The notes beneath the pieces were generated by a model. That model worked only from the letters and a program-made list of their open reading frames with translations, had not been told where the DNA came from and ran no database searches. The position numbers were made by a program, and so were the translations under genes. Of a stretch of DNA of 64,000 bases, positions 1 through 64,000 are shown piece by piece. Source of the stretch: Hellea balneolensis DSM 19091. Lineage in GTDB: Bacteria; Pseudomonadota; Alphaproteobacteria; Caulobacterales; Maricaulaceae. Numbering within the stretch: position 1 is the stretch's first letter; each line of letters starts with the position of its first letter. The stretch is taken from positions 62,001 through 126,000 of the forward strand of contig NZ_AUAC01000003.1 of NCBI RefSeq assembly GCF_000428525.1, given 5' to 3'.

Positions 1-90
1 ATCAAACTCGGCGAGTTTGTCAGAGATACCGCCAATCTTGCCCGCGCCCACGACCTGACCCGCAGCACAGATATAGACCTTGGAATGTAG
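1..90 (+). CDS. C-terminal end of an upstream conjugation gene, probably traG (partial)
   Basis: An open frame enters from the left edge and stops at a TAG three bases before the CopG-like start. The 29 visible codons end in LTRSTDIDLGM. They are too few to identify a family. In related ICEs the gene directly upstream of the CopG-trbB pair is traG, the VirD4-like coupling ATPase, so traG is the best guess from gene order alone. Confidence 0.45.
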   Translation: MKLGEFVRDTANLARAHDLTRSTDIDLGM

Positions 91-92
91 CA

Positions 93-611
93 ATGAGCAA
101 TGACCTCACAGCCCGCGTTCGCGCGCGTATTACACCGGAGAACGCTGCCCTTTTAGATGTGCGGGCACGCGCCTTGGGTAAGACAAAATCCCGCGTCATC
201 AATGATGCTTTGTCGTCTTGCTTCACTTTCGAGCATGACGACGCGAGAGACGCCCGTATCCTTGAAAAGCTGGATATGATGATCCGTCATAATCATCGGC
301 ATTCGCGCGACCTCAATCTGCACTCCGAGACGTTCGCTTTATTTCTGCACTTCTACTTCACAATGGCGCCCCAAATTTCAAAGGCCGATACGGACGTGCG
401 CGCGGCGCGCGGCGTTGGGTTGATGAACCAATTTGTCGATCAGCTCGGCGCTAAAATGCGCATGGGCGGTAAGACGTTTAAACAAGCCCTGTCCGACGTG
501 CTGGTGTCCGACCAAGACTTCTTTCGGCTTGATGAAATTCAGCTTCTCGAAAAATTACAAAAGAAGAAAGCGGCCACACCAAAAAAGAAGATGGAGACAG
601 CTGATGTCTAG
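93..611 (+). CDS. CopG-like ribbon-helix-helix protein of the conjugation operon
   Basis: This 172-aa protein begins with an RHH-type segment (about residues 1-45, with RVRARITPENAALLDVRA and SRVINDALSS), then a helical region and a Lys-rich tail (KKKAATPKKK). CopG-like genes of this kind sit between traG and trbB in many alphaproteobacterial ICEs and are presumed DNA-binding regulators or relaxosome accessories. The start lies 2 bp after the preceding stop, and the last 8 bp overlap trbB, so it is translated with the operon. Its exact role is inference from position. Confidence 0.75.
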   Translation: MSNDLTARVRARITPENAALLDVRARALGKTKSRVINDALSSCFTFEHDDARDARILEKLDMMIRHNHRHSRDLNLHSETFALFLHFYFTMAPQISKADTDVRAARGVGLMNQFVDQLGAKMRMGGKTFKQALSDVLVSDQDFFRLDEIQLLEKLQKKKAATPKKKMETADV

Positions 612-1614
612 CCTTCAGTCAGCCGCCACATCAGACCGCACACTTGCTATGCTGCGCACAGCGCTTGGGCCTGTCATCACTCAGGCCTTAGATGATCCCA
701 AGGTCATTGAGATTATGCTCAATCCCGATGGGCGTTTATGGCTCGATAAATTAGGCGTTGGCCGCTTTGATACTGATAGTGTTCTGACCCCTGATGAGGG
801 CGAGCGCGTGGTTCGCCTTGTCGCCAATCACATTAATCAGGACGTGACAGCAAAAGCGCCAATTATCAGCGCAGAGCTTCCGGGGAATGGTGAGCGCTTT
901 GAAGGCGTGCTGCCACCTGTTGTGTCAGCACCGTGTTTTTCCATTCGCAAAGGGGCCGTGGCAGTCTTCACATTAGACGATTACGTTAATGCGGGCAGCT
1001 TAACTTACGCGCAGTCGGAAGCCTTAAAATACGCTGTCACGTCTCGTCAAAACATCCTCATTGTTGGCGGCACATCTAGCGGTAAAACGACTCTGGCCAA
1101 TGCCTTATTGTCGGAAATATCGGACACAGGTGACCGCGTTCTTATTTTGGAAGATACGCGCGAGCTTCAATGCGCGGCCAAGGACACGGTGGCGCTTCGC
1201 ACACACGGCTTGAATGTCACGCTGGCGGATTTGGTGCGCTCGACACTGCGCCTTCGCCCTGACCGCATCATTGTCGGCGAAGTGCGCGGGCCTGAAGCCC
1301 TCGACATGCTCAAGGCTTGGACGACGGGTCATCCCGGCGGCATCGCGACCGTCCATGCAAATTCAGCAAAAGCGGCCTTGGGCCGGATTGAACAACTGAT
1401 TTTAGAGGGTGTGGCCATTGTTCCGCGGACTCTGATTGCGGAGGCCATCGACGTGGTTGTCTTCATTTCCGGGCGAGGTTCGAAACGCCGCGTGCAGACA
1501 ATCGCGCGCCTCATTGATGTGACCGACAAGGGCTATCAGCTCGAACCGCTCACAGCGTCGTCTTCCATTCCTAAACTCACATTTGACGGAGGTAACTCAT
1601 GTACGGACCACTAA
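604..1614 (+). CDS. trbB: TrbB, VirB11-like secretion ATPase
   Basis: TrbB is the hexameric cytoplasmic ATPase that powers pilus assembly and substrate transfer in the P-type T4SS. The 336-aa protein has a Walker A motif GGTSSGKTT (about 155-163), the Walker B-like RIIVGEVRG (221-229) and the His-box stretch TGHPGGIATVHANS (about 241-254), all expected of the VirB11/GspE superfamily. The frame is open upstream to 433, but that part is out of frame with, and lies inside, the CopG-like gene. The ATG at 604 overlaps that gene by 8 bp and gives the usual family length. Confidence 0.95.
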   Translation: MSSLQSAATSDRTLAMLRTALGPVITQALDDPKVIEIMLNPDGRLWLDKLGVGRFDTDSVLTPDEGERVVRLVANHINQDVTAKAPIISAELPGNGERFEGVLPPVVSAPCFSIRKGAVAVFTLDDYVNAGSLTYAQSEALKYAVTSRQNILIVGGTSSGKTTLANALLSEISDTGDRVLILEDTRELQCAAKDTVALRTHGLNVTLADLVRSTLRLRPDRIIVGEVRGPEALDMLKAWTTGHPGGIATVHANSAKAALGRIEQLILEGVAIVPRTLIAEAIDVVVFISGRGSKRRVQTIARLIDVTDKGYQLEPLTASSSIPKLTFDGGNSCTDH

Positions 1615-1940
1615 CACACGGGACGATCAATCAACGGCTATTTTACGGGGCAGCAATCATTGTTCTGATTATGATGTTCATGCCACAGACGGCTCACGCA
1701 GCAGGTTCAGCGATGCCGTGGGAGGGGCCGCTGACAAGTATTCTGCAATCTATTGAAGGCCCGGTTGCCAAGATTTTTGGCACAATTGCGATCATCATGA
1801 CCGGCATTGGCCTCGCCTTTGGTGATGCGGGCGGCGGTATGCGCAATCTCATCAAGATTGTCTTTGGCCTGTCCATTGCCTTCACGGCGACAAGCTTCTT
1901 CCTGTCATTCTTCAGCTTTACAGGCGGCGCGGTCATCTAA
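1599..1940 (+). CDS. trbC: TrbC, VirB2-like conjugative pilin precursor
   Basis: The 113-aa prepilin has a long N-terminal signal ending near the TAHA motif (about residues 31-34), then two hydrophobic segments (about 58-75 and 85-107), the layout of VirB2/TrbC pilins. Processed TrbC forms the pilus fibre. The start overlaps the end of trbB by 16 bp and has a good ribosome binding site (GGAGG, 7 bp upstream). It lies between trbB and trbD as in RP4-type systems. Confidence 0.9.
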   Translation: MYGPLTHGTINQRLFYGAAIIVLIMMFMPQTAHAAGSAMPWEGPLTSILQSIEGPVAKIFGTIAIIMTGIGLAFGDAGGGMRNLIKIVFGLSIAFTATSFFLSFFSFTGGAVI

Positions 1941-2215
1941 TGGCAGACGCGTCCGCATATCAGCTTCCTGAGGGTTTCACCATTCCGGTGCGCCGTTCAT
2001 TGACCGAGCCCATCCTTTTAGGCGGGGTTCCGAGAACGGCGGCCATACTCAACGGTACGCTTGCGGCGGCTTTGGGCCTTGGCCTCCAGCTCTGGCTACT
2101 GGGCATCATCTATTATGTCTGCGCCCATACGCTTTGCGTCTTCTTCGCCTCGCGTGATCCGCAATTCATGGAAGTCCTGGTTCGCCACATCAAACACAAA
2201 GGGTATCTCGCATGA
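1940..2215 (+). CDS. trbD: TrbD, VirB3-like inner-membrane protein
   Basis: This 91-aa protein has the VirB3/TrbD pattern: a short N-terminal region with IPVRRSLTEP, one hydrophobic hairpin (about residues 33-68) and a short C-terminal tail. VirB3 proteins work with the VirB4 ATPase at the inner membrane. The ATG overlaps the trbC stop by one base (TAATG), and the stop overlaps the trbE start. Confidence 0.9.
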   Translation: MADASAYQLPEGFTIPVRRSLTEPILLGGVPRTAAILNGTLAAALGLGLQLWLLGIIYYVCAHTLCVFFASRDPQFMEVLVRHIKHKGYLA

Positions 2216-4671
2216 TGAACCTAAGCGAATATCAAAAGCGGCCGGATTGCCTGTCTGATTACCTGCCTTGGACGGCTCTGATTGCGCCGGGCACGGTGCT
2301 CAATAAGGACGGCAGTTTTCAGCGCACAGCGGAGTTTCGCGGGCCTGACCTTGAAAGCTCGACTGAAGAAGAATTAGTGGCGACCTGCGCGCGCCTTAAT
2401 AATGCCCTCCGCCGTTTTGGCTCAGGTTGGGCACTCTACTTTGAAGCCGCCCGTATTCCGGCACGTCAATATCCTGTGTCTGAATATACCGACCCTGCTG
2501 CCTGGATTGTTGAGCAGGAACGTCGGGGCGAGTTTGAAGAAGAGTCCAGTCAGCGCGATTTGTATGAAAGCGTCTATTATCTGACCTTCCAATTTCTGCC
2601 GCCTGCGGACAGATCGAGTAAGGCAGAAAGCTGGATTATTGATACGCCAGCGGATGATAAAGGCGTCTCGGTTCAAGATCATCTGCAAAGCTTCATGTCG
2701 GAATGCGACAGATGCTTAGATCTTTTGCGAAGCCAATTTCCAATGGCAGAGTGGTTGGGTGATGACGAAACGCTGACATACCTGCATTCAACGGTTTCGC
2801 CAAAACGTCACCCAATCAAAACGCCTAAAACGCCTGCATATCTTGATAGTTTAATTGGCGGTTCAGATCTCGTCGGCGGACTTGTGCCGCGGCTTGGCGA
2901 GCACTCAATCCATACAGTGACAATCCTTGGATTTCCGAGCGAGACTACGCCGGGTATCTTGGATGAGCTGAACACATTGGGTTTCTCATACCGATGGATG
3001 ACGCGCTTCTTGCCGCTCTCCAAAGCCGAAGCTTCAAAGGTCATTACAAAGACGCGGCGACAATGGTTCGCCAAGCGTAAGTCTGTTGTCGCGCTGCTCA
3101 AAGAAGCGCTCATGAATGAAACGACGCCGCTTGTTGATAGCGATGCTGACAATAAAGCCATCGATGCAGATGCCGCCTTGCAAGACCTCGGCGGTGATTA
3201 CGTGTCCTACGGATATATGACGACGGCCATATGCGTGATGGATGAGGACGCTACGGTAGCTGAAGCGCGTATCAGAGCTGTTGAGCGCATTATAAACGGG
3301 CGCGGCTTTGTGACCATACATGAAAAGGTCAATGCCGTTGACGCTTGGCTTGGGACACACCCCGGTAATCCATATGCAAATGTGCGCGTCCCCTTAGTCT
3401 CGACACTAAATCTTGCGCATATGATGCCGCTCTCAGCCGTTTGGGCAGGGCCGGAAGGTAACGCGCATCTTGGCGGCGCGCCGCTCCTATATGCAACAAC
3501 AGAAGATCATACGCCGTTTCGTCTGGTCACCCATCAAGGTGATGTCGGGCATACGCTTGTCGTGGGCCCCACGGGCGCGGGTAAATCAGTGCTGCTCAAT
3601 CTGCTGTCCATGCAGTTCAAACGCTATCCAAACGCGCAGGTTTTCACCTTTGATAAAGGCGCGTCATCACGCGCCATGATTGAAGCGCTTGATGGTGATT
3701 TTTATGCTCTCGGCGAAACCAATTCAGGCTTAGTGTTTCAGCCCCTGCTAGGGATTGATGAGCCAAATGAGATGGCCTGGGCGTCAGAATGGATTGCGGG
3801 TCTGCTTACATCTAAAGGCGTCGATGTCACGGCGGAGATTGAAAATACAGTTTGGACCGCTCTGCAAAGCCTTGCCAGCGCGCCGGAAGAGCAGCGCACG
3901 CTCACAGGCCTTTCGGCTCTAATTCAAGATAGCGATTTACGTCTGGCGCTAAAGCCTTTCACGCTTGAGGGCGCTTACGGTCACATTCTCGATGGCAATA
4001 AAGACACATTGCGCGATAATGCTGTGCAGGCATTCGAGATGGAAGAGCTAATGCACTCAAAGGCGCTTGTTGCGCCCGTGCTAACCTATCTGTTTCACAA
4101 GCTCGAAGCGCGCTTTGATGGCAAGCCAACCTTCCTAATTTTGGACGAGGCCTGGGTCTTTCTCGATGATCCGATGTTTGCAGACCGCATTCGAGAATGG
4201 CTCAAAGTCCTGCGTAAGAAGAACGTCTCCGTTATCTTTGCGACCCAATCACTTGCGGATATTGCGAGCAGCCCGATTGCGCCTGCGATTATTGAAAGCT
4301 GCCTGTCAAGGATATTTCTTCCCAATAACCGCGCAATGGAGCCGCAGCAAAAAGAAGCCTATGACCGTTTTGGTCTCAATAAACGCCAAGTTCAAATCAT
4401 AGCCTCGGCAACGCCTAAGCGGGATTATTATTTTCAAAGTCACGGCGGAAATCGCCTGTTTGATTTGCAGCTCGGCCCGGTTGCGCTCGCCTTTTGCGCA
4501 GTAGGTTCAGAGGAAGGCCAAACCCAGATTGACCGCGTCCTCGAACTTGGCGGGCCTGATAATTTTGCAGCCCATTGGCTGCGCATCAAAGGCTTGGAAT
4601 GGGCCGCAGACCTTATGGCTGATCAATTTCATGAAGAGGAGTATGTCCCATGGCTCGACGCCGCGGAATAA
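2212..4671 (+). CDS. trbE: TrbE, VirB4-like ATPase
   Basis: TrbE is the large conserved ATPase of the T4SS. The 819-aa protein has an N-terminal CagE/TrbE/VirB domain and a C-terminal ATPase domain with Walker A VGPTGAGKS (about residue 451) and Walker B LILDEAWVFL (about 640-650). The length matches the family. Either ATG at 2212 (overlapping the trbD stop) or the next codon at 2215 could be used. The end overlaps trbJ by 22 bp. Confidence 0.95.
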   Translation: MMNLSEYQKRPDCLSDYLPWTALIAPGTVLNKDGSFQRTAEFRGPDLESSTEEELVATCARLNNALRRFGSGWALYFEAARIPARQYPVSEYTDPAAWIVEQERRGEFEEESSQRDLYESVYYLTFQFLPPADRSSKAESWIIDTPADDKGVSVQDHLQSFMSECDRCLDLLRSQFPMAEWLGDDETLTYLHSTVSPKRHPIKTPKTPAYLDSLIGGSDLVGGLVPRLGEHSIHTVTILGFPSETTPGILDELNTLGFSYRWMTRFLPLSKAEASKVITKTRRQWFAKRKSVVALLKEALMNETTPLVDSDADNKAIDADAALQDLGGDYVSYGYMTTAICVMDEDATVAEARIRAVERIINGRGFVTIHEKVNAVDAWLGTHPGNPYANVRVPLVSTLNLAHMMPLSAVWAGPEGNAHLGGAPLLYATTEDHTPFRLVTHQGDVGHTLVVGPTGAGKSVLLNLLSMQFKRYPNAQVFTFDKGASSRAMIEALDGDFYALGETNSGLVFQPLLGIDEPNEMAWASEWIAGLLTSKGVDVTAEIENTVWTALQSLASAPEEQRTLTGLSALIQDSDLRLALKPFTLEGAYGHILDGNKDTLRDNAVQAFEMEELMHSKALVAPVLTYLFHKLEARFDGKPTFLILDEAWVFLDDPMFADRIREWLKVLRKKNVSVIFATQSLADIASSPIAPAIIESCLSRIFLPNNRAMEPQQKEAYDRFGLNKRQVQIIASATPKRDYYFQSHGGNRLFDLQLGPVALAFCAVGSEEGQTQIDRVLELGGPDNFAAHWLRIKGLEWAADLMADQFHEEEYVPWLDAAE

Positions 4672-5381
4672 TCACAATTGCTATCATTGCGGCCATGGGG
4701 CTTTCCCATGCGCCCGCGAGCCATGCCCAATTTGGCGGGGTTGTTTATGACCCTGCCAATTATGTGCAAAATTTCTACACCGCTGTTCGCAGCTACACGC
4801 AGATTATTCGCCAAGCGCAACAACTTCGCAATGAAGCCAATATGCTGATCAATCAGGCCAAACACCTCTCCAGACTGGACGTGAACTCCGCCACTGATCT
4901 GAACCGCATCTTGAATGAGATAGCCTATTTGAACCGGCAGGCAGAAAATGTGGCTTACGATGTAAACCGCACACGCCAGCTTATCAGAGAGTATTTTCCT
5001 GAAAGCTATGACGGCATGTCGCAAGATGAACTTGTGGTGCAAGCTGAAGCGCAGTTTGAAATGTCAGAGCGCGCGCAAAATGACGCCATGCTGATGCAGT
5101 CAAAAATGGTTGAAAGCCTCCAAGAAGATAGCGTCCTGCTCAGTCAGCTTATGAATACAAGCCACAGCTCAGTCGGCGAGCTGCAAGCCACGCAATCGAC
5201 AAATCAATTGATGGGATTACTCGTCAAACAGTCCATGCAAGCGCAGCAAATGCAAATCACCCAAGCGCGGGCAAACAGTCTAGAAACGTCGCGCCAACTC
5301 GCCCTCGAAAAAGAAGCCCGCGCACGCAGGAGGCTTTTTATGGGCCGCTCCGATGATGCCTACAGCGGAGGCACACCGTAA
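4650..5381 (+). CDS. trbJ: TrbJ, VirB5-like periplasmic pilus-tip protein
   Basis: The 243-aa protein has a basic N-terminus and a hydrophobic signal peptide with a likely cut near ASHAQ (about residue 26), followed by long alpha-helical, Gln-rich coiled-coil sequence (QIIRQAQQLRNEANMLINQA), typical of TrbJ/VirB5. The family forms a minor pilus component or adhesin. The gene overlaps trbE upstream and trbL by one base. No trbK-like entry-exclusion lipoprotein gene lies between trbJ and trbL, although some related clusters have one. Confidence 0.9.
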   Translation: MARRRGIITIAIIAAMGLSHAPASHAQFGGVVYDPANYVQNFYTAVRSYTQIIRQAQQLRNEANMLINQAKHLSRLDVNSATDLNRILNEIAYLNRQAENVAYDVNRTRQLIREYFPESYDGMSQDELVVQAEAQFEMSERAQNDAMLMQSKMVESLQEDSVLLSQLMNTSHSSVGELQATQSTNQLMGLLVKQSMQAQQMQITQARANSLETSRQLALEKEARARRRLFMGRSDDAYSGGTP

Positions 5382-6751
5382 TGGCTGATCCCACAAGTCT
5401 CGGCGTGATTGACGAATTTGTCGTCACCTTTACAAGCTATATCGATAGCGGTTTTGGTTTGCTTGGCGGCGAGGTCCAATATCTCACGGCTATCCTTATT
5501 GGTATCGATATTACTCTTGCAGGCCTTTATTGGGCCATGGGCTCTGATAATTCCGTCATCGGAAAATTCCTCAAAAAAGTTATGTATGTTGGCGTCTTCG
5601 CGCTGATCATCACCAATTTTTCTGGTCTCGCGAATATCGTCTTTAACAGTTTTGGCGGGCTTGGCTTAAAAGCGACGGCCACGACAATGACCGCCGACGA
5701 CCTGCTGCGCCCTGGGTTCATTGCCAATACGGGTTTTCAGGCGGCACACCCGATTTTGACGCAAATAGGTGAGCTGACCGGGCCGGTGAAGTTCTTCCAT
5801 AATATCGTTTTAATCGTCGCGCTGTTCTTGGCGTGGATAATAACAATGTTCGCCTTCTTCTTTATCGCGATACAGCTCTTTGTAACCATTCTTGAGTTCA
5901 AACTGACAACGCTTGCAGGGTTCATCCTCATACCCTTTGCTCTCTGGAATAAGACATCTTTCTTAGCGGAAAAGGTTCTCGGAAACGTCGTGGCGAGCGG
6001 CATCAAGCTCATGGTGCTGGCGATTATCATAGGCATTGGGTCGACAATCTTCGGTGACATCACATCAGCCTTTGCGCCGCCTGCCAGCGACCCGGATACG
6101 GTTGTGCCTATCACGCTGAAAGACGCGGCCTCCATCATGCTTGGCTCTATGGCTTTACTCGCTCTCGGTATTTTTGGCCCCGGCATCGCAACAGGCTTGG
6201 TTTCAGGCGCTCCCCAACTCGGGGCTGGAGCAGCCGTCGGCACAATGGCGGCAGTTGGCGCAGGCGCTTTGGCTGGAGGCGCCGTTGCAGGAGCCGGCAT
6301 TAAAGGTATCGGAAAAGGCGCAGCGGCTTCTGTGAAAGCAGGCGCATCCATGGCGGGCGGTTCCAAAGTGGCCTTCACCCTTGGTAGCATGTCCCATGGC
6401 GGCGGCATTAAAGGTGCGGCTGCTGGCGTAGGTGCTGTTGCTCAAGCGGGCATTATGTCGGTCGCAAAAGCCGGAGGCAGCAAGGCGCTTGCAGCAGGCG
6501 GCGCAGTTTCAATAGCGCATGGCAATGGCATGCGCGGCGGCATGGCGGCTTTATCCAAAGGCATGAAAGCTCCTCGCAAAGATGGGGGCGGAGGTTCCGG
6601 CTCGGGTGAAACGGGCAAAGGGCCAAACTGGGCCAAGAAGGTTCATAGGCAACAGCAAACGCGTCACGCCACGCGCACAGCCACAAATGCGCTTCGCGGC
6701 GGTGATGGCGGCGGCAGTGGAAGCGGCCCATCCTTAAACCCGGACGCATAA
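5381..6751 (+). CDS. trbL: TrbL, VirB6-like polytopic membrane protein
   Basis: TrbL forms part of the inner-membrane channel. The first 300 or so residues of the 456-aa protein contain several hydrophobic segments (for example near 35-50, 65-90, 135-165 and 205-225). They are followed by a Gly/Ala-rich low-complexity region (about 270-390) and a basic Gly/Ser-rich tail (GGGGSGSGETG), the usual TrbL architecture. The start overlaps the trbJ stop by one base. Confidence 0.93.
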   Translation: MADPTSLGVIDEFVVTFTSYIDSGFGLLGGEVQYLTAILIGIDITLAGLYWAMGSDNSVIGKFLKKVMYVGVFALIITNFSGLANIVFNSFGGLGLKATATTMTADDLLRPGFIANTGFQAAHPILTQIGELTGPVKFFHNIVLIVALFLAWIITMFAFFFIAIQLFVTILEFKLTTLAGFILIPFALWNKTSFLAEKVLGNVVASGIKLMVLAIIIGIGSTIFGDITSAFAPPASDPDTVVPITLKDAASIMLGSMALLALGIFGPGIATGLVSGAPQLGAGAAVGTMAAVGAGALAGGAVAGAGIKGIGKGAAASVKAGASMAGGSKVAFTLGSMSHGGGIKGAAAGVGAVAQAGIMSVAKAGGSKALAAGGAVSIAHGNGMRGGMAALSKGMKAPRKDGGGGSGSGETGKGPNWAKKVHRQQQTRHATRTATNALRGGDGGGSGSGPSLNPDA

Positions 6752-6773
6752 ATCTTAATAGGAGGACAAGACG

Positions 6774-7475
6774 ATGAAATGGAAACGTAGCCAATCTAAA
6801 TTTGGAAAAACACCTGTCCCTGAGACGCCGTATCAACGCGCAGGACAAAAAGAGGATCGGCGGTTAGGTCGAGCCAATGCGCGCGGTAACAGATGGTGCT
6901 TGGCCTTTTGCGGGGCCATGGGATTAGCCGCGCTCTCGACAAGCGGTCTGATATATCAAAGCGCCCAAGCGAGTATCGTGCCCTGGGTGGTTGAAGTTGA
7001 CGAAAGCGGCGCAGTTAAAGCGTCAGGTCCGGCTCAAACCAATTTCAAACCTTCAGACGCGCAGATTGCGCATCAATTAGCGCGCTTCATAAGCAATGTC
7101 CGGTCAGTCTCAATCGACCCTGTTGTTCTGCGTGATAATTGGCTGAACGCTTATAATTACGCCACAGATCAAGCGGCGCTCACGCTCAATACCTACGCCA
7201 ATGAGAATGACCCTTTTGCCGATATTGGGCAGCGCAGCGTGACCGTGGATGTCACGAGTATCGTGCGCTCATCCGAGGATAGCTTTGAAGTGCGTTGGCG
7301 CGAAAAATCTTTCCGTAATGGCGCGCAGCTGACCACGCAGACTTACACGGCGAGCCTTTCGATCATCACCAAGCCGCCGACGGATGCAGAGACTCTGCAC
7401 CGCAATCCGCTTGGTCTCTATGTCCACGGACTTCACTGGTCAAAAGACCTCAATGCAGCGGGAGCCTCACAATGA
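6774..7475 (+). CDS. trbF: TrbF, VirB8-like assembly protein
   Basis: This 233-aa bitopic protein has a basic cytoplasmic N-terminus, one membrane segment (about residues 41-60) and a periplasmic VirB8-like domain with NVRSVSIDPVVLRDNW and YTASLSI. VirB8/TrbF connects the inner-membrane complex to the core complex. A GGAGG ribosome binding site lies just upstream (6761-6765). The end overlaps trbG by 4 bp. Confidence 0.93.
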   Translation: MKWKRSQSKFGKTPVPETPYQRAGQKEDRRLGRANARGNRWCLAFCGAMGLAALSTSGLIYQSAQASIVPWVVEVDESGAVKASGPAQTNFKPSDAQIAHQLARFISNVRSVSIDPVVLRDNWLNAYNYATDQAALTLNTYANENDPFADIGQRSVTVDVTSIVRSSEDSFEVRWREKSFRNGAQLTTQTYTASLSIITKPPTDAETLHRNPLGLYVHGLHWSKDLNAAGASQ

Positions 7476-8524
7476 AACAGACATCACACAAAGCACGCCT
7501 AATCCTAGGCACGTCAATTTTGGTTGCCGCTGTTAGTCTATCGGGTTGTGCTACTCTTGAAGGCGCATGGGGCAATCTTAAATCAGGAAACGTAACAAGG
7601 CCGGATGAAATGTCCAAAGCGCTCTATGTGCCTGAACCCGCACAAATGTATGACGTTTTAAGTGAAGCCGAAGATTACACGGCCCAGACGATGCCCAGCT
7701 TGATAATGGATGGGCAGATGAAGCCTATGCCGATCGATGTGGATTTATTTGATAGCGGGCCGTCTCTGTCCGGCTTTCAAGCTGTCAGCTACGCCAATGA
7801 TGCTGCGATTGTGAAGCCGACGACAGATAATTATCTCAATGCGATTCAGCTCTACCCCTATACGCCTGGATCGCTTTATCAGGTCTACACCTCACCAACG
7901 CAGGTCACCGACATTGCATTGGAAAAGGGTGAAGGGCTTATCACGGTCTCCGCGGGAGATACCGAACGCTGGACAGTAGGCGATACGGTTTCAGGCAGCG
8001 GCGTAAATGAGCAGGTGCATATTTTGGTGAAGCCCATGGCGGCCAATCTATCGACCAATGCCATTATTACGTCTACACGGCGCACCTATTACCTTGATCT
8101 GAAGTCTTTTGCTGACACCTATATGGCGGCGGTGTCTTGGCGCTATCCGCACCAAGCCATCCGAAATATGCGAAAGACCGCTCCTGCAACAGACCTTGTC
8201 ACCAAAGCAAGCTTTGAAAGGGTGGATGCAGGTCTGAACGCTGATGATCTGCGCTTTGATTACGTCATCAAAGGCGACACGCCGCATTGGCGGCCAACTC
8301 GGGTATTTGATGATGGATCGAAAGTATTCATTGAATTTCCGGAAGGTTTGGCCGTTTCTGAAGCACCACCCTTATTTGTCACGGACGGAACAGGAACCAT
8401 CAGTAAACTTGTTAATTACCGCGTTCGCGACGGCTACTATGTTGTTGACCGTCTATTCGACGCCGCTGAATTGCGTCTGGGCGAGAAAGATCAAACCGTG
8501 GTTCGTATCGAGCGGCAATCATGA
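7472..8524 (+). CDS. trbG: TrbG, VirB9-like outer-membrane core protein
   Basis: The 350-aa protein has a signal peptide ending in a lipobox (SLSGC, Cys26), so it is probably lipid-anchored. The VirB9-like C-terminal domain contains RRTYYLDLKS and DVSWRYP-like strands. TrbG, TrbF and TrbI form the channel core. Four-base ATGA overlaps join it to trbF and trbI. Confidence 0.93.
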   Translation: MKQTSHKARLILGTSILVAAVSLSGCATLEGAWGNLKSGNVTRPDEMSKALYVPEPAQMYDVLSEAEDYTAQTMPSLIMDGQMKPMPIDVDLFDSGPSLSGFQAVSYANDAAIVKPTTDNYLNAIQLYPYTPGSLYQVYTSPTQVTDIALEKGEGLITVSAGDTERWTVGDTVSGSGVNEQVHILVKPMAANLSTNAIITSTRRTYYLDLKSFADTYMAAVSWRYPHQAIRNMRKTAPATDLVTKASFERVDAGLNADDLRFDYVIKGDTPHWRPTRVFDDGSKVFIEFPEGLAVSEAPPLFVTDGTGTISKLVNYRVRDGYYVVDRLFDAAELRLGEKDQTVVRIERQS

Positions 8525-9792
8525 GTGTTTCCGGCATGAATGAAACGCCTCCCAATCTCACAATACGGGCACGGCCGCGTGCTGTTCGTCGGTTTAGCCG
8601 TAAAGCGCTCCTCGGCGGAAGTCTGGTATTAGGCGCTGTCATGTTTGGCGCATTGGCCATGGCGCTTCAATCACCCCAGCACGATGAAAAAGCAGAAGAG
8701 CTTTACAATGTCACCCACAAGCCGATGGCGGCAGGATTAGAGCTTTTGCCTAAGAGCTATGAAGAGATGAAGCCAAAGCTGGGACCACCTTTGCCAGGGG
8801 ACTTAGGCGAAGCCTATCTGGCTAAAGATCAGGCATTGACGACACCTGCCCAAGTCGCCGTCGCTTTAGAGCCATCTCGACCGAAACGTAGAGCCTATAG
8901 CACGCCTGCGCAGACTTCATACCAACCCGCAGCTCCTGCTTATAATCCACCGGCTCCGGGACCATCTACTCAAAGTTTGTTCTTTGATGTGGGCCGTAAA
9001 GCCTCGGACGGTCAGGTTCAGCAATATGCGCGCGCCACATCAGTTGACCCATTGAGCCAAGGCCTCGGATTTCCGGTGCGGGGAATGCCCGGTTATCCCG
9101 CGCCGCCATCTGGGTTTGATTTAGGCGAAGCTGAGAATGATCCAAATGGGCAAGTGGATAAGCAGGCCTTTTTGGACCGCGAGGAAGATGATATTTACAA
9201 CTCGCACGGTCTCGTGTCACCGCGCTCACCTTATCAGGTCATGGCGGGCAATATTATCCCAGCGTCACTGGTGACAGGACTAAACTCTGACCTGCCGGGC
9301 CAAGTCATCGGTCAAGTGACTGAAAACGTCTACGACACGGTGACGGGGCAGTATTTGCTTATCCCGCAAGGATCTCGTCTCATGGGACGCTATGACAGCG
9401 TCATCGCTTTCGGTCAAAGCCGTGCGCTAGTGGTTTGGACGCGGCTTATCTTACCGAACGGCGACAGCATTCAGCTTGATAATCTGCCGGGGTCCGACAG
9501 CCAAGGATTTGCAGGTCTTAAAGACAAAGTTGATCGCCACACTTGGCAGTTTATCAAAGGCGCTGCTCTGTCATCGCTTCTCTCAATCGGCTCCGAGCTG
9601 GCGAGCGATGATACTGACCGCCTGACGCGAGCCTTACAGAATGCGGGCCAAGACACAGCCAATATAGCCGGGCAGCGGATCATTGACCGCAATCTGAATG
9701 TTCAACCCACCATCACGGTGCGCCAAGGCTGGCGGTTTAATGTCATTGTCTCGCGCGACCTCATCCTCAAACCCTACGGAGCCAGACCATGA
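8521..9792 (+). CDS. trbI: TrbI, VirB10-like channel protein
   Basis: This 423-aa protein has a basic N-terminus, one membrane segment (about residues 34-50), a Pro/Ala-rich spacer (about 120-160) and the conserved VirB10 beta-barrel domain with IIPASLVTGLNSDLPGQVIG, LLIPQGSRLMGRYD and LPGSDSQGFAGL. It spans the envelope and senses ATP-driven changes in the T4SS. The stop overlaps the DUF2274 start by 4 bp. Confidence 0.95.
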   Translation: MSVSGMNETPPNLTIRARPRAVRRFSRKALLGGSLVLGAVMFGALAMALQSPQHDEKAEELYNVTHKPMAAGLELLPKSYEEMKPKLGPPLPGDLGEAYLAKDQALTTPAQVAVALEPSRPKRRAYSTPAQTSYQPAAPAYNPPAPGPSTQSLFFDVGRKASDGQVQQYARATSVDPLSQGLGFPVRGMPGYPAPPSGFDLGEAENDPNGQVDKQAFLDREEDDIYNSHGLVSPRSPYQVMAGNIIPASLVTGLNSDLPGQVIGQVTENVYDTVTGQYLLIPQGSRLMGRYDSVIAFGQSRALVVWTRLILPNGDSIQLDNLPGSDSQGFAGLKDKVDRHTWQFIKGAALSSLLSIGSELASDDTDRLTRALQNAGQDTANIAGQRIIDRNLNVQPTITVRQGWRFNVIVSRDLILKPYGARP

Positions 9793-10013
9793 GTCAGCCT
9801 CAGATCAAATTAAACAAACTTCCCGATACCAAGCCAACCAAGCACACAATCTCTGTGATGCCGGACTTGGAAGCTGAATTGGAGGCCTACGCCAAAGTCT
9901 ATGAAAAGGCTTACGGCGAAAAGGCCGATGTCTCAGCGCTCATCCCGTCAATGCTGGCAAGTTTTCTTGCCGGTGATGCGGGGTTCAAAAAGGCTAAGCG
10001 CGAGCTGGCCTAA
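9789..10013 (+). CDS. DUF2274 protein, conserved downstream of trbI
   Basis: This 74-aa protein (KHTISVMPDLEAELEAYAKVY, then SALIPSMLASFLAGDAGF) matches the small DUF2274 family that follows trbI in proteobacterial conjugative islands. It looks like a helical DNA-binding protein of the RHH type. No function is established. The start overlaps the trbI stop by 4 bp. Confidence 0.85.
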   Translation: MSQPQIKLNKLPDTKPTKHTISVMPDLEAELEAYAKVYEKAYGEKADVSALIPSMLASFLAGDAGFKKAKRELA

Positions 10014-10046
10014 TTTCCACCACGTCAAGCACAGGAGAAAAACGCT

Positions 10047-10367
10047 ATGGCTACTATTGGAACATTCAAACCGACTGCGACGGGCTTTGAGGGCACGATC
10101 GCAACACTGATGACAAATAAGAAGGTTCGCTTTGTGGCGAATGAAAAGAAAAAGACTGAGAACAGCCCGGATTACTTTGTGAAATCCGGCCGCTGTGATC
10201 TCGGCGTGGCTTGGAATGATGTCACAGAACCGGAAGATGATACCGCACCTTTGGAATATATCAGCGTGAAACTCGACGGCCCTGAGATGACTAAGCCAAT
10301 TAATGCAGCGCTATTTCACCGCGAAGACGGAGCAGACTTGGTTTGGTCGCGTCCCAAATCTCAATAG
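10047..10367 (+). CDS. DUF736 protein
   Basis: This 106-aa protein begins MATIGTFKPTATGFEGTI and contains DYFVKSGRCDLGVAWN and EYISVKLDGP, the DUF736 pattern. DUF736 genes are common in alphaproteobacterial ICEs and plasmids; the function is unknown. An AGGAG ribosome binding site precedes the ATG. Low-hydrophobicity beta-rich composition suggests a small soluble protein. Confidence 0.9.
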   Translation: MATIGTFKPTATGFEGTIATLMTNKKVRFVANEKKKTENSPDYFVKSGRCDLGVAWNDVTEPEDDTAPLEYISVKLDGPEMTKPINAALFHREDGADLVWSRPKSQ

Positions 10368-10436
10368 GAAACTTTAACCAGCGCCGCTTGGGCGGTGGTG
10401 GTTACCTATTCAAAGTTTCAGGCACAGGAGTTAGCA

Positions 10437-10652
10437 ATGGAAACTATATCACGAAGCAAAGCACCAGTCGCACTACTGACCGTTGATCAGGCCGCAATCT
10501 ACCTAGGTCTTGCCCGTTCGACTTTGAATAAGTGGCGCTGTCATGGTGGTGGTCCCACGTTTATAAAAATGGGTAGGGCGGTGAGATATAGGCAGAAAGA
10601 TCTTGAAGGCTTTTTGAATGAAGGTGCAGCAACTTCGACTTCAAACTACTAG
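10437..10652 (+). CDS. AlpA/HTH_17-type DNA-binding regulator
   Basis: The 71-aa protein has a winged-helix excisionase-like fold signature (LLTVDQAAIYLGLARSTLNKW, GGGPTFIKMGRAVRYRQKDLEGFL). Such AlpA-like proteins control integrase expression or excision of ICEs. The frame is open to 10395, but the ATG at 10437 has an AGGAG 8 bp upstream and gives the family length. It is a paralogue of the gene at 13188 in island A, so each element has its own copy. Confidence 0.85.
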   Translation: METISRSKAPVALLTVDQAAIYLGLARSTLNKWRCHGGGPTFIKMGRAVRYRQKDLEGFLNEGAATSTSNY

Positions 10653-10836
10653 TCTATGCTGATCACCAAGTAGCCAAGCGTATCGAGCTAAAATCCTACG
10701 TGAATGCTGAGTTAAGCGCATTTCCTTGAGAACCAAGGGGATGCGTTTCCGATTCGACGCTCGCATCCCAGTTATCCACAGTAATAAATCCTCCCAGTAA
10801 TCACGCAAAATCGACGCAAATTGGCAAATGAAGCGC

Positions 10837-10856
10837 GTGCTTACTATGTGCTTACT
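10837..10856. repeat. Paired 9-bp direct repeats, candidate integrase arm sites of the trb element
   Basis: GTGCTTACT occurs twice with an 11-bp period (10837-10845 and 10848-10856), 62 bp left of the att copy at 10919. Island A has paired repeats with the same period at the equivalent place beside its right att. Arm-type sites of tyrosine integrases are commonly tandem repeats spaced by about one helical turn. That these bind the missing integrase of the trb element is inference. Confidence 0.55.
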
Positions 10857-10918
10857 GGAGTAAAAATGAGGACAGGCGAATTTCTCTAGTGCAGTCTAAA
10901 TCTTTGAATTTATTGAGA

Positions 10919-10967
10919 AAAATGGTGCCCCCACACGGACTCGAACCGCGGACCCCCTGATTACAAA
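10919..10967 (-). repeat. att copy 1: 3' part of tRNA-Thr
   Basis: These 49 bp are identical to 43552-43600, which is the tRNA-Thr(TGT) gene from the anticodon loop through the encoded CCA plus three flanking bases. After this block, tRNA identity stops at once (the anticodon stem is not restored), so this is an attachment-site remnant and not a functional tRNA. It separates the trb segment from island A. The intergenic stretch 10653-11132 otherwise holds only the repeat pairs and a TTGACA at 11034-11039 that may be a -35 box. Confidence 0.9.
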
Positions 10968-11098
10968 GCGCTTTTGGGCCATTATCACCGTTTTCTCTGC
11001 TTTACGCTGAACGTTCATAAATCTCTGAAACTATTGACATTTTTTAAGTTTCACTACTCTCTATGACTCTGGAAGGGCAGTGGTTTTCGCTACGGTTT

Positions 11099-11122
11099 TG
11101 CTTCCAAATTGCTTCCAAATTT
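11099..11122. repeat. Tandem 11-bp repeats, candidate integrase arm sites (left end of island A)
   Basis: Two copies of TGCTTCCAAAT stand in tandem, followed by TT. The same 24 bp occur at 22118-22141 near the other end, and nowhere else that I found. In the excised circle the two pairs would flank the att core on both sides, as arm sites do in an attP. The repeat lies just before the likely integrase start, so integrase binding could also repress its own gene. Confidence 0.65.
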
Positions 11123-11132
11123 GGAGTTGGTT

Positions 11133-12326
11133 TTGAAACTGAATAAAACAAACATCGACAAAATAGCCGCGTCCGATAAAGATCAATTCCATTGGGATGA
11201 TGATTTGAAAGGCTTCGGCCTAAGAGTATCCGCTAAAGGACGAAAGACCTTCATTGTGCAATATCGCCATGCAGGACGAACGCAACGCATAAGGATAGGT
11301 CAGCACGGAAGGATAACGGCTTTTGATGCAAGAAAAGATGCGCAGATATTATTGGGAGAGATTGCTCAAGGCCAAAGTCCAGCGAAAGCAGCAAAGGCAT
11401 TTCGGGAATCTCCGACCTTAACATATGTAGCGGAGCGATTTATGCGAGAGCATGTTAACGTAAGGCTTAAACCATCTACGCAGTCAGATTATAAGCGTAA
11501 CATTCGCGCCTATATATTGCCTGCACTTGGCTCTAGGCGCGTTGCTGATATTTCCCACAGGGACATTCATGAGCTGCATCATAAAATGCGAGCGACACCA
11601 ATTCAGGCTAATCGAACTGTCAGCGCTCTATCCAAAATTTTTAACCTATGTGAGAAATGGGGCTACAGGGACGGAAGCGTTAACCCATGCACCCAAATTG
11701 AGCGGTATAAAGAAAAGGCGCGGAGTAGATTTTTAGATCGTACCGAGCTTGAACGCCTATGGAATGCTTTGGAGGCGGCGCGTGATAGCGGCGACATAAG
11801 CCCTTATGCCGTTTCAGCTTTTAAGCTTTTGATTTTGACAGGGTGCAGGCTTGGCGAAATCAGAACGATGAAATGGGAATATCTGAAAGGTAATAGAGTC
11901 GAGTTCCCAGATACAAAGACAGGGTATAAACGGGTTCCACTAAATAAAGATGCGATGGCCATCTTATCAAAAATATCTCGAAAGCCCGATAATGATTATG
12001 TGATTTGCGGAAATGTGGAAGGACAGCCCATTATCAACTTACAAAAATCTTGGCGGCATATTCGCAAAAGAGCAGGGCTTGAAGATGTGAGAATACATGA
12101 CCTACGGCATACATTTGCCTCGCATGCGGTAATGGGCGGAACGCCACTTGCCATTGTAAGCAAACTTTTAGGTCATTCACAAATTACGACCACGATGCGA
12201 TACGCGCATTTGGCTGATGCAGAGTTATTAGATGCAACAGAATTAATAGGGAACGTATTACGCGTCACAAAAAAGAATAACTTTGACAACAATAACATCC
12301 ACTATTTGGAGGCCTCAAAGCCATGA
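11133..12326 (+). CDS. Tyrosine integrase of island A (P4-like)
   Basis: This site-specific recombinase has an N-terminal DUF4102-type arm-binding domain (FGLRVSAKGRKTFIVQYR), a core-binding SAM-like domain and a C-terminal catalytic domain with the full set of residues: Arg in LTGCRLGEI, Lys in DTKTGYKR, HDLRH, GHS and the nucleophile Tyr in MRYAHL. The open frame begins at TTG 11109, inside the arm repeat. I prefer TTG 11133 because GGAG lies 6 bp upstream, giving 397 aa. It is a paralogue of the integrase at 22414. The stop overlaps the next gene by 4 bp. Confidence 0.93.
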   Translation: MKLNKTNIDKIAASDKDQFHWDDDLKGFGLRVSAKGRKTFIVQYRHAGRTQRIRIGQHGRITAFDARKDAQILLGEIAQGQSPAKAAKAFRESPTLTYVAERFMREHVNVRLKPSTQSDYKRNIRAYILPALGSRRVADISHRDIHELHHKMRATPIQANRTVSALSKIFNLCEKWGYRDGSVNPCTQIERYKEKARSRFLDRTELERLWNALEAARDSGDISPYAVSAFKLLILTGCRLGEIRTMKWEYLKGNRVEFPDTKTGYKRVPLNKDAMAILSKISRKPDNDYVICGNVEGQPIINLQKSWRHIRKRAGLEDVRIHDLRHTFASHAVMGGTPLAIVSKLLGHSQITTTMRYAHLADAELLDATELIGNVLRVTKKNNFDNNNIHYLEASKP

Positions 12327-13120
12327 ATTTTAATGACGTGAATGTTAGCTGTCCAATTTTAAAAGGACATCTTGAACGCATAGAGCCTTTATTTCAGCGC
12401 ATGCCAGAAGGCGTAGATATTACTACTGCATTGGAACAAGTAGTAGTCGATAGCGCAAATAATGAAGACTGGAGTATCTATAAGAAATATAAAGATGAGC
12501 TGGAAAGCGAGTATCAATTCTTAGAACTTGAGGTTTCAGAACTAATCCAAGGTTTGGACTTTATAGCCAAACAATATGCCATGAGTTATGTTTCCAAAGC
12601 TCACCCAGATATGTTTGATGATGAGTTGTCAGAATTAGCACTCCTCTCTAAAGAGGCTAATCGACTTTTATATTATGTAGATCGTATAGATCCATCGATA
12701 GTCGAATTATTGAAATTAGTACAAAACTCTGATCCAGAAATTGTTGGTCCTCGTTTTGTCGAAGGTTATTTTGATGAGCTACGCGAAAACTTAAATACTC
12801 TAGTATCACTTAGAGAAAGTCTAAAAAATACAGATTTCGCAAAATTTCACAAAATTGGAGTTAAGAGTCCAAAAGGAAACATGCCGCTTCATATGTGGTT
12901 ATGGTATCTGAGAAAGTTTTGGATTGAAGGGGTAGGGCGTTCATTTAAGTTTGATGGGCATAGCGGCAAAAATGGGAGAACAAGATTCCTGAATTTCGCA
13001 ATGTATTGCATGGACAAACTGCATTCTGAAATCGCCTATGTAACGATAGAGAATGCACTCATTAAGTATGAGAAGAATGAGAAATTTAGGGTACAACTAG
13101 ATAAGAGTTTAGCGGGGTAG
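12323..13120 (+). CDS. Unrecognised 265-aa protein coupled to the integrase
   Basis: I do not recognise this family. It is predicted soluble and mostly helical, acidic in the first half, with an aromatic segment near residues 190-205 (PLHMWLWYLRKFW) followed by a small basic stretch (GHSGKNGRTRF). There is no signal peptide or membrane segment. The gene overlaps the integrase stop by 4 bp (ATGA), so the two are co-translated. It is strikingly A+T-rich compared with the trb genes. A role in integration control or as element cargo is possible, but nothing in the sequence decides it. Confidence 0.7.
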   Translation: MNFNDVNVSCPILKGHLERIEPLFQRMPEGVDITTALEQVVVDSANNEDWSIYKKYKDELESEYQFLELEVSELIQGLDFIAKQYAMSYVSKAHPDMFDDELSELALLSKEANRLLYYVDRIDPSIVELLKLVQNSDPEIVGPRFVEGYFDELRENLNTLVSLRESLKNTDFAKFHKIGVKSPKGNMPLHMWLWYLRKFWIEGVGRSFKFDGHSGKNGRTRFLNFAMYCMDKLHSEIAYVTIENALIKYEKNEKFRVQLDKSLAG

Positions 13121-13187
13121 TTACCCCATGCTTTGCTAGAACCAGCAGAGTAATGGTGAGTCATAGAGTGTATTTTAAGGAGACCTC

Positions 13188-13403
13188 ATGACATCTACAG
13201 AGCAAAATCCAAACCAACTCATGACCGAAAAAGAAGCGGCGAGCTTAATCTGTTACACGCCGCGAGCTTTGCAGAATTGGCGTTTACGCGGCGGCGGTCC
13301 AAAATATGTGAAAATTGGCCGCTCGGTACGGTATCAGCGCAGCGATGTTTTAGAGTTTATCGAAGAACGCAAGCGTCTCCACACCTCCCAAACATTCGGT
13401 TAA
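13188..13403 (+). CDS. AlpA-like HTH regulator or excisionase of island A
   Basis: This 71-aa HTH_17 protein (MTEKEAASLICYTPRALQNWRLRGGGPKYVKIGRSVRYQ in several short blocks) has a strong ribosome binding site (AAGGAG) upstream. AlpA-type proteins act as excision directionality factors or activate the integrase gene. It lies just before the hairpin field and the Rep-like gene, as in many integrative mobilizable elements. Confidence 0.85.
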   Translation: MTSTEQNPNQLMTEKEAASLICYTPRALQNWRLRGGGPKYVKIGRSVRYQRSDVLEFIEERKRLHTSQTFG

Positions 13404-13450
13404 TGACCACTTTTGCCTCATGGGGGTTAACCGCGCCCATGGGGACTTTG

Positions 13451-13634
13451 AGGGCACAAGTTTGCGCTTGTCCCTGATCCGGTTCGGAGCTTGCTCCGTG
13501 CCGGGTCTCTCTCAATAGAGCAGGGCACGTAGTGCCCTCAAATAAGAAGCGGTTCGGGTGCGTTAGCACCCGCATAATTTAACAAACAAACTAGCTGGAT
13601 AAAGCAAAAAGGGGGGTCTTCGTAACACCCCCCT
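13451..13634. other. Field of five small hairpins upstream of the Rep-like gene; candidate origin
   Basis: The gap between the AlpA-like and Rep-like genes (13404-13667) holds five inverted repeats. They are GGGCACAAG/CTTGTCCC with one bulge (13452-13474), CGGAGC-TT-GCTCCG (13485-13498), GGGCAC-GTA-GTGCCC (13523-13537), CGGGTGC-GTTA-GCACCCG (13555-13572) and AGGGGGGT/ACCCCCCT with a 9-nt loop (13610-13634). CGGTTCGG stands at the base of hairpins 2 and 4. Such folding, just before a rolling-circle-type initiator, fits an oriT, double-strand origin or single-strand origin. The last hairpin could instead be a terminator, although no T-run follows. Confidence 0.6.
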
Positions 13635-13667
13635 CTCGTATGACCCAGCGTAAGACGGAGTATATCT

Positions 13668-14948
13668 ATGGAACTATTACATTCAGGCTTTGATACGATT
13701 GCTTTTGCTCTTCAAGGTGCTTTGGAACCTTGGGCTATTGAACAACTACGCATGGCCAAAGAACGGGCAAAGAAAGAAGATCAAGACATAACGATAACGC
13801 TTGGCAAAACGGGCCGAAAGGTACGGGTTAAGAAAAGCGGGCAACAGGGCGGTTATGCATTTGTTATCGATACAGGGACGTTAGGAGAGGTGATAAGTCT
13901 TAAAGATAATCTTATCCGTGATAACTGGAATGGCTTTGTAAAAATAAGTGCTGAGTCATTGGCGGTGCATAAACGACAAAAAGCGACAAATAATGCATTA
14001 AAAGCCGTTTCGGAAATCGGTTTCATTATCACGGACGTTTCATATAACCGTGTCGATTACTGTATCGATTTTTTAACCGATAATTTATCGATAAAAATCG
14101 ATAACTTTGTCGCTCACTCTCGCGTCAAAAAATCGATTTATTATCGACAAAAACCGCCAAGTTGCCGCCAAGATAACGCCCATAAAATAGGGCATAGCGA
14201 TGCCCTATCGGATACCCCTTTCTTGGCCCCAAATGGGGCCTATAACGGGCTAAATAGCCCTAATAAGGTCCAAACTGTTGACGGCAAGGAAGCGCCTAAT
14301 AATGCAATCCGTAAGACGGCTGTTATGCGAGGACGGGATATTGAAAGCGTAACCCTGGGAACAATGCCGGGGCGGCAAGTCATCATCTACGATAAAAAGG
14401 CGCAAGTTATAGCCAAACGCAAAAAATGGTGGTTCGACGTTTGGGGTTATCCAGAGGGCTATTTTAGGGCTAATCCAACCATGACCGTTACCCGTGTTGA
14501 AATAAGAGCGGGTAAAACCGAATTGGGAAAATACGGGATTAAATCGCAAAAGGATTTGGAAAGCCGTATCGGGAATGTTTTGCAAAAAAGCACGGAACAA
14601 ATCCGTTATGTGGCCCCTAATGATACTGACACCAACGTAAGCCGACAGCCACTGCATCCCCTTTGGGAATGGGTTCAAATGCATTTAAAATGCAAATTAG
14701 AGCCTATGACATCCCTTATCCAACCAGAAACGGTTTTAAATGCAATTCGTGCGCAAAAGAAACGGGAATATGAAAGCCAGATTATTGGCAACATGGCTGG
14801 TTATTCCATTTGCGATGATATACCCATTGATGATGTTATTGAAGAATTACCAAAACGGGTAGAGAAAGCCCTATTGGAACGCGCTACGGGCGATGACAGC
14901 CCTTTTTGGAAAGCCTATAGCAAGGCGAAAGATAGGCTAAACTATTAA
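13668..14948 (+). CDS. Rep_trans-family replication initiator or NicK-like relaxase
   Basis: The 426-aa protein has the layout of the Rep_trans (pT181 Rep / NicK) family: an early aromatic-rich HSGFDTIAFALQG, a VDYCIDF metal-site-like strand, an SVTLGTMPGRQVIIYDKKAQ segment like the family's G..r..riYdK block, and a RVEIRAG strand. NicK-type proteins nick oriT and allow rolling-circle replication of ICEs. A linker of about 45 residues (about 165-210) between the first and second conserved blocks is encoded by DNA with three perfect hairpins. Its assignment is from motif pattern alone. No coupling protein lies in island A, so transfer would need a helper. Confidence 0.65.
   Translation: MELLHSGFDTIAFALQGALEPWAIEQLRMAKERAKKEDQDITITLGKTGRKVRVKKSGQQGGYAFVIDTGTLGEVISLKDNLIRDNWNGFVKISAESLAVHKRQKATNNALKAVSEIGFIITDVSYNRVDYCIDFLTDNLSIKIDNFVAHSRVKKSIYYRQKPPSCRQDNAHKIGHSDALSDTPFLAPNGAYNGLNSPNKVQTVDGKEAPNNAIRKTAVMRGRDIESVTLGTMPGRQVIIYDKKAQVIAKRKKWWFDVWGYPEGYFRANPTMTVTRVEIRAGKTELGKYGIKSQKDLESRIGNVLQKSTEQIRYVAPNDTDTNVSRQPLHPLWEWVQMHLKCKLEPMTSLIQPETVLNAIRAQKKREYESQIIGNMAGYSICDDIPIDDVIEELPKRVEKALLERATGDDSPFWKAYSKAKDRLNY
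14187..14260. repeat. Three perfect hairpins inside the Rep-like coding sequence
   Basis: Within 74 bp lie ATAGGGCAT-AGCG-ATGCCCTAT (14187-14208, 9-bp stem), GGCCCC-AAAT-GGGGCC (14225-14240) and GGGCTA-AA-TAGCCC (14247-14260). They resemble the small hairpins upstream of the gene and encode the variable linker of the protein. Inserted palindromic elements, or part of an intragenic origin, are both possible. Confidence 0.55.
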
Positions 14949-15002
14949 AATCCCTCTTGTCAGAACCTCCAAATTACCGTCTTTTAGATATAGGAGACGT
15001 TT

Positions 15003-16187
15003 ATGGACCATAGCCTGACATCAATTGAGCTTTTTGCAGGTGCTGCGGGGTTGGGGCTGGGCGCAAAGCAGTCAGGTATCGAACCTATTGCAGTGGTCGA
15101 ATGGAATAGAGATTGTCGTAAAACTATATTGATAAACAGGGATCGCAAAAACGGAGCCTTGAGTACATGGCCAAAAAAGATTGGCAAAGACGTGCGTAAT
15201 CAGGATTTTCGAGAGTATCAAAGCAAGATTGACCTTGTAATAGGCGGCCCGCCATGCCAGCCATTTTCGTTGGGCGGAAAGCACCAAGCTCAGACGGATA
15301 GTCGTGATATGTTTCCTGAAGCTGTACGAGCGGTGCGCGAAACAAGGCCAAAAGCTTTTATTTTTGAAAATGTTCGCGGGTTAACCCGCGAGTCTTTTCG
15401 GCCTTATTTTGAGTATATTACTTTGCAAATGCGTCATCCTCAGTTGGTTTCTAGACAAGGAGAGGATTGGGCTGACCACCTATCTCGATTACAAAGACAC
15501 CACACAGGCCACTCTGACGATGCAAATGATTACCGAGTAGTTACGCAGGTGTTAAACGCCGCTGATTATGGTGTGCCGCAACAAAGACACCGAGTATTTT
15601 TCGTTGGCTTTCGTGCTGACTTAGGTCTCCAGTGGCACTTCCCGCAAGCTACACATTGTAAAGAGGCGTTATTACAAGAATTAGCTAGTGGAGTGTATGC
15701 TGAACGCCTTGGTATAACCGAAAAACAGCTTGCTATATCGCCACAAATACAAAAATCCGTGAAACGCATTCAATCTCGTGATAACGAAAAGCAAGCTTTG
15801 GCCAGTTGGAAAACCGTTAGGGAAGCATTAGATGATTTGCCAGCCCCAACGCCTAAAGCTCATTCGAAAATTCTTAATCATCGTCTCCAAAAAGGTGCTA
15901 GAAGCTACCCTGGCCATACTGGCTCCCCCTTGGACTTACCAGCGAAGACATTGAAAGCAGGCGTTCACGGTGTTCCTGGAGGAGAAAATATGCTACGTAA
16001 CGCTAATGGCCAAGTGCGCTATTTTACTATAAGGGAAAGCGCTCGCCTTCAGACATTTCCTGATAATTTCGAAATCTCGGGTACGTGGTCTGAAGCTATG
16101 CGGCAACTTGGGAATGCAGTACCCGTAGCTCTCGGAGCCGCTGTGGCATCTAGTGTTAGCAACACATTGCTTAGTGTAAAGCCTTAG
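15003..16187 (+). CDS. DNA (cytosine-5) methyltransferase
   Basis: This 394-aa enzyme methylates C5 of cytosine in a specific DNA sequence. Motifs stand in standard order: I FAGAAGLGLG (11-20), IV GGPPCQPFS with catalytic Cys85, VI FENVRG (121-126), VIII QQRHR (193-197), and IX/X with RESARLQTFPD (344-354) and QLGNAVP (368-374). The target recognition region lies between about 210 and 330. It is followed after 2 bp by a GIY-YIG nuclease gene, so the pair is very likely a type II restriction-modification system. A GGAG ribosome binding site precedes the ATG. Confidence 0.95.
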   Translation: MDHSLTSIELFAGAAGLGLGAKQSGIEPIAVVEWNRDCRKTILINRDRKNGALSTWPKKIGKDVRNQDFREYQSKIDLVIGGPPCQPFSLGGKHQAQTDSRDMFPEAVRAVRETRPKAFIFENVRGLTRESFRPYFEYITLQMRHPQLVSRQGEDWADHLSRLQRHHTGHSDDANDYRVVTQVLNAADYGVPQQRHRVFFVGFRADLGLQWHFPQATHCKEALLQELASGVYAERLGITEKQLAISPQIQKSVKRIQSRDNEKQALASWKTVREALDDLPAPTPKAHSKILNHRLQKGARSYPGHTGSPLDLPAKTLKAGVHGVPGGENMLRNANGQVRYFTIRESARLQTFPDNFEISGTWSEAMRQLGNAVPVALGAAVASSVSNTLLSVKP

Positions 16188-16189
16188 TT

Positions 16190-16942
16190 ATGGAAGATAA
16201 TACTAATCCGGTTGGCTTCCGACAGTTTGAGTTTGAGCTTACAAACGCACTTATCGCACAACTTGTGAGATGTTTGGATGATTTGGAGTCCGCGCCGCTA
16301 ACATCAAAAAACGTAGGTTTGATACCTGATGGTCAGGGCGTTTACCAACTTTTCTTAGATGGAAAGCTTCAATATATTGGAAAAACCGATAGCGAAGCGG
16401 GGCTTTCAGTAAGGCTACTCAAACATTCTAGAAAAATCTCTGGTCGTCCTAACTTGAGAGGAAGGGTGACGTTTAAAGCGGTTCAAGTACTGGTTTTTTC
16501 GGCGATGGAATTGGAAACTATGTTGATTCAACATTACAAGAATGTTGAAGGGAAGGTAAAATGGCAACACAGTGGATTTGGTTCCAATGATCCGGGCCGT
16601 AGGCGAGATAGAACTGATTACAAAATTGATCACTTTGATGTACTTTACCCAATTGATATAGACGAGAAAGGGTCATTTGAATTCCAATCCGGTGCCTCCA
16701 TCAAGGACTGTTTGGATCAAATCAAAGGTCAACTGCCATATATATTCAGATTTGGAAAATCTCACAAATTAGAAGTTATAAAACTAACGCAGCGGGTTAC
16801 AGCATCTTCAGTTCGCGATGCAATTGAGCAAATAGTTAAATTACTTCCTCCAGGATGGCAGGCTACGAGACTACCAGGTTATCTAATTTTATATGAAGAG
16901 TTTACTGAATACGTCCATGGAGAAAAAATCGCTATTAGTTAA
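16190..16942 (+). CDS. GIY-YIG restriction endonuclease, Eco29kI-like
   Basis: The 250-aa protein has the GIY-YIG core: GVYQLF (50-55), YIGKT (62-66), Arg75, His79 and a Glu in the AMELETML helix (107-109). It is followed by the GFGSNDPGRRRD block that is characteristic of Eco29kI-type restriction enzymes. Where that family usually has Trp-Asn before the block, this protein has Trp-Gln (125-126), which may affect activity. Eco29kI itself cuts CCGCGG; whether this enzyme shares the target is unknown. The end overlaps the convergent ATPase gene by 4 bp. Confidence 0.8.
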   Translation: MEDNTNPVGFRQFEFELTNALIAQLVRCLDDLESAPLTSKNVGLIPDGQGVYQLFLDGKLQYIGKTDSEAGLSVRLLKHSRKISGRPNLRGRVTFKAVQVLVFSAMELETMLIQHYKNVEGKVKWQHSGFGSNDPGRRRDRTDYKIDHFDVLYPIDIDEKGSFEFQSGASIKDCLDQIKGQLPYIFRFGKSHKLEVIKLTQRVTASSVRDAIEQIVKLLPPGWQATRLPGYLILYEEFTEYVHGEKIAIS

Positions 16943-19800
16943 GTAACAACTTTGTTTCCAAATAAGTCGACCTCGGTTTGAAGCAAGCTACTTTCGTGAT
17001 ACAAGACTAGACGCTCTCTACTCCAATATAATTCAGGTTCCTTTGAGGGAAGACTTTGCCCAATAGCTGAGTTAACTGCTACTACAAAAGGACGAGGTTC
17101 GTATGAGATAAAGTCTGGTGCTTTTTCAGCAATACCTTCGCCAGGGTCATCGTCTTGTGTCTCAAACTTTCGCGACGGTGATATATTCACACTATAGTCC
17201 ATTTTGTGCACGAGTGCATGCTTTAAAGCATCTGACTTTTCATCATCCAGTGCAACTCTTGCTGCTTCGTGTCCAGTACGAATAGAAAGAAGAGTGTGTG
17301 TGACAATGAGTGTAATATTTAGTGAGCGCAGAGCGTTGAAGAGTTGCGGGAAAAACAAACGCCGAGCTTCAATTTTAGGAAATTGTAGAAAAACATTGTG
17401 AATTCCATCTATTACCACACTTGAAAAACTATCGCCTTCAAGCCTAGCTTGCTCAATCTTCCACAAAATTCGATTGAATAAAACATCAGGCTCTAGGTGA
17501 CCAGGGTACAAATGTATGGTTTCTATTTTCGTGGGGTTCATTGGTTTTTTAAATTCCGGATATTCGAATTGCCTAATCAGGTCTAATCTTTCCACGATGT
17601 TTTCGTAATAAGTACTCGGGTACAAAAACGAAATCACAAGAACTCGGTCTCGCGCTTTTGAGGATACAGGAATTTTGCCGTCTGAAATCCATGGGGACGC
17701 CGCGATTTTCAATGCAAAAGCGGCTTTGCCGGCGGAACCATCTCCATTAACAAAAATATGTGAACCCTGAAAAATATCTACACCTAATCTTGCCGGTACT
17801 GCTGATAAGTTGATATCTGATAGTTGTTTCACTTGTCTCGGATTTGGCGATTCATTTTGGGGAAAGTGCTTTAAATCCTCATCCGCAAAGGACCGGTTCA
17901 AAAACGATTTTGACAAACTGACATCTGGTAAGGACGGCTTCAAAGTTGCAAATTCTTCTAAGAGATAACTCGCTTGAGGGGTGAACCGGACTCCGTCGTC
18001 GCCAGACATGCTAAATCCATGACTGCCCGGTGCAAAAACTTGGTGCCGAGCTTTCTGAAGTAGAATTCTTCGATCAGGTTTTGAGTGACGATCGTTCACG
18101 TACGAATGCTCCAATTTAACCACTGTATCTACTAAGTAATCAATTGATGATCCAACTTCCTCGCCGACAGTCAAAATTACAAGCGCATTGAATTTCCGAC
18201 ACTGTTCGATAAACTTTATTAGCCCATTTCTCTCTCGAGGAGTGAGGTTTGATGCGATCGCGTGATGTAAACCATCTATTACAACCACGTTAGCACAAGG
18301 AAGTGGTACTTGTTTTTCACTTAGTGCATTATTGTAAGCGGCTTTTAAGGGGTCAATTAAAACTTCAATATCTTCAGTAATTATATCGATTGGCGAAAAC
18401 TCACCTTCACGTGACTCGAAATCTGATTTGTCGAAATGTGTTACGCTAAGCCATTCTTGACTTGAGGTGTTATTAATTCCTAAATCACGAGGTAAAGTTC
18501 CAAGAATATTTTGTACTCTTGTTTTCAGGTCGTTTGCACCTTCCTCGGTCGTAATAAATTCCGTCTCAATTCCAAACAATGATAGTGCTGCGCAAATAGA
18601 TAGAGATAACGAGGTTTTCCCCGATCCCGCTGACCCATGTATTGCCAACACCATTCCTCCACGTGAAGAAAATTTTAGCCCACCTTGAAAAAGTGTTTCG
18701 GCACCGCGTAGAGCAATTTGAACGCCCCAAATTAGGTTTATAATATCACTGGAATATGGAAGGTCCTGACGATCACTTGCTAAATCATATTCGAAAATTT
18801 TAGATGCTTCGTATTTTACGATCTTACTATCTTTGCGATCCGTAATAAGTTGTTCCATCATGTCGACAAAAGTCTTATATTCAATACTGGGTTTTATACG
18901 AATATCGAAATACCCTAGCATGGAAAGAATTGCTCTCACGAGGCCTGTCGAACGATGTGCCGCCAGACTAGAAAATAAATTTGGCGGTAATTTATCTTTA
19001 CCTTTGGAACGATCCCTTGGTGACAAACTTGTGCGGTTAAATTCAAAAGCGTCAATGACGTTTTTAATGGTTATTTTACCTCTTTTGTCATGCGGACCGG
19101 CCTCTAGCTCTTCAGGAATGAGATCGAACGAATACAACAAAAGCGATTTTAATGCGAAAATTGCAATGGACCTACTGGCCGGATTGTTTGGCATTGTTAG
19201 GATATCTAGAGTGACTTCCAATGGAGAGGGAATAACAATCGCATCTTGCCGTTTTAGGGAGGTGTGAGAAACTTTTGTAGTTACAAATCTTTGTAAAGTT
19301 GCTTCTTTTATTATCCGACTTATTCTTGTTGGAAGTGACCTGACATGTTCGCTCTCGGCATGCAAACTTGAGCGTTTTAACAGACAGTTTTTGGTTTCCA
19401 AATCTTCTAAAAACTGATCAAAACTGTAATCTTTCAACGTCGAATTCGATGACTTTAAGAATGATTCATATGTTGATGAATGTACCTTTTTTAAAGCCAT
19501 CCAAACCTTCAAATCTGGTTGCCAAGTGTTAAGGTTTATCCTCCAAGCGCGCTTTAAATCATTTTTTATCAACGACTTTATCTTTTCTGAGGGAGAGCCA
19601 GCAACTAAATGCTTGTACTTTTTTCGATAAGGGTACAGCCAACAAAAATGTCTGTTTATTCTTGCATCCAAGTTTGCTTCATCTTGGGGAGGTTTTAACA
19701 CCTCCCCAATAGCATGGGTCACACTCAATAGTAGGTCGGAGCAGATATCCATGAATGGATACTGTCCGGCTTGTCGATATTCAATTTTCTCTGGCGACAT
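16939..19800 (-). CDS. 953-aa protein with two KaiC/RecA-like ATPase domains
   Basis: The first 350 or so residues match nothing I know. Then follow two KaiC-like domains. Domain 1 has Walker A HGSAGSGKTS (388-397), Walker B NVVVIDG (504-510), and the KaiC-type strand pattern RILLQKARHQ...GSHGFSMSGDDGVRF (578-606). Domain 2 has a degenerate Walker A, NGDGSAGKAA (685-694), with Ala in place of the Mg-binding Thr/Ser, and Walker B SSVVIDG (793-799). KaiC-like ATPases switch oligomeric state or partners. One catalytic and one degenerate P-loop suggest a sensor or switch. It is the last gene of a three-gene operon, starting 2 bp after the HTH gene's stop. Confidence 0.85.
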   Translation of the reverse strand: MSPEKIEYRQAGQYPFMDICSDLLLSVTHAIGEVLKPPQDEANLDARINRHFCWLYPYRKKYKHLVAGSPSEKIKSLIKNDLKRAWRINLNTWQPDLKVWMALKKVHSSTYESFLKSSNSTLKDYSFDQFLEDLETKNCLLKRSSLHAESEHVRSLPTRISRIIKEATLQRFVTTKVSHTSLKRQDAIVIPSPLEVTLDILTMPNNPASRSIAIFALKSLLLYSFDLIPEELEAGPHDKRGKITIKNVIDAFEFNRTSLSPRDRSKGKDKLPPNLFSSLAAHRSTGLVRAILSMLGYFDIRIKPSIEYKTFVDMMEQLITDRKDSKIVKYEASKIFEYDLASDRQDLPYSSDIINLIWGVQIALRGAETLFQGGLKFSSRGGMVLAIHGSAGSGKTSLSLSICAALSLFGIETEFITTEEGANDLKTRVQNILGTLPRDLGINNTSSQEWLSVTHFDKSDFESREGEFSPIDIITEDIEVLIDPLKAAYNNALSEKQVPLPCANVVVIDGLHHAIASNLTPRERNGLIKFIEQCRKFNALVILTVGEEVGSSIDYLVDTVVKLEHSYVNDRHSKPDRRILLQKARHQVFAPGSHGFSMSGDDGVRFTPQASYLLEEFATLKPSLPDVSLSKSFLNRSFADEDLKHFPQNESPNPRQVKQLSDINLSAVPARLGVDIFQGSHIFVNGDGSAGKAAFALKIAASPWISDGKIPVSSKARDRVLVISFLYPSTYYENIVERLDLIRQFEYPEFKKPMNPTKIETIHLYPGHLEPDVLFNRILWKIEQARLEGDSFSSVVIDGIHNVFLQFPKIEARRLFFPQLFNALRSLNITLIVTHTLLSIRTGHEAARVALDDEKSDALKHALVHKMDYSVNISPSRKFETQDDDPGEGIAEKAPDFISYEPRPFVVAVNSAIGQSLPSKEPELYWSRERLVLYHESSLLQTEVDLFGNKVVT

Positions 19801-19802
19801 AA

Positions 19803-20663
19803 TTATGCATCTAGGCGACGAATTGCGGGCATTACCTCAACAGCTCGTGACGAGTTGGCTTGAATTCGACTTCCCCTCTTCATTAATTTGCTCCGGAGGC
19901 CAATAGGCGGCATGCCAATGACCTCTAAAGCTTCGTTAGCAGTCTCAATGTGTGGTGTAGGTAAAGCTTTGTTAGCTGGTTTAATCTGTGATGTGGGTAC
20001 AGAGTGGTTAAACAGATAGTTAGCCAGTGATTCCCTTAGTTCAAATTTTCGATAAATTGGAGTCGAGAGTTCTTTAGTATCAAGATTCACGTACTGAAAA
20101 TCCGATGGTCTAAATTCAAAAAATTCTGATACAATGTCTTCCCTTAACCTTCCAATATTAACAGAGAGAACATGGTGATATTTTTGCGCAAGAGTTGAGC
20201 GGTTTTCATTAAAAGCATCAGTCTCTGTTGTAGGATCAGTATCGACTAATTCTGGAGCTGCAGTATCAACTGAAGCAAATCCGCCTTTCTCAATTAAAGA
20301 GACTTGTTGTTCAGGAGTGAGTCCACGTAATTCTCGACCAAAGCGAAAAAAGGATCCATCTGCCAAATATTCGCTAAGTGTTTTTCCCATTCGTGACCCA
20401 AATGGAGAAATATCTTCACAAGGGAGACCGTAAAGACTTTCGAATTCTTCAATTACAGCAATAGTATTCTTATCTGGATTTTGTTTTAAAACATCAACAA
20501 TCATCAATACAAGGTCAGCTCGCGGCAGCGTTTTGTCGTTTACCCATTGAGAAATGGCTGGGGTCGAAATAGTCAAAAAGTCTGCCCACTGATTCCTTGA
20601 GAAGTAATTCGTATCATCAAGTAATTTTTTCAAAGATCGTGCAAATATGCTAATCTGTTTCAT
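19803..20663 (-). CDS. HTH protein with a long unrecognised C-terminal region
   Basis: Residues 1-65 form an XRE-like helix-turn-helix (SRNQWADFLTISTPAISQWV, then TLPRADLVLMIVDVL). The remaining 220 or so residues are not recognised. They include a low-complexity segment with repeated NKALPTPHIETANEAL-type units (about 225-250) and a basic tail. The frame is open to 20681, but I prefer the ATG at 20663: GGAGGG lies 5 bp upstream, inside the end of the flavoprotein gene, and the preceding stop ends one base before. The protein probably regulates the operon or bridges the flavoprotein and the ATPase; that is inference. Confidence 0.75.
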   Translation of the reverse strand: MKQISIFARSLKKLLDDTNYFSRNQWADFLTISTPAISQWVNDKTLPRADLVLMIVDVLKQNPDKNTIAVIEEFESLYGLPCEDISPFGSRMGKTLSEYLADGSFFRFGRELRGLTPEQQVSLIEKGGFASVDTAAPELVDTDPTTETDAFNENRSTLAQKYHHVLSVNIGRLREDIVSEFFEFRPSDFQYVNLDTKELSTPIYRKFELRESLANYLFNHSVPTSQIKPANKALPTPHIETANEALEVIGMPPIGLRSKLMKRGSRIQANSSRAVEVMPAIRRLDA

Positions 20664-20664
20664 A

Positions 20665-21897
20665 TTATCCCTCCGCATCATTAAATGTATATATTTTTTG
20701 GAAATGCATTTTTATTGGTTCTGTCCAATTTCCTGGAATAGAATGTGGAATTGGAATTTTCTTGTTGCCATTTAACTTTGTCGTGAGTTTTCCCCATGTT
20801 TTAATAGCTGCATCTGTTGCGACCGTTGCGCGGCCTGGGCTTGCAAAAACGACATTTCCGAATTCTTGAATCCAAGGACCGAACTCAGAGACGCCATACT
20901 GGTCAGGAATAACTTCGTATCCCGCCGTATATCTCACGTCCGAAAGTCGGTCGGTGAGGGGGGCTGGTAAACAATTATGTAGTTCATGAAGGTGTTCTTC
21001 ACGAAATTCCCGGTTTTCGTATAAACAGTGTTTCGCGTTTTTGAGTCTGGTCGCATCACCGCCACCTACTACGATTGGTCTCGCGGGGTTACGATCATCG
21101 GTATATCTGTGCTGAACTGCGCTGTAACCCATACCCCAATCAATAAATATAGATGCTGGAAGAACTGGGTCGGTTTGCCCGACAAGTAATGGGGTTAAGC
21201 GTAACTTTCCGTTGGCGGTTATCCCCAATTGCTTTAGTAAGTCAAATGAACCGCTTCCTGCCGCAATAAGCGTCACTGATGATTCAATAGTTTGGCCATC
21301 AAAGTTTATTCTTGTAACTGATCCATGCTTGGAAATAGTTACTGGCGCTTCGGTTTGGAAAAATTTTGCACCGTTCTCAATGGCTTTCGAACGTAGTCTC
21401 TCTAAAACCTTTGCTTCATCAAAGGGCAAATCAGGTATTCGAAAATAAAGCTGTTTTGGGTTGTAGAGTGCTTCCAATTGATTGCGGGCCTCATCGGGCT
21501 CCAATTGTCTGAATTGGTCTATTGAAAAACCGATAAGCTCTGCTCTTCTATTTAGTTTTCCTATTCTTCTGGAATCGTCTTTATTTATCCCAACGATCCC
21601 ATTATCGTCTGGTATTGGTAGCCCGATACTTTTCAGCATTCCTCTACCAGACTGAAAGGTGCTTCTTGCAAAATTCTGAAAACGAACCTCGTCGCCTTGA
21701 AAAGCTGCGATAGGGTACATTATCCCAGATTGTAACCAACCTTGGTTCCTTAGGGTATCTGCTCTCGGAATTCCTGAATCCTTTAAGCGAAATACAATAG
21801 GACGTTTGCCTGCTTGAGTGGCGAGAGCTGCAACTGCAGTCCCCATGATGCCACCCCCTATTATGGCAAAGTCGTAGTTTTCATCAAAATTAAGCAC
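20665..21897 (-). CDS. DAO-type FAD-dependent oxidoreductase
   Basis: The 410-aa flavoprotein has an N-terminal dinucleotide-binding motif (FAIIGGGIMGTAVAALA, about 10-26), a NQGWLQSGIMYP segment typical of DAO-family oxidases related to L-2-hydroxyglutarate oxidase, and a C-terminal VFASPGRATVATDAA FAD contact. The substrate cannot be told. It is read from a GTG and leads an operon with an HTH gene and the KaiC-like ATPase gene. A metabolic flavoenzyme in this context, next to a restriction-modification pair on an island, is unusual. It may generate or sense a small-molecule or redox signal. Confidence 0.85.
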   Translation of the reverse strand: MLNFDENYDFAIIGGGIMGTAVAALATQAGKRPIVFRLKDSGIPRADTLRNQGWLQSGIMYPIAAFQGDEVRFQNFARSTFQSGRGMLKSIGLPIPDDNGIVGINKDDSRRIGKLNRRAELIGFSIDQFRQLEPDEARNQLEALYNPKQLYFRIPDLPFDEAKVLERLRSKAIENGAKFFQTEAPVTISKHGSVTRINFDGQTIESSVTLIAAGSGSFDLLKQLGITANGKLRLTPLLVGQTDPVLPASIFIDWGMGYSAVQHRYTDDRNPARPIVVGGGDATRLKNAKHCLYENREFREEHLHELHNCLPAPLTDRLSDVRYTAGYEVIPDQYGVSEFGPWIQEFGNVVFASPGRATVATDAAIKTWGKLTTKLNGNKKIPIPHSIPGNWTEPIKMHFQKIYTFNDAEG

Positions 21898-21908
21898 GGT
21901 CTCACTAT

Positions 21909-21950
21909 AAATTAAGTGACTTAATTAAGTGTAAAATTGGCGATAGTCAA
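21909..21950 (-). promoter_or_regulatory. Predicted promoter and operator of the flavoprotein/HTH/KaiC operon
   Basis: On the minus strand TTGACT (21950-21945) and TAATTA (21927-21922) are 17 bp apart. The -10 box lies inside a perfect 12-bp palindrome ACTTAATTAAGT (21919-21930). AATTAAGTG is repeated directly at 21910-21918 and 21923-21931. Binding of the operon's HTH protein here would block the promoter, which suggests autoregulation. The rest of the stretch 21951-22117 shows nothing clear. Confidence 0.5.
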
Positions 21951-22117
21951 GACGCGCCTTCAATTACTTACATATTCTAATCATATTCTAACCTGGGTTG
22001 TTATGAGTGGTGTTGAGGTGACGCTTGCCGTAGAGCTCTATTCACAGATGATGAGACAGAGGTCTTTCAGACTGGTATGGCTTAAAGTATCCACAATAAA
22101 AATTTAGCTAAAAATTC

Positions 22118-22141
22118 TGCTTCCAAATTGCTTCCAAATTT
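22118..22141. repeat. Tandem 11-bp repeats, candidate integrase arm sites (right end of island A)
   Basis: This is an exact copy of 11099-11122: two TGCTTCCAAAT units plus TT. It ends 57 bp before the att copy at 22199, matching the 62-bp spacing of the repeat pair at the right end of the trb element. See the copy at 11099. Confidence 0.65.
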
Positions 22142-22198
22142 ATTGGGTTACATGATTCATGAAATTAGAAGTCAGTTAAGGTATTGAAATATAAGTGA

Positions 22199-22247
22199 AA
22201 AATGGTGCCCCCACACGGACTTGAACCGCGGACCCCCTGATTACAAA
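22199..22247 (-). repeat. att copy 2: 3' part of tRNA-Thr
   Basis: This block of 49 bp matches the tRNA-Thr gene at 43552-43600 with one difference (T for C at 22222, in the T loop region). Identity stops in the anticodon loop. It is the joint between islands A and B. Between it and the island B integrase start (22248-22413) I see a palindrome ACTCTAGAGT nested in TGCACTC/GAGTGCA arms (about 22269-22293), but no coding sequence. Confidence 0.9.
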
Positions 22248-22413
22248 TCTCACTCTCCATTTCGGATTTAATGCACTCCAGTACTCTAGAGTGCACTAAA
22301 CGACTGTATTCATTGAGATTTAAAAATGCTATGATCACCCCATAGCACAGGGCTACGCGCAATATCACCCGCAATTGGTCCCTGTGAGGACCCACACATT
22401 TTGGGAGGGCGAT

Positions 22414-23556
22414 ATGGCAACAGGAAAGATAACATCACGATCCGTGGCCCGTTTTAAAGGAGAGCCGGGTAAAGAGAGCTGTCTTTGGGATACAGAAGTT
22501 AAAGGGTTTGGACTGCGAGTCCAGCCATCCGGGCGGCGATCCTACATATATAAATTCAGAACGCCTGATGGCAGGCGGCGTAATAGAAAGCTTGGGGATG
22601 AAGCCGCTTTAACAGCTGAAGCGGCAAGGCGCGCGGTAAAGGTTTGGGTTGTCAATCGTGCCGAAGGTAAACCCATATTAAACGCCAAGCCTGTCGTACA
22701 GTCTATCACTCTAAGAACGCTATGTGATCTTTATATTGAGGATTATGCCAAGCTTCATAAGAAGCCTAAAAGCATTGAGGAAGATAGCCGTTATATTGAG
22801 CGAGATATTAAGCCAGCGCTGGGCCATAAAGCATTGAGCGAAATAGGGTCAAAAGACATCGTCAGGCTTAAGAGTGATTTTGCTGATACGCCTGTCAAAG
22901 CTAACCGCGTATTGGCGCTTTTATCCAAGATATTTAATTTGGCAGAAGAATGGGAGTATCGAGAGCCTAATACTAACCCAGTCCGGCACATTCGAAAGTT
23001 TAAGGAGACGTCGCGCAAACGCTATTTGAATCCCGAAGAACTGGAGCGTTTGGAAAACGCGATGGCAGATGCGGAAGTAAATGGTTGGACATCACAACCC
23101 GTCATTGATGCCATTAGAGTTTTGCAGATGACAGGAGCTCGTCTCAGAGAAGTTCTGAACATGGAATGGACATTTGTTGATTTGCCGAATGGGCAAGTTC
23201 ATCTGCCGGATTCCAAGACGGGCGAGAAGACGATATTTCTTAGTAATAAAGCTCGGCGTTATCTTGGCGACATAGAGCGCAAATCTGACAATCCATACGT
23301 CTTCCCAGGCCAACGGCAAGGTGCGCAACTTATAAACATACAAAAGCCTTGGAGATTGATCAGAGAGCGAGCTCAACTCAATGATGTTCGCATTCATGAC
23401 CTGAGACATACTTATGCTAGCCTTGCGGTAGCGCAGAACCTGTCCCTGCCAATTGTCGGGAAACTTCTCGGTCACAAGAGTTCCAAGTCGACAGAGCGCT
23501 ATGCTCATCTTTATACTGACGTTATGATTGCTGCCGCCAAAAAAGTAGGAGGATGA
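22414..23556 (+). CDS. Tyrosine integrase of island B (P4-like)
   Basis: The 380-aa enzyme has the same three-domain layout as the island A integrase, with about a third or more of residues shared by eye (for example KANRVLALLSKIFNLAEEW). The catalytic set is complete: Arg in MTGARLREV, Lys in DSKTGEK, HDLRH, LGHKS and Tyr in ERYAHL. The frame opens at 22375, but the ATG at 22414 follows GGGAGGG by 5 bp and starts with the usual MATGKIT-type N-terminus. It lies 167 bp from the att copy. Confidence 0.93.
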   Translation: MATGKITSRSVARFKGEPGKESCLWDTEVKGFGLRVQPSGRRSYIYKFRTPDGRRRNRKLGDEAALTAEAARRAVKVWVVNRAEGKPILNAKPVVQSITLRTLCDLYIEDYAKLHKKPKSIEEDSRYIERDIKPALGHKALSEIGSKDIVRLKSDFADTPVKANRVLALLSKIFNLAEEWEYREPNTNPVRHIRKFKETSRKRYLNPEELERLENAMADAEVNGWTSQPVIDAIRVLQMTGARLREVLNMEWTFVDLPNGQVHLPDSKTGEKTIFLSNKARRYLGDIERKSDNPYVFPGQRQGAQLINIQKPWRLIRERAQLNDVRIHDLRHTYASLAVAQNLSLPIVGKLLGHKSSKSTERYAHLYTDVMIAAAKKVGG

Positions 23557-23615
23557 TCAGTTTTTCGTCGCGCTATTGGCGTTTTCGGTGAACTTCGATC
23601 CTTTAATAAAGCGTG

Positions 23616-23635
23616 ACACTAATAAAGTTTAGTGT
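23616..23635. promoter_or_regulatory. Palindrome upstream of the Fic gene, candidate operator
   Basis: ACACTAA and TTAGTGT form a perfect inverted repeat with a 6-bp spacer, 45 bp before the Fic start. TAATAAAG occurs twice around it. The Fic protein has a C-terminal winged helix and may bind here. The half-site looks a little like the cargo operators, but spacing differs, so I do not place Fic in that regulon. Confidence 0.4.
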
Positions 23636-23679
23636 ATTATTCTTTAATAGTAAGAATCGTAATTAAAGGATAAAGTGCT

Positions 23680-24852
23680 GTGTCAGAAATAGACTTAACG
23701 CCCCGTATAGGTGAATATATCACAACGACCATGGTTGGCGAGTCAGTTCGCGCTTATGTGCCGCGTGATTTACCGCCAGTGCCTTCAATTGATATGCAAT
23801 CGCTGTCTAACCTCGTGAGTGATGCGATGCTGGCCTTAGGGCGCTTGGATGGCGTGAGGTCAGTTGCGCCGGACACATCATTATTCTTATACATGTATGT
23901 TCGAAAGGAAGCGCTTCTCTCTTCACAAATTGAAGGGACACAATCGACTCTATCCGATTTGTTACTTTATGAGAATGAGCAAACGCCCGGGGCACCCATT
24001 GATGATGTCGAAGAGGTGTCCACTTATGTTGCGGCCTTAGATCATGGCTTGAAGCGCATGGAAGATGGTTTTCCGCTTTCGATGCGTCTCATGCGGGAGA
24101 TGCACGGTATCTTACTATCAACAGGCCGAGGCAGTACGAAATTACCAGGAGAGTTCAGACAATCGCAAAATTGGATTGGCGGTACGCGTCCGGGAAATGC
24201 GCTATTCGTTCCGCCGCCTCCGGGATCCGTGCTAGACCTTATGACTAATTTGGAAACCTTCCTTCATGCAGAGGATGAATTGCCGATAATTGTGAAGGCC
24301 GGCATTGCTCATTTACAATTTGAAACCATCCATCCATTCTTAGATGGCAATGGCCGTCTTGGCCGATTGCTCATCACGCTCTATCTATGCTCAGAAGGTA
24401 TTCTGGAAGAGCCGCTTTTATATCTCAGCCTTTATCTGAAGACACATCGTAAGACCTATTACCAACTTCTCAACGAGGTTCGCGATCATGGCCGCTGGGA
24501 AGTATGGCTCGAGTTCTTCTTACTTGGCGTGAAAGAAGTGGCTGAGCAGGCAAATGCTGCTGCGAAACGGATATCTAGTATTTTTGAAGCTGACGCTCAG
24601 AAAATCTCCAACTTAAAGAGAGCGGCAATGATGGCACGTAAGGTTCATGAAGTTATGCGTCAGAGGCCTATTGTTACGATAGCGCTTATTACCGAGCTCT
24701 GTGACACTACCGTGCCGACGGCTACCAATGCTCTTAGAAATTTAGAAAAGCTTGGAATTGTACTCGAAGTCACAGGGAAAGAAAGAGGGCGCATTTACGC
24801 TTACACAAAATATTTAGAGGTTTTAGATGAAGGTACGGACCCAATTAATTAG
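23680..24852 (+). CDS. Fic family adenylyltransferase with C-terminal winged helix
   Basis: Fic enzymes transfer AMP from ATP to hydroxyl groups of target proteins. The 390-aa protein has a Fic_N region with the inhibitory SSQIEG motif (81-86) and the complete active-site motif HPFLDGNGRLGR (218-229). A winged-helix domain follows (about 315-385, VTIALITELCDTTVPTATNAL). The inhibitory motif lies N-terminal, as in class II Fic proteins, so the enzyme is probably self-inhibited. The start is GTG with AAAGGA 10 bp upstream. Such genes are common on islands, with roles in stress, toxin-antitoxin or phage response. Confidence 0.92.
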   Translation: MSEIDLTPRIGEYITTTMVGESVRAYVPRDLPPVPSIDMQSLSNLVSDAMLALGRLDGVRSVAPDTSLFLYMYVRKEALLSSQIEGTQSTLSDLLLYENEQTPGAPIDDVEEVSTYVAALDHGLKRMEDGFPLSMRLMREMHGILLSTGRGSTKLPGEFRQSQNWIGGTRPGNALFVPPPPGSVLDLMTNLETFLHAEDELPIIVKAGIAHLQFETIHPFLDGNGRLGRLLITLYLCSEGILEEPLLYLSLYLKTHRKTYYQLLNEVRDHGRWEVWLEFFLLGVKEVAEQANAAAKRISSIFEADAQKISNLKRAAMMARKVHEVMRQRPIVTIALITELCDTTVPTATNALRNLEKLGIVLEVTGKERGRIYAYTKYLEVLDEGTDPIN

Positions 24853-24957
24853 ATGTTCTGCGGGGATATTATAGTTTTTCGCTGACTTCAGGTTGGGGGG
24901 CAAAGCGGACCTTAGCGTTTCCAAATTAGGTTTTAGAATATTAAATCAATTATTGAG

Positions 24958-24982
24958 TTATTGACATTATTAGTGTCAATAA
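24958..24982. promoter_or_regulatory. Cargo operator 1 (TGACA-N7-TGTCA)
   Basis: This is the most perfect of the set: 9-bp arms TTATTGACA and TGTCAATAA with a 7-bp spacer. It lies 15 bp before the GST start at 24997 and probably overlaps the promoter of the GST-sulfatase unit. It shares its core with sites at 29267, 34377, 43164 and 43195. Confidence 0.7.
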
Positions 24983-24996
24983 ATATTCATGTAGAC

Positions 24997-26022
24997 ATGA
25001 CAAGTCCAATTGACCTTATGGGCGCGCCAGGATCGCCTTATACCCGCAAGATGTTGGCGCTTATGCGCTACCGGGGAATACCTTATCGTGTACACTGGAC
25101 ATCAGGGGAGGTGCCGAAAGGCTTTCCGAAGCCCAAGATTGGGTTGCTACCCACATATTTTCTACCCAGTAAAGAGGATGAACTGGAAGCTGTTACGGAT
25201 TCTACGCCGATCATTCGCCGCTTTGAAAAGACCTATGACGGTCGGTCTGTTATTCCTGATAATCCTGTTCTTTCATTTCTAAACGAACTGATTGAAGATT
25301 ATGGTGATGAATGGCTCACCAAGGCGATGTTTCATTATCGGTGGGCGCATGAGGCGGACTATAAAAATGCCGGGCCTCTACTGATTTATTGGGGGAGTTC
25401 GGTAATCGATGATGCAGCTGCGCAGGGCTTATCTGATCATTTTACGAAACGCCAGATTGACCGGCTCTATGTAGTTGGATCAAATGAAATAACGGCACCT
25501 ATCATTGAGGCCGCTTATATTCGATTCATAGGCATTCTTGACAAACTGATTTCACAAAGAGGTTATGTGCTTGGCGGACGACCATCGGCAGCGGACTTTG
25601 CAATATTCGGGCAAATGACACAGCTCGGTATTATCGAGCCGACCTCTGCTAAAATAACGCGGGATATTTCGGCCCGTGTGCGGGCTTGGCTCGACCGCAT
25701 GGAGGATTTGTCTGGACTGTCACCTAAGGATGAGGACTGGTTTGACGTCTCGAATATTAAAGAGGCTCTGGCGCCACTCTTATCCGAGATTGGCCGAACC
25801 TACACGCCTGTTATGCTGGCCAATGCCAACGCCGTCATGGCAGGTGAAAAGACGTTTGAAACAAGCGTCGACGGTGCGCCTTGGACGCAACCCACATTTA
25901 AATATCAAGCCAAGACGCTGGGTTGGATCCGAGAATCTTATTTCGATTTGAAATCGAAAGACCAAAAACACGTCGATGAAACCTTAAAGGGAACAGGCTG
26001 CGAAGCCTTATTCGAAACATGA
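24997..26022 (+). CDS. Glutathione S-transferase-like protein
   Basis: The 341-aa protein starts with a thioredoxin-like GST N-domain (DLMGAPGSPYTRKMLALMRYRGIPY) and has an all-helical C-domain with LGGRPSAADFAIFGQM, the usual GST helix motif. It then extends about 100 residues beyond a normal GST. The frame is open from TTG 24961, but that codon is in the operator; ATG 24997 gives a normal N-terminus. It overlaps the sulfatase gene by 4 bp. A glutathione-dependent step on the island's substrate is likely but unproven. Confidence 0.8.
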   Translation: MTSPIDLMGAPGSPYTRKMLALMRYRGIPYRVHWTSGEVPKGFPKPKIGLLPTYFLPSKEDELEAVTDSTPIIRRFEKTYDGRSVIPDNPVLSFLNELIEDYGDEWLTKAMFHYRWAHEADYKNAGPLLIYWGSSVIDDAAAQGLSDHFTKRQIDRLYVVGSNEITAPIIEAAYIRFIGILDKLISQRGYVLGGRPSAADFAIFGQMTQLGIIEPTSAKITRDISARVRAWLDRMEDLSGLSPKDEDWFDVSNIKEALAPLLSEIGRTYTPVMLANANAVMAGEKTFETSVDGAPWTQPTFKYQAKTLGWIRESYFDLKSKDQKHVDETLKGTGCEALFET

Positions 26023-27695
26023 AATTAAGATGGAAAGTTCTGACTGGCCTAGGCCTCGCGCTCATTGTTGTCGGGGCTTATGTCTATCAAAACCGTGTTG
26101 ATATTATTCTCAATCGGGTTGCCAAACAGGGTAAGCCAGAGATTCGAGCAACCATTGACATTGATTGGGCGCAAGGTCCAACAACTGCGGCAAGGGGAGA
26201 TCGTCCGCCCAATATTGTTTTTATTCTCGCGGATGATCTTGGCATAAATGACATCTCGACATTTGGTGGCGGCTTAGCCAGCGGCAAAATATCTACGCCT
26301 AATATTGACCGCCTCGCGAGCGAAGGCGCAATCTTTACGCAAGCCTATGCTGGTAATGCGACCTGCGCGCCGTCAAGGGCCATGCTGATGACTGGACGTT
26401 ATCCGACACGGACAGGCTTTGAATATACACCGACACCGCCCGGCATGAGCCGCATGGTGACGATGATTTCCAATGACATGAAATCAAAGTCAGATAGTCC
26501 CATTGATAGGATGGTTTACACAAAGCCCGAAGGTGACGTGCCTGATTTTTACGGGCAAGGCCTGCCGAGTGAAGAAATTACCATTGCAGAGATCTTGAAA
26601 GAGACAGACTATCATACGGTTCATATCGGGAAATGGCATTTGGGATATGGCGAGCGCGGCGCGCATAATCAGGGCTTTGATGAGAGCCTGCATATGGACG
26701 ATATGTATTACCTACCCAAAGAGGATCCCAATGTTGTCAATGCAGAGCTCGACTTTGATCCTATTGATAAATTCCTGTGGGCGCGCGGAGATTTTGCCAA
26801 TAGTTTTAATGGCGGCGAAGGCTTCCGGCCCGGCGGATATTTGACGGATTACTGGACAGATGAAAGTCTGAAAGTCATTGAGGCGAATAAGAACCGCCCG
26901 TTCTTTTTATATCTGGCACATTGGGGTGTGCATACGCCGTTACAAGCGACCAAAGCCGATTATGATGCCATAAACGCAAGGGTGGGCGATGACGCGACGC
27001 ACCGCATGAAAGTCTATGGCGGCATGCTGCGCGCGCTCGACCGCTCTGTGGGGCGGGTCATGGATAAACTCGAAGAAGAAGGCCTCTCGGAGAATACCAT
27101 CATTGTCTTCTCCTCGGATAATGGCGGGGCGGGCTATATCGGCGTAGATGGTATCAACGCACCCTATCGCGGCTGGAAACTCACCATGTTTGAAGGTGGT
27201 ATCAAAGCGCCCATGTTTGTGAAATGGCCCGCTCGTATTCAAGCGGGCACCAAAATTGACACGCCTGTTGCCCATATCGACCTTATGCCAACTCTGGCGG
27301 CGGCGGCAGGCGCAGAGTTGCCGAACGTACCCATCGATGGCCGTAATATGCTAAGCCTGATTGCTAATGATGGTGAGTTTACTCGCAAAGACGATGCACT
27401 CTATTGGCAGAGTGGTTATCTGCAAGTCGTGCGCGCTGGTGATTGGAAATTACAACATGAAGGCCGCAGGAATAAAAACTGGCTTTTTAACCTGGCCGAT
27501 GATCCCATCGAGCAAAATAATCTGGCGGAGGCAAACCCAGAAAAACTCGCCGAACTCACCAAGCTATTAGAAAAACATCAAGCCGGACGCACACAATCCC
27601 TCTATCCCTATTCAATGGAAAGCCCGATCCAGATTGATAAGACACTGGCAGATGAGGCGAGTAAGGATGATGTGGTGGCCTGGTGGCCAAATTAG
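26019..27695 (+). CDS. Type I (formylglycine) sulfatase
   Basis: The 558-aa arylsulfatase-like hydrolase cleaves sulfate esters in the periplasm. It has an uncleaved N-terminal membrane anchor (about residues 7-24), the metal-binding start NIVFILADDLGINDIS, and the C-x-P-S-R signature with Cys116 as the residue converted to formylglycine, followed by AMLMTGR. HIGKWHLG and FSSDNGG complete the site. A formylglycine-generating enzyme is needed but is not in the window. It is translationally coupled to the GST gene and ends convergently with the gene at 27703. Confidence 0.93.
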   Translation: MKLRWKVLTGLGLALIVVGAYVYQNRVDIILNRVAKQGKPEIRATIDIDWAQGPTTAARGDRPPNIVFILADDLGINDISTFGGGLASGKISTPNIDRLASEGAIFTQAYAGNATCAPSRAMLMTGRYPTRTGFEYTPTPPGMSRMVTMISNDMKSKSDSPIDRMVYTKPEGDVPDFYGQGLPSEEITIAEILKETDYHTVHIGKWHLGYGERGAHNQGFDESLHMDDMYYLPKEDPNVVNAELDFDPIDKFLWARGDFANSFNGGEGFRPGGYLTDYWTDESLKVIEANKNRPFFLYLAHWGVHTPLQATKADYDAINARVGDDATHRMKVYGGMLRALDRSVGRVMDKLEEEGLSENTIIVFSSDNGGAGYIGVDGINAPYRGWKLTMFEGGIKAPMFVKWPARIQAGTKIDTPVAHIDLMPTLAAAAGAELPNVPIDGRNMLSLIANDGEFTRKDDALYWQSGYLQVVRAGDWKLQHEGRRNKNWLFNLADDPIEQNNLAEANPEKLAELTKLLEKHQAGRTQSLYPYSMESPIQIDKTLADEASKDDVVAWWPN

Positions 27696-27702
27696 GTTTT
27701 CA

Positions 27703-28395
27703 CTAGAACAGTTTTCGCCGTTTCCCGCGCGGCTTGGGTGTTTTATACTCAGGCGGAAGCTTACATATCCTTTCCATACGCGTGATGGATCCGTCAGCAT
27801 ATTCCCAGACCATTTGCTCGCCCTCGCCGTAACGCCGTACGACGACCGGACCCCATCCGAAAACATTGAATTCTAATTTTTCATCTCGCCATGTCATGCT
27901 GGCGGAGGTGCGCATGCAGTAGTCTTTGCCGCCTGCTATAAATTGCACGGAGCCTTCTGTGTCATTAGAATTTAGGCTGCCCGTCGCATTGGGGCCACCA
28001 TCATGTATGATGCCAGAGGTCGTTATGACCGTGCGTGCTCCGCATTGCTCGACCCGTTCAATATGCCCGACCTTGCCCGAGACGGCTTTCCATAAACCCC
28101 GAATATCTTGCGCGCCGTCCACGAGCGGCTCTGTGCAGTCCGCGAGGATTGGCATTGGAAAATGTTCATAGGCACAGCCCGGTGTATTGCCTTTGGGAAT
28201 GTCAGTCGCCATCAGGCCTGAGCCGTCAAGCTCGGGGAGGGCGCAGTAATCGACCTTACTACCATCCCCTGCCAGAACAGCTGGGTCAGTCATATTCGAG
28301 GGACGGGGAGAGCAATAGGCCAGCCAGAGCAAGCAGGCAGATAGAAGCAAGAAAAGCCCTATAATCCGTGTTCCCCATTTAAGCGTTTTCCTCAT
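27703..28395 (-). CDS. Membrane-anchored periplasmic protein of unknown function
   Basis: This 230-aa protein has one N-terminal membrane segment (about 9-27), then a Cys-containing extracytoplasmic domain (Cys at YCALPEL, GCAYEHF, DCTEP, EQCGART, YCMRTS, RICKLPP) and a basic tail (KPRGKRRKLF). Paired cysteines suggest disulfides. I do not recognise the family. It starts in a TAATG overlap with the DJ-1-like gene and so belongs to that operon, under operator 2. Confidence 0.65.
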   Translation of the reverse strand: MRKTLKWGTRIIGLFLLLSACLLWLAYCSPRPSNMTDPAVLAGDGSKVDYCALPELDGSGLMATDIPKGNTPGCAYEHFPMPILADCTEPLVDGAQDIRGLWKAVSGKVGHIERVEQCGARTVITTSGIIHDGGPNATGSLNSNDTEGSVQFIAGGKDYCMRTSASMTWRDEKLEFNVFGWGPVVVRRYGEGEQMVWEYADGSITRMERICKLPPEYKTPKPRGKRRKLF

Positions 28396-29243
28396 TATTG
28401 GTCTTTCGCAAGCCGCATCATTTCATGCGCGGTCACATGGCCGGAATTTTGGTTTTGCCCCGTCACGAAACGACCTTCATCATCGACCACAGTGTGCGTG
28501 GCGAATAAGTCTTTGGACGCGGTGCTAGCCTCAAATTTCGCGCCCGCTGCTCGCAAGGATTCTTCGGGATGAAGAGGCGTGAAATCAATTTTTAATTCCT
28601 TTATTTGCTTATCGGTCACGCCGGACATTTTGCGGCCTGCGATTAGAAGTCCCCCATCTTTATCTTTTGCGTTAATAAGCCCAAGAGGGCCGTGGCAGAC
28701 CCCACCCATTACGGCGTCGCTCTCATAATAAGCTGTACTGATTTTCTCGGCTAAAACGTCAGATTGCCCCAAATCATAAGCGGCGCCCCATCCGCCTGCT
28801 AGAAAGATAACATCATACTGAGTGAAATCGATATTATCGATTTTCAAAGATTTTGTGACTTTGCTTTGAAAAACATTGTCTTTCCGCGAGCGCTTGTCGG
28901 CATCGGTAATAATCATGAAACGGTAAGACATAGGATCAATTGGGATGGCCCCGCCTTTGATGCTGGCTATATCGACGCTCATACCCGCATCTTGGAAATC
29001 GTAATAGGGAACAGAGAGTTCAGAGCCGAAAACGCCTGTTTTCTTACCCTTGGTTTCGCCGGGCTTGTTCAAGACTGCATGGCTGGTTGAGATGATTAAG
29101 GCGCGTTGACCCGAAAGGTCATACTTTGGTCCGTCATAGTCAGGATGAAGGCCTTGATCTTTTAAGATTGAAGGTAAGGCCGCAGCAAAAATAATCGCAC
29201 CTAAAACCAGAACTCCTAATAAAATAAACAGTTTCTTTTTCAT
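28395..29243 (-). CDS. DJ-1/PfpI family protein, membrane-anchored
   Basis: The 282-aa protein has an N-terminal membrane segment (about 5-23) and a DJ-1/PfpI domain with the nucleophile elbow GGVCHGPLG and an upstream VIFLAGGWGAAYDL acid region. Family members act as proteases, glyoxalases, hydratases or chaperones, so the activity is not fixed. An in-frame GTG at 29246 precedes the ATG; I use the ATG. It is divergent from the second sulfatase and shares the operator region at 29267. Confidence 0.85.
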   Translation of the reverse strand: MKKKLFILLGVLVLGAIIFAAALPSILKDQGLHPDYDGPKYDLSGQRALIISTSHAVLNKPGETKGKKTGVFGSELSVPYYDFQDAGMSVDIASIKGGAIPIDPMSYRFMIITDADKRSRKDNVFQSKVTKSLKIDNIDFTQYDVIFLAGGWGAAYDLGQSDVLAEKISTAYYESDAVMGGVCHGPLGLINAKDKDGGLLIAGRKMSGVTDKQIKELKIDFTPLHPEESLRAAGAKFEASTASKDLFATHTVVDDEGRFVTGQNQNSGHVTAHEMMRLAKDQ

Positions 29244-29266
29244 CACTAACCTTATCGTCTATATAT

Positions 29267-29283
29267 TGACACTAAAAGTGTCA
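29267..29283. promoter_or_regulatory. Cargo operator 2, between divergent genes
   Basis: TGACACT and AGTGTCA form perfect 7-bp arms around AAA, which is TGACA-N7-TGTCA. It lies midway in the 77-bp gap between the DJ-1-like gene and the second sulfatase gene and could control both. Confidence 0.7.
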
Positions 29284-29320
29284 TTATATACGAGTGCTGT
29301 CAAGAATTGGAGAGACATAA

Positions 29321-31087
29321 GTGCATTTAAAATCGATATTTTTGGTCGTTGCACTTTTGCTGTGCCCCGCAACCACTCAAGCGCAAGATGCGTCATCCCC
29401 AAATATCGTGATGATACTTGTTGATGACTCGGCGCTTATGGATTTCGGTGTTTATGGCGGAGAGGCGCAGACGCCCAATATTGACACATTGGCCGCGCGC
29501 GGAGCTATGTTTACGCAATACCGCACATCGCCGCTCTGTTCGCCGACGCGGGCCATGCTGATAACTGGACTTGATAATCACAAGACAGGCATTGCGACTA
29601 TCCCAGAGGTTTTGCCAGCTGAGCAAGTGGGTAAACCCGGATATTCCATGGCGCTAGAGCCGAGCGTTCTGACGATTGCTGATCGTTTGCGGGATAAGGG
29701 CTACCGAACGCTGATGAGCGGGAAGTGGCATATGGGGGAAGAGGCAAATGAGATGCCGCAAAATCACGGCTTTGATCGCTCTTTTGCGCTAGCGGCCTCA
29801 GGGGCGGATAATTGGGAAGATAAATCCTATATCCCCTATTATGCTGATGCGCCGTGGTTTGAGGATGGCGTAGAAGCAAGCCTTCCCGAAGATTTTTATT
29901 CATCGAAATTCATCGTGGATAAGATGGTCTCTTATTTGGAAAAGACGGACTCCTCAAAGCCCTTTCTAGCCTATCTCCCATTCCAAGCCATTCATATTCC
30001 TGTTCAGGCACCGGCCGAATTTACTGCGAAATATAAAGGCCGATTTGATGAAGGCTGGCATGTGCTTCGCGCTAAGAGGCATAAACGGGCGCAAGAGCTT
30101 GGATTAGTTCCCAAGGGCGCACCCTTGGCACCCATGCCTGATGATGCGCGGGAATGGGATGATCTTAATTCTGAAACACGGGCGCTCTATGCGGCGCGGA
30201 TGGAGGTCAATGCAGGTATGTTGGATGCGATGGATCACCATATTGGTCGGTTTGTGTCTTATCTGAAAGATAAGGACCAGTATGAGAATACGATTTTTGT
30301 AATCACCTCTGACAATGGTCCAGAACCTAATCGCGGTGACCATGATCGGCGCCTTGGACTGTGGATGAAGTTAAATGGTTACAATATTGACTTGGATAAA
30401 ATAGGCGAAAAAGGGAGCTGGGGGTTTATCGGAACCGAATGGGCTCTAGCTGCGGCATCTCCTGGCTCGCTCTATAAATTTTACGCGACTGAAGGCGGCA
30501 TACGTGCACCATTAATTATGGCAGGGCCGGGAATAGAGCCAAGCCGCATTCATTCCCCAGCCATGGTCACGGATGTCACGCCGACCTTAATGGACATGAT
30601 CGGCTTAGACCCCGCGGTTCAGGGTTATATTCCCATGACGGGGCGTAGCTTGCTGCCGGTTCTTAATGGCGAAATACAAAGCGTATATTCGGATGACGAT
30701 ATTCGCGCGATCGAGGTGTCGGGTAATTCGGCACTTTATAAAGGTGACTATAAAATCCTGCGCAGTATTCTACCTGTCGGCGACGGAAAATGGCGCTTAT
30801 TCAATTTAGCCAAAGATCCCGGAGAAACCCATGATCTCAGCGCGAAAGAGCCTGAGAAGTTACAAGAAATGCTGGCCCATTATGATGACTACGCCGCCGA
30901 AATGGGTGTGCTCGACATGCCGGAAAGCTATGATTCAACAAAGCAAATCGGAAAAAACGCCGTGAAACGGATGCGCGCACGTCATGGGAAAATCATTGTG
31001 TTAATCGGATTTCTCGGTCTTGTGGGTGTGTTGAGTTTAGTTGGAATAGTTCGAAGAAAGAGAAGAAAAGCGGAAGCCGAAGTTTAA
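29321..31087 (+). CDS. Type I (formylglycine) sulfatase with C-terminal membrane anchor
   Basis: This 588-aa sulfatase has a cleavable signal peptide (cut near TQAQ, about residue 22), NIVMILVDDSALMDFG, the C-S-P-T-R signature with Cys73, SGKWHMG and ITSDNGPEPNRG. A single C-terminal helix (about 556-578) followed by RRKRRK should tether it to the inner membrane facing the periplasm. It starts at GTG with GGAGAG upstream. It differs enough from the sulfatase at 26019 to suggest another sulfate position or substrate. Confidence 0.93.
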   Translation: MHLKSIFLVVALLLCPATTQAQDASSPNIVMILVDDSALMDFGVYGGEAQTPNIDTLAARGAMFTQYRTSPLCSPTRAMLITGLDNHKTGIATIPEVLPAEQVGKPGYSMALEPSVLTIADRLRDKGYRTLMSGKWHMGEEANEMPQNHGFDRSFALAASGADNWEDKSYIPYYADAPWFEDGVEASLPEDFYSSKFIVDKMVSYLEKTDSSKPFLAYLPFQAIHIPVQAPAEFTAKYKGRFDEGWHVLRAKRHKRAQELGLVPKGAPLAPMPDDAREWDDLNSETRALYAARMEVNAGMLDAMDHHIGRFVSYLKDKDQYENTIFVITSDNGPEPNRGDHDRRLGLWMKLNGYNIDLDKIGEKGSWGFIGTEWALAAASPGSLYKFYATEGGIRAPLIMAGPGIEPSRIHSPAMVTDVTPTLMDMIGLDPAVQGYIPMTGRSLLPVLNGEIQSVYSDDDIRAIEVSGNSALYKGDYKILRSILPVGDGKWRLFNLAKDPGETHDLSAKEPEKLQEMLAHYDDYAAEMGVLDMPESYDSTKQIGKNAVKRMRARHGKIIVLIGFLGLVGVLSLVGIVRRKRRKAEAEV

Positions 31088-31717
31088 TCACTCTATCCCA
31101 TCTAAAACTGACTGAACCATAAAAGTCATAACCATTTTGACTTTTGAGATTGATAATTTCCGGTCTTCACGCAAGCGCCGCATGGTCGAAAAGCTCATAG
31201 ACGCATCAAGTGCCAACAGAACGTTTTCATAATTGTCGAGATCTTTTGGAAGGATTGCTTTGATGCCGGATATTTCTAGATTGCGAGAGCGCTGGTAGTC
31301 GTCCATCAAAACTTGGGACTTGAAACGTCCGATTTCTCCGGCCGTGTGAGGTACGCGAATACGCTCCCAAATCATCACATTCCGTTCCATCAGTTCCAAC
31401 AGTTGGTCTTTCCAATGATTTGCCTTTAAAGGCGTCATGAATTCAGGAGTCACTTCATCATAAATCAGCGCCATCAACTCCCGCAGAAGCGTATCAAGAT
31501 CCTCAAAATGCCGGAAGACTGAACGAAGTCCAACGCCTGCATGCTTTGCAATAGCCGCCGCGCTCGGCTTCATGTCGCCATTAAGCATCAGCTCCCAACA
31601 AGCCTTCAGAATTTTGTCTCGCGAACGTTGACTGCGCTGCCGACGTCCATCTGATTGTGAGGCAGCTCGCGGCTTATTTTCGTCCTTGACCACGACTAGT
31701 TTCGGTTTTTTACTCAT
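31088..31717 (-). CDS. TetR-family repressor, likely regulator of the island B cargo
   Basis: The 209-aa protein has a TetR N-terminal HTH (about 30-78: RDKILKACWELM, AAAIAKHAGVGLRSVFRHF) and an all-helical ligand domain. A basic N-terminal tail precedes it (RRQRSQRSRD). It is the last gene of the unit kappa-GST-like / membrane protein / MBL / tetR and overlaps the MBL stop by 4 bp. It is the only TetR-type gene in the window, and the palindromes before all cargo units have the size expected for TetR operators. Autoregulation follows from operator 3. Confidence 0.88.
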   Translation of the reverse strand: MSKKPKLVVVKDENKPRAASQSDGRRQRSQRSRDKILKACWELMLNGDMKPSAAAIAKHAGVGLRSVFRHFEDLDTLLRELMALIYDEVTPEFMTPLKANHWKDQLLELMERNVMIWERIRVPHTAGEIGRFKSQVLMDDYQRSRNLEISGIKAILPKDLDNYENVLLALDASMSFSTMRRLREDRKLSISKVKMVMTFMVQSVLDGIE

Positions 31718-32781
31718 AGGCCATGTTCGTAAATGATAGCCTCACTGTCAACGGGGAGACGGACAATCGTGCCGTCCTCAGAAACCGTAATCTTACCCTC
31801 AAACTCGTCCGAAGCACCGCGCACAAACATTGGAATCAATGCGTCACTCGGGAGCATCGGTACAATGTGGTAAAGAACAAGGTTGGTAGCGCCAGCTTGC
31901 TTCGCTGTCTTTGCTGCGTCCACCGGTGAGGTGTGATAGTCTTGAATATCGTATAGGATTTTCTCAAGTCCTTTTGCGCCATTAGCTTTAGCCGCCATTT
32001 GCATGGTTTTGACCATCTCCATGTTCAGCGCTTCGTGAAACAAGACATCCACATCTTTGGATGCAACCGCAATGTTGGGATCATAGGCCGTGTCGCCTGA
32101 GATGGCGATGGAGCGGCCCTTATAATCAATACGATAGCCAAAAGCCGGAGAGACGGGTTCGTGTGTGACTTCGAATGCTGTGATTTTGACGCCGTTTTTG
32201 TTGTATACGACCTGGGAACCGCCAGATAAATTAATTTCGCGGGCAGTTGCACCAAATGATGCGGGATTAGCAACTTTGGTGCCATGATGAGCCGTGCGGT
32301 ATGTACTATCGATTTGGTAAGCCATGTTAAAGCCTTCGACGACTTGAGCCGTACCCATTGGTCCAGAGACTTTTGTTGGTTTGCTTCGCCTGCTATTAAT
32401 CCATGTACCAAGAAGCATTTGTCCCAGACCGTCCAAATGATCAGAATGAAGATGCGTCAAATAAATTTCTTCCACGCGCCCAGTCGGGAAACCCATAGGT
32501 CCAAGATTTTGTGAACCATTGGTTCCAGCGTCAATGATGAAAGCCTGTTTGCCAGCTAATACCCCTATACAAGGTCCGCTGCGTTTAGAGTCAGCTAGTG
32601 GAGAGCCAGCCCCGCACATATAAATATGGAGTCCATCCGCGAGATCGGCTGTTCTATCAACACCGACATTAGCCGTGACCATTCTTGTGAAACCTCGCTC
32701 AACCATTTTTGGAACCAGAACCTGACGTCCGATGAGGAGTAAAGCCAGTAAAGCGAGCGCAAATATAGTAAGCTTCTTCAT
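31714..32781 (-). CDS. Metallo-beta-lactamase-fold hydrolase, membrane-anchored
   Basis: The 355-aa protein has an N-terminal membrane segment (about 4-20) and an MBL fold with the zinc motif THLHSDHLDG, a downstream THEP histidine, SGDTAYD and YHIVP. This pattern is found in RNase Z-like hydrolases and in the zinc-dependent (AtsA-type) alkyl/aryl sulfatases. With two other sulfatases on the island, a third sulfatase is an attractive but unproven reading. A lactonase or phosphodiesterase is the alternative. Confidence 0.85.
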   Translation of the reverse strand: MKKLTIFALALLALLLIGRQVLVPKMVERGFTRMVTANVGVDRTADLADGLHIYMCGAGSPLADSKRSGPCIGVLAGKQAFIIDAGTNGSQNLGPMGFPTGRVEEIYLTHLHSDHLDGLGQMLLGTWINSRRSKPTKVSGPMGTAQVVEGFNMAYQIDSTYRTAHHGTKVANPASFGATAREINLSGGSQVVYNKNGVKITAFEVTHEPVSPAFGYRIDYKGRSIAISGDTAYDPNIAVASKDVDVLFHEALNMEMVKTMQMAAKANGAKGLEKILYDIQDYHTSPVDAAKTAKQAGATNLVLYHIVPMLPSDALIPMFVRGASDEFEGKITVSEDGTIVRLPVDSEAIIYEHGL

Positions 32782-32783
32782 GA

Positions 32784-33158
32784 TTAAGCCTCTTCTTTTG
32801 ATAATTTTAAGGCGGTCAGCAACATAGCAACGAGGACAGCCTCGATGATAATGGGCTGCAGAGTCGTCTCGCCAATGCCCGTTGAGGTGATTTCAAAGAG
32901 ACGGCCTAGAAGCGTCAGGCCCAGAAGTGAAATTGACACCCAGAGGAGTTTTGATTTTCCTTTGAATAAAGCCAAGGCTGCTGCCCCTGCGCCCGTAAAG
33001 AACATGGCTCCAAAATCACCAGAAATGGTTCCTCTGCCTGCTGCATTATCGGCTGATACACCTAAAATCCCGCCAATAATGTCAGGTGATAGAAAGGCGA
33101 GGCTCCCCATGAGTATACAAAAGAGCATGGGTATAAATATCAGTATTTTTCTAAGCAT
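32784..33158 (-). CDS. Small four-helix membrane protein
   Basis: This 124-aa protein has about four hydrophobic segments (5-30, 45-65, 69-87, 95-118), with FGAMFFTGAGAAALALF in the second, resembling the DUF4345-type small membrane proteins. No catalytic motif is visible. It lies 2 bp upstream of the MBL start and 11 bp after the kappa-GST-like gene, so it is co-transcribed. Confidence 0.7.
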   Translation of the reverse strand: MLRKILIFIPMLFCILMGSLAFLSPDIIGGILGVSADNAAGRGTISGDFGAMFFTGAGAAALALFKGKSKLLWVSISLLGLTLLGRLFEITSTGIGETTLQPIIIEAVLVAMLLTALKLSKEEA

Positions 33159-33169
33159 TAGCTTTCCCC

Positions 33170-34306
33170 TTATGATTTTATTTGTTTTTGCAGCGCATGT
33201 TCAATAACCCAAAGCCGGTCTTGGCCCCAAGTTATGGTCTCGCCAACCCGAAAGCTCGGTACGCCCCAGACGCCGCGCTCCATCATTTCCAGGCGGTTGG
33301 CTTCGGCTTCGGCGCGCCAGTCATCATTTCCCAAGATGTCTTTCGCTTCGTTCCAGTTTAGGCCTGCACGTTCAACAATTTTTTGAATACCAGATTTTGC
33401 GCCTGCATCGATGCCCTCGGCCCAAACCGCTTTTAGCCACCCTTGGACATAATCATATTCGCGACTGTGTTCACGTGCCCAAGGCAATAGAGAGTAGCCT
33501 AGCTCAACAGGCCTTCCAACCGGGTCAAGAACTCTGCCAAAGTCAACACCGTTCCTGCGCGCTTCGCGAGCCGTGTCCAGCGGTATGTATTTTTTCTTGG
33601 CTTTTGGGACGGGAAGGCCACGCATAACCATGGGGAGGACAAATCTGATTTTCAGGTCTGCGCCATAGGCGTCTGCGAGTGATTTTACGCGGTCTCGAAC
33701 AATCGCTGAATAAGGCGACCTAAAGGATAGGTACCAATGAAGGTCGGCATTTGTGCGGCCCAATCCGGAGGGGCTCTGCGGCGGGGCGTAAATTAAATCT
33801 CTCCCGTTGCCGCCATGACGCAACCCCATATCCATGAGTCGCTCCTCAAGATAATGCAGACGATCAAGTCCCCAATACCATTCGCCCCCATAATATAGCG
33901 TACCGCCAAGATAGTGGCCGAGCTTTTCCCGCCTTGCATAAGCCACAGATGTATTTGATGCAGGGGCGCGTTCTTCGATTTTAAAATCAATGCCTGCCTT
34001 TTTAGCCAGACGCATGGCATCCATCTTTGAATACTCCGTGAGCTTTTCTCGTTCGGGGGCTGCTGCGGCATCGGGCGGGCTCACCAGATGGGTCAAGAGG
34101 TTGATTTTATAGCACTCGGTAAATTTCGGCAGAACTTTATGGAGAAGCTGTGAGTAGGGGTCAGAGGGATCATGGAAAAATTCCACAATGTGGTCTTCGC
34201 TTGCCTCGATACGCGCGCGCTCAAATCGTGCCCGTTTTTTGTCACGTGTCTTTTCGCTCAGCATTTTGGCGGCTATGCGCGGAATTATGAGGGATTTTAC
34301 AGACAT
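33170..34306 (-). CDS. Double DsbA-fold protein related to kappa GST / HCCA isomerase
   Basis: The 378-aa protein contains two thioredoxin-like DsbA units: EFFHDPSDPYSQLL near residue 42 and WYLSFRSPYSAIV near residue 191. Both have Ser-x-Tyr-type sites where DsbA has CxxC, as in 2-hydroxychromene-2-carboxylate isomerase and kappa GST, which use glutathione. The C-terminal VWGVPSFRVGETITWGQDRL is typical of that family. It is the first gene of the minus-strand unit ending in tetR, starting 71 bp from operator 3. Confidence 0.82.
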   Translation of the reverse strand: MSVKSLIIPRIAAKMLSEKTRDKKRARFERARIEASEDHIVEFFHDPSDPYSQLLHKVLPKFTECYKINLLTHLVSPPDAAAAPEREKLTEYSKMDAMRLAKKAGIDFKIEERAPASNTSVAYARREKLGHYLGGTLYYGGEWYWGLDRLHYLEERLMDMGLRHGGNGRDLIYAPPQSPSGLGRTNADLHWYLSFRSPYSAIVRDRVKSLADAYGADLKIRFVLPMVMRGLPVPKAKKKYIPLDTAREARRNGVDFGRVLDPVGRPVELGYSLLPWAREHSREYDYVQGWLKAVWAEGIDAGAKSGIQKIVERAGLNWNEAKDILGNDDWRAEAEANRLEMMERGVWGVPSFRVGETITWGQDRLWVIEHALQKQIKS

Positions 34307-34376
34307 GTACTGGTTCTACTGAAAATGTTCTCTGTAAAGATACTAATTTCTTAAAATCCCCTTGATTTTACAATTA

Positions 34377-34393
34377 TGACATTGATAGTGTCA
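34377..34393. promoter_or_regulatory. Cargo operator 3, between divergent operons
   Basis: TGACA-TTGATAG-TGTCA, extended to 7-bp arms TATGACA/TGTCATA (34375-34395). It lies in the gap between the kappa-GST-like operon, which includes tetR (minus), and the seven-gene operon starting at 34426 (plus). Confidence 0.7.
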
Positions 34394-34425
34394 TATTATA
34401 GCAACTGGGACAGGTAAAGCGAATA

Positions 34426-35571
34426 ATGGGTCAGGACTTCATATTATATGGCATGCAGGCCTCGCTCTATACAGGCAAGGCACGGGCCTATATGCGGCGT
34501 AACCGTATTCCGGTGACCGAACGCGGGGCCGGGCATCCAGAATATATGACGCGGATATTCCCGCATATGGACCGCTTTATTATGCCGGTCATTGAAACAC
34601 CTGAAGGCGACATCATACAAGACGGAACAGATATTCTTGATTATCTGGAGGGGAAAGGATTGGGGCACGAACCGCTCTACCCTGAAGACCCGATTGTTAA
34701 AGCCATATCTTTCTTATTTGAGCTATTTGGTAATGAGGGGCTTCTTCGTCCCGCCATGCATTATCGCTGGAATTTTGATGAAGAAAATCTGGATTTTCTT
34801 AAAGTTAGTTTCCGCGATGTGATGCCTTTGGAAATGGGCGTAAAGGGCAATGATATAGGGTTTGAAAATGCCTCTGGACGTATGCGTAAGGCTGCAATGG
34901 CCTTTGGCGTTTTTGACACCACTTATGACTTGATTGAGAAGAGCTATGCCGAGTTTCTAAAACTCTATAGCGCACATTTGAAGGGGAGTTTCTTCCTGCT
35001 TGGCGATCGACCAACCATTGGGGATTATGGTCTGTTTAATCCGCTTTATGCGCATTTGTCCCGCGATCCCAAACCCGCCTTTCTAATGAAAACCACGGCG
35101 CCACTGATCTGGAACTGGGTTGAACGTATGAACCGTCCAGAAGTCACTGAAGAGCACACATTGGACAATCCACAAGCAGGATTATACGGCGGAGATGACA
35201 TTCCAGAAACGCTCAAAGCCTTGATGACGTATGTGGGTGAAGAATATTCTGCAGAATACTCGTCTCATGTTGACTATACAGAGCAGTGGTTGGCAAAACA
35301 GGGCAAAAACCCCGAAAAAGTTAAAGCACCCTTGGGACGCGGTATTGGCTTTGCCGAGTTTAAATGGCGGGGTGAGTTCATTTCCTCAGTCGTCATGCCG
35401 TACCGCTTTTATTTGGCGCAGCGACTATGGGATCATTTTGACAGCTGCTCAGACAAACACAAAAAAGCTATCAGCACATTATTTACCGAGACGGGGCTCA
35501 CAGCGTTCTTGGATAAACGCCTAAGCCGCCGAGTCTTGCGCCAAGACTATCACGAGGTTTGGAGTGACTAA
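34426..35571 (+). CDS. Glutathione S-transferase-like protein, long form
   Basis: The 381-aa protein has a GST N-domain (FILYGMQASLYTGKARAYMRRNRIP, PVIETPEGDIIQDGTDILDYLE) and a helical C-domain with LLGDRPTIGDYGLFNPLYAHL, followed by a 120-residue extension. It is related to the protein at 24997 (shared AMHYRW and long C-terminal region). It heads a plus-strand operon of seven genes and starts 33 bp after operator 3. Confidence 0.8.
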   Translation: MGQDFILYGMQASLYTGKARAYMRRNRIPVTERGAGHPEYMTRIFPHMDRFIMPVIETPEGDIIQDGTDILDYLEGKGLGHEPLYPEDPIVKAISFLFELFGNEGLLRPAMHYRWNFDEENLDFLKVSFRDVMPLEMGVKGNDIGFENASGRMRKAAMAFGVFDTTYDLIEKSYAEFLKLYSAHLKGSFFLLGDRPTIGDYGLFNPLYAHLSRDPKPAFLMKTTAPLIWNWVERMNRPEVTEEHTLDNPQAGLYGGDDIPETLKALMTYVGEEYSAEYSSHVDYTEQWLAKQGKNPEKVKAPLGRGIGFAEFKWRGEFISSVVMPYRFYLAQRLWDHFDSCSDKHKKAISTLFTETGLTAFLDKRLSRRVLRQDYHEVWSD

Positions 35572-35573
35572 TC

Positions 35574-36515
35574 ATGGAGTTTAAGCGGACATCGGATAGC
35601 TGTTTTGGCAATCTTGCTGACTGTCCCTTTGCGCCCAACTACGTAGAGGTGGATGACCAAGAGGGCGGCAAGCTTCGTATGCATTATGTGGATGAGGGGC
35701 CCAAAGACGGTCAGTTGGTTGTGATGATCCATGGCAACCCGACCTGGTCTTATATGTGGCGCAAGCTCATTCCGGTTCTGGCGGGTAAAGGCTACCGTGC
35801 TATCGCCATAGACCTTATAGGCTCTGGCCGCTCCGACAAGCCGACAAAAATGACCGACTACACGATCGGTCGGCATGAGGCTTGGGTGAAGCAGGCAGTG
35901 TTTGAAGAAATAGGTGTCAAAGATGCGCATTTCATTTTGCATGATTGGGGGGGGAACATCGGCCTGCGCGCCATTGCTGATAATCAGGATAAAGTCAGCT
36001 CAATCATTATGTCCAATACAGGTCTGGCGAACAGGGACCCTAATAAACTCATCAAGAAAATGTCCCGAAAAGGCGCGGGATTAATGAGGGCCTTTCAGCT
36101 CTGGATCCGTGTGAATAAGGGATGGAAGTTTTGGAAGACGATTTCAAAGATTACACTGTCCGAGATGCCGCAGGCAGACATTGATAGTTACGCTGCGCCT
36201 TATCCGGACAAGTCTTATCTGACCGGACTTCGCAAATTTACGCAGATGCTGCCAACTCGAAATGATAATCCTATTTTGACAGAAAATTGGCAGGCTCTTC
36301 AAAAACTCAAAGATTTCGAAAAGCCTTTTTTGAACCTTTTTTCAGATAAGGATCAAATTGCGCCGAGAGGGTATAAGTCGGTCCGGCCTGCTATTCCGGG
36401 AACACGAGATTATGACCCCATAATCCTCAAAGGCGGGTCGCATTTCCTGCTTGAAGATATTCCAGAAGACTATGCACGCGAGGTCATCAAGTTTTACGAA
36501 AGCCTAAAAGCATGA
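35574..36515 (+). CDS. Alpha/beta hydrolase, haloalkane dehalogenase-like
   Basis: The 313-aa hydrolase has HGNPTWSYMW (53-62, oxyanion region) and the nucleophile elbow HDWGGNIG with Asp124 followed by Trp125, the arrangement of haloalkane dehalogenases. LFSDKDQIAP (acid) and GGSHFLLEDIPEDYA (His about 290) complete the triad. Dehalogenases need the Trp after the nucleophile to bind halide, and it is present. An epoxide hydrolase-type or related role is the alternative. It begins 2 bp after the GST stop and overlaps the next gene by 4 bp. Confidence 0.85.
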   Translation: MEFKRTSDSCFGNLADCPFAPNYVEVDDQEGGKLRMHYVDEGPKDGQLVVMIHGNPTWSYMWRKLIPVLAGKGYRAIAIDLIGSGRSDKPTKMTDYTIGRHEAWVKQAVFEEIGVKDAHFILHDWGGNIGLRAIADNQDKVSSIIMSNTGLANRDPNKLIKKMSRKGAGLMRAFQLWIRVNKGWKFWKTISKITLSEMPQADIDSYAAPYPDKSYLTGLRKFTQMLPTRNDNPILTENWQALQKLKDFEKPFLNLFSDKDQIAPRGYKSVRPAIPGTRDYDPIILKGGSHFLLEDIPEDYAREVIKFYESLKA

Positions 36516-37507
36516 CCTCTCAATACCGAATGACCCGTTTCCGTACGGCTGAAACAGGCAATGATATTTTTGAGTTAACCCATGATGATCCGCCGCCCGT
36601 TCAGGATGGAGAAGTTTTAGTGCGCTTTGACTGGATTTCCATTGACCCGGCGATGAGCGGATGGACGACCAATAAACGTAGCTATATGCCGCCCGTTCAG
36701 CCGGGGAAAATCATGAGAGCGTTTGGTATTGGCGAAGTCATGGAGACTAAATTTGAGGGTCTTGCGCCTGGTGATTGGGTGACGGGGTTTACCGGAATGC
36801 AAACCGAAGGTGTGCTGAGGGGCAAACATCTTCGGAAAGTGGATGTCAGCCTTGCGCCGCCCAATCATTATCTCTCAGGTCTCGGTATGACCGGCTATAC
36901 GGGATATTTCGGTATGATGGATATAGGCCAACCAAAGCCGGGTAAAACGGTCGTGGTTTCAGCGGCAGCAGGCGCGGTCGGAACGATTGCAGCGCAGGTC
37001 GCAAAAATGGCGGGCGCGCGGGTTATCGGCATTGCGGGCGGGCCCATTAAATGTGCATTTTTGAAAGAAGAACTGCTGCTGGATGGCGCGATTGATTATA
37101 AAAGTGAAAACGTCGGTGAAGGCCTGGCGCGGGAATGCCCAGACGGGATAGATATCTACTTCGATAATGTTGGCGGCGAAATTCTCGATGCTGCGCTCGC
37201 ACGCATTAATTACAAAGGCACGATTGTGGTCTGCGGCGCGATTTCCCAATATGCGGACTGGCATAGCCAGCAAGGCCCTAAAAACTACATGCAGTTGATC
37301 GCGCAAAGCGCAAAAATGCAGGGCTTCACCATGAAGGATTATATGCACCGCATCCCCGAGGCCGTGGCTGCACTGAGCGCCGCTCAGAAGAAAGGGGAAC
37401 TCATTTTCCGTGAACATGTTGTTGATGGGATTGAAAGCTTTCCGCAGGCGTTTGAAATGCTGTTTAACGGCGGCAATCAAGGTAAATTACTCATAAAGGT
37501 GCGGTGA
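36512..37507 (+). CDS. NADP-dependent MDR oxidoreductase (prostaglandin/alkenal reductase-like)
   Basis: This 331-aa zinc-free medium-chain reductase has SIDPAMSGW near the N-terminus and the Rossmann segment VVSAAAGAVGTIAAQVAKMAGARVIGIAGG (in parts), then DIYFDNVGGEILDAAL, the pattern of NADP-dependent alkenal/leukotriene B4 reductases (CurA/YncB-like). It would reduce a conjugated double bond. It overlaps both neighbours by 4 bp. Confidence 0.9.
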   Translation: MTSQYRMTRFRTAETGNDIFELTHDDPPPVQDGEVLVRFDWISIDPAMSGWTTNKRSYMPPVQPGKIMRAFGIGEVMETKFEGLAPGDWVTGFTGMQTEGVLRGKHLRKVDVSLAPPNHYLSGLGMTGYTGYFGMMDIGQPKPGKTVVVSAAAGAVGTIAAQVAKMAGARVIGIAGGPIKCAFLKEELLLDGAIDYKSENVGEGLARECPDGIDIYFDNVGGEILDAALARINYKGTIVVCGAISQYADWHSQQGPKNYMQLIAQSAKMQGFTMKDYMHRIPEAVAALSAAQKKGELIFREHVVDGIESFPQAFEMLFNGGNQGKLLIKVR

Positions 37508-38142
37508 TGAATTGGTATATTTGGATAGTTGCAGCGCTTGCTTATTTGGTATTTGCCGCGTGGTATTTTAACTGGAAGGGGCCGTTGGGGCCTGATGAAG
37601 TTACTCGGCTTGTTGCTCAGATGGAGAAAAATTCGAGCCAATCTCCTACGGACCCGGATATAATACGAAAGTTTCTCGAAACGGATGACGGTAAAGAATT
37701 TGTCATGCTAAATCTCGTGCGCTTGCATACGGGGGAAGTCGCCCATCCAGAAACAGGCCAGATGACGACGTCACCTGAAATTCTCCAAGGTTATTTTGGG
37801 CCATTTTCCAAAGCCTTATTTCGTAAGGCGGGACACCCCGTTTTTATGGGCCGAAAAAAAGGCGGCTATATTGATAGTTGGAATTCCGCTGCCGATGAGG
37901 ACTTCCAAGTCGTCGGAGCTATGCGTTACCGAAGCCGCCGAGATTTGATGACTCTGGTGTCTGATCCGCGTTTCAGTGACAGCCATAAATTCAAACTTGC
38001 CGCCATAGATGGAACAATTTCGTTTCCCATGCAGCTCCGCATGAGCGCCTATTTGCGTCCCAAAATTTGGGTGCCTCTTTTGCTGCTTCTATTGGCTTCT
38101 TTGGGACAGAATTTTCTAATTTTATTTGAACTAAGGAAATAG
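37504..38142 (+). CDS. Membrane-anchored protein with a possible DUF1330-like domain
   Basis: The 212-aa protein has a membrane segment at each end (about 5-22 and 188-207) and between them a small alpha/beta domain with FVMLNLVRLHTG and AMRYRSRRDLMTLVSDPRF, resembling the dimeric ferredoxin-like DUF1330/NIPSNAP group. The family call is tentative. It overlaps the MDR gene by 4 bp and precedes the DUF2855 gene by one base. Confidence 0.65.
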   Translation: MMNWYIWIVAALAYLVFAAWYFNWKGPLGPDEVTRLVAQMEKNSSQSPTDPDIIRKFLETDDGKEFVMLNLVRLHTGEVAHPETGQMTTSPEILQGYFGPFSKALFRKAGHPVFMGRKKGGYIDSWNSAADEDFQVVGAMRYRSRRDLMTLVSDPRFSDSHKFKLAAIDGTISFPMQLRMSAYLRPKIWVPLLLLLLASLGQNFLILFELRK

Positions 38143-38143
38143 C

Positions 38144-39220
38144 ATGCAGGAAATCTGGGTAGACCGCGAAGACTTTCGCAAGACGAAAATTGTCAAATTC
38201 GAAAAACCGACATTAGAGGACGGGGACGTCCTCGTCTCTGTCGATAAATTCGGATTAACGGCAAACAATGTGAGCTACGCTGTGTCGGGCAAGGCCATTG
38301 GCTATTGGGGGTATTATCCCGCAGAAGATAATTGGGGCAAAGTCCCCGTCTGGGCGATGGCAGATATTGTCGAGTCAAAGTGTGAAGGCATAAAAGCCGG
38401 AGAGCGGATATGGGGTTTCTTTCCCATGGCCAGCCATGTGGTTTTAAAGCCGGGTCAGATTAAGCGACAAACTTTCGCTGACATGGCGCAGCATCGCCAA
38501 AATCTGCCGTTGTTTTACAATCAATATCAGCGAACCGAGGCAGAGCCGGAGTACCTCAAAACACTTGAGGATGAACGCTGTCTATTATTCCCACTTTTCG
38601 CGACATCTTTTATTTTAAACGACTTTCTGGAAGACAATGATTTCTTCGAAGCAGAGCAAATCCTTATTGGATCTGTGTCTTCAAAAACAGGTTTTGGATT
38701 AGCGAGTTTTCTCACGCAAAATGAAAAATATAAAGGTCAGGTCGTCGGTCTGACATCGCCGGGAAACGTTGATTTTGTTAAGGCCTTGAAATGCTGTGAC
38801 CAAATTGTGGTCTATGGTGATGAAGCCCAGATCGACACAGAAAAACCCTCAGCCTTTGTGGATATGTCCGGCAATGGTGAACTCGTGAAGACTCTGCATG
38901 ATCATCTGCAAGACAATATGGTTCAAAGCATTGGCGTTGGCGCGACGCATTGGGATGAAAAGCGCGCGCGTGGAGACATGCCTGGCGCGAAGCCAGCATT
39001 TTTCTTTGCGCCAGCGCAGATGGATAAACGAGATAAAGAATGGGGTGAGGGCATGCTGTTCCAAAAAGCCTTCGCTGCTGGGGCTCAACTCGCTGCCAGC
39101 ATCAAAGACATTGTGAGAGTTGAACTCATCACGGGCCCTGATGACGTTGATCAAATATGGAAAGACATGCTTGATAATAAAGTCTCAGCCCGGCGCGGCA
39201 TTATGGCCTCGTTAAATTAG
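38144..39220 (+). CDS. DUF2855 family protein, MDR-like
   Basis: The 358-aa protein fits DUF2855: an MDR-type GroES-like start (DVLVSVDKFGLTANNVSYAV, GKVPVWAMADIVES, GERIWGFFPMASH), a middle section with SSKTGFGLASFL, and FVDMSGNGELVKTLHDHL. The glycine-rich nucleotide loop is less regular than in true MDR enzymes. The function of DUF2855 is not known. It sits between a hypothetical and a desaturase gene in the operon. Confidence 0.85.
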   Translation: MQEIWVDREDFRKTKIVKFEKPTLEDGDVLVSVDKFGLTANNVSYAVSGKAIGYWGYYPAEDNWGKVPVWAMADIVESKCEGIKAGERIWGFFPMASHVVLKPGQIKRQTFADMAQHRQNLPLFYNQYQRTEAEPEYLKTLEDERCLLFPLFATSFILNDFLEDNDFFEAEQILIGSVSSKTGFGLASFLTQNEKYKGQVVGLTSPGNVDFVKALKCCDQIVVYGDEAQIDTEKPSAFVDMSGNGELVKTLHDHLQDNMVQSIGVGATHWDEKRARGDMPGAKPAFFFAPAQMDKRDKEWGEGMLFQKAFAAGAQLAASIKDIVRVELITGPDDVDQIWKDMLDNKVSARRGIMASLN

Positions 39221-39234
39221 GTAGAAATCTTTCG

Positions 39235-40098
39235 ATGACTGACCACGCCGACGATAACGAACTCTTCAAAAAGCTCATTCAGAAGCCTCGTATAGCTTGG
39301 CCAACCATTATGCTATTGATTGCGGCTCTCGTTATATTTGGCGTATCAATATTTACTTATCTTGCAGGAACCTTACCGTTGGGATGGGCCATGTTGATAA
39401 ACTCAATAGCCTCTTATATGTCTTTTTCGATAGCGCATGATGCGACGCACAGCTCAGTGTTCACAAATCGTCGGATGAATGATTGGGCGGGCCGCCTAGC
39501 CATGATGTTGCTTGAGCCAGGCCCATTTTTTCAAGTGTTTCGGTTTATCCATATGAAGCATCATAGGTTCACAAACCACAACGAAAAAGACCCGGATGTT
39601 TATTGCGGGACGGGGCCAAGATGGCTCTTGCCGTTTAAATGGCTGACATTGGATTATGTCTATTTCAAAACTTACCTATCGCCTGATGTCTTCAAGAAAA
39701 GACCAAAGAGCGAGCGTAGGGAATTTTATTTTGCCGTATTATTTATGGTAAGCGTGATAACAGCCGTTACGCTGGCAGGCTGGCTATACTACTATCTACT
39801 GCTCTTCTTTATCCCGACACGTATCGCAAAATATATTATCGTTATCGCCTTTGATTTCTTGCCGCATTATCCGCACGAATCTTACGCTAAAAATGAACCT
39901 TATCGCTGCACGTCAAACCGCGTAGGCCTGGAGTGGTTATTAACGCCTGTATTCATCTATCAAAATTATCACCTTGTGCACCATCTCTACCCGGCCGTTC
40001 CATTTTATCGTTACATAAAGATCTGGAACGCAAGGAAGCACTATCACGAATCCCAAAACCCCGCAATTACGGACACCTTTTCACTCAAACCCAGATAA
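39235..40098 (+). CDS. Membrane fatty-acid desaturase/hydroxylase-type di-iron enzyme
   Basis: The 287-aa enzyme has three His boxes: HDATH (68-72), HMKHH (106-110) and HLVHH (about 246-250), and hydrophobic segments between them, as in desaturases and beta-carotene hydroxylases. Its substrate is not evident. Placed in the cargo operon, it may oxidise the lipid-like part of the substrate. The boxes are intact. Confidence 0.88.
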   Translation: MTDHADDNELFKKLIQKPRIAWPTIMLLIAALVIFGVSIFTYLAGTLPLGWAMLINSIASYMSFSIAHDATHSSVFTNRRMNDWAGRLAMMLLEPGPFFQVFRFIHMKHHRFTNHNEKDPDVYCGTGPRWLLPFKWLTLDYVYFKTYLSPDVFKKRPKSERREFYFAVLFMVSVITAVTLAGWLYYYLLLFFIPTRIAKYIIVIAFDFLPHYPHESYAKNEPYRCTSNRVGLEWLLTPVFIYQNYHLVHHLYPAVPFYRYIKIWNARKHYHESQNPAITDTFSLKPR

Positions 40099-40108
40099 AG
40101 AACAGACC

Positions 40109-40417
40109 ATGAAAATCCTTCACAAGACTATTTGTTTCAGCCTCAGCTTCGCCGCGATAAGCGGTACAGCCTTTGCAGATAAAGGAAATTCAGAGGCCTG
40201 CGCTGCATCCCTATCGCCTACGGGTAAAACTATCTTTGAAGCTGTTGCGCCATCTGTTGAGGCGGAGACTAACCTCAAGAAACTCTTGAAAAAGAAGATC
40301 CGTCCGATGGTTATGAAGGGCAAATTAAAACGTAAAGATGCCAAGGCGAATGCCCCGCTTGCAGGGGAGTGCCTTTTACTCTTGAAGCAAGAGAAACAAA
40401 GTCTCTCTAAGACATAA
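40109..40417 (+). CDS. Small secreted protein
   Basis: The 102-aa protein has a signal peptide (cut near TAFAD, about residue 23) and a mature part of about 80 residues with one Cys pair (EACAAS and GECLLL) and a basic middle (KKLLKKKIRP, KGKLKRKDAK). I do not recognise it. It closes the seven-gene operon. Confidence 0.65.
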   Translation: MKILHKTICFSLSFAAISGTAFADKGNSEACAASLSPTGKTIFEAVAPSVEAETNLKKLLKKKIRPMVMKGKLKRKDAKANAPLAGECLLLLKQEKQSLSKT

Positions 40418-40449
40418 AAAACAGGGTCACCTTTAAAAAAGGGACCCTG
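40415..40449 (-). terminator. Intrinsic terminator of the TonB receptor gene
   Basis: On the minus strand GCAGGGTC and its partner GACCCTG (40443-40449 and 40422-40428) form a stem, followed at once by six T (40416-40421). It lies 50 bp after the TonB receptor stop. On the plus strand no T-run follows, so the plus operon is not stopped here in the same way. Confidence 0.7.
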
Positions 40450-40497
40450 CAAGTTAACGGGGACGTATGCTCAAACACGTCCGTTTTCTGAAACCAA

Positions 40498-43125
40498 TCA
40501 GAAATCCTTACGAATATTTATACCATATGTGCGGGGTGCATTTATGTAACCATTGATGACGCCCGTTTGCAGCACGCCCGGGAAGACCGTCGAGACATAT
40601 TCATCATTAAAGATGTTACGGCCCCAAACCTGTACGGCGAAACCATTATCAAATTTCACGCCTGTTGCAGCGTTGAAAGTGCTGACGGTGCGGAAAGGTT
40701 GCTGCGCACCTGTCGTCGCGAAGATAGCCTCATTAGATTGAACCTCGCTTTCATACTGCCAATCTCCGCGTAAATATCCTTTGGCGCTATCGCCTACGGG
40801 ATAAAAGAAATTCGCGCCTATATTGAGAGAGGTTTCAGGGATGCCAGCCGGTTTTTCGCCGGATAGATCTACAAAATTAAGACCAGACCCTGCCGGGGCA
40901 GGGCCGTTGGTGAAGGAGTCATAAATCGGATCGAGGAATGTCCCGGCGAATGTTAGTTCAATCATCGGGATCGGTTTAAAGCTCGCATCGACCTCCAGGC
41001 CTTTTGTGGATTGTTCGCCAGCATTTACCAGCGAGAAGCCTGAACCTATAAAGATGTTGGATTGAAAGCCTTCAATTGTTTGATCAAACAACGCGATATT
41101 AATGGCCCCTTTATCGAACTTAGCTTTTAAGCCAATTTCGTAAACCGTTGCTTCTTCTGGCCCGGCAAAACGTGTGCCAAAATTGCGCGATGTGGCAGCT
41201 GTTGCTCCAAGCACATAATTATTGGGAAGTAAGCCTGCTCCTGCCAAAGCCGCGCCATCTCCGAAGAATGGGCGAGAACCACGTGAAAGGTTCCAAGAGG
41301 ATGATTTAAAGCCTGTGGCGGCGCTGGCATAGACATTGATGTTGTCATTGACTTCATAAGCCGCGCGAGCTGTCCACGTTAGCTTGTCATCGCTTGTTTT
41401 CCCGTCCTCAACCGCATTGGGGAAAGCAAGGAATGGAGGGTTGAACTGTAGGCCTTGCAAGCTAGCAATAATCCCGTTCTCAACATTGGGCAGAAATCCG
41501 TTCGTAAATGCACCTTGCGCCATTGGGTTAGGGAATTGACCGGTCGCGAGAGCCCCGAACGTCATGGGATCAAGTGTCAGCCCAAACGGCGCAAATGCGG
41601 CACCGAAGGCTTGAAAGAGAGGATCGGCTGGGTTGCCAACGGCAGCTTGAACTGAGCCTAAAGCCAACAAGTCAGGCCCTGGCGCTGTAGTGAGATCCAG
41701 GGCAAACCATGGATCTGTTGATTGCTGAGATGCTGTAACAGTCTTATCATCATTTGTGTAATTCAATCCACCCGTTAAAGTCAGGCGGTCACCAATTTCA
41801 AAATCTACCGTTCCGAAGAGGGAGTAAGAGGTGTTCTCTAGCTTGAAGCTATCTATAAAAGCGTGTTGTTCGCCGAAGAATGTTGATCCGGGCGTGAAGC
41901 CATTTGCCGCTTCAATTGTGCGGAATAGTGCTGGGCTGCCTGCTAGGACATCAATATAGCGCCGTGTATCTGCGCCCCAATCCAGCCTATCAACGGCTTC
42001 GACATTTTCGTCGAATAAGAATCCGCCGACCATCCAGCTTAGAGGACCATCATTATTTGATGTTAAGCGTAGTTCCTGTGTAAAGGTTCCGATTTTGTTT
42101 TTTGTTGAAACTGTTTCCAGGATTTCGAGTGTTGTGAAATCAGAGTCTGAATCAAAGAAGGTTTCATTATTTCTATAGGCCGTAATGGATGTAAGATTCG
42201 CAAAGCCAAGGTCATGATCGATTTGAGCAGAAACCCCCCAATCATCAACTTCGTTCACTGAGTCCTTATTCGAAAAATGCTCACGCGCAAATGGGTCATT
42301 CGCATCAGCCGTTTGTCCGCCCAATGCGCGAATAGCGTTGATAGCGCCTTCATTTTGGAAGTTTGTAATCGCGCAGCAAACCTCATTAAGGGTAGAGTAA
42401 TCTGCGATGACGCGAATTGAGGTTTTGTCAGAGGGGTCAAATAAGAACTGTCCCTGAATATTCCAGCGGTTACGATCATTCAAATCAGACAGACCGTCAC
42501 GAGCTTCGGCATAACCATCGCGGAAGTTAAATCCGCCGCCAAGGCTGAACGCCGCGTCGTCATTGCCAATACCGGTCGTATAATAAGCTTTGCCCGTAAA
42601 ATTATTGTAATTGCCGTAACCGAGTTCGACATATCCCTCTTGCTCATAAGATGGCTTGGCCGACACAATCGAGATAACGCCTGCAGATGCATTTTTACCA
42701 AAAAGCGTAGATTGCGGCCCGCGCAGGACTTCGATTCGCTCAAGCTTGGGCAAGTCACCAATACGCGCCGCCGAGCGCGAGCGGTAAACACCGTCAACAA
42801 AAACACCAACGGATGGTTCAACGCCCGCATTATTAGCGCCGTTACCAAATCCCCGAATAATGAAATTCGTGTTGGTCGATGTTTGAAGTTGATTAACCCG
42901 AAGAGAAGGGACCACAGACTGCAAATCGTTTAGATCCAGAATGCGGGCATTTTCAATCGTCACGCTGTCTGTAACAGAAACTGCAACAGGTGTTTCCTGC
43001 AATGTCGTTGCTCGTTTAGTCGCCGTGACAATAATTTCGTCACCGGACGTTTGTGCAAATGCTGGCGTTATGAGTGATGCAGTAAGAGCCGACGTTACGG
43101 CCAAAATGGATAGGCGTGATGCCAT
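40498..43125 (-). CDS. TonB-dependent outer-membrane receptor
   Basis: The 875-aa receptor has a signal peptide (cut near AFAQ, about residue 25), a TonB box-like DEIIVTA, a plug domain (RGFGNGANNAGVEPSVGVFVDGVY, LRGPQSTLFGKNASAGVISI in parts) and a 22-strand-type barrel ending in a C-terminal Phe (NIRKDF). It resembles receptors of sphingomonads and related marine bacteria for organic substrates. Two cargo operators lie upstream, so it is probably the uptake route for the island's substrate. It has its own terminator. Confidence 0.93.
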   Translation of the reverse strand: MASRLSILAVTSALTASLITPAFAQTSGDEIIVTATKRATTLQETPVAVSVTDSVTIENARILDLNDLQSVVPSLRVNQLQTSTNTNFIIRGFGNGANNAGVEPSVGVFVDGVYRSRSAARIGDLPKLERIEVLRGPQSTLFGKNASAGVISIVSAKPSYEQEGYVELGYGNYNNFTGKAYYTTGIGNDDAAFSLGGGFNFRDGYAEARDGLSDLNDRNRWNIQGQFLFDPSDKTSIRVIADYSTLNEVCCAITNFQNEGAINAIRALGGQTADANDPFAREHFSNKDSVNEVDDWGVSAQIDHDLGFANLTSITAYRNNETFFDSDSDFTTLEILETVSTKNKIGTFTQELRLTSNNDGPLSWMVGGFLFDENVEAVDRLDWGADTRRYIDVLAGSPALFRTIEAANGFTPGSTFFGEQHAFIDSFKLENTSYSLFGTVDFEIGDRLTLTGGLNYTNDDKTVTASQQSTDPWFALDLTTAPGPDLLALGSVQAAVGNPADPLFQAFGAAFAPFGLTLDPMTFGALATGQFPNPMAQGAFTNGFLPNVENGIIASLQGLQFNPPFLAFPNAVEDGKTSDDKLTWTARAAYEVNDNINVYASAATGFKSSSWNLSRGSRPFFGDGAALAGAGLLPNNYVLGATAATSRNFGTRFAGPEEATVYEIGLKAKFDKGAINIALFDQTIEGFQSNIFIGSGFSLVNAGEQSTKGLEVDASFKPIPMIELTFAGTFLDPIYDSFTNGPAPAGSGLNFVDLSGEKPAGIPETSLNIGANFFYPVGDSAKGYLRGDWQYESEVQSNEAIFATTGAQQPFRTVSTFNAATGVKFDNGFAVQVWGRNIFNDEYVSTVFPGVLQTGVINGYINAPRTYGINIRKDF

Positions 43126-43163
43126 TGATAATTCCCCTTTTCTAGTTCTTTAGAGGAATTATA

Positions 43164-43211
43164 TGGCATAATCAGTGCCAATACAATAGTTTATTGGCAT
43201 TGCTTATGTCA
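43164..43211 (-). promoter_or_regulatory. Cargo operators 4 and 5 upstream of the TonB receptor
   Basis: TGGCA-TAATCAG-TGCCA (43164-43180) and TGGCA-TTGCTTA-TGTCA (43195-43211) have the same 5-7-5 geometry as operators 1-3, with G/C changes at the third position (TGRCA-N7-TGYCA). They are 39 and 70 bp before the start. The remainder of 43126-43555 holds a small ORF (43295-43459) and an A+T-rich stretch, otherwise nothing clear. Confidence 0.6.
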
Positions 43212-43294
43212 TTACTATTTGGCGATAACTGTATCGTCGATTAGGTGTATTCTAATGTCTGCTAAGAGGATGTTTCTACAATAATCTGGGCGTC

Positions 43295-43459
43295 CTAAAG
43301 CCGCTGATTGTCGTGGCTATCTTTAAACTCCATAGGTGGATGAGTATATTCATGAGCTAGAGCTTCAAAAACCGCTTGATTTATTGGGTCTGCCAGAAAT
43401 TCCGATTTCATGTCTTGGAATTTGTAAGTTTCTGTATTCACCATACGTACTCTGCTCAT
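43295..43459 (-). CDS. 54-aa ORF, possible remnant of a HigA-like antitoxin gene
   Basis: An ATG-to-TAG frame encodes MSRVRMVNTETYKF then QDMKSEFLADPINQAVFEAL, which resembles the N-terminal helix of HigA/XRE antitoxins (pattern MK.E.L.DP....Y.AL), then stops where the HTH should begin. There is no strong ribosome binding site. It lies between the TonB receptor and the tRNA, at the right edge of island B. It may be a degraded toxin-antitoxin gene or chance. Confidence 0.35.
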   Translation of the reverse strand: MSRVRMVNTETYKFQDMKSEFLADPINQAVFEALAHEYTHPPMEFKDSHDNQRL

Positions 43460-43551
43460 TGGGACTAGGAACCCCTGATTTCTTTTAGGGTGCTAACTAT
43501 TTTGTAAATTTCGATGCGTCAATTTCCACTTAACTTATTGTTTTTATTCGT

Positions 43552-43600
43552 AAAATGGTGCCCCCACACGGACTCGAACCGCGGACCCCCTGATTACAAA
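43552..43600 (-). repeat. att copy 3, inside the intact tRNA-Thr
   Basis: The 49-bp att block as it stands in the intact gene: anticodon loop to CCA plus four A. It forms the right boundary of island B. GTGCTAACTAT (43490-43500), 52 bp to the left, differs at one base from GTGCTTACTAT beside the att copy at 10919 and may be a single arm site. Confidence 0.85.
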
Positions 43601-43631
43601 TCAGGTGCTCTACCAGCTGAGCTATAGGGGC
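43556..43631 (-). tRNA. tRNA-Thr, anticodon TGT
   Basis: The minus strand folds as a 76-nt cloverleaf with acceptor GCCCCTA/TGGGGGC, D arm AGCTCAGCTGGTAGAGC, anticodon stem CTGAT/ATCAG with loop TTTGTAA (anticodon TGT), T arm with GGTTCGAGTCC and encoded CCA. It is the only complete copy in the window. The 3' part is duplicated at 10919 and 22199. Confidence 0.97.
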
Positions 43632-43760
43632 ACTCTTAATTGCTGATTAGCGAGGCGTCGTTTAGCGGCGTCTGCGCGCTCTGGCAAGTCGGAAATTGCG
43701 GCTTTGCTTAAAAAAGTGCAGAGATTTCAGGGCGGCTATGACCGCCCCGTCATTTGTTAT

Positions 43761-44213
43761 TTAGGCTTCGCCGATTTCAACTTTATTTTTACCGCGAAAT
43801 GCTGCGTAAATTGCGGCCATAGCCAGATAGCCGACAGCCAGGTGCCCGGCATCAATCATAAAGCCGGTTAAAGGATAACCGCCATAGATACAGGCATAGG
43901 CCATAAGCGGGATGGCGATTGTGACCAACAGCCAGAAAGTGACTTTAAGGCAGGCCGGCAGACGTTTAGCCCCTGCTAAATTTATAACCATAAGCACGCC
44001 TATGGCTTGTCCCAAAGTGACAGAAAGTGCCGCGAGTAACCACTTTACAACTCCCATCTCTTCCAAGCGGGCATTTGCAATTTCTTGCGTAATGCCTTCT
44101 GCCGCCATCCAAGCGTCACTAAATAACGGGCCGTACCAGATCCATCCGACCATAAAAAATGCGAGTGTTGCCAACAGAACTGCAAGCCATGATGTATTAA
44201 AAATTTTAGGCAT
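43761..44213 (-). CDS. DUF1761 membrane protein
   Basis: This 150-aa protein has four hydrophobic segments. The first contains FFMVGWIWYGPLFSDAWM, the mark of DUF1761. The function is unknown. A strong ribosome binding site (GGGGAGAGG) precedes the ATG. A GC-rich inverted repeat (GGGCGG/CCGCCC, 43730-43747) lies after the stop and may be a terminator. It is the first chromosomal gene after the tRNA. Confidence 0.85.
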   Translation of the reverse strand: MPKIFNTSWLAVLLATLAFFMVGWIWYGPLFSDAWMAAEGITQEIANARLEEMGVVKWLLAALSVTLGQAIGVLMVINLAGAKRLPACLKVTFWLLVTIAIPLMAYACIYGGYPLTGFMIDAGHLAVGYLAMAAIYAAFRGKNKVEIGEA

Positions 44214-44330
44214 ATGCCTCTCCCCTTATTGTTTAGGCCATTTTTGACTCTGATACTTTCATAACAAAAAAACTCTCTCTGAGCAATGAACCCTTGCGCG
44301 TTGCAATGGGGGCGGTAGAAGTCGCACGTC

Positions 44331-46067
44331 ATGGCAAAAATACTCATTACCTCTGCGCTTCCTTATATTAATGGCGTCAAGCATCTTGGAAATCTGGCGG
44401 GATCCATGTTGCCGGCAGATGTTTATGCGCGGGCTATGCGGCTTATGGGACATGATGTGCTCTATATTTGCGCAACCGATGAGCATGGGACACCGGCCGA
44501 GCTCGCTGCGCAAGCTGCCGGGATGAAGGTCGCGGAATATTGCGAAAAAATGCATATCGCGCAGAAGGGGGCAGGCGCCCAGTTCAAGCTCTCATATGAT
44601 TATTTTGGCCGCTCCTCAGCGCCGAGCAACCACGCGCTGACGCAACACTTTGCCCATGTGTTAGAAGAGAACGGATTGATTGAAGAGCGGGTCTCGCAAC
44701 AAGTTTATTCGAATGCCGACGGCCGCTTTTTGCCAGACCGTTATGTCGAGGGCACTTGCCCCAATTGCGGCTTTGAAAAAGCCCGCGGGGATCAATGTGA
44801 TAACTGCGGAAAGCTGCTAGACCCAGTCGATTTGATTGATCCTTATTCGGCGGTGTCAGGGAGCAAAGATGTCGAGGTGCGCGATACAAATCACCTTTAC
44901 CTTAAACAATCCGCTCTTTCAGATGATCTGCGTAAATGGGTCAATGCGGCGCAAGGCTGGCCACCCCTTGCGAGTTCTATTGCGCTGAAATGGCTCGATG
45001 AGGGATTGCGCGACCGCTCCATAACGCGGGATCTGAGCTGGGGTATTCCTGTCACTGATAAAGACGGATCTGTCCGCGAGGGTTTTGAAGGCAAAGTCTT
45101 CTACGTCTGGTTCGATGCGCCGATTGAATATATTGCGGCGACCCAGGATTGGGCGGCTGAAACGGACGCGGATTGGGAGTCTTGGTGGCTCACCGATAAG
45201 GGAGCTGACGATGTTCAGTATGTTCAGTTTATGGGCAAGGATAATGTCGCCTTCCATACCCTTTCATTCCCCACAACGATTATTGGCCAGAATCCAAAAA
45301 AAATGGGTGAACCTTGGAAATTAGTGGACCAGCTGAAAGCCTTTAATTGGGTCACTTGGTATGGGGGCAAATTTTCAACGTCTGAAAAACGCGGAGTCTT
45401 TATGGACCAAGCTCTGGATATCGCCCCATCAGATTATTGGCGCTGGCACTTAATTGCTAATGCGCCTGAAAGCTCGGATACCGCCTTCACCTGGGAAGAG
45501 TTTCAGGCGTCTGTGAATTCTGATCTAGCCAATGTGTTAGGTAATTTTGTAAATCGTATCACGAAATATTGCGTTGGTAAATTTGAGGGTAAAGTGCCGG
45601 AGGGCGGCGAAGACGGCGAAGCGGAAGCATGGCTAATCAAAGAGCTACAAACACGCCTTCCGCAATTGGTCAGCCATTATGAAGCGCGAGAATTTCGCAA
45701 AGCTATGGCGGAAACACGTGCCATATGGGCGGCAGGTAATGAATATCTTACGCAAGCTGCGCCGTGGACGCATTATAAAACAGATGTCGATCAAGCGGCG
45801 GTTGGCGTACGTGCGGGCCTGAATCTTGTCGCGCTATTTGGAATTATCGCACAGCCAATCATTCCTGATGCAGCGGAGAAAATATTGGACGCAATGAATA
45901 TTCCTCCTGCCAATCGCACATGGAACTTTGGAAAACATGACGATATCGCAAAGCTTATAAATGCGCTTCCGATAGGACATGCTATTAATGCCCCGGATGT
46001 TCTTTTTACAAAGATTGAAGATCCGGATATTGAACTATGGACCGAGCGCTTTGGAGGAGGACAATAA
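44331..46067 (+). CDS. metG: Methionyl-tRNA synthetase
   Basis: This class I synthetase charges tRNA-Met. The 578-aa protein has the HIGH-like VKHLGN (15-20), a zinc knuckle ([19 protein letters not shown] in the 140-160 region) and the KMSKS-like KFSTSEKRG. The length is that of the short form, without the C-terminal dimerisation (EMAP II) domain. The next gene starts 1 bp after the stop. Confidence 0.96.
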
Positions 46068-46068
46068 T

Positions 46069-46569
46069 ATGAATATGATTGAGGCTGTAAAAAGCTGTTT
46101 TTCGAATTACTTCACATTACGGGGACGCGCCAGACGTTCTGAATATTGGTGGTTTTATTTGTTCACAATTTTGCTGAGTCTTGTCACAGGTTTCATCGAT
46201 GGAATTTTAGGCTTGGGAACAGATGATATTGGCGTGCTGAGCACAATAGCTGCTTTAGTCACCTTTATCCCCACGATTACGGCTCAGGTACGGCGCCTTC
46301 ATGACACAGGCCGTTCGGGCTGGTGGGTTGGCGGTGCATTTATTGCAGCTCTACTGATTGGACTTTTGGTATCAGTCTTTGCTTTGTCTTCTTTGGGCGG
46401 CGTGGGTTCAAACACTGCACCTCTTGGTATCCTGGTCATAATACTGGGTATTGGGGTTTTAGTCTATGGTGTCGTTATGTTGATATTTTTATGCCAAGAT
46501 TCCCATCCCGGCGATAATGTCTATGGTCCCAGTCCAAAATACGACTCAGGGGCTTCGGTATTTGATTAA
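46069..46569 (+). CDS. DUF805 membrane protein
   Basis: The 166-aa protein has the DUF805 start (CFSNYFTLRGRARRSEYWWF) and about four membrane segments, with RRLHDTGRSGWW between the second and third. The function is unknown. The frame is open upstream within metG, but ATG 46069 has GGAGGA 8 bp before it. The last 24 bp overlap the convergent TspO-like gene. Confidence 0.9.
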   Translation: MNMIEAVKSCFSNYFTLRGRARRSEYWWFYLFTILLSLVTGFIDGILGLGTDDIGVLSTIAALVTFIPTITAQVRRLHDTGRSGWWVGGAFIAALLIGLLVSVFALSSLGGVGSNTAPLGILVIILGIGVLVYGVVMLIFLCQDSHPGDNVYGPSPKYDSGASVFD

Positions 46570-47355
46570 GCGGAATACAGTTTGCGAGTTATCTCGTCCG
46601 CTGAAAATAGCTCCGATTATAATTATAACACCCATGAGCGCAGAGATAGCAATTATTTCGGTTTTTGGAGCTTGTGTCAGCGCTTTAAAAGCTAGCCATG
46701 CCAGACCCCAGATTATTGGGAAAGCATAAACCATATTGGCCCCACTTCGGCGGGTCACAAAGACCGCCCAAGCAAGCGCGATGCAGAGCATCAATAGGTT
46801 TGGAATAATGGGCTGTACTGAGCTCCCGAAACTATCAGAAAAGATGGGCGTCCAATTTAGGAAAATAGCAATGGATGTCCACCCAGCTATGAGGCTAATC
46901 GGTGCCCACACCCAAAGCCGTTCGGTTTTGTCCAGCGCGTTTTTATTTCGGGTTAAGATTAGCATGGCTTTGACGAGGCAGAGGACCGTGGGTATAAAAA
47001 TCAACGCTGTTCCCCAGCGCGCTAGAAGGGGCGTGCCCCAGCCTGAAAATAGGGCCCAAATGCAAACGCACGTAAAACCAGCGGCTGTCCACCATCCTGT
47101 TTTCCTGAAAATTTCCCGCGTACGGTTTGTTTTCATCCCTTGTAGAATGGCATATCCAATACAGCCTACAAAAATCGGAAGCCAAATAGAAAAGGCAATT
47201 CCATAGGGCACTAAAAGACTGTTGTTCGCATCGGAAAATTCCTGCGGTGTGCGGCCCCACGCTGTAAGTTGCGGAAGTGTTGAGAGCACCCACATCGCCG
47301 GAGCGGCGATAATATTAACCCATTGGCGCGCTATGTCGTTATTTTCTAATCTCAT
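46546..47355 (-). CDS. TspO/MBR-related membrane protein
   Basis: The 269-aa protein has about eight membrane segments with Trp-rich ends (YGIAFSIWLPIFVGCIGYA, WVWAPISLIAGWTSIAIFLNW in parts), resembling the larger bacterial relatives of tryptophan-rich TspO proteins. TspO binds tetrapyrroles and similar ligands; the role here is unknown. A TTG at 47373 is an alternative start. Confidence 0.7.
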   Translation of the reverse strand: MRLENNDIARQWVNIIAAPAMWVLSTLPQLTAWGRTPQEFSDANNSLLVPYGIAFSIWLPIFVGCIGYAILQGMKTNRTREIFRKTGWWTAAGFTCVCIWALFSGWGTPLLARWGTALIFIPTVLCLVKAMLILTRNKNALDKTERLWVWAPISLIAGWTSIAIFLNWTPIFSDSFGSSVQPIIPNLLMLCIALAWAVFVTRRSGANMVYAFPIIWGLAWLAFKALTQAPKTEIIAISALMGVIIIIGAIFSGRDNSQTVFRLIKYRSP

Positions 47356-47505
47356 AAAGCTGATACGTTTCAAACGCTCAAAAGATGCAAAAATCCTGCA
47401 TAAGAGAACTAGATCAGGCGGTCTAAAGAAAACTTTTATAAATTGTCACGACAAGAGGTCAGACTATGTGCTAGAGTAAAGTTGTAATCACAAGAAAGGA
47501 CTTCC

Positions 47506-48081
47506 ATGCAAATTCAAATTGTCTCTAAAGGTATTGATGTTTCACCGGCTCTACGCGAGCGAATAACTGGCCGAATAGATGAGATGATGGATAAATATAT
47601 ACACCGAGAGGGAGAAGCCCAAGTCTCGGTCAGCAAGGAAGGGTCCGGATTTAAAACAGTATGTTCTATACATTTACCCTCGGGTGCGTCGATGGAGGGG
47701 CAGGGGCGCGCGCCCGATGCTTATGGCGCTTCTGATGAAGCACTGGAGCATGTTGAGAAACGTCTGCGGCGCTATAAACGCCGCCTAAAAGATCACAGCC
47801 AACAGGCGAAAGCTAAAAATGCGGCCATGTTCATTCTCGAAAACCCCGTGCGTGAAGATGACTCCGAGGATATGGAGGCGTCCGGCAAAGACGAGCCGAT
47901 GATTATTTCAGAAAAAACAAGCACAATTCGTACTTTAACCCCGGGCATGGCGGCTTTGGAGCTTGGACTCGCCGATAATGGCGTGGTGGTGTTTAACAAC
48001 GCTAAACATGGCGGTATCAATGTGGTATTTAAGCGTTCTGACGGTAACATTGGCTGGATTGACCCCGCAAATAGTGCCTAA
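47506..48081 (+). CDS. hpf: Ribosome hibernation promoting factor, long form
   Basis: The 191-aa protein has an N-terminal S30AE domain (MQIQIVSKGIDVSPALRERI, RRYKRRLKDH) and a C-terminal dimerisation domain (LTPGMAALELGLADNGVVVF, FKRSDGNIGWIDP). Long HPF joins two 70S ribosomes into 100S dimers in stationary phase. It is followed by ptsN as in many proteobacteria, though rpoN does not precede it here. AAAGGA is the ribosome binding site. Confidence 0.95.
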   Translation: MQIQIVSKGIDVSPALRERITGRIDEMMDKYIHREGEAQVSVSKEGSGFKTVCSIHLPSGASMEGQGRAPDAYGASDEALEHVEKRLRRYKRRLKDHSQQAKAKNAAMFILENPVREDDSEDMEASGKDEPMIISEKTSTIRTLTPGMAALELGLADNGVVVFNNAKHGGINVVFKRSDGNIGWIDPANSA

Positions 48082-48220
48082 ATTTTAAGCGCTGAGTAAC
48101 GCTGTTATACCCATTTGAGGCTTTGCGTTGACCCTGTGTCTGATTGCGCGTATGGGAGCGGCAAAATTTAAATCATGGGGCGTTAATTCCTATGAGCGCG
48201 CCTTAGTAACGAAGATAATC

Positions 48221-48700
48221 ATGAGCCAAGATACTCTCTTTCATGCCGGGTCCATGCTGTGTGACATACATGTCAGCAGCAAGAAACAGCTGTTTCAGGA
48301 AATGGCGTCTAAACTCTTAGAGCTTGAAACCTTCGGGGATAAGACGCTTGCGTGCCGCGATATTGTCGCCGCAGCTTCGGAACGCGAACGTTTAGGCTCA
48401 ACGGGAGTGGGTTCGGGCGTAGCGCTGCCACATGCCCGCATTGATGGTCTTGACCGTGTCTATGCTGTCTTTGCGCGCCTTGAGGCACCTATTGACTATG
48501 ACGCGATAGATGAGCGTCCGGTTGATCTTGTGGCCCTTCTGATCGCGCCGACAGACGCAGGCGGAGCCCATTTGCGTGCATTGGCAAAAGTCTCGCGCAT
48601 GTTACGCCGTGAGGATATGCGCCAACGTCTGCGATCGGCGCCCAATGCAGAAAGCTTATTTACAATATTGACTGAGAGCCGCGCGGCAGATGCCGCTTAA
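48221..48700 (+). CDS. ptsN: PTS IIA-like nitrogen regulatory protein
   Basis: This EIIA-Ntr protein (159 aa) carries the phosphorylatable His in GSGVALPHARID and the PTS_IIA-2 fold. It is part of the nitrogen PTS and, in alphaproteobacteria, influences potassium uptake, (p)ppGpp and PHB control. The frame is open to 48128, but ATG 48221 gives the usual N-terminus (MSQDTLFHAG). Confidence 0.93.
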   Translation: MSQDTLFHAGSMLCDIHVSSKKQLFQEMASKLLELETFGDKTLACRDIVAAASERERLGSTGVGSGVALPHARIDGLDRVYAVFARLEAPIDYDAIDERPVDLVALLIAPTDAGGAHLRALAKVSRMLRREDMRQRLRSAPNAESLFTILTESRAADAA

Positions 48701-48713
48701 ATAACGGTAACAT

Positions 48714-48731
48714 GGCCCGGTTTTTTGGGCC
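48714..48731 (+). terminator. Possible terminator after ptsN
   Basis: GGCCC and GGGCC pair around an 8-nt loop containing six T. Only TTGT follows the stem, so this is a weak candidate. Confidence 0.35.
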
Positions 48732-48810
48732 TTGTCATATATGTGTTACAGCAACTCGCTAACTTAGCGGGCTTAAGCTGCGTTAGAAAAAGATATTTGA
48801 GATTGCCATA

Positions 48811-51030
48811 ATGACCGGAGATATTGCGCCTGTGAATTCTGAAACAGAAAAACGATATTTTAACAGAGAACTTTCATGGCTTTTTTTTAATAGCCGTGTT
48901 TTGGAAGAGGCCCAAAACCCTGCTGTGCCCTTACTTGAGCGCGTACGGTTTTTATCTATATCCGCATCTAATCTGGACGAATTTTACATGGTTCGTGTGG
49001 CCGGACTCAGGACACAGGTTCTGGCGGGCATGAGTGAGCCTAGCTTTGATGGGTACACGCCTGAACGGCAGCTCAAGAAAATTGCTAAGCGCGTTCGTAA
49101 AATCAAAAAAGCACAAGCGCAATGTTGGACACAACTTCACAAAGCCTTGACGAAGGAAAAGGTCAATGTGCTTAAAGTGGCCGAGCTATCAGACGATGAG
49201 CGTGAGGAGTTAGCGCTCTATTACGCACGAAGCGTGCTGCCTTTACTAACACCTATGGCCGTCGATCCTGCGCACCCTTTTCCTCATATACCTAATCTGG
49301 GCTTTGGAATGGTCTTGGCCTTGACCCGTACAGGTCAAAAAGACACGACTTATGCCTTGATACCTATTCCTGCCCATGTTCCTAGATTTATAGCGCTGGG
49401 TAAAAAAGAACGGAATTTCGTTTTAATAGAAGATGTCTTGGAACATTTTGCACCTGCCTTATTTCCTGACTTTACCGTCACGGGGCAAGGCGTTTTTCGT
49501 GTGACGCGTGACAGCGACATCGCGGTTGATGAAGAGGCTGAAGATCTGGTTCGTCATTTTGAATTCTTATTAAAGAAACGTCGCCGCGGCCGTGTTATCC
49601 GCTTGGAAGTTAATGCGGATATAGACGCTGATTTAAAAGATTTTCTGATTGAAAGTTTTGAATGTTGGGATGAGGATATTCATGAGTCGGACGCTTTATT
49701 GGGTATGACGGATTTGTCTCAATTAATTGGCAAACAGCGTACCGATCTTTTGTTCCCGCCTTTTCAGGCCCGTTTCCCTGAACGCATTCGGGAATATGAC
49801 GGGGACTGCTTTGCCGCGATTGCCGCCAAAGATATCTTGGTTCATCACCCCTATGAAGACTTTAATGTTGTTGTTCAGTTTCTTGAACAAGCCGCGCTAG
49901 ACCCGAGCGTTGTCGCGATTAAACAAACACTCTACCGGACCTCTGATGACAGCCCGATAGTTAAGGCTCTGATTGAGGCGGCTGAACGCGGCAAAACTGT
50001 GACGGCTCTTGTCGAGCTGAAAGCCCGCTTTGATGAGGAGACCAACCTGCGTTGGGCGCGAGATCTGGAACGCGCAGGGGCTCACGTTGTTTACGGATTT
50101 ATCGATTATAAAACTCACGCAAAAGTTTCTATTGTTGTGCGCCGTGAGCATGAAGGTCTCAAAACTTATACGCATTTGGGTACAGGTAATTATCACGCAC
50201 AAAATGCCAAGATATATACGGACCTGGCTTTATTTACGGCAGACCCCGCCATGGGGCGTGATGTCGGTAAGCTGTTTAATTATGTCACAAGTTACTCACA
50301 GCCGCGCGATTTGGAGAAGCTGATCATAGCGCCGATGATGTTACGAAAAAGCCTTATTGAACTCATTCAGGCCGAGATCGATATAGCGTCATCAGGCGGC
50401 CAAGGGGCCATATGGGTCAAGCTAAATGCACTTGTTGATAGTAAGATCATAGATAAGCTTTATGAGGCTTCTCAGGCTGGCGTGCAGATTGATTTAATCG
50501 TACGCGGTATATGTTGCTTGCGGCCCGGCGTAGAAGGTCTATCCGAGAATATCCGCGTAAAGTCTATTATTGGGCGCTTTTTAGAACATTCACGCATTGC
50601 CTGCTTCGGGAATGGCAAAGCTCTGCCAAACAGGAATGCAAAACTATATTTCTCAAGCGCCGATTGGATGCCGCGTAATCTTAATCGCCGGGTTGAGACC
50701 CTGATCCCTGTAGAAGCCACAACCGTCAGAAATCAAATTATGGACCAGATTATGGTCGCAAATTTAAATGACAATACAAATAGTTGGGACCTGACCCCAA
50801 ACGGGACATATGTGCGGCGACAGTCAGACGATAAAGCCTTTTCGGCGCATGATTATTTCATGCAAAATCCATCACTTTCCGGGCGCGGCAAATCATTGCG
50901 CGTCAGTGCGCCTAAAGCTTTGGACGTGGCACGTCGTAAAGAGTCAAAATCTACAGTAGAAGAATCATCAAAAGTCATAGATAAAAGCAGCGTAAGGGAA
51001 AACGACCCAAAGGCTGCTAATGCAAACTGA
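48811..51030 (+). CDS. ppk: Polyphosphate kinase 1
   Basis: The 739-aa enzyme makes polyphosphate from ATP. Visible marks are the N-domain YFNRELSWLFFNSRVLEEA, KQTLYRTS, the phospho-His region IDYKTHAKVS, the second His in FLEHSRIACFGNG and the C-terminal SSADWMPRNLNRRVE. The basic, Ser-rich tail of about 40 residues is not conserved. It overlaps ppx by 11 bp, so synthesis and breakdown of polyphosphate are co-expressed. Confidence 0.96.
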   Translation: MTGDIAPVNSETEKRYFNRELSWLFFNSRVLEEAQNPAVPLLERVRFLSISASNLDEFYMVRVAGLRTQVLAGMSEPSFDGYTPERQLKKIAKRVRKIKKAQAQCWTQLHKALTKEKVNVLKVAELSDDEREELALYYARSVLPLLTPMAVDPAHPFPHIPNLGFGMVLALTRTGQKDTTYALIPIPAHVPRFIALGKKERNFVLIEDVLEHFAPALFPDFTVTGQGVFRVTRDSDIAVDEEAEDLVRHFEFLLKKRRRGRVIRLEVNADIDADLKDFLIESFECWDEDIHESDALLGMTDLSQLIGKQRTDLLFPPFQARFPERIREYDGDCFAAIAAKDILVHHPYEDFNVVVQFLEQAALDPSVVAIKQTLYRTSDDSPIVKALIEAAERGKTVTALVELKARFDEETNLRWARDLERAGAHVVYGFIDYKTHAKVSIVVRREHEGLKTYTHLGTGNYHAQNAKIYTDLALFTADPAMGRDVGKLFNYVTSYSQPRDLEKLIIAPMMLRKSLIELIQAEIDIASSGGQGAIWVKLNALVDSKIIDKLYEASQAGVQIDLIVRGICCLRPGVEGLSENIRVKSIIGRFLEHSRIACFGNGKALPNRNAKLYFSSADWMPRNLNRRVETLIPVEATTVRNQIMDQIMVANLNDNTNSWDLTPNGTYVRRQSDDKAFSAHDYFMQNPSLSGRGKSLRVSAPKALDVARRKESKSTVEESSKVIDKSSVRENDPKAANAN

Positions 51031-52555
51031 CGCGTCTCTGAGAAATAATAGGCTTGGGGTTCTGGATATAGGATCCAACTCTGTTCGCTTTGTTATATAT
51101 GAGTTATTCGGCGCACATTTCACGCCTGTTTATAATGAAAAAGTGCTGGCAGGACTTGGCCGCTCGCTAAAAAATACAGGGCAACTCTCAAAACAAGGTA
51201 AAAAACTCACATTTGAGAACCTGCGCCGTTTTAAGGCGATTGCAGAAGCACAAGGCTTGGGTCCCCTACTGATAGGGGCAACCGCGGCGCTGCGCGTGGC
51301 GGAAGATGCCCCCGAATTTATCGCTAATATAAGGCGCGAAACTGGTTTGGATATCAGCCCCATTAGCGGGGATGAAGAAGCGCGCTTGACCGCTATGGGG
51401 ATGCTCGCCGCGGATAATCGGGCCACCGGTCTGGCGGCTGATTTGGGCGGGGCTAGTTTAGAATTTGTTCACGTTCAAAATAATACCGTTGGAACTGGCA
51501 TAAGTTTGAAATTGGGCCCGTTTGAGATGCTGGGCCGTGACATTGCAGCAGCCGAAAACTTCACCAATCAAGAAATTAAAGCTAAAGTTCAGGCCAAGCT
51601 CAATAAGATTGATCTCTCCGCTTTTAAAGGACAGGCCTTGCATCTTATTGGGGGGGCATGGCGAAACCTCGCCTCTATCCATCAGGCGCGGCAATCTTAT
51701 CCTATGCGCACATTACAGGCTTACCGCTTAAAGCCCGAAGATGCCAAAGAGCTGGCATTGTGGGCCTATGGGGACGGCCGCCAAGAGGTTTTGTCTTGGC
51801 CTCGGATAAGTGAGCGGCGGTCAGAGACTCTTCCCTATAGCGGATATCTCCTCAATATGATTATAGAGCGCATGCGGCCAAGCGTAGTTATCATTTCCAC
51901 AACAGGCCTTCGGGAAGGCCTTGTCTATGATTCCCTTGATGATAAATTGCGCGAGAGGGATAGCCTCATGGATGGTTGCCGCGATCTAGCACGAGGAAAT
52001 TTGCAAGCCGTTCATTTTGCAGACCCGCTTTTTGAGTTTCTTAAAGAGGCCTCAAGTCACTTTCCAAGATTTTTTGATCCCGAAAATGAGACCCGCTTGC
52101 GAAAGGCTGCGTGCCAATTAGCAGGTATTGGCAAGGGATTGCATCCGGATTATCGGGCCAGCCTTATCTTTGACTCTGTATTATTTGCGCCGCTTGCAGG
52201 CTTGACGCATGAAGAGCGGGCCTATCTTGCGTTGGTTCTGTTCTCCTCCTATACGGGCAAATCTTTGCCCAAGAACAGTAAAGCGGTTGAGGCGTTGTTG
52301 ACAGACGAAGCCCGGCTAAGTGCCCGCACTTATGGTGCTGCGATGCGCTTGGCGATTGTGGCAAGCGGCCGATCTCCTGAGTTATTGTCATGGTTCAGGT
52401 TGTTTGTTGAGCGGGGTGAGCTCAAATTGACAGTTGATCCTGCAAAATCAGCGTTGCTTTCAGATCGGGTTATGTATCGCCTGAGCAAGCTTTCACAGCT
52501 TAGCGGGTTAAAACTATCTCAACACAAAATTGAAGGTATAAAAAACCGTTCTTAA
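51020..52555 (+). CDS. ppx: Exopolyphosphatase / pppGpp phosphohydrolase
   Basis: The 511-aa ASKHA-fold enzyme has the phosphate-1 motif LDIGSNSVRFVIYE (15-28) and the phosphate-2 motif AADLGGASLEFV, then an HD-like C-terminal helical domain. It removes phosphate from polyphosphate ends. It follows ppk with an 11-bp overlap. The stop lies inside the terminator hairpin at 52540. Confidence 0.94.
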   Translation: MQTDASLRNNRLGVLDIGSNSVRFVIYELFGAHFTPVYNEKVLAGLGRSLKNTGQLSKQGKKLTFENLRRFKAIAEAQGLGPLLIGATAALRVAEDAPEFIANIRRETGLDISPISGDEEARLTAMGMLAADNRATGLAADLGGASLEFVHVQNNTVGTGISLKLGPFEMLGRDIAAAENFTNQEIKAKVQAKLNKIDLSAFKGQALHLIGGAWRNLASIHQARQSYPMRTLQAYRLKPEDAKELALWAYGDGRQEVLSWPRISERRSETLPYSGYLLNMIIERMRPSVVIISTTGLREGLVYDSLDDKLRERDSLMDGCRDLARGNLQAVHFADPLFEFLKEASSHFPRFFDPENETRLRKAACQLAGIGKGLHPDYRASLIFDSVLFAPLAGLTHEERAYLALVLFSSYTGKSLPKNSKAVEALLTDEARLSARTYGAAMRLAIVASGRSPELLSWFRLFVERGELKLTVDPAKSALLSDRVMYRLSKLSQLSGLKLSQHKIEGIKNRS

Positions 52556-52568
52556 AGAACGGTTTTTT
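52540..52568. terminator. Bidirectional terminator between ppx and sciP
   Basis: AAAAAACCGTTCTT and AAGAACGGTTTTTT form a nearly uninterrupted inverted repeat with T-runs on both strands. It includes the ppx stop codon and lies 17 bp after the sciP stop, so it should end transcription from both sides. Confidence 0.85.
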
Positions 52569-52584
52569 GAAAAAATGTTTAGGC

Positions 52585-52857
52585 TTACCGGTATTGCTGA
52601 ATACGCGTTGTTCGTAAGCCGGAAATGCCGTGGCTCTCAATGGAGCGTTGCCAGGCCAGAAACTCTTCAGAAGACAAACCATAACGGTTACACGCGCCTT
52701 CAAGTGTTAATAGTCCGCCGCGAACAGCTGCTACGACTTCGGCCTTACGGCGAATAACCCAGCGGACAGTATCCGGCTTGGGCAAATCTGCCAGTGTTAA
52801 AGGAGTCCCCTCGGGACCAATCACCACATTCTCTCTTTTTATTTTTCGGTCTGACAT
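52585..52857 (-). CDS. sciP: SciP, CtrA inhibitor (DUF1153)
   Basis: SciP is an alphaproteobacterial helix-turn-helix protein that binds CtrA and prevents it from recruiting RNA polymerase, shaping the cell cycle. The 90-aa sequence (LPKPDTVRWVIRRKAEVV, LTLEGACNRYGLSSEEFLAW) fits the family over its full length. A CtrA-type site lies 55 bp upstream. The gene is alone between ppk-ppx and mnmA. Confidence 0.95.
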   Translation of the reverse strand: MSDRKIKRENVVIGPEGTPLTLADLPKPDTVRWVIRRKAEVVAAVRGGLLTLEGACNRYGLSSEEFLAWQRSIESHGISGLRTTRIQQYR

Positions 52858-52911
52858 TTAGCGCCGCCTCTTCGTTATTTTTATCAGTGGAATGTATATA
52901 GTAAGAGGGCG

Positions 52912-52926
52912 TTAAAAAGAGTTTAA
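52912..52926 (-). promoter_or_regulatory. CtrA-type site upstream of sciP
   Basis: TTAA-AAAGAGT-TTAA has the spacing of a full CtrA box (TTAA-N7-TTAA). In Caulobacter sciP is activated by CtrA, so the same feedback loop is expected here. The wider gap 52858-53144 shows no gene. Confidence 0.6.
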
Positions 52927-53144
52927 GGTGATGCTAAAAAACGTAACAAAAACAGTCGTTTACGAAGGTTAACAGAGTCTGAGTTAGCGTTAATTAAGGT
53001 TTACAAAAAGCCTAGAGAATTGATTCTATTGAGTCTTTTATCTCTTATCTGCGCAAGAGGTGTATCGACTTGGGACGGAAGGCTTCCTATATGAGCTTCG
53101 AAATTAAGAAACTTTTTTGCTAAACTCTTATGAAAAGGCTTAAA

Positions 53145-54299
53145 ATGAACGAAAGCCGCGCCGAAATTGTCAATTCCCTCGGGTTTACGAAGCCTGAAGC
53201 GCAGACACGTGTGGTTGTTGCTATGAGCGGCGGCGTGGATAGCTCTGTTTGCGCGGCAATGCTTGCACGTGAGGGCTATGATGTGATTGGCGTAACCCTG
53301 CAGCTTTATGATCACGGCGCCGCTATACAGAAAGCCAAAGCCTGTTGCGCAGGGCAAGATATTTATGATGCTAAACGCGTCGCTGAGATGATGAATTTCC
53401 CGCATTACGTTTTGGATTATGAAAGCAACTTTCGTGAGCAGGTCATTGAGGACTTCGCGGACACTTACCTGAAAGGCTCCACACCTATTCCTTGCGTACG
53501 CTGTAATCAGACTGTCAAATTCAAAGACCTGTTGACTGTTGCCAAAGATCTCGGCGCAGATTGCATGGCCACGGGGCATTACATTAAGCGAGTTATGGGC
53601 CCCGACGGAGCAGAGCTTCACCGCGCTCATGATTATGGCAAAGACCAGAGCTATTTCTTGTTTGCGACGACGCGCGAGCAGCTAGATTTTCTGCGCTTCC
53701 CCCTCGGAGGGATGGAGAAGTCTGAAACACGCGCATTAGCGGTTGAGCTCGGCCTAAATGTGGCGAGTAAACCTGATAGTCAGGATATCTGTTTTGTACC
53801 AACCGGAAAATATACGGATGTGATAGAGAAGATACGTCCGAATGCAGCAGTTCCTGGCGATATCGTGCATTTAGATGGGACAATTCTGGGTCAACACCGC
53901 GGAATTATGTATTACACAATCGGACAACGCCGCGGATTGGGCCTACCTGATGGCTCAGGGGCTGACCCTCTCTTTGTCGTGCGTATAGACTCCGAAACTA
54001 ATCATGTCATTGTGGGGCCGCGTGAGGCGCTGCAGCGTGATAAAATATGGCTCACCGATATTAACTGGATCGGCAAAGGCGAATTTGGCCCTGAGCTTGA
54101 GGGACAGCCCCTGAAAGTAAAAGTCCGTTCAACCCGCCCGCCCGTGCCGGCTATATTTCGTATGCAGGATGATGACGTCATCATTGAACTTGAAACGCCG
54201 GATCAAGGAATATCACCGGGACAAGCCTGTGTGTTTTACGCGCCGGATGAAAAAGCGGCCAGAACATTGGGCGGTGGGTGGATAGTGCGCACGGAATAG
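53145..54299 (+). CDS. mnmA: tRNA-specific 2-thiouridylase MnmA
   Basis: MnmA thiolates U34 of tRNA-Lys, -Glu and -Gln. The 384-aa protein has the ATP PP-loop [11 protein letters not shown], the catalytic cysteines in CVRCNQ and DSQDICFVP, and the C-terminal beta-barrel ([13 protein letters not shown]). ATG 53130 is also possible, but AAAGG lies 7 bp before ATG 53145. It ends with TAG, which shows TAG works as a normal stop here. Confidence 0.95.
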
Positions 54300-54347
54300 G
54301 TTAAAGCTGTCTTAGGGTGAAAGCCTATAATAAATAAGGAGGCCAAT

Positions 54348-54551
54348 ATGGCTATTATGAAATCAATCGAAGTGATGAGCGAAAGCTCTAAATCTTTTGA
54401 AGATGCTATCCAAAACGCTGTGGACCGTACCGCTAAGACTGTCAAAGATATTCAATCTGCTAATATAAAGAATATGAAGACGACCATTAAAGATGGAAAA
54501 ATCGACAAATTCCGCGTGAATGTAAAAATTACATTCAAAGTCGGCGATTAA
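54348..54551 (+). CDS. Dodecin flavin-storage protein
   Basis: This 67-aa protein (IMKSIEVMSESSKSFEDAIQ in parts, KVDI-like strands ending in KITFKVGD) is a dodecin, a hollow 12-mer that stores riboflavin or FMN. AAGGAGG is the ribosome binding site. A hairpin follows at 54578. Confidence 0.9.
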   Translation: MAIMKSIEVMSESSKSFEDAIQNAVDRTAKTVKDIQSANIKNMKTTIKDGKIDKFRVNVKITFKVGD

Positions 54552-54577
54552 ACGTAAGACTTTTAATAAACAGTCCT

Positions 54578-54593
54578 GCCGGGATTTCCCGGC
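54578..54593 (+). terminator. Hairpin after the dodecin gene
   Basis: GCCGGGA and TCCCGGC form a perfect 7-bp stem around TT, followed by GGTATTT. It is a plausible terminator with a weak T-run. Confidence 0.5.
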
Positions 54594-54613
54594 GGTATTT
54601 ATGAGAGGCCTGA

Positions 54614-54778
54614 ATGCAAGATCAAACCGCTATATTAATAGTCGTCGGATTGGCCGCCGTCTTTTTTGCGCTCTGGGTTTATTCCTCCAAACAGAAGCGT
54701 AAATTTGAAGACGAGCGCCGCAAACGCAAACAAGATTTGGCTCGCTTGAAAAAAGAAGCGCGTCAAAAAGAGGATTAA
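54614..54778 (+). CDS. 54-aa single-pass membrane protein
   Basis: An ATG frame with AGAGG upstream encodes a membrane helix (about 6-24: ILIVVGLAAVFFALWVYSS) followed by a highly charged Lys/Arg/Glu-rich coiled tail (KFEDERRKRKQDL). The composition looks real. The function is unknown. It overlaps the convergent hydrolase gene by 4 bp. Confidence 0.6.
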   Translation: MQDQTAILIVVGLAAVFFALWVYSSKQKRKFEDERRKRKQDLARLKKEARQKED

Positions 54779-55656
54779 GCCAAAGCCTTTTCAAATAACG
54801 CAAGTTTTCGCGCCCAAGCTTTATTGGCCATAGCTTCATCATAAACCGCAGAATCCGGCGGACACCATCCGTGCTGTGTACCCTCATAAACTTCTATTTC
54901 AGCCATAAGTCCCGCTGATACGAACGCGTCTTTGAGCGTCGTTTTGCTCATGGGATCACGCTCATCGTCATTTTCTGCAATTGCGATAAGGTAATCAGCC
55001 TTTATTTCGGGGATAAGCAGATGCGGGCTATTGTCTTTTTCTGTAGCTAAGCCGCCGCCATGGAATGAGGCACCCGCGCTAATGCGGTCTGCCCGCTCAT
55101 GGGCTGTGAACATGGTTATAGGCCCGCCCATACAATATCCTGTCGTGCCAATGCCGCGCGCCGTATCTACCGCGTCCTGTGCGTCTAGCCAGTCCACATA
55201 GGCATTTGCATCAATGCGGTTATGGGTTTCAGTCATGGCGCGGCGATAGGGTATGATTTTCTCGCGCACAGCCGGATCCCGGAATGTTTGTCCGGGTTCA
55301 ACCAGTGCACCTTTAACTTGGCGATAATAAGGATTGACGACAAGCGCCGCATAGCCGTCACCCGCCAGACGTTTAGCCATCATTTTAAAGGCAGGGCGAA
55401 GGCCGACAATATCGGGCCAAATCAGAACAGCTGCATGTGCACCTTTGGAGGGGTGAGCAAAATAAGCATCAGCCATGCCGTCAGGGGTTTTTATCTCAAC
55501 GTCAGATTCAGTTATGCCCGCTTTAGCCTCACCGGGAGCGCAGCCCGCAAAGGCGATAGAAATCGCCGCACCGCCCGCCATGAGGTTAAAGTCCCGCCGC
55601 GAGAGTTGCTTTTTATAAAAGCCTTGATTCTCGAGTTCCGTAATATCATCGCACAT
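54775..55656 (-). CDS. Dienelactone hydrolase family protein, exported
   Basis: The 293-aa hydrolase has a Tat signal (SRRDFNLMAGGAA, about 19-31) ending at a Cys in FAGCAPG that could be a lipobox. The active site is Cys in GYCMGG, Asp in ENDDERDP and His in TQHGW. Dienelactone hydrolases open lactone rings in aromatic breakdown, but many family members act on other esters. Confidence 0.88.
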   Translation of the reverse strand: MCDDITELENQGFYKKQLSRRDFNLMAGGAAISIAFAGCAPGEAKAGITESDVEIKTPDGMADAYFAHPSKGAHAAVLIWPDIVGLRPAFKMMAKRLAGDGYAALVVNPYYRQVKGALVEPGQTFRDPAVREKIIPYRRAMTETHNRIDANAYVDWLDAQDAVDTARGIGTTGYCMGGPITMFTAHERADRISAGASFHGGGLATEKDNSPHLLIPEIKADYLIAIAENDDERDPMSKTTLKDAFVSAGLMAEIEVYEGTQHGWCPPDSAVYDEAMANKAWARKLALFEKALA

Positions 55657-55719
55657 ATAATCTTCTCCTCCTAAGTCATACGCTATGCGAGGATGCGGCG
55701 ATGTTCAATGCCGTAGCCT

Positions 55720-57375
55720 CTAATGTCCGCTGCCGAGGCGCCCTGTTTTTACGCTGTAATCGGTGGCGATTTGATATTCGGGATCATCATCTGAATCGAT
55801 CATAAGCTGTCCAGCGCGGTTCAGCAGCGTATGACAATCACGTGTCAGATGACGCAGACGAATGGATTTGCCGGCCTGTGTATATTTTGCCGCCAAAGCT
55901 TCAATTGCTTGTAGAGCGGATTGGTCCACGACGCGGCTATTGTTAAAATCAACGATAACAGTATCGGGGTCTTCTTTGATCGTGAAAAGCTCATTAAAGC
56001 CTTCAATCGAGCCAAAAAATAAAGGCCCTTCGATTTTATAAACCTTGGTATCACCCTCGACCTCTGTATTTGCATCAATACGGCGGGCTGCATTCCACGC
56101 ATAGGCCAGAGCGCTGATTATAACGCCGACGATCACGGCAACGGCCAAGTCATGATAGACGGTCACAACCGTCACAATCACAATGACAAGCGCGTCTATC
56201 AGTGGCACGCGGCGCATAATAGAAAAAGACTGCCAGGCAAATGTGCCTATCACGACCATAAACATAACGCCGACAAGCGCCGCCAGAGGGATGCGCTCAA
56301 TGATGCCTTTGTCAAACCATGTAATGCCGAAATTATTAAAGAATGGCCCGATTTGTCCTTCGAGCAGGATAAAGGCGAGCAAGAAAAGCGCCGCCGCAAT
56401 TCCGGATAATCGCGTGCGCGCCCCAGATTTAATATTGATCATGGATTGGCCGATCATTGCACAGCCGCCCATGCCGCCAAAAAACCCTGTGACCGTGTTG
56501 GCCACGCCTTGGGCGACACATTCTTGAGATGCGCCCCCGCGTTCTTCTTTGATCTCGCCAACAAGATTAAGGGTGAGCAAGCTTTCGATCAATCCAATTG
56601 CGGCCAAGATCAGCGCATAGGGAAAGATGATCTTAAATGTGTCTATATTAAAAGGGGCGAGCGGCGTTCCGTAAATGCCTTCACCCTCACCAAATGGAAT
56701 ATGAAACCCGGGAAGGCCGCCTTTAATTGAAGCCAAATCACCTACCGTTTGAACATCAAGCTTGAACGCCAAAACAAGCGCCGTGACCACGCCGATCCCC
56801 AAAAGCGGAGCGGGCACAGCTTTGGTGATTTTGGGGGCGGCCCAGATTAAAAGCATCGTCAGCGCCACAAGGCCGAGCATAAGTATGAGCGGCGTGCCCG
56901 TCAGCCATGTGCCTTCTAATATATGAAAGGGCCCATAATGTTCGCCCGGAATGCGCACGGGCGGCGCGGATTGAAATTGGCTTAATTGTGCCATGCCAAT
57001 CACGATAGCGAGGCCATTTACAAAGCCCAACATAACGGGATGAGGCACAAGGCGAATAAACTTCCCAAGCTTAAAAACACCGGCGAGGATTTGCATAATG
57101 CCCATCAAGATAACTGTGGCGAAAAGATATTCCACGCCGTGATCCGCGACCAGTGCGACCATCACGACCGCAAGTGCGCCTGTGGCGCCGGAAATCATGC
57201 CTGGGCGTCCGCCAATCAGCGCCGTAATCAACCCTACAATAAAAGCTGCATAAAGCCCGACTAGCGGCTCGACCCCTGCTACAAAGGCAAAGGCGATCGC
57301 TTCGGGCACAAGGGCGAGGGCCACGGTTAGTCCCGCCAATATTTCAACCTTTGACCGATTGAAATTAAACGTCAT
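55720..57375 (-). CDS. SulP-family anion transporter with STAS domain
   Basis: The 551-aa transporter has about 10-12 membrane segments beginning EILAGLTVALALVPEAIAFA, the glycine-rich GMISGATGALAVV, and a cytoplasmic STAS domain at the end (VIVDFNNSRVVDQSALQAI). SulP proteins carry sulfate, bicarbonate or other anions. The frame opens at 57507, but the first 44 residues are Arg/Pro-rich and unlike the family, so ATG 57375 is preferred. Confidence 0.9.
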   Translation of the reverse strand: MTFNFNRSKVEILAGLTVALALVPEAIAFAFVAGVEPLVGLYAAFIVGLITALIGGRPGMISGATGALAVVMVALVADHGVEYLFATVILMGIMQILAGVFKLGKFIRLVPHPVMLGFVNGLAIVIGMAQLSQFQSAPPVRIPGEHYGPFHILEGTWLTGTPLILMLGLVALTMLLIWAAPKITKAVPAPLLGIGVVTALVLAFKLDVQTVGDLASIKGGLPGFHIPFGEGEGIYGTPLAPFNIDTFKIIFPYALILAAIGLIESLLTLNLVGEIKEERGGASQECVAQGVANTVTGFFGGMGGCAMIGQSMINIKSGARTRLSGIAAALFLLAFILLEGQIGPFFNNFGITWFDKGIIERIPLAALVGVMFMVVIGTFAWQSFSIMRRVPLIDALVIVIVTVVTVYHDLAVAVIVGVIISALAYAWNAARRIDANTEVEGDTKVYKIEGPLFFGSIEGFNELFTIKEDPDTVIVDFNNSRVVDQSALQAIEALAAKYTQAGKSIRLRHLTRDCHTLLNRAGQLMIDSDDDPEYQIATDYSVKTGRLGSGH

Positions 57376-57545
57376 AGGTCCATCGCGGCGGCGCGCCGGA
57401 ATGGAGATTCTATCGGCAAAGGCGGAAAGTGTAGAACGGATCACGGGGTAGCTTTCGGATGGGGTCTGTAAGCCGCGCGGTCTATAGGGAAGGCGAGAGA
57501 GGCGCAAGGCCTGTTTGTAGAGGGGCGTTGGCGACTAAGTGATGA

Positions 57546-58694
57546 TCAATACAGTATAGGTCCTCTTAATTTAAGTTTCTCTTCTGTATGAACACTTTTC
57601 CCAGATATCGTTGCGCCAGGGATATCAATTTCATAAATCTGATTTAACATATTCGCTGTGAACTCGTCATATTCATGTGCAAGAAATTTAATGCATGTTT
57701 CAACATTTTCCTTCTGCTTATTTAGAACAGGTGCTTTCTTTATTTCCAAGGCGTTAGCATATAATTTTGGATGAAAAAATGCATAGTCAGCCAGAGGTCT
57801 AACTCTATCCCAAGGTTCGTGACCAAGATCAAATTTCGCGCCGTCCGGGCCAATCACCAAATACTCTAGATGAGCTTTTATTTTTTTGTTTTTAGTAATG
57901 CGACAAATACGGTCGATCCTCTCAATATCTTCAAAATTGAAAGATATTTCAGACGTCGTAAAATATTTGTTTTTTACAAACTTGTTGCCAGATTGCCATT
58001 CATACCAATAAAGATCGAAAGTGAAAAAGACGGCAAATAAGGCTATAAAAAAAGCAGTTAAAGCTCTAATTTTCCCATTAGGCCTTTTGAAGATTTTCGA
58101 TAATGTAGCCTCTACTTCAGAGTCCTGAATATCTAAATCAATTTCTTTCCTGTAATATAGGTGTAGTATGTCTTCACAAAAATCTTCGGGGTCTCTTTGC
58201 CCGGGAATAAGCTGTCCCCATCCCTGTTCATAAACAAGGAATCTTCTGAATAATGGATTTCGCTTTGCAACCACCATGCAAATTACTGTTGCTATCATCA
58301 AGCCTGCTGGAATTGCCAAGACCCCTGCAAAAAGAAAATCTGTTCTCGCAAAAACATAGTCCGCATTTTCTGGAATGCGTTCTAATACTTTGTGACGGAG
58401 AAATTGGAATAAAACCCAATAGGCTCCAACTGAAATTCCTGCACTCGCAATGCACACGAACGTGTTATGCCCTATGATTTTATAATAATGCGGGTATTCA
58501 GTTTTTAGAACATCATGCCATATCTTTTGGGCAACTGTTTCTATTCTGGAATATTCTTCATCTGACAGATTTTTGCCATAACCAGGTGTTTTCAATTTAT
58601 TATAACCAAGACGCACCCAACTAAGAACGATGTAGGTGATACCAACGAAAACAATAATTAACATTGGTTTTAAAAATATAATTAGCGATTCCAT
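57546..58694 (-). CDS. Membrane protein of unknown function
   Basis: The 382-aa protein has four hydrophobic segments (about 7-27, 80-98, 115-142, 207-228) and a C-terminal soluble region of about 150 residues with [24 protein letters not shown]. It is lower in G+C than its neighbours, which may indicate recent arrival. I recognise no family. Confidence 0.7.
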
Positions 58695-59296
58695 TTTATC
58701 CCCGTACAGAAATCTGAGTTTTTACCAACTATAGATTGTGGGTTTACTTGAGGTGAAAATTTATGGTTAATTTAAGTCTCAGATAAAATCCGCGTTATAG
58801 ACCTCATTTCTCATGACACATCTACCCTGCCAAAAGACTCGGTTTTTTTGAAAAGGAAACCAAACATCTCAGCACTTTCCAATTAAATGGACGGCCCGCA
58901 GGGTCGATGCCTTGAGGCACCTTCTTAAGATAATAAACACAAGGCACTAACCCTGCGGCGGTGATTTTATCTGCGGCTTCTCAAGTGAAGCCAACAGAGG
59001 CCAGCTTTCCGCGCGCGTAAGTCGTGGCGCTCAACCTCACCGTCCCCCTACCAACAAACCTACGCGATTGCCTGTCCAAATAGGAGGAACCCATGCAGGA
59101 TAACATAGGGTGATGAAGGAGAGGATTAAGTTTTTTGAAAGTGCAGCAGAGTTGGAAAAATAGACTAAATGACCAAGAATTGATGTGGTTAATATCTCAA
59201 AAGGAACGTGAGCGAACGTGTCGTGGCGACCAGTTGAACCCTCATACGCCTTAGGACGCTCAGTTTCGAAGAATGGAAAGGCTATTGATTAAGACT
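58695..59296. other. 602-bp gene-free region with a long hairpin; possible structured RNA
   Basis: At 58896-58958 CCGCAGGGT and ACCCTGCGG (9 bp) enclose a 3x3 internal loop and a second stem TGCCTTG/CAAGGCA, with a 25-nt loop. A further hairpin GGCTTC/GAAGCC follows at 58976-58991. The fold looks like a small RNA or RNA leader, but I could not match it to 6S, tmRNA, RNase P or SRP RNA. On the minus strand the same DNA has a short open frame with KKVPQGIDPAGRPFNW, ending at a TAG near 58829, so a gene fragment is an alternative. Confidence 0.35.
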
Positions 59297-59593
59297 CTAT
59301 TTTGTTAAGCGGGCTCCTTTAACCAAAGCAAGTAAACCAATCAGGTTGATCCCGATCGCCAGACCCCAACTCAACGCCGAAAAATAACCGGGTAGAGCGG
59401 AATTAGATATTAATGCTGAAACATGAGTATATATGCCCGAATAGGCTAACAAAGCGATGACGGGCAAAATTGCTATGGCATAAATACGGCGATAACCTAT
59501 AAACCCTGCAAAAATAATCACAGCCGCAATCACCATAAATGCCAGTCCCAAAATCGGATCCGTCGGCGCGAGTGCTGTTCCACCGGATTTCAT
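59297..59593 (-). CDS. Small membrane protein, probably the 3' part of an amber-interrupted gene
   Basis: The 98-aa ORF has three hydrophobic segments (about 14-33, 36-55, 72-92). Upstream, in the same frame, lies another 22-codon open stretch encoding a membrane helix, split off by one TAG (see 59594-59668). The ORF itself starts at ATG 59593 without a clear ribosome binding site. It lies after the lipase gene on the same strand. The function is unknown. Confidence 0.6.
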   Translation of the reverse strand: MKSGGTALAPTDPILGLAFMVIAAVIIFAGFIGYRRIYAIAILPVIALLAYSGIYTHVSALISNSALPGYFSALSWGLAIGINLIGLLALVKGARLTK

Positions 59594-59668
59594 GAACTAG
59601 AGACTGACAAGATTATACAGAATACCCAGTGCCACCCATATAAACTGGAAAGTTGTGATTCGGTTCAC
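59594..59668 (-). pseudogene. In-frame 5' extension of the 59297 gene, interrupted by TAG
   Basis: From GTG 59668, 12 bp after the lipase stop, the frame reads MNRITTFQFIWVALGILYNL then VSL, then TAG (59599-59597), TTC, and the ATG of the following ORF. The sequence on both sides looks like one four-helix membrane protein. Either the gene is broken by an amber mutation or the stop is sometimes read through. Confidence 0.5.
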
Positions 59669-59680
59669 TTCGTTATCCGC

Positions 59681-60904
59681 TTAATCAGGACAACTGTTTT
59701 CAACAGCTTCGCTGGCCATGACCGTTTTTGCAAAGGCCATGGCACCTTCGGTGGATTGCAAAAGTCCCTGATTATGATTGGCGCCGTCATAGGTATTGAT
59801 CATCAATTTGGAGCCCGCCTCACAGGCGTCATTTAAAAACGCCTGCTGCATGGCTAGGGGCGTAATTTTGTCATTGGTGCCAGTGCCTGTGAAAACTGGA
59901 ATCTTCAAAGCGAGTTTTGGAAACTGCATGCGCTTCATTGCCGCCATAAGCTTAAATGTAGTCGAGCCGGAAAATGTCCTATTGGACGACAATCCGGCTT
60001 CTGTGGTTTGGGCGATGAAATCAAAGACGCAAGCTTCGCCAATTTTGGAAACAACAGGCCAGGCCTCGCTGCGGATCACATCATCGAGTTTGAAACCCGG
60101 GTCGATCTGTTCGGTCAGAGCGAGCATATAAAGCGAAAGCACAAGACTAGCATCCACCGCGTCTGGATCGGAGTTCTTACGTAGAGCCATTACAACTTTG
60201 CGAGAAAAATAAGGAATACCTGTGACCATGATGCCGTCAAAATTCACCTCAGGCGCATAATCTGCCGCCATGCCAGCTGAGGCAATGGCGCCTGAGGCGC
60301 CTTGGGATTGACCAGCCATGACAGTTTTTTTGCTTAATGGAAAACCACTGGATTGAAGAGCTCGAATTAAATCCAGATTATTATGAGCCATGGTGCGTGA
60401 GTCCATATAAGGGTGCGTTCCCGGTGTTCCGAGTCCCTGATAATCCGAGGCCGCAATGGCGAATCCGGCCTGTAGCCAAGGATTAAGATAGGTGCGATCT
60501 CGTTCACTCCGTCCTGCAAAAGATGGCGCACAAACATCACCAATGCCGACAGTGCCATGAGACCAGACCAAAAGCGGCCAACCGCCTTCAGGCACTTCGC
60601 CTTCGGGCAGGTAAAGGGCTGCGGAAACCGCATTAATGTCCCGCCCATCTAGGCCTTCTGTTGACGTGTAAAGCAGGCGGATATTATGAGCCGCGCTCAA
60701 CAGAGCTTGATCATCAGAAAGAGCTTCCTGTCGCAATAACACGCCGGGCACGTCCGGCAATTCTGTCGGCGGTACATAAAATTCCGACAGAACCACATCA
60801 CCTCTTGTCGGGGCTGGTTCACTTGAACTGCAGGCCGTGAACATCAAAGTCGTTGAAAATAAAGTTGTCAGCAGAGCTATTCGTCTATTTGAAAAAATTT
60901 GCAT
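59681..60904 (-). CDS. Secretory lipase-type alpha/beta hydrolase, lipoprotein
   Basis: The 407-aa protein has a lipobox (FTACSSS, Cys25), WSHGTVGIGDVCAPS (oxyanion region) and the nucleophile elbow GQSQGA, followed by GTNDKITP (acid) and ANHNQG (His). This is the LIP/secretory lipase pattern. It probably hydrolyses esters at the cell surface or in the periplasm. AAGGGGAA precedes the ATG. Confidence 0.85.
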   Translation of the reverse strand: MQIFSNRRIALLTTLFSTTLMFTACSSSEPAPTRGDVVLSEFYVPPTELPDVPGVLLRQEALSDDQALLSAAHNIRLLYTSTEGLDGRDINAVSAALYLPEGEVPEGGWPLLVWSHGTVGIGDVCAPSFAGRSERDRTYLNPWLQAGFAIAASDYQGLGTPGTHPYMDSRTMAHNNLDLIRALQSSGFPLSKKTVMAGQSQGASGAIASAGMAADYAPEVNFDGIMVTGIPYFSRKVVMALRKNSDPDAVDASLVLSLYMLALTEQIDPGFKLDDVIRSEAWPVVSKIGEACVFDFIAQTTEAGLSSNRTFSGSTTFKLMAAMKRMQFPKLALKIPVFTGTGTNDKITPLAMQQAFLNDACEAGSKLMINTYDGANHNQGLLQSTEGAMAFAKTVMASEAVENSCPD

Positions 60905-61258
60905 TTAAAAATTCCCCTTTGCCGTTATATTTTGCCCAGTATTTTTTTCTGTTCAAAATCTGGCACTAAACAAGTTCCACATTACACCCAATAAGTCCAC
61001 CATGATCCATCATTCCAAATTCGGAGAAGGAACATAACATTCTAAGATGGCGAACTTGTGTGTGAGTGCCTTATTCTGGGCGTTTCTAGACCCTAAGCTA
61101 ACCTCCGCCATACTCTCATCCCGAAGCAGAGTCGCCACTTTTTAGAGTTCAAATCCTCTCAAGATATTTTGATTTTAATTCGCTGTTAAGCACCTCTACA
61201 AACGGGATTGTAATCGCTAGCATCCATTATGGCATTTATACTATTGTGGAGAGTATTT
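60905..61258. other. Gene-free stretch
   Basis: I see no convincing gene, RNA or repeat in these 354 bp. The left end holds the leader of the lipase gene (minus strand). GAGTTCAAATCCTC at 61145-61158 looks like a tRNA T arm, but no cloverleaf can be built around it. Confidence 0.5.
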
Positions 61259-61375
61259 ATGCGTGAACTCACGGATTACGAAATTGAGTTATTTGATCGA
61301 ACAGGTCAGATCCCTGACACTAAAGTGCCTTTCGGACATAAAGAACGGCCACAGGTCAAATTTGAACAAAGATAA
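61259..61375 (+). CDS. 38-aa ORF with a good ribosome binding site
   Basis: ATG follows GGAGAG by 5 bp and opens a frame with MRELTDYEIELFDRTGQIP, ending at TAA. The product is hydrophilic and acidic. I do not recognise it; it may be a small protein or a gene remnant. It ends 34 bp before the convergent glycosylase gene. Confidence 0.35.
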   Translation: MRELTDYEIELFDRTGQIPDTKVPFGHKERPQVKFEQR

Positions 61376-61408
61376 ATACGCTCCCTATTCACTCTTGCCA
61401 AGCGGTGG

Positions 61409-62170
61409 TCACTTAGTCGGGTTTAACTGCTCCCTAAGCGCCAATAAATCTCGCCAAGCGTCCTTTTTCAGCACGGGCTGGCGTAATAAAAATGCTGGAT
61501 GATATATGGGCAGGGCGGGTATCTCTACTCCAGCCGCCGTCACGCTTTGCCATTGGCCGCGTTGCTTCATGATACCTGTGAGGCCCGTCATGGCGGAGAG
61601 CGAAACTCCGCCCACTATTAGCAGAACTTTGGGCGCGGCGAGCTCAATGTGGCGATCCAAAAAGGGACGGCACATGTCGATTTCATCAGCGGTGGGATTG
61701 CGGTTTTTGGGCGGCCGCCAATTGACCACATTGGTGATGTAAAAGTCATCCTCTGTTAGGCCGATACTGGCGAGCATTTTATCAAGCAGCTGTCCCGAAC
61801 GCCCGACAAAAGGCTTTCCGGTGATGTCTTCATCGCGGCCCGGCGCTTCGCCGATGACCATCAAATCAGCCTCGGGATTACCCCGCGCAAAGACACATTG
61901 ACGCGCGGCGTCAGAAAGCGCTCCGGCATCAAATTTATCCATAGACGCTTTGAGCTCGGCCAAAGTTTTTGCTTTGGCGGCAATGGGCGCGGCATCCATG
62001 ATGGGTTTTGAGCTTGGCGAGTTGGTTGGAGGCGCGGCTTTTTTTTGGGCGGATTGCGGCTGCGAAGCCGGCGGCGTAGCTTTGCGCCGAGGCGTAGAGA
62101 GTCTCACTTCTGGCACATCCACCCCCGCGGCGTCCCACCATTCCAGCACTGATTTTAGCGCTTTATCCAT
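61409..62170 (-). CDS. Type 4-like uracil-DNA glycosylase
   Basis: The 253-aa protein has a low-complexity Pro/Ala/Lys N-terminus (about 1-70) and then a UDG domain with [35 protein letters not shown] and YHPAFLLR. Type 4 enzymes hold a 4Fe-4S cluster with four Cys. This protein has only two Cys (residue 92 and the one in MCRPFL), so the cluster cannot form in the usual way. It overlaps the RimK-like gene by 8 bp. Confidence 0.85.
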
Positions 62171-63029
62171 TTATGTTCGCCTCGTTCACCATTGTCTCTA
62201 TATAGCGAATAATCTCTCCTGCGATATCTTTTCCCGTCGCTTTTTCTATGCCTTGCAATCCGGGCGAGGAATTGACTTCGAGCAAAAGCGGACCGCTATC
62301 GCTTCGCAATATATCCACGCCTGCAATAGACAGGCCGAGAACTTCGGCGGCGTCAATGGCCATACTGCTCTCGTCTTTGGAGAGGGCCGCAGGCATACCT
62401 TGACCGCCTTGATGAATATTCGCGCGAAATTCGCCCTGGGCCGCGACGCGCTGCATCGCGCCGACGACTTTGCCCCCCACAACAAAACAGCGCAAATCCG
62501 TGCCTCTGGCTTCTTTGATGAATTCCTGAATCAGGAAGGCTTTTTGTTTGCGGATATATTTTCCAATTTTCTTATGGGCCTTATCAACATCATTGATGAG
62601 GTAAACCGCATTGCCTTGCGTGCCTTTCAAGCGCTTTAAAATAAAGGGATAACCGCCAATAGATTTTATGGCTGTATCAATATTGCGGGCATCAGCTAAG
62701 GTCACGGTTTTTGGTACATTTATCTCGGCGCTTTTAAGAACTTGCCCCGCCAGGAATTTATTGCGTGAATGAATAAGGCCATAAGAGGATGTGGTGACCG
62801 GTATATCGGCCTCTTCGAGTGACATGATAAGGCTGTGTCCGTAATCTGTCAGGCCCACGCCGATGCGCGGAATAACAGCATCAGGTTCAGGCGACAGGCC
62901 GCTGGTAAAGGCCTCGCCATTCACATTCAGGATTTGTTCCAATGAGAGAAGTGGATAGACATTGTGTCCCGCTTTACGCCCGGCCTCCATCATGCGTTGA
63001 TTAGAATAATTAGACGGGTCAGCCGTCAA
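62163..63029 (-). CDS. RimK-like ATP-grasp ligase (second of two)
   Basis: The ATP-grasp protein resembles RimK, which adds glutamates to ribosomal protein S6. Visible are NKFLAGQVLKSA, FILKRLKGTQGNAVYL, FLIQEFIKEARGTDLRCFVV and [18 protein letters not shown] 63029 is the only ordinary start, giving 288 aa, but the family's first strand (LNIAIL) is encoded just before it, in frame back to the TAG of the upstream paralogue. So the true start is either a rare codon (ATT 63056 or 63032) or the stop is read through. Confidence 0.8.
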   Translation of the reverse strand: MTADPSNYSNQRMMEAGRKAGHNVYPLLSLEQILNVNGEAFTSGLSPEPDAVIPRIGVGLTDYGHSLIMSLEEADIPVTTSSYGLIHSRNKFLAGQVLKSAEINVPKTVTLADARNIDTAIKSIGGYPFILKRLKGTQGNAVYLINDVDKAHKKIGKYIRKQKAFLIQEFIKEARGTDLRCFVVGGKVVGAMQRVAAQGEFRANIHQGGQGMPAALSKDESSMAIDAAEVLGLSIAGVDILRSDSGPLLLEVNSSPGLQGIEKATGKDIAGEIIRYIETMVNEANING

Positions 63030-63059
63030 AATGGCGATATTTAGCGAGGCTGTAATCGC

Positions 63060-64000
63060 CTAAGCCCTCGCAGCTGAGGCGCGCAGGATATTGGGCACGC
63101 TAGTTTCAATATACTCGATGATAGCGCCAGCAATGTCTTTATCAGTCGCGTCTTCAATGCCTTGAAGACCGGGGGAGGAATTGACTTCCAATATCTTTGG
63201 ACCGGTATCACTGCGCAGAATATCCACGCCCGCCACATTTAATTTTAAAATACGCGCGGCTTTTATCGCTGTGCGGCGTTCTTCTTTTGTCAGGCGCACT
63301 TTTTTAACGGTGCCGCCTTGATGGACATTAGAGCGAAATTCTCCGGCTTGGGCGGTGCGCATCATCGCGCCGACGACTTTGCCGCCGACCACAAAACAGC
63401 GCAGATCAGATCCGCCGGCTTCTTTGACAAATTCTTGCACCAAGAAATGAGCATTCAGACCGCGAAAAGCATCGACCAACGCTGAAGCGGCTTTGCGTGT
63501 ATCAGCCAAGACAACGCCTTTGCCTTGGGTTGACTCAAGCAGTTTAACCACAACGGGCGCGCCGCCGACCAGATCCAGAATACCTTTGGTGTCATGAGAG
63601 GATTTAGCAAAAGCCGTAGTTGGCATACCAAGACGATGTGCCGCCAAGACTTGATGGGCAAGCAGCTTATCGCGCGATTGTCCGATTGGGCCCGCTTTGT
63701 TGAGGCAATAAACGCCCATGGCTTCAAACTGGCGCACGACGGCCATGCCGTAAAAGGTCATGGAAGAGCCGACACGCGGAATAACAGCATCATAACGCGG
63801 CAGAGCTTTGCCGTCATAATGGACTTCGGGTTTATGCGCGTTAATCGACATATAGCAGCGTGAGGTATGGATACAGTCCACAACATGTCCGCGTGCCTCT
63901 GCCGCTTCGATCATGCGGCGATTGGAATAATTATTCGGCGCCTGAGTTAGAATGCCGATACGTAAGGGCCGTTTGGTTGTTGTCTTTTTTGTACGGCGCT
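63060..64000 (-). CDS. RimK-like ATP-grasp ligase (first of two, 5' end outside window)
   Basis: The frame is open to the right edge: before ATG 63914 it encodes [20 protein letters not shown], the true N-terminal strand of a RimK protein, so the start lies beyond 64000. The motifs parallel those of the next gene: [47 protein letters not shown] and [14 protein letters not shown]. It may be a fused, longer protein. It ends in TAG, 30 bp before TTG 63029 of its paralogue and in the same frame. Confidence 0.85.

Follow-up and report, generated by a model that had tools for sequence, protein, structure and literature searches.

KaiC proteins are clock and signalling ATPases, and a catalytic glutamate pair defines both of their domains. 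DarTG acts against phages through ADP-ribosylation of DNA, and in CBASS, Avs and other effector-swapping systems a constant sensor or switch gene is combined with an exchanged effector gene. For MORC/MutL-type restriction-modification (R-M) neighbourhoods, the relevant passages of Iyer et al. 2008 (PMC2292703) place cytosine methylases and Vsr endonucleases together with an ATPase.

Here we analyse a 64,000-nucleotide stretch of the Hellea balneolensis DSM 19091 genome (the window), which carries an operon encoding a DAO-type flavoprotein, a helix-turn-helix (HTH) protein and an ATPase with two KaiC domains. The operon is apparently one variant of a rare and undescribed family of mobile cassettes. 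On balance, we favour the view that these are modular, usually methyltransferase-linked conflict cassettes, most likely directed against phages, in which a KaiC-type switch would be combined with an exchangeable enzyme.

Results

The operon and the integrative element that carries it comprise the following features, listed with the intact tRNA gene further along the window.

10917..10967, minus strand: left attachment repeat, copying the 3' end of tRNA-Thr; 98% identity with its right counterpart across 51 bases
11109..12326, plus strand: tyrosine integrase of the element (PF00589, E 1e-26; Arm-DNA-bind_3)
12323..13120, plus strand: element protein of 265 aa, no family above any cut-off in the profile scans
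13668..14948, plus strand: element protein of 426 aa (PHROG 1159, unknown function, E 4e-5)
15003..16187, plus strand: C5-cytosine DNA methyltransferase (PF00145, 202 bits, cut-off 22; MTase_II, E 9e-116)
16190..16942, plus strand: Eco29kI-like restriction endonuclease (PF09517, 21.6 bits; cut-off 30.8, not reached)
16939..19800, minus strand: gene 3, double-KaiC ATPase of 953 aa (PF06745)
19803..20663, minus strand: gene 2, HTH protein of 286 aa with an N-terminal helix-turn-helix, the remainder without assigned family
20665..21897, minus strand: gene 1, DAO-type FAD oxidoreductase of 410 aa with a GTG start (PF01266)
22197..22247, minus strand: right attachment repeat bounding the 11.3-kb element, likewise copying the 3' end of tRNA-Thr
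43556..43631, minus strand: intact tRNA-Thr(TGT) (ARAGORN, Rfam)

The three genes lie on the minus strand with intergenic gaps of 1 and 2 bp, so that the tightly coupled operon proposed in the preliminary description is borne out. The shared promoter proposed with it did not emerge from a sigma-70-type scan, which had no match over 21898-22300; a promoter of another type may serve instead. An adjoining type II R-M pair had also been claimed and is found, with the C5 methylase well above its cut-off and the Eco29kI-like partner below its own; the partner gene converges on gene 3 with a 4-bp overlap. The tRNA-bounded island of the same description can now be drawn more sharply, as an 11.3-kb integrative element enclosed by two 51-bp repeats that copy the 3' end of tRNA-Thr, and the intact tRNA-Thr(TGT) gene is the likely original integration target. 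The operon and the methylase/nuclease pair make up most of the cargo of this element. Because the R-M pair of the window appears complete by itself, the operon may be a mere passenger alongside it.

Gene 1 matches the DAO family above its cut-off (55.7 bits against 27.9) and has a visible GGGIMG nucleotide-binding motif. It reaches no named DAO enzyme at the NCBIfam equivalog cut-off, its best match being L-2-hydroxyglutarate oxidase at 26.3 bits, far below the 299 required. The start of gene 2 was placed at the ATG at 20663, which is preceded by GGAGG. Its HTH_3 match is under the cut-off (16.7 bits against 23), and matches to PHROG regulators are supportive (best E 4e-5). Gene 3 matches KaiC with 42.7 bits against a cut-off of 26.6.

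The relationship of gene 3 to KaiC is seen both in profile comparison with KaiC in the PDB (E 3e-9) and in its predicted structure. The model contains two KaiC domains in a single chain, with a double RecA-type fold spanning residues 350-938 that superimposes on KaiC CI with Z 22.8 and with Z about 22 across both domains (423-446 residues); the N-terminal region of about 350 residues is largely helical in the model. Domain 1 has a Walker A motif, a glutamate pair and a Walker B motif, and the glutamate pair is kept in all 15 aligned loci of the family described below. In domain 2 the P-loop reads GxGSxGKA: its lysine is invariant across the 15 loci, the Thr/Ser is replaced by Ala in 14 of 15, the window included, and SFLY occupies the presumed equivalent of the catalytic glutamate pair in all 15. 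The preliminary description had recorded one intact and one degenerate P-loop; the second is indeed altered, but with this degree of conservation it has not merely decayed. One KaiC domain thus looks active and the other does not.

Given the KaiC fold of gene 3, the operon might be a clock-like or metabolic module in which a KaiC-type timer is coupled to a flavoenzyme with no tie to conflict. Against this stand the score of gene 3 with the KaiC equivalog NF006799 (42.2 bits, far below the cut-off of 408), the missing glutamate pair of domain 2, and the rarity, mobile setting and methyltransferase linkage set out below, and we give such a module little probability.

The ATPase defines a family of 15 loci, including the window, in Proteobacteria, Bacteroidota and one phage contig, with ATPase lengths of 814-985 aa. 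In all 15 it is the third gene of a tight three-gene cassette with gaps of -59 to +35 bp. The family is rare and patchy: 1,619 genome look-ups, made in overlapping draws, gave three further genomes. A genome-wide pattern scan with a single ATPase sequence found none, and one built from four aligned sequences found 10 loci, a lower bound because both scans need exact short peptides. Each locus was counted once: L022 and L039 are a single record with the proteins of L018, L037 and L038 are likewise one record, and L005, L007, L023 and L036 duplicate the G973 and L013 loci. L002-L004 (E about 1e-3), whose similarity is confined to the neighbourhood of the P-loop, were excluded from all counts. 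By tblastn the window ATPase had no match in plasmids or phages; at E 1e-5 there was likewise none for the L012, L017 and L037 ATPases in plasmids or for the L037 ATPase in phages. The ATPase tree groups L014 with L015 (96/96), L037 with L020 (100/100) and the window with L010, L012 and L013 (93/93). The branch leading to the window is long (1.75) and its placement is unstarred.

The cassettes are found in varied surroundings. Besides the integrative element of the window, one copy of the family is on a phage contig (L037) and one, with the proteins of L018, is on an IMG/VR provirus. The L016 cassette lies between Vsr and a run of methylase, GHKL ATPase, Z1, DUF4420 and AIPR genes. By eye, one copy other than that of the window is surrounded by apparent phage tail genes. 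The L015 cassette is surrounded by lipid- and sugar-transfer genes and the neighbours of L010 look, again by eye, like house-keeping genes; a mobile setting is thus not evident for every copy.

The first two slots of the cassette are far less constant than the third. In 12 of the 15 loci they are filled by a pair of genes, A and B, followed by the ATPase (C), and in three the pair is replaced: by the DAO and HTH proteins in the window, by two unknown proteins in Undibacterium (L014), and by a nitrilase-like protein and a winged-HTH protein on the phage contig. These four partner states require at least three changes on any ATPase tree, and with A-B replaced in three loci the ATPase has therefore stayed constant while its partners changed at least three times. 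A profile of gene A (A8, E 0.001) finds the gene once in each of the 12 A-B-C genomes (that of L020 in two pieces) and finds none in the genomes of the window and of L014; the profile was built with rows from nine of these 12 genomes, and the other three match it at E 2e-67 to 3e-23. Gene B forms one family by BLASTP in eight loci, which L015 joins weakly (hhalign E 5e-4, probability 31%); L016 and L019 have a second type, and the B of L020 is defined by position only.

The preliminary description had taken the trio of flavoprotein, HTH protein and ATPase as a candidate system, had asked whether it recurs in that order elsewhere, and had held that scattered, never adjacent homologues would speak against it. 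For the exact trio this is what we found: BLASTP relatives of the DAO or HTH protein occur near the ATPase in none of the 14 relatives. Profile comparison revealed no hidden kinship to A and B either, with the DAO protein as a diverged A reaching only hhalign E 0.57 and the HTH protein as a diverged B E 0.14 or worse. What stands of that claim is that an undescribed multi-gene system, apparently, is present on a mobile island, with the switch-like KaiC-type protein as its constant part. Beyond the cassettes, the DAO protein found only itself in 240 genomes of the class at E 1e-15 and had no relative in viral contigs; in plasmids it matched 40 records, the 20 matches listed being 23-31% identical over 32-50% of its length. 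The HTH protein had no tblastn match in plasmids. The ATPase always takes third place, and the phage contig keeps this three-gene layout with a different enzyme-like gene and a different HTH protein in the first two slots. The flavoprotein is thus only one of several partners that can be exchanged.

Models of the partners suggest what some of them may be. For gene A, the top 20 of 33 rows in the structural comparison are ADP-ribosyltransferase folds, at a best Z of only 6.0 and with DarT at Z 3.9, and Foldseek gave no match at E 0.001 or better (best E 0.46), nor did viral models at E 0.001; the resemblance of the gene A model to ADP-ribosyltransferases is thus a weak one. A search with the DarT family PF14487 in eight genomes (seven with gene A and that of L014) gave three weak matches under the cut-off, none on a cassette contig. 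An apparent motif had suggested that gene 1 of L014 is DarT-like, which was not supported, including by the PF14487 search of the L014 genome. The nitrilase-like match of gene 1 on the phage contig is under its cut-off (E 0.029) and has no supporting sequence match in the PDB; gene 2 of this contig's cassette has a winged-HTH match to CARF models of PADLOC (E 3e-7).

This arrangement could be that of an addiction module of a mobile element, with gene 1 as the toxin and the HTH/ATPase pair as antitoxin and autorepressor keeping it silent. Closely packed genes on an integrative element and on a phage contig, in both cases with the HTH gene in the middle, would suit such a module, and the fold weakly assigned to gene A is also found in toxins. 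At 814-985 aa, however, the ATPase would be unusual as an antitoxin, and the surroundings of L015 and, by eye, L010 argue against a module tied to mobile elements. We regard it as distinctly improbable.

In 12 of the 15 loci, at most one gene separates the cassette from a DNA methyltransferase, which is of C5 type in eight and of N4/N6 type in four (that of L021 is assigned by similarity only). A control for the C5 type put the expectation at 0.07 of 14 genomes with the linkage; 8 have it. In each of two genomes, G973 (7 Mb) and that of L019, there is a single C5 gene (E 1e-10), and it is the one that adjoins the cassette. The loci with the N4/N6 type fall together as a single clade in the ATPase tree. 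On the phage contig 5.7 kb separate the cassette from the nearest methyltransferase, which is of HsdM type. Since L015 and L020 have no methyltransferase among the neighbours tested (part of the ORFs were scanned), nor a C5 gene on the same contig, the linkage is not absolute.

Such a linkage would also be expected of an R-M accessory or regulator, in which the ATPase and HTH protein control the expression or activity of the methyltransferase or safeguard against losing it, with gene 1 as a secondary enzyme. The HTH proteins of two variants and the confinement of the N4/N6 type to one ATPase clade are in keeping with this; but A-B-C is retained in L015 and L020, where the neighbours tested include no methyltransferase, and several unrelated proteins in slot 1 would be needless for regulation. 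We consider a regulatory role of this kind unlikely. The copies on a phage contig and a provirus could instead point to counter-defence, the cassette blocking or modifying host restriction. A cassette that adjoins a methyltransferase in most loci better fits a partner of modification, an argument only, and we hold counter-defence to be the least probable of the alternatives, and very improbable.

Discussion

How a conflict cassette of this kind might work can be outlined as follows. Domain 1 of gene 3 would hydrolyse ATP and domain 2 would probably bind nucleotide without hydrolysing it, making the protein a switch that probably acts in ring form. Gene 2, in the window the HTH protein, may couple the switch to DNA or transcription. 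Gene 1 would be an exchangeable, damaging enzyme: an FAD oxidoreductase in the window, perhaps an ADP-ribosyltransferase-like protein in most relatives, where the support is weak, and possibly a nitrilase-like one on the phage contig. The redox metabolite that the flavoenzyme might make or sense, according to the preliminary description, is a conjecture. The methyltransferase would mark self DNA, and loss of the mark or the entry of unmarked DNA is the likely trigger by which the enzyme would be freed or switched on. The proposal predicts that self-methylation keeps the enzyme off.

A more specific form of this proposal is possible, and we offer it tentatively. The family may be a methyltransferase-coupled immune class in which an invariant two-ring KaiC-type ATPase, one ring active and one dead, licenses exchangeable enzymatic effectors, and the window may hold the first with an FAD oxidoreductase as effector, its putative action being a redox attack on metabolism in response to unmarked DNA. 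If the conflict reading is true, KaiC-type switches would extend to conflict with mobile DNA, and the cassettes would provide a natural collection of effectors exchanged behind a single switch, a half-dead KaiC pair.

Our searches of PADLOC 2.0.0 and of the open-licence PMC literature, outside of which are most subscription papers and all preprints, gave no description of the cassette. In the PMC literature that combines KaiC with defense islands, the KaiC passages retrieved are unrelated to the cassette, and neither PMC13092281 nor PMC12839542 uses the word KaiC in its main text. PADLOC-DB 2.0.0 gave no credible match for genes 1-3 or for the A, B and C proteins of relatives that were scanned, a set that left out the genes of L011, L013, L019 and L021 and the A of L015 and L020. 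Its matches to the ATPase cover the P-loop region only, at E 5e-4 or worse. The best of these is to MADS, weakly, through mad8 (E 5e-4 over 71 residues) and mad3 (E 0.045 over 43); the likeness ends at the P-loop region, and the six other window proteins scanned have no mad model among the matches listed.

Compared with KaiC and the archaeal KaiC-like ATPases (PF06745), gene 3 shares the double RecA-type fold and the Walker A, glutamate pair and Walker B of domain 1, but differs in its additional N-terminal region, in the GxGSxGKA and SFLY of domain 2 and in its low equivalog score. The L016 cassette resembles the MORC/MutL-type R-M neighbourhoods in adjoining a GHKL ATPase-Z1-DUF4420-AIPR run, whereas neither a GHKL ATPase nor Z1 is found among the eight window-element proteins scanned; the words KaiC and RecA are absent from the main text of Iyer et al. 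2008 (PMC2292703). The C5 methylase of the window adjoins an Eco29kI-like nuclease as in the Eco29kI type II R-M system, but the nuclease is below the family cut-off, and a BLASTP comparison with the ORFs of 13 other loci gave no relative of it at 1e-4. The model of gene A, weakly ADP-ribosyltransferase-like, brings DarTG to mind, but PF14487 misses gene A and the enzyme of the window is a different one. Although none of the cassette proteins scanned matches the PADLOC models of CBASS, Avs or other effector-swapping systems, the cassette family is like these systems in joining a constant switch gene to an exchanged enzyme gene.

The operon and its integrative element

The three genes assigned to one operon in the preliminary description are confirmed, with gaps of 1 and 2 bp between them:

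21897-20665, minus strand: DAO flavoprotein, gene 1 (Pfam DAO, 55.7 bits, over cut-off)
20663-19803, minus strand: HTH protein, gene 2 (Pfam HTH below cut-off, PHROG support)
19800-16939, minus strand: double-KaiC protein, gene 3 (Pfam KaiC, 42.7 bits, over cut-off)

The flavoprotein keeps its nucleotide-binding motif and has no assignable substrate, the best named enzyme scoring 26.3 bits where the cut-off is 299. A promoter scan found no sigma-70-type promoter 5' of the DAO gene. A C5 methylase gene, then an Eco29kI-like nuclease gene, lie next to the operon, and the nuclease gene and the operon are convergent with a 4-bp overlap. The surrounding landmarks are as follows:

G000:C2:18846-18893 (contig of the window): additional copy of the tRNA-Thr 3' end, 48 bases, ~43 kb upstream of the window start
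10917-10967: copy of the tRNA-Thr 3' end, 51 bp
11109-12326: integrase of the 11.3-kb element
22197-22247: copy of the tRNA-Thr 3' end, 51 bp
22375-23556: second integrase gene, right of the 11.3-kb element
43556-43631: intact tRNA-Thr

The tRNA-Thr 3' end copies and the intact tRNA-Thr place the operon within an 11.3-kb integrative element, which contains its own integrase, two unknown genes, the restriction-modification (R-M) pair and the operon, and has Trb-type conjugation genes to its left. An addiction module is one rival reading of the cassette. Apparently three integrative elements stand in tandem at one tRNA-Thr (window 1-43631 together with the upstream copy). The left element holds the Trb-type genes and DUF736, and the right one has an integrase of its own together with a Fic gene and a pair of genes that look sulfatase-like by eye (26019-27695 and 29321-31087). 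A 426-aa element protein without named family (13668-14948; PHROG 1159, E 4e-5) is perhaps, as a guess, a replication protein of the element.

A rare ATPase family with exchangeable partners

Used as a single query, the window ATPase brought up no relatives from plasmids or phages, nor from the first genome scan. Genome searches yielded G973 (39% identity) and, once an alignment served as query, G1152 and G1080; a second genome scan added ten loci (L012-L021) and viral scans a phage contig (L037), for 15 independent loci with the window counted. Three P-loop matches at E ~1e-3 were dropped. The family is rare, with 3 further genomes from 1,619 genome look-ups, these being overlapping draws at limits of 1e-3 to 1e-20 among which G000 (the window's own genome), G973 and G1384 recur.

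The ATPase is gene 3 of a tight co-directional set in all 15 loci (gaps -59 to +35 bp). At 12 of them a single family, A (248-290 aa), provides gene 1, with a helper, B, as gene 2; the A profile (A8) finds a single A gene beside the ATPase in each of the 12 A-B genomes, and no A in the window's genome or in that of L014. The A-B pair is replaced at the other three: by DAO and HTH in the window, by two proteins with no family match in L014 (Undibacterium), and in L037 by a protein that weakly matches carbon-nitrogen hydrolases (E 0.029, below cut-off) plus a winged-HTH protein (MarR_2, E 5e-6). All three are placed among A-B loci in the ATPase tree, L014 with L015 (96/96), L037 with L020 (100/100) and the window, on a long branch, with L010/L012/L013 (93/93). 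Four partner states require at least three changes whatever the tree. The L037 cassette (L037:7483-12277), whose first gene is nitrilase-like by that weak match, lies amid genes that by eye look like tail genes; counter-defence is a further rival reading.

The predicted structure of the window ATPase (pLDDT 70, pTM 0.78) matches KaiC over both domains, with Z 22.8 to CI and Z ~22 over 423-446 residues. Domain 1 has GxxGxGKT, the Glu pair and the Walker B Asp in 15/15. Domain 2 has a GxGSxGKA P-loop (Ser in L020), a Walker B Asp (Glu in L006) and SFLY at the position taken as the Glu pair equivalent. Our reading is that the first ring is active and the second binds without hydrolysis, the ring form itself being presumed by analogy with KaiC. 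A clock-like module is a rival account.

For gene A, the best 20 of 33 fold rows for the L017 model (pLDDT 79) are of the ADP-ribosyltransferase fold (best Z 6.0), comprising Tpt1/KptA (11), DarT (2) and bacterial toxins (7); Foldseek gave this fold no support. E267 of the L017 protein, close to where strand 266-271 begins, does not vary among the aligned A proteins, as might be expected of a catalytic Glu. The model offers a lead to an ADP-ribosyltransferase, not membership.

Linkage to DNA methyltransferases

A DNA methyltransferase adjoins the cassette or lies one gene off in 12/15 loci, of C5 type in the window, L006, L010, L012, L013, L014, L016 and L019, and of N4/N6 type in L011, L017, L018 and L021 (the last by similarity only). 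With C5 methylase genes counted by PF00145 in 14 genomes (the 15 loci minus the phage contig; 3-kb margin), 8/14 have one by the ATPase versus 0.07 expected (P ~2e-16, a rough value that does not allow for the tendency of defence genes to cluster in islands). G973 (7 Mb) and the genome of L019 each have a single C5 methylase gene at E 1e-10, the cassette's neighbour. For L015 and L020, the neighbours tested include no methyltransferase and the contig with the cassette no C5 gene; in L037 the closest methyltransferase gene, of HsdM type, lies ~5.7 kb off. An R-M regulator is another rival reading.

Nuclease genes also occur nearby. Vsr endonuclease genes adjoin the cassette in 3/8 C5 loci, L006 (Pfam; L006:11338-11772, between ATPase and C5 methylase), L016 and L019 (both by similarity). 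L006 further has a Mrr-type restriction nuclease gene (L006:5804-6904) divergent from A-B-C. In L016:7476-21757 (Mucilaginibacter pedocola), A-B-C is flanked on one side by the Vsr-like gene and on the other by a run of C5 methylase-GHKL ATPase-Z1-DUF4420-AIPR genes, with the whole set on a single strand. Upstream of the L011 cassette is a possible GIY-YIG protein (L011:3892-4953; E 0.012, below cut-off); Eco29kI, which the window's nuclease resembles, is a GIY-YIG enzyme.

Proposed function and comparison with known systems

The best account is that the cassette is a modular conflict system, probably anti-phage. Its mobility, its exchange of partners and its linkage to methyltransferases are demonstrated; its defence role, trigger and chemistry are what we infer. 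The methyltransferase would mark self, the KaiC-type switch and helper would sense the mark's loss or absence, and the exchangeable enzyme, in the window the flavoprotein, would then act. Among the proteins scanned, none has a credible fit to a PADLOC family, and no description of the cassette was found in the open-licence literature searched; with respect to these two sources, it appears to be an undescribed gene system with a putative function.
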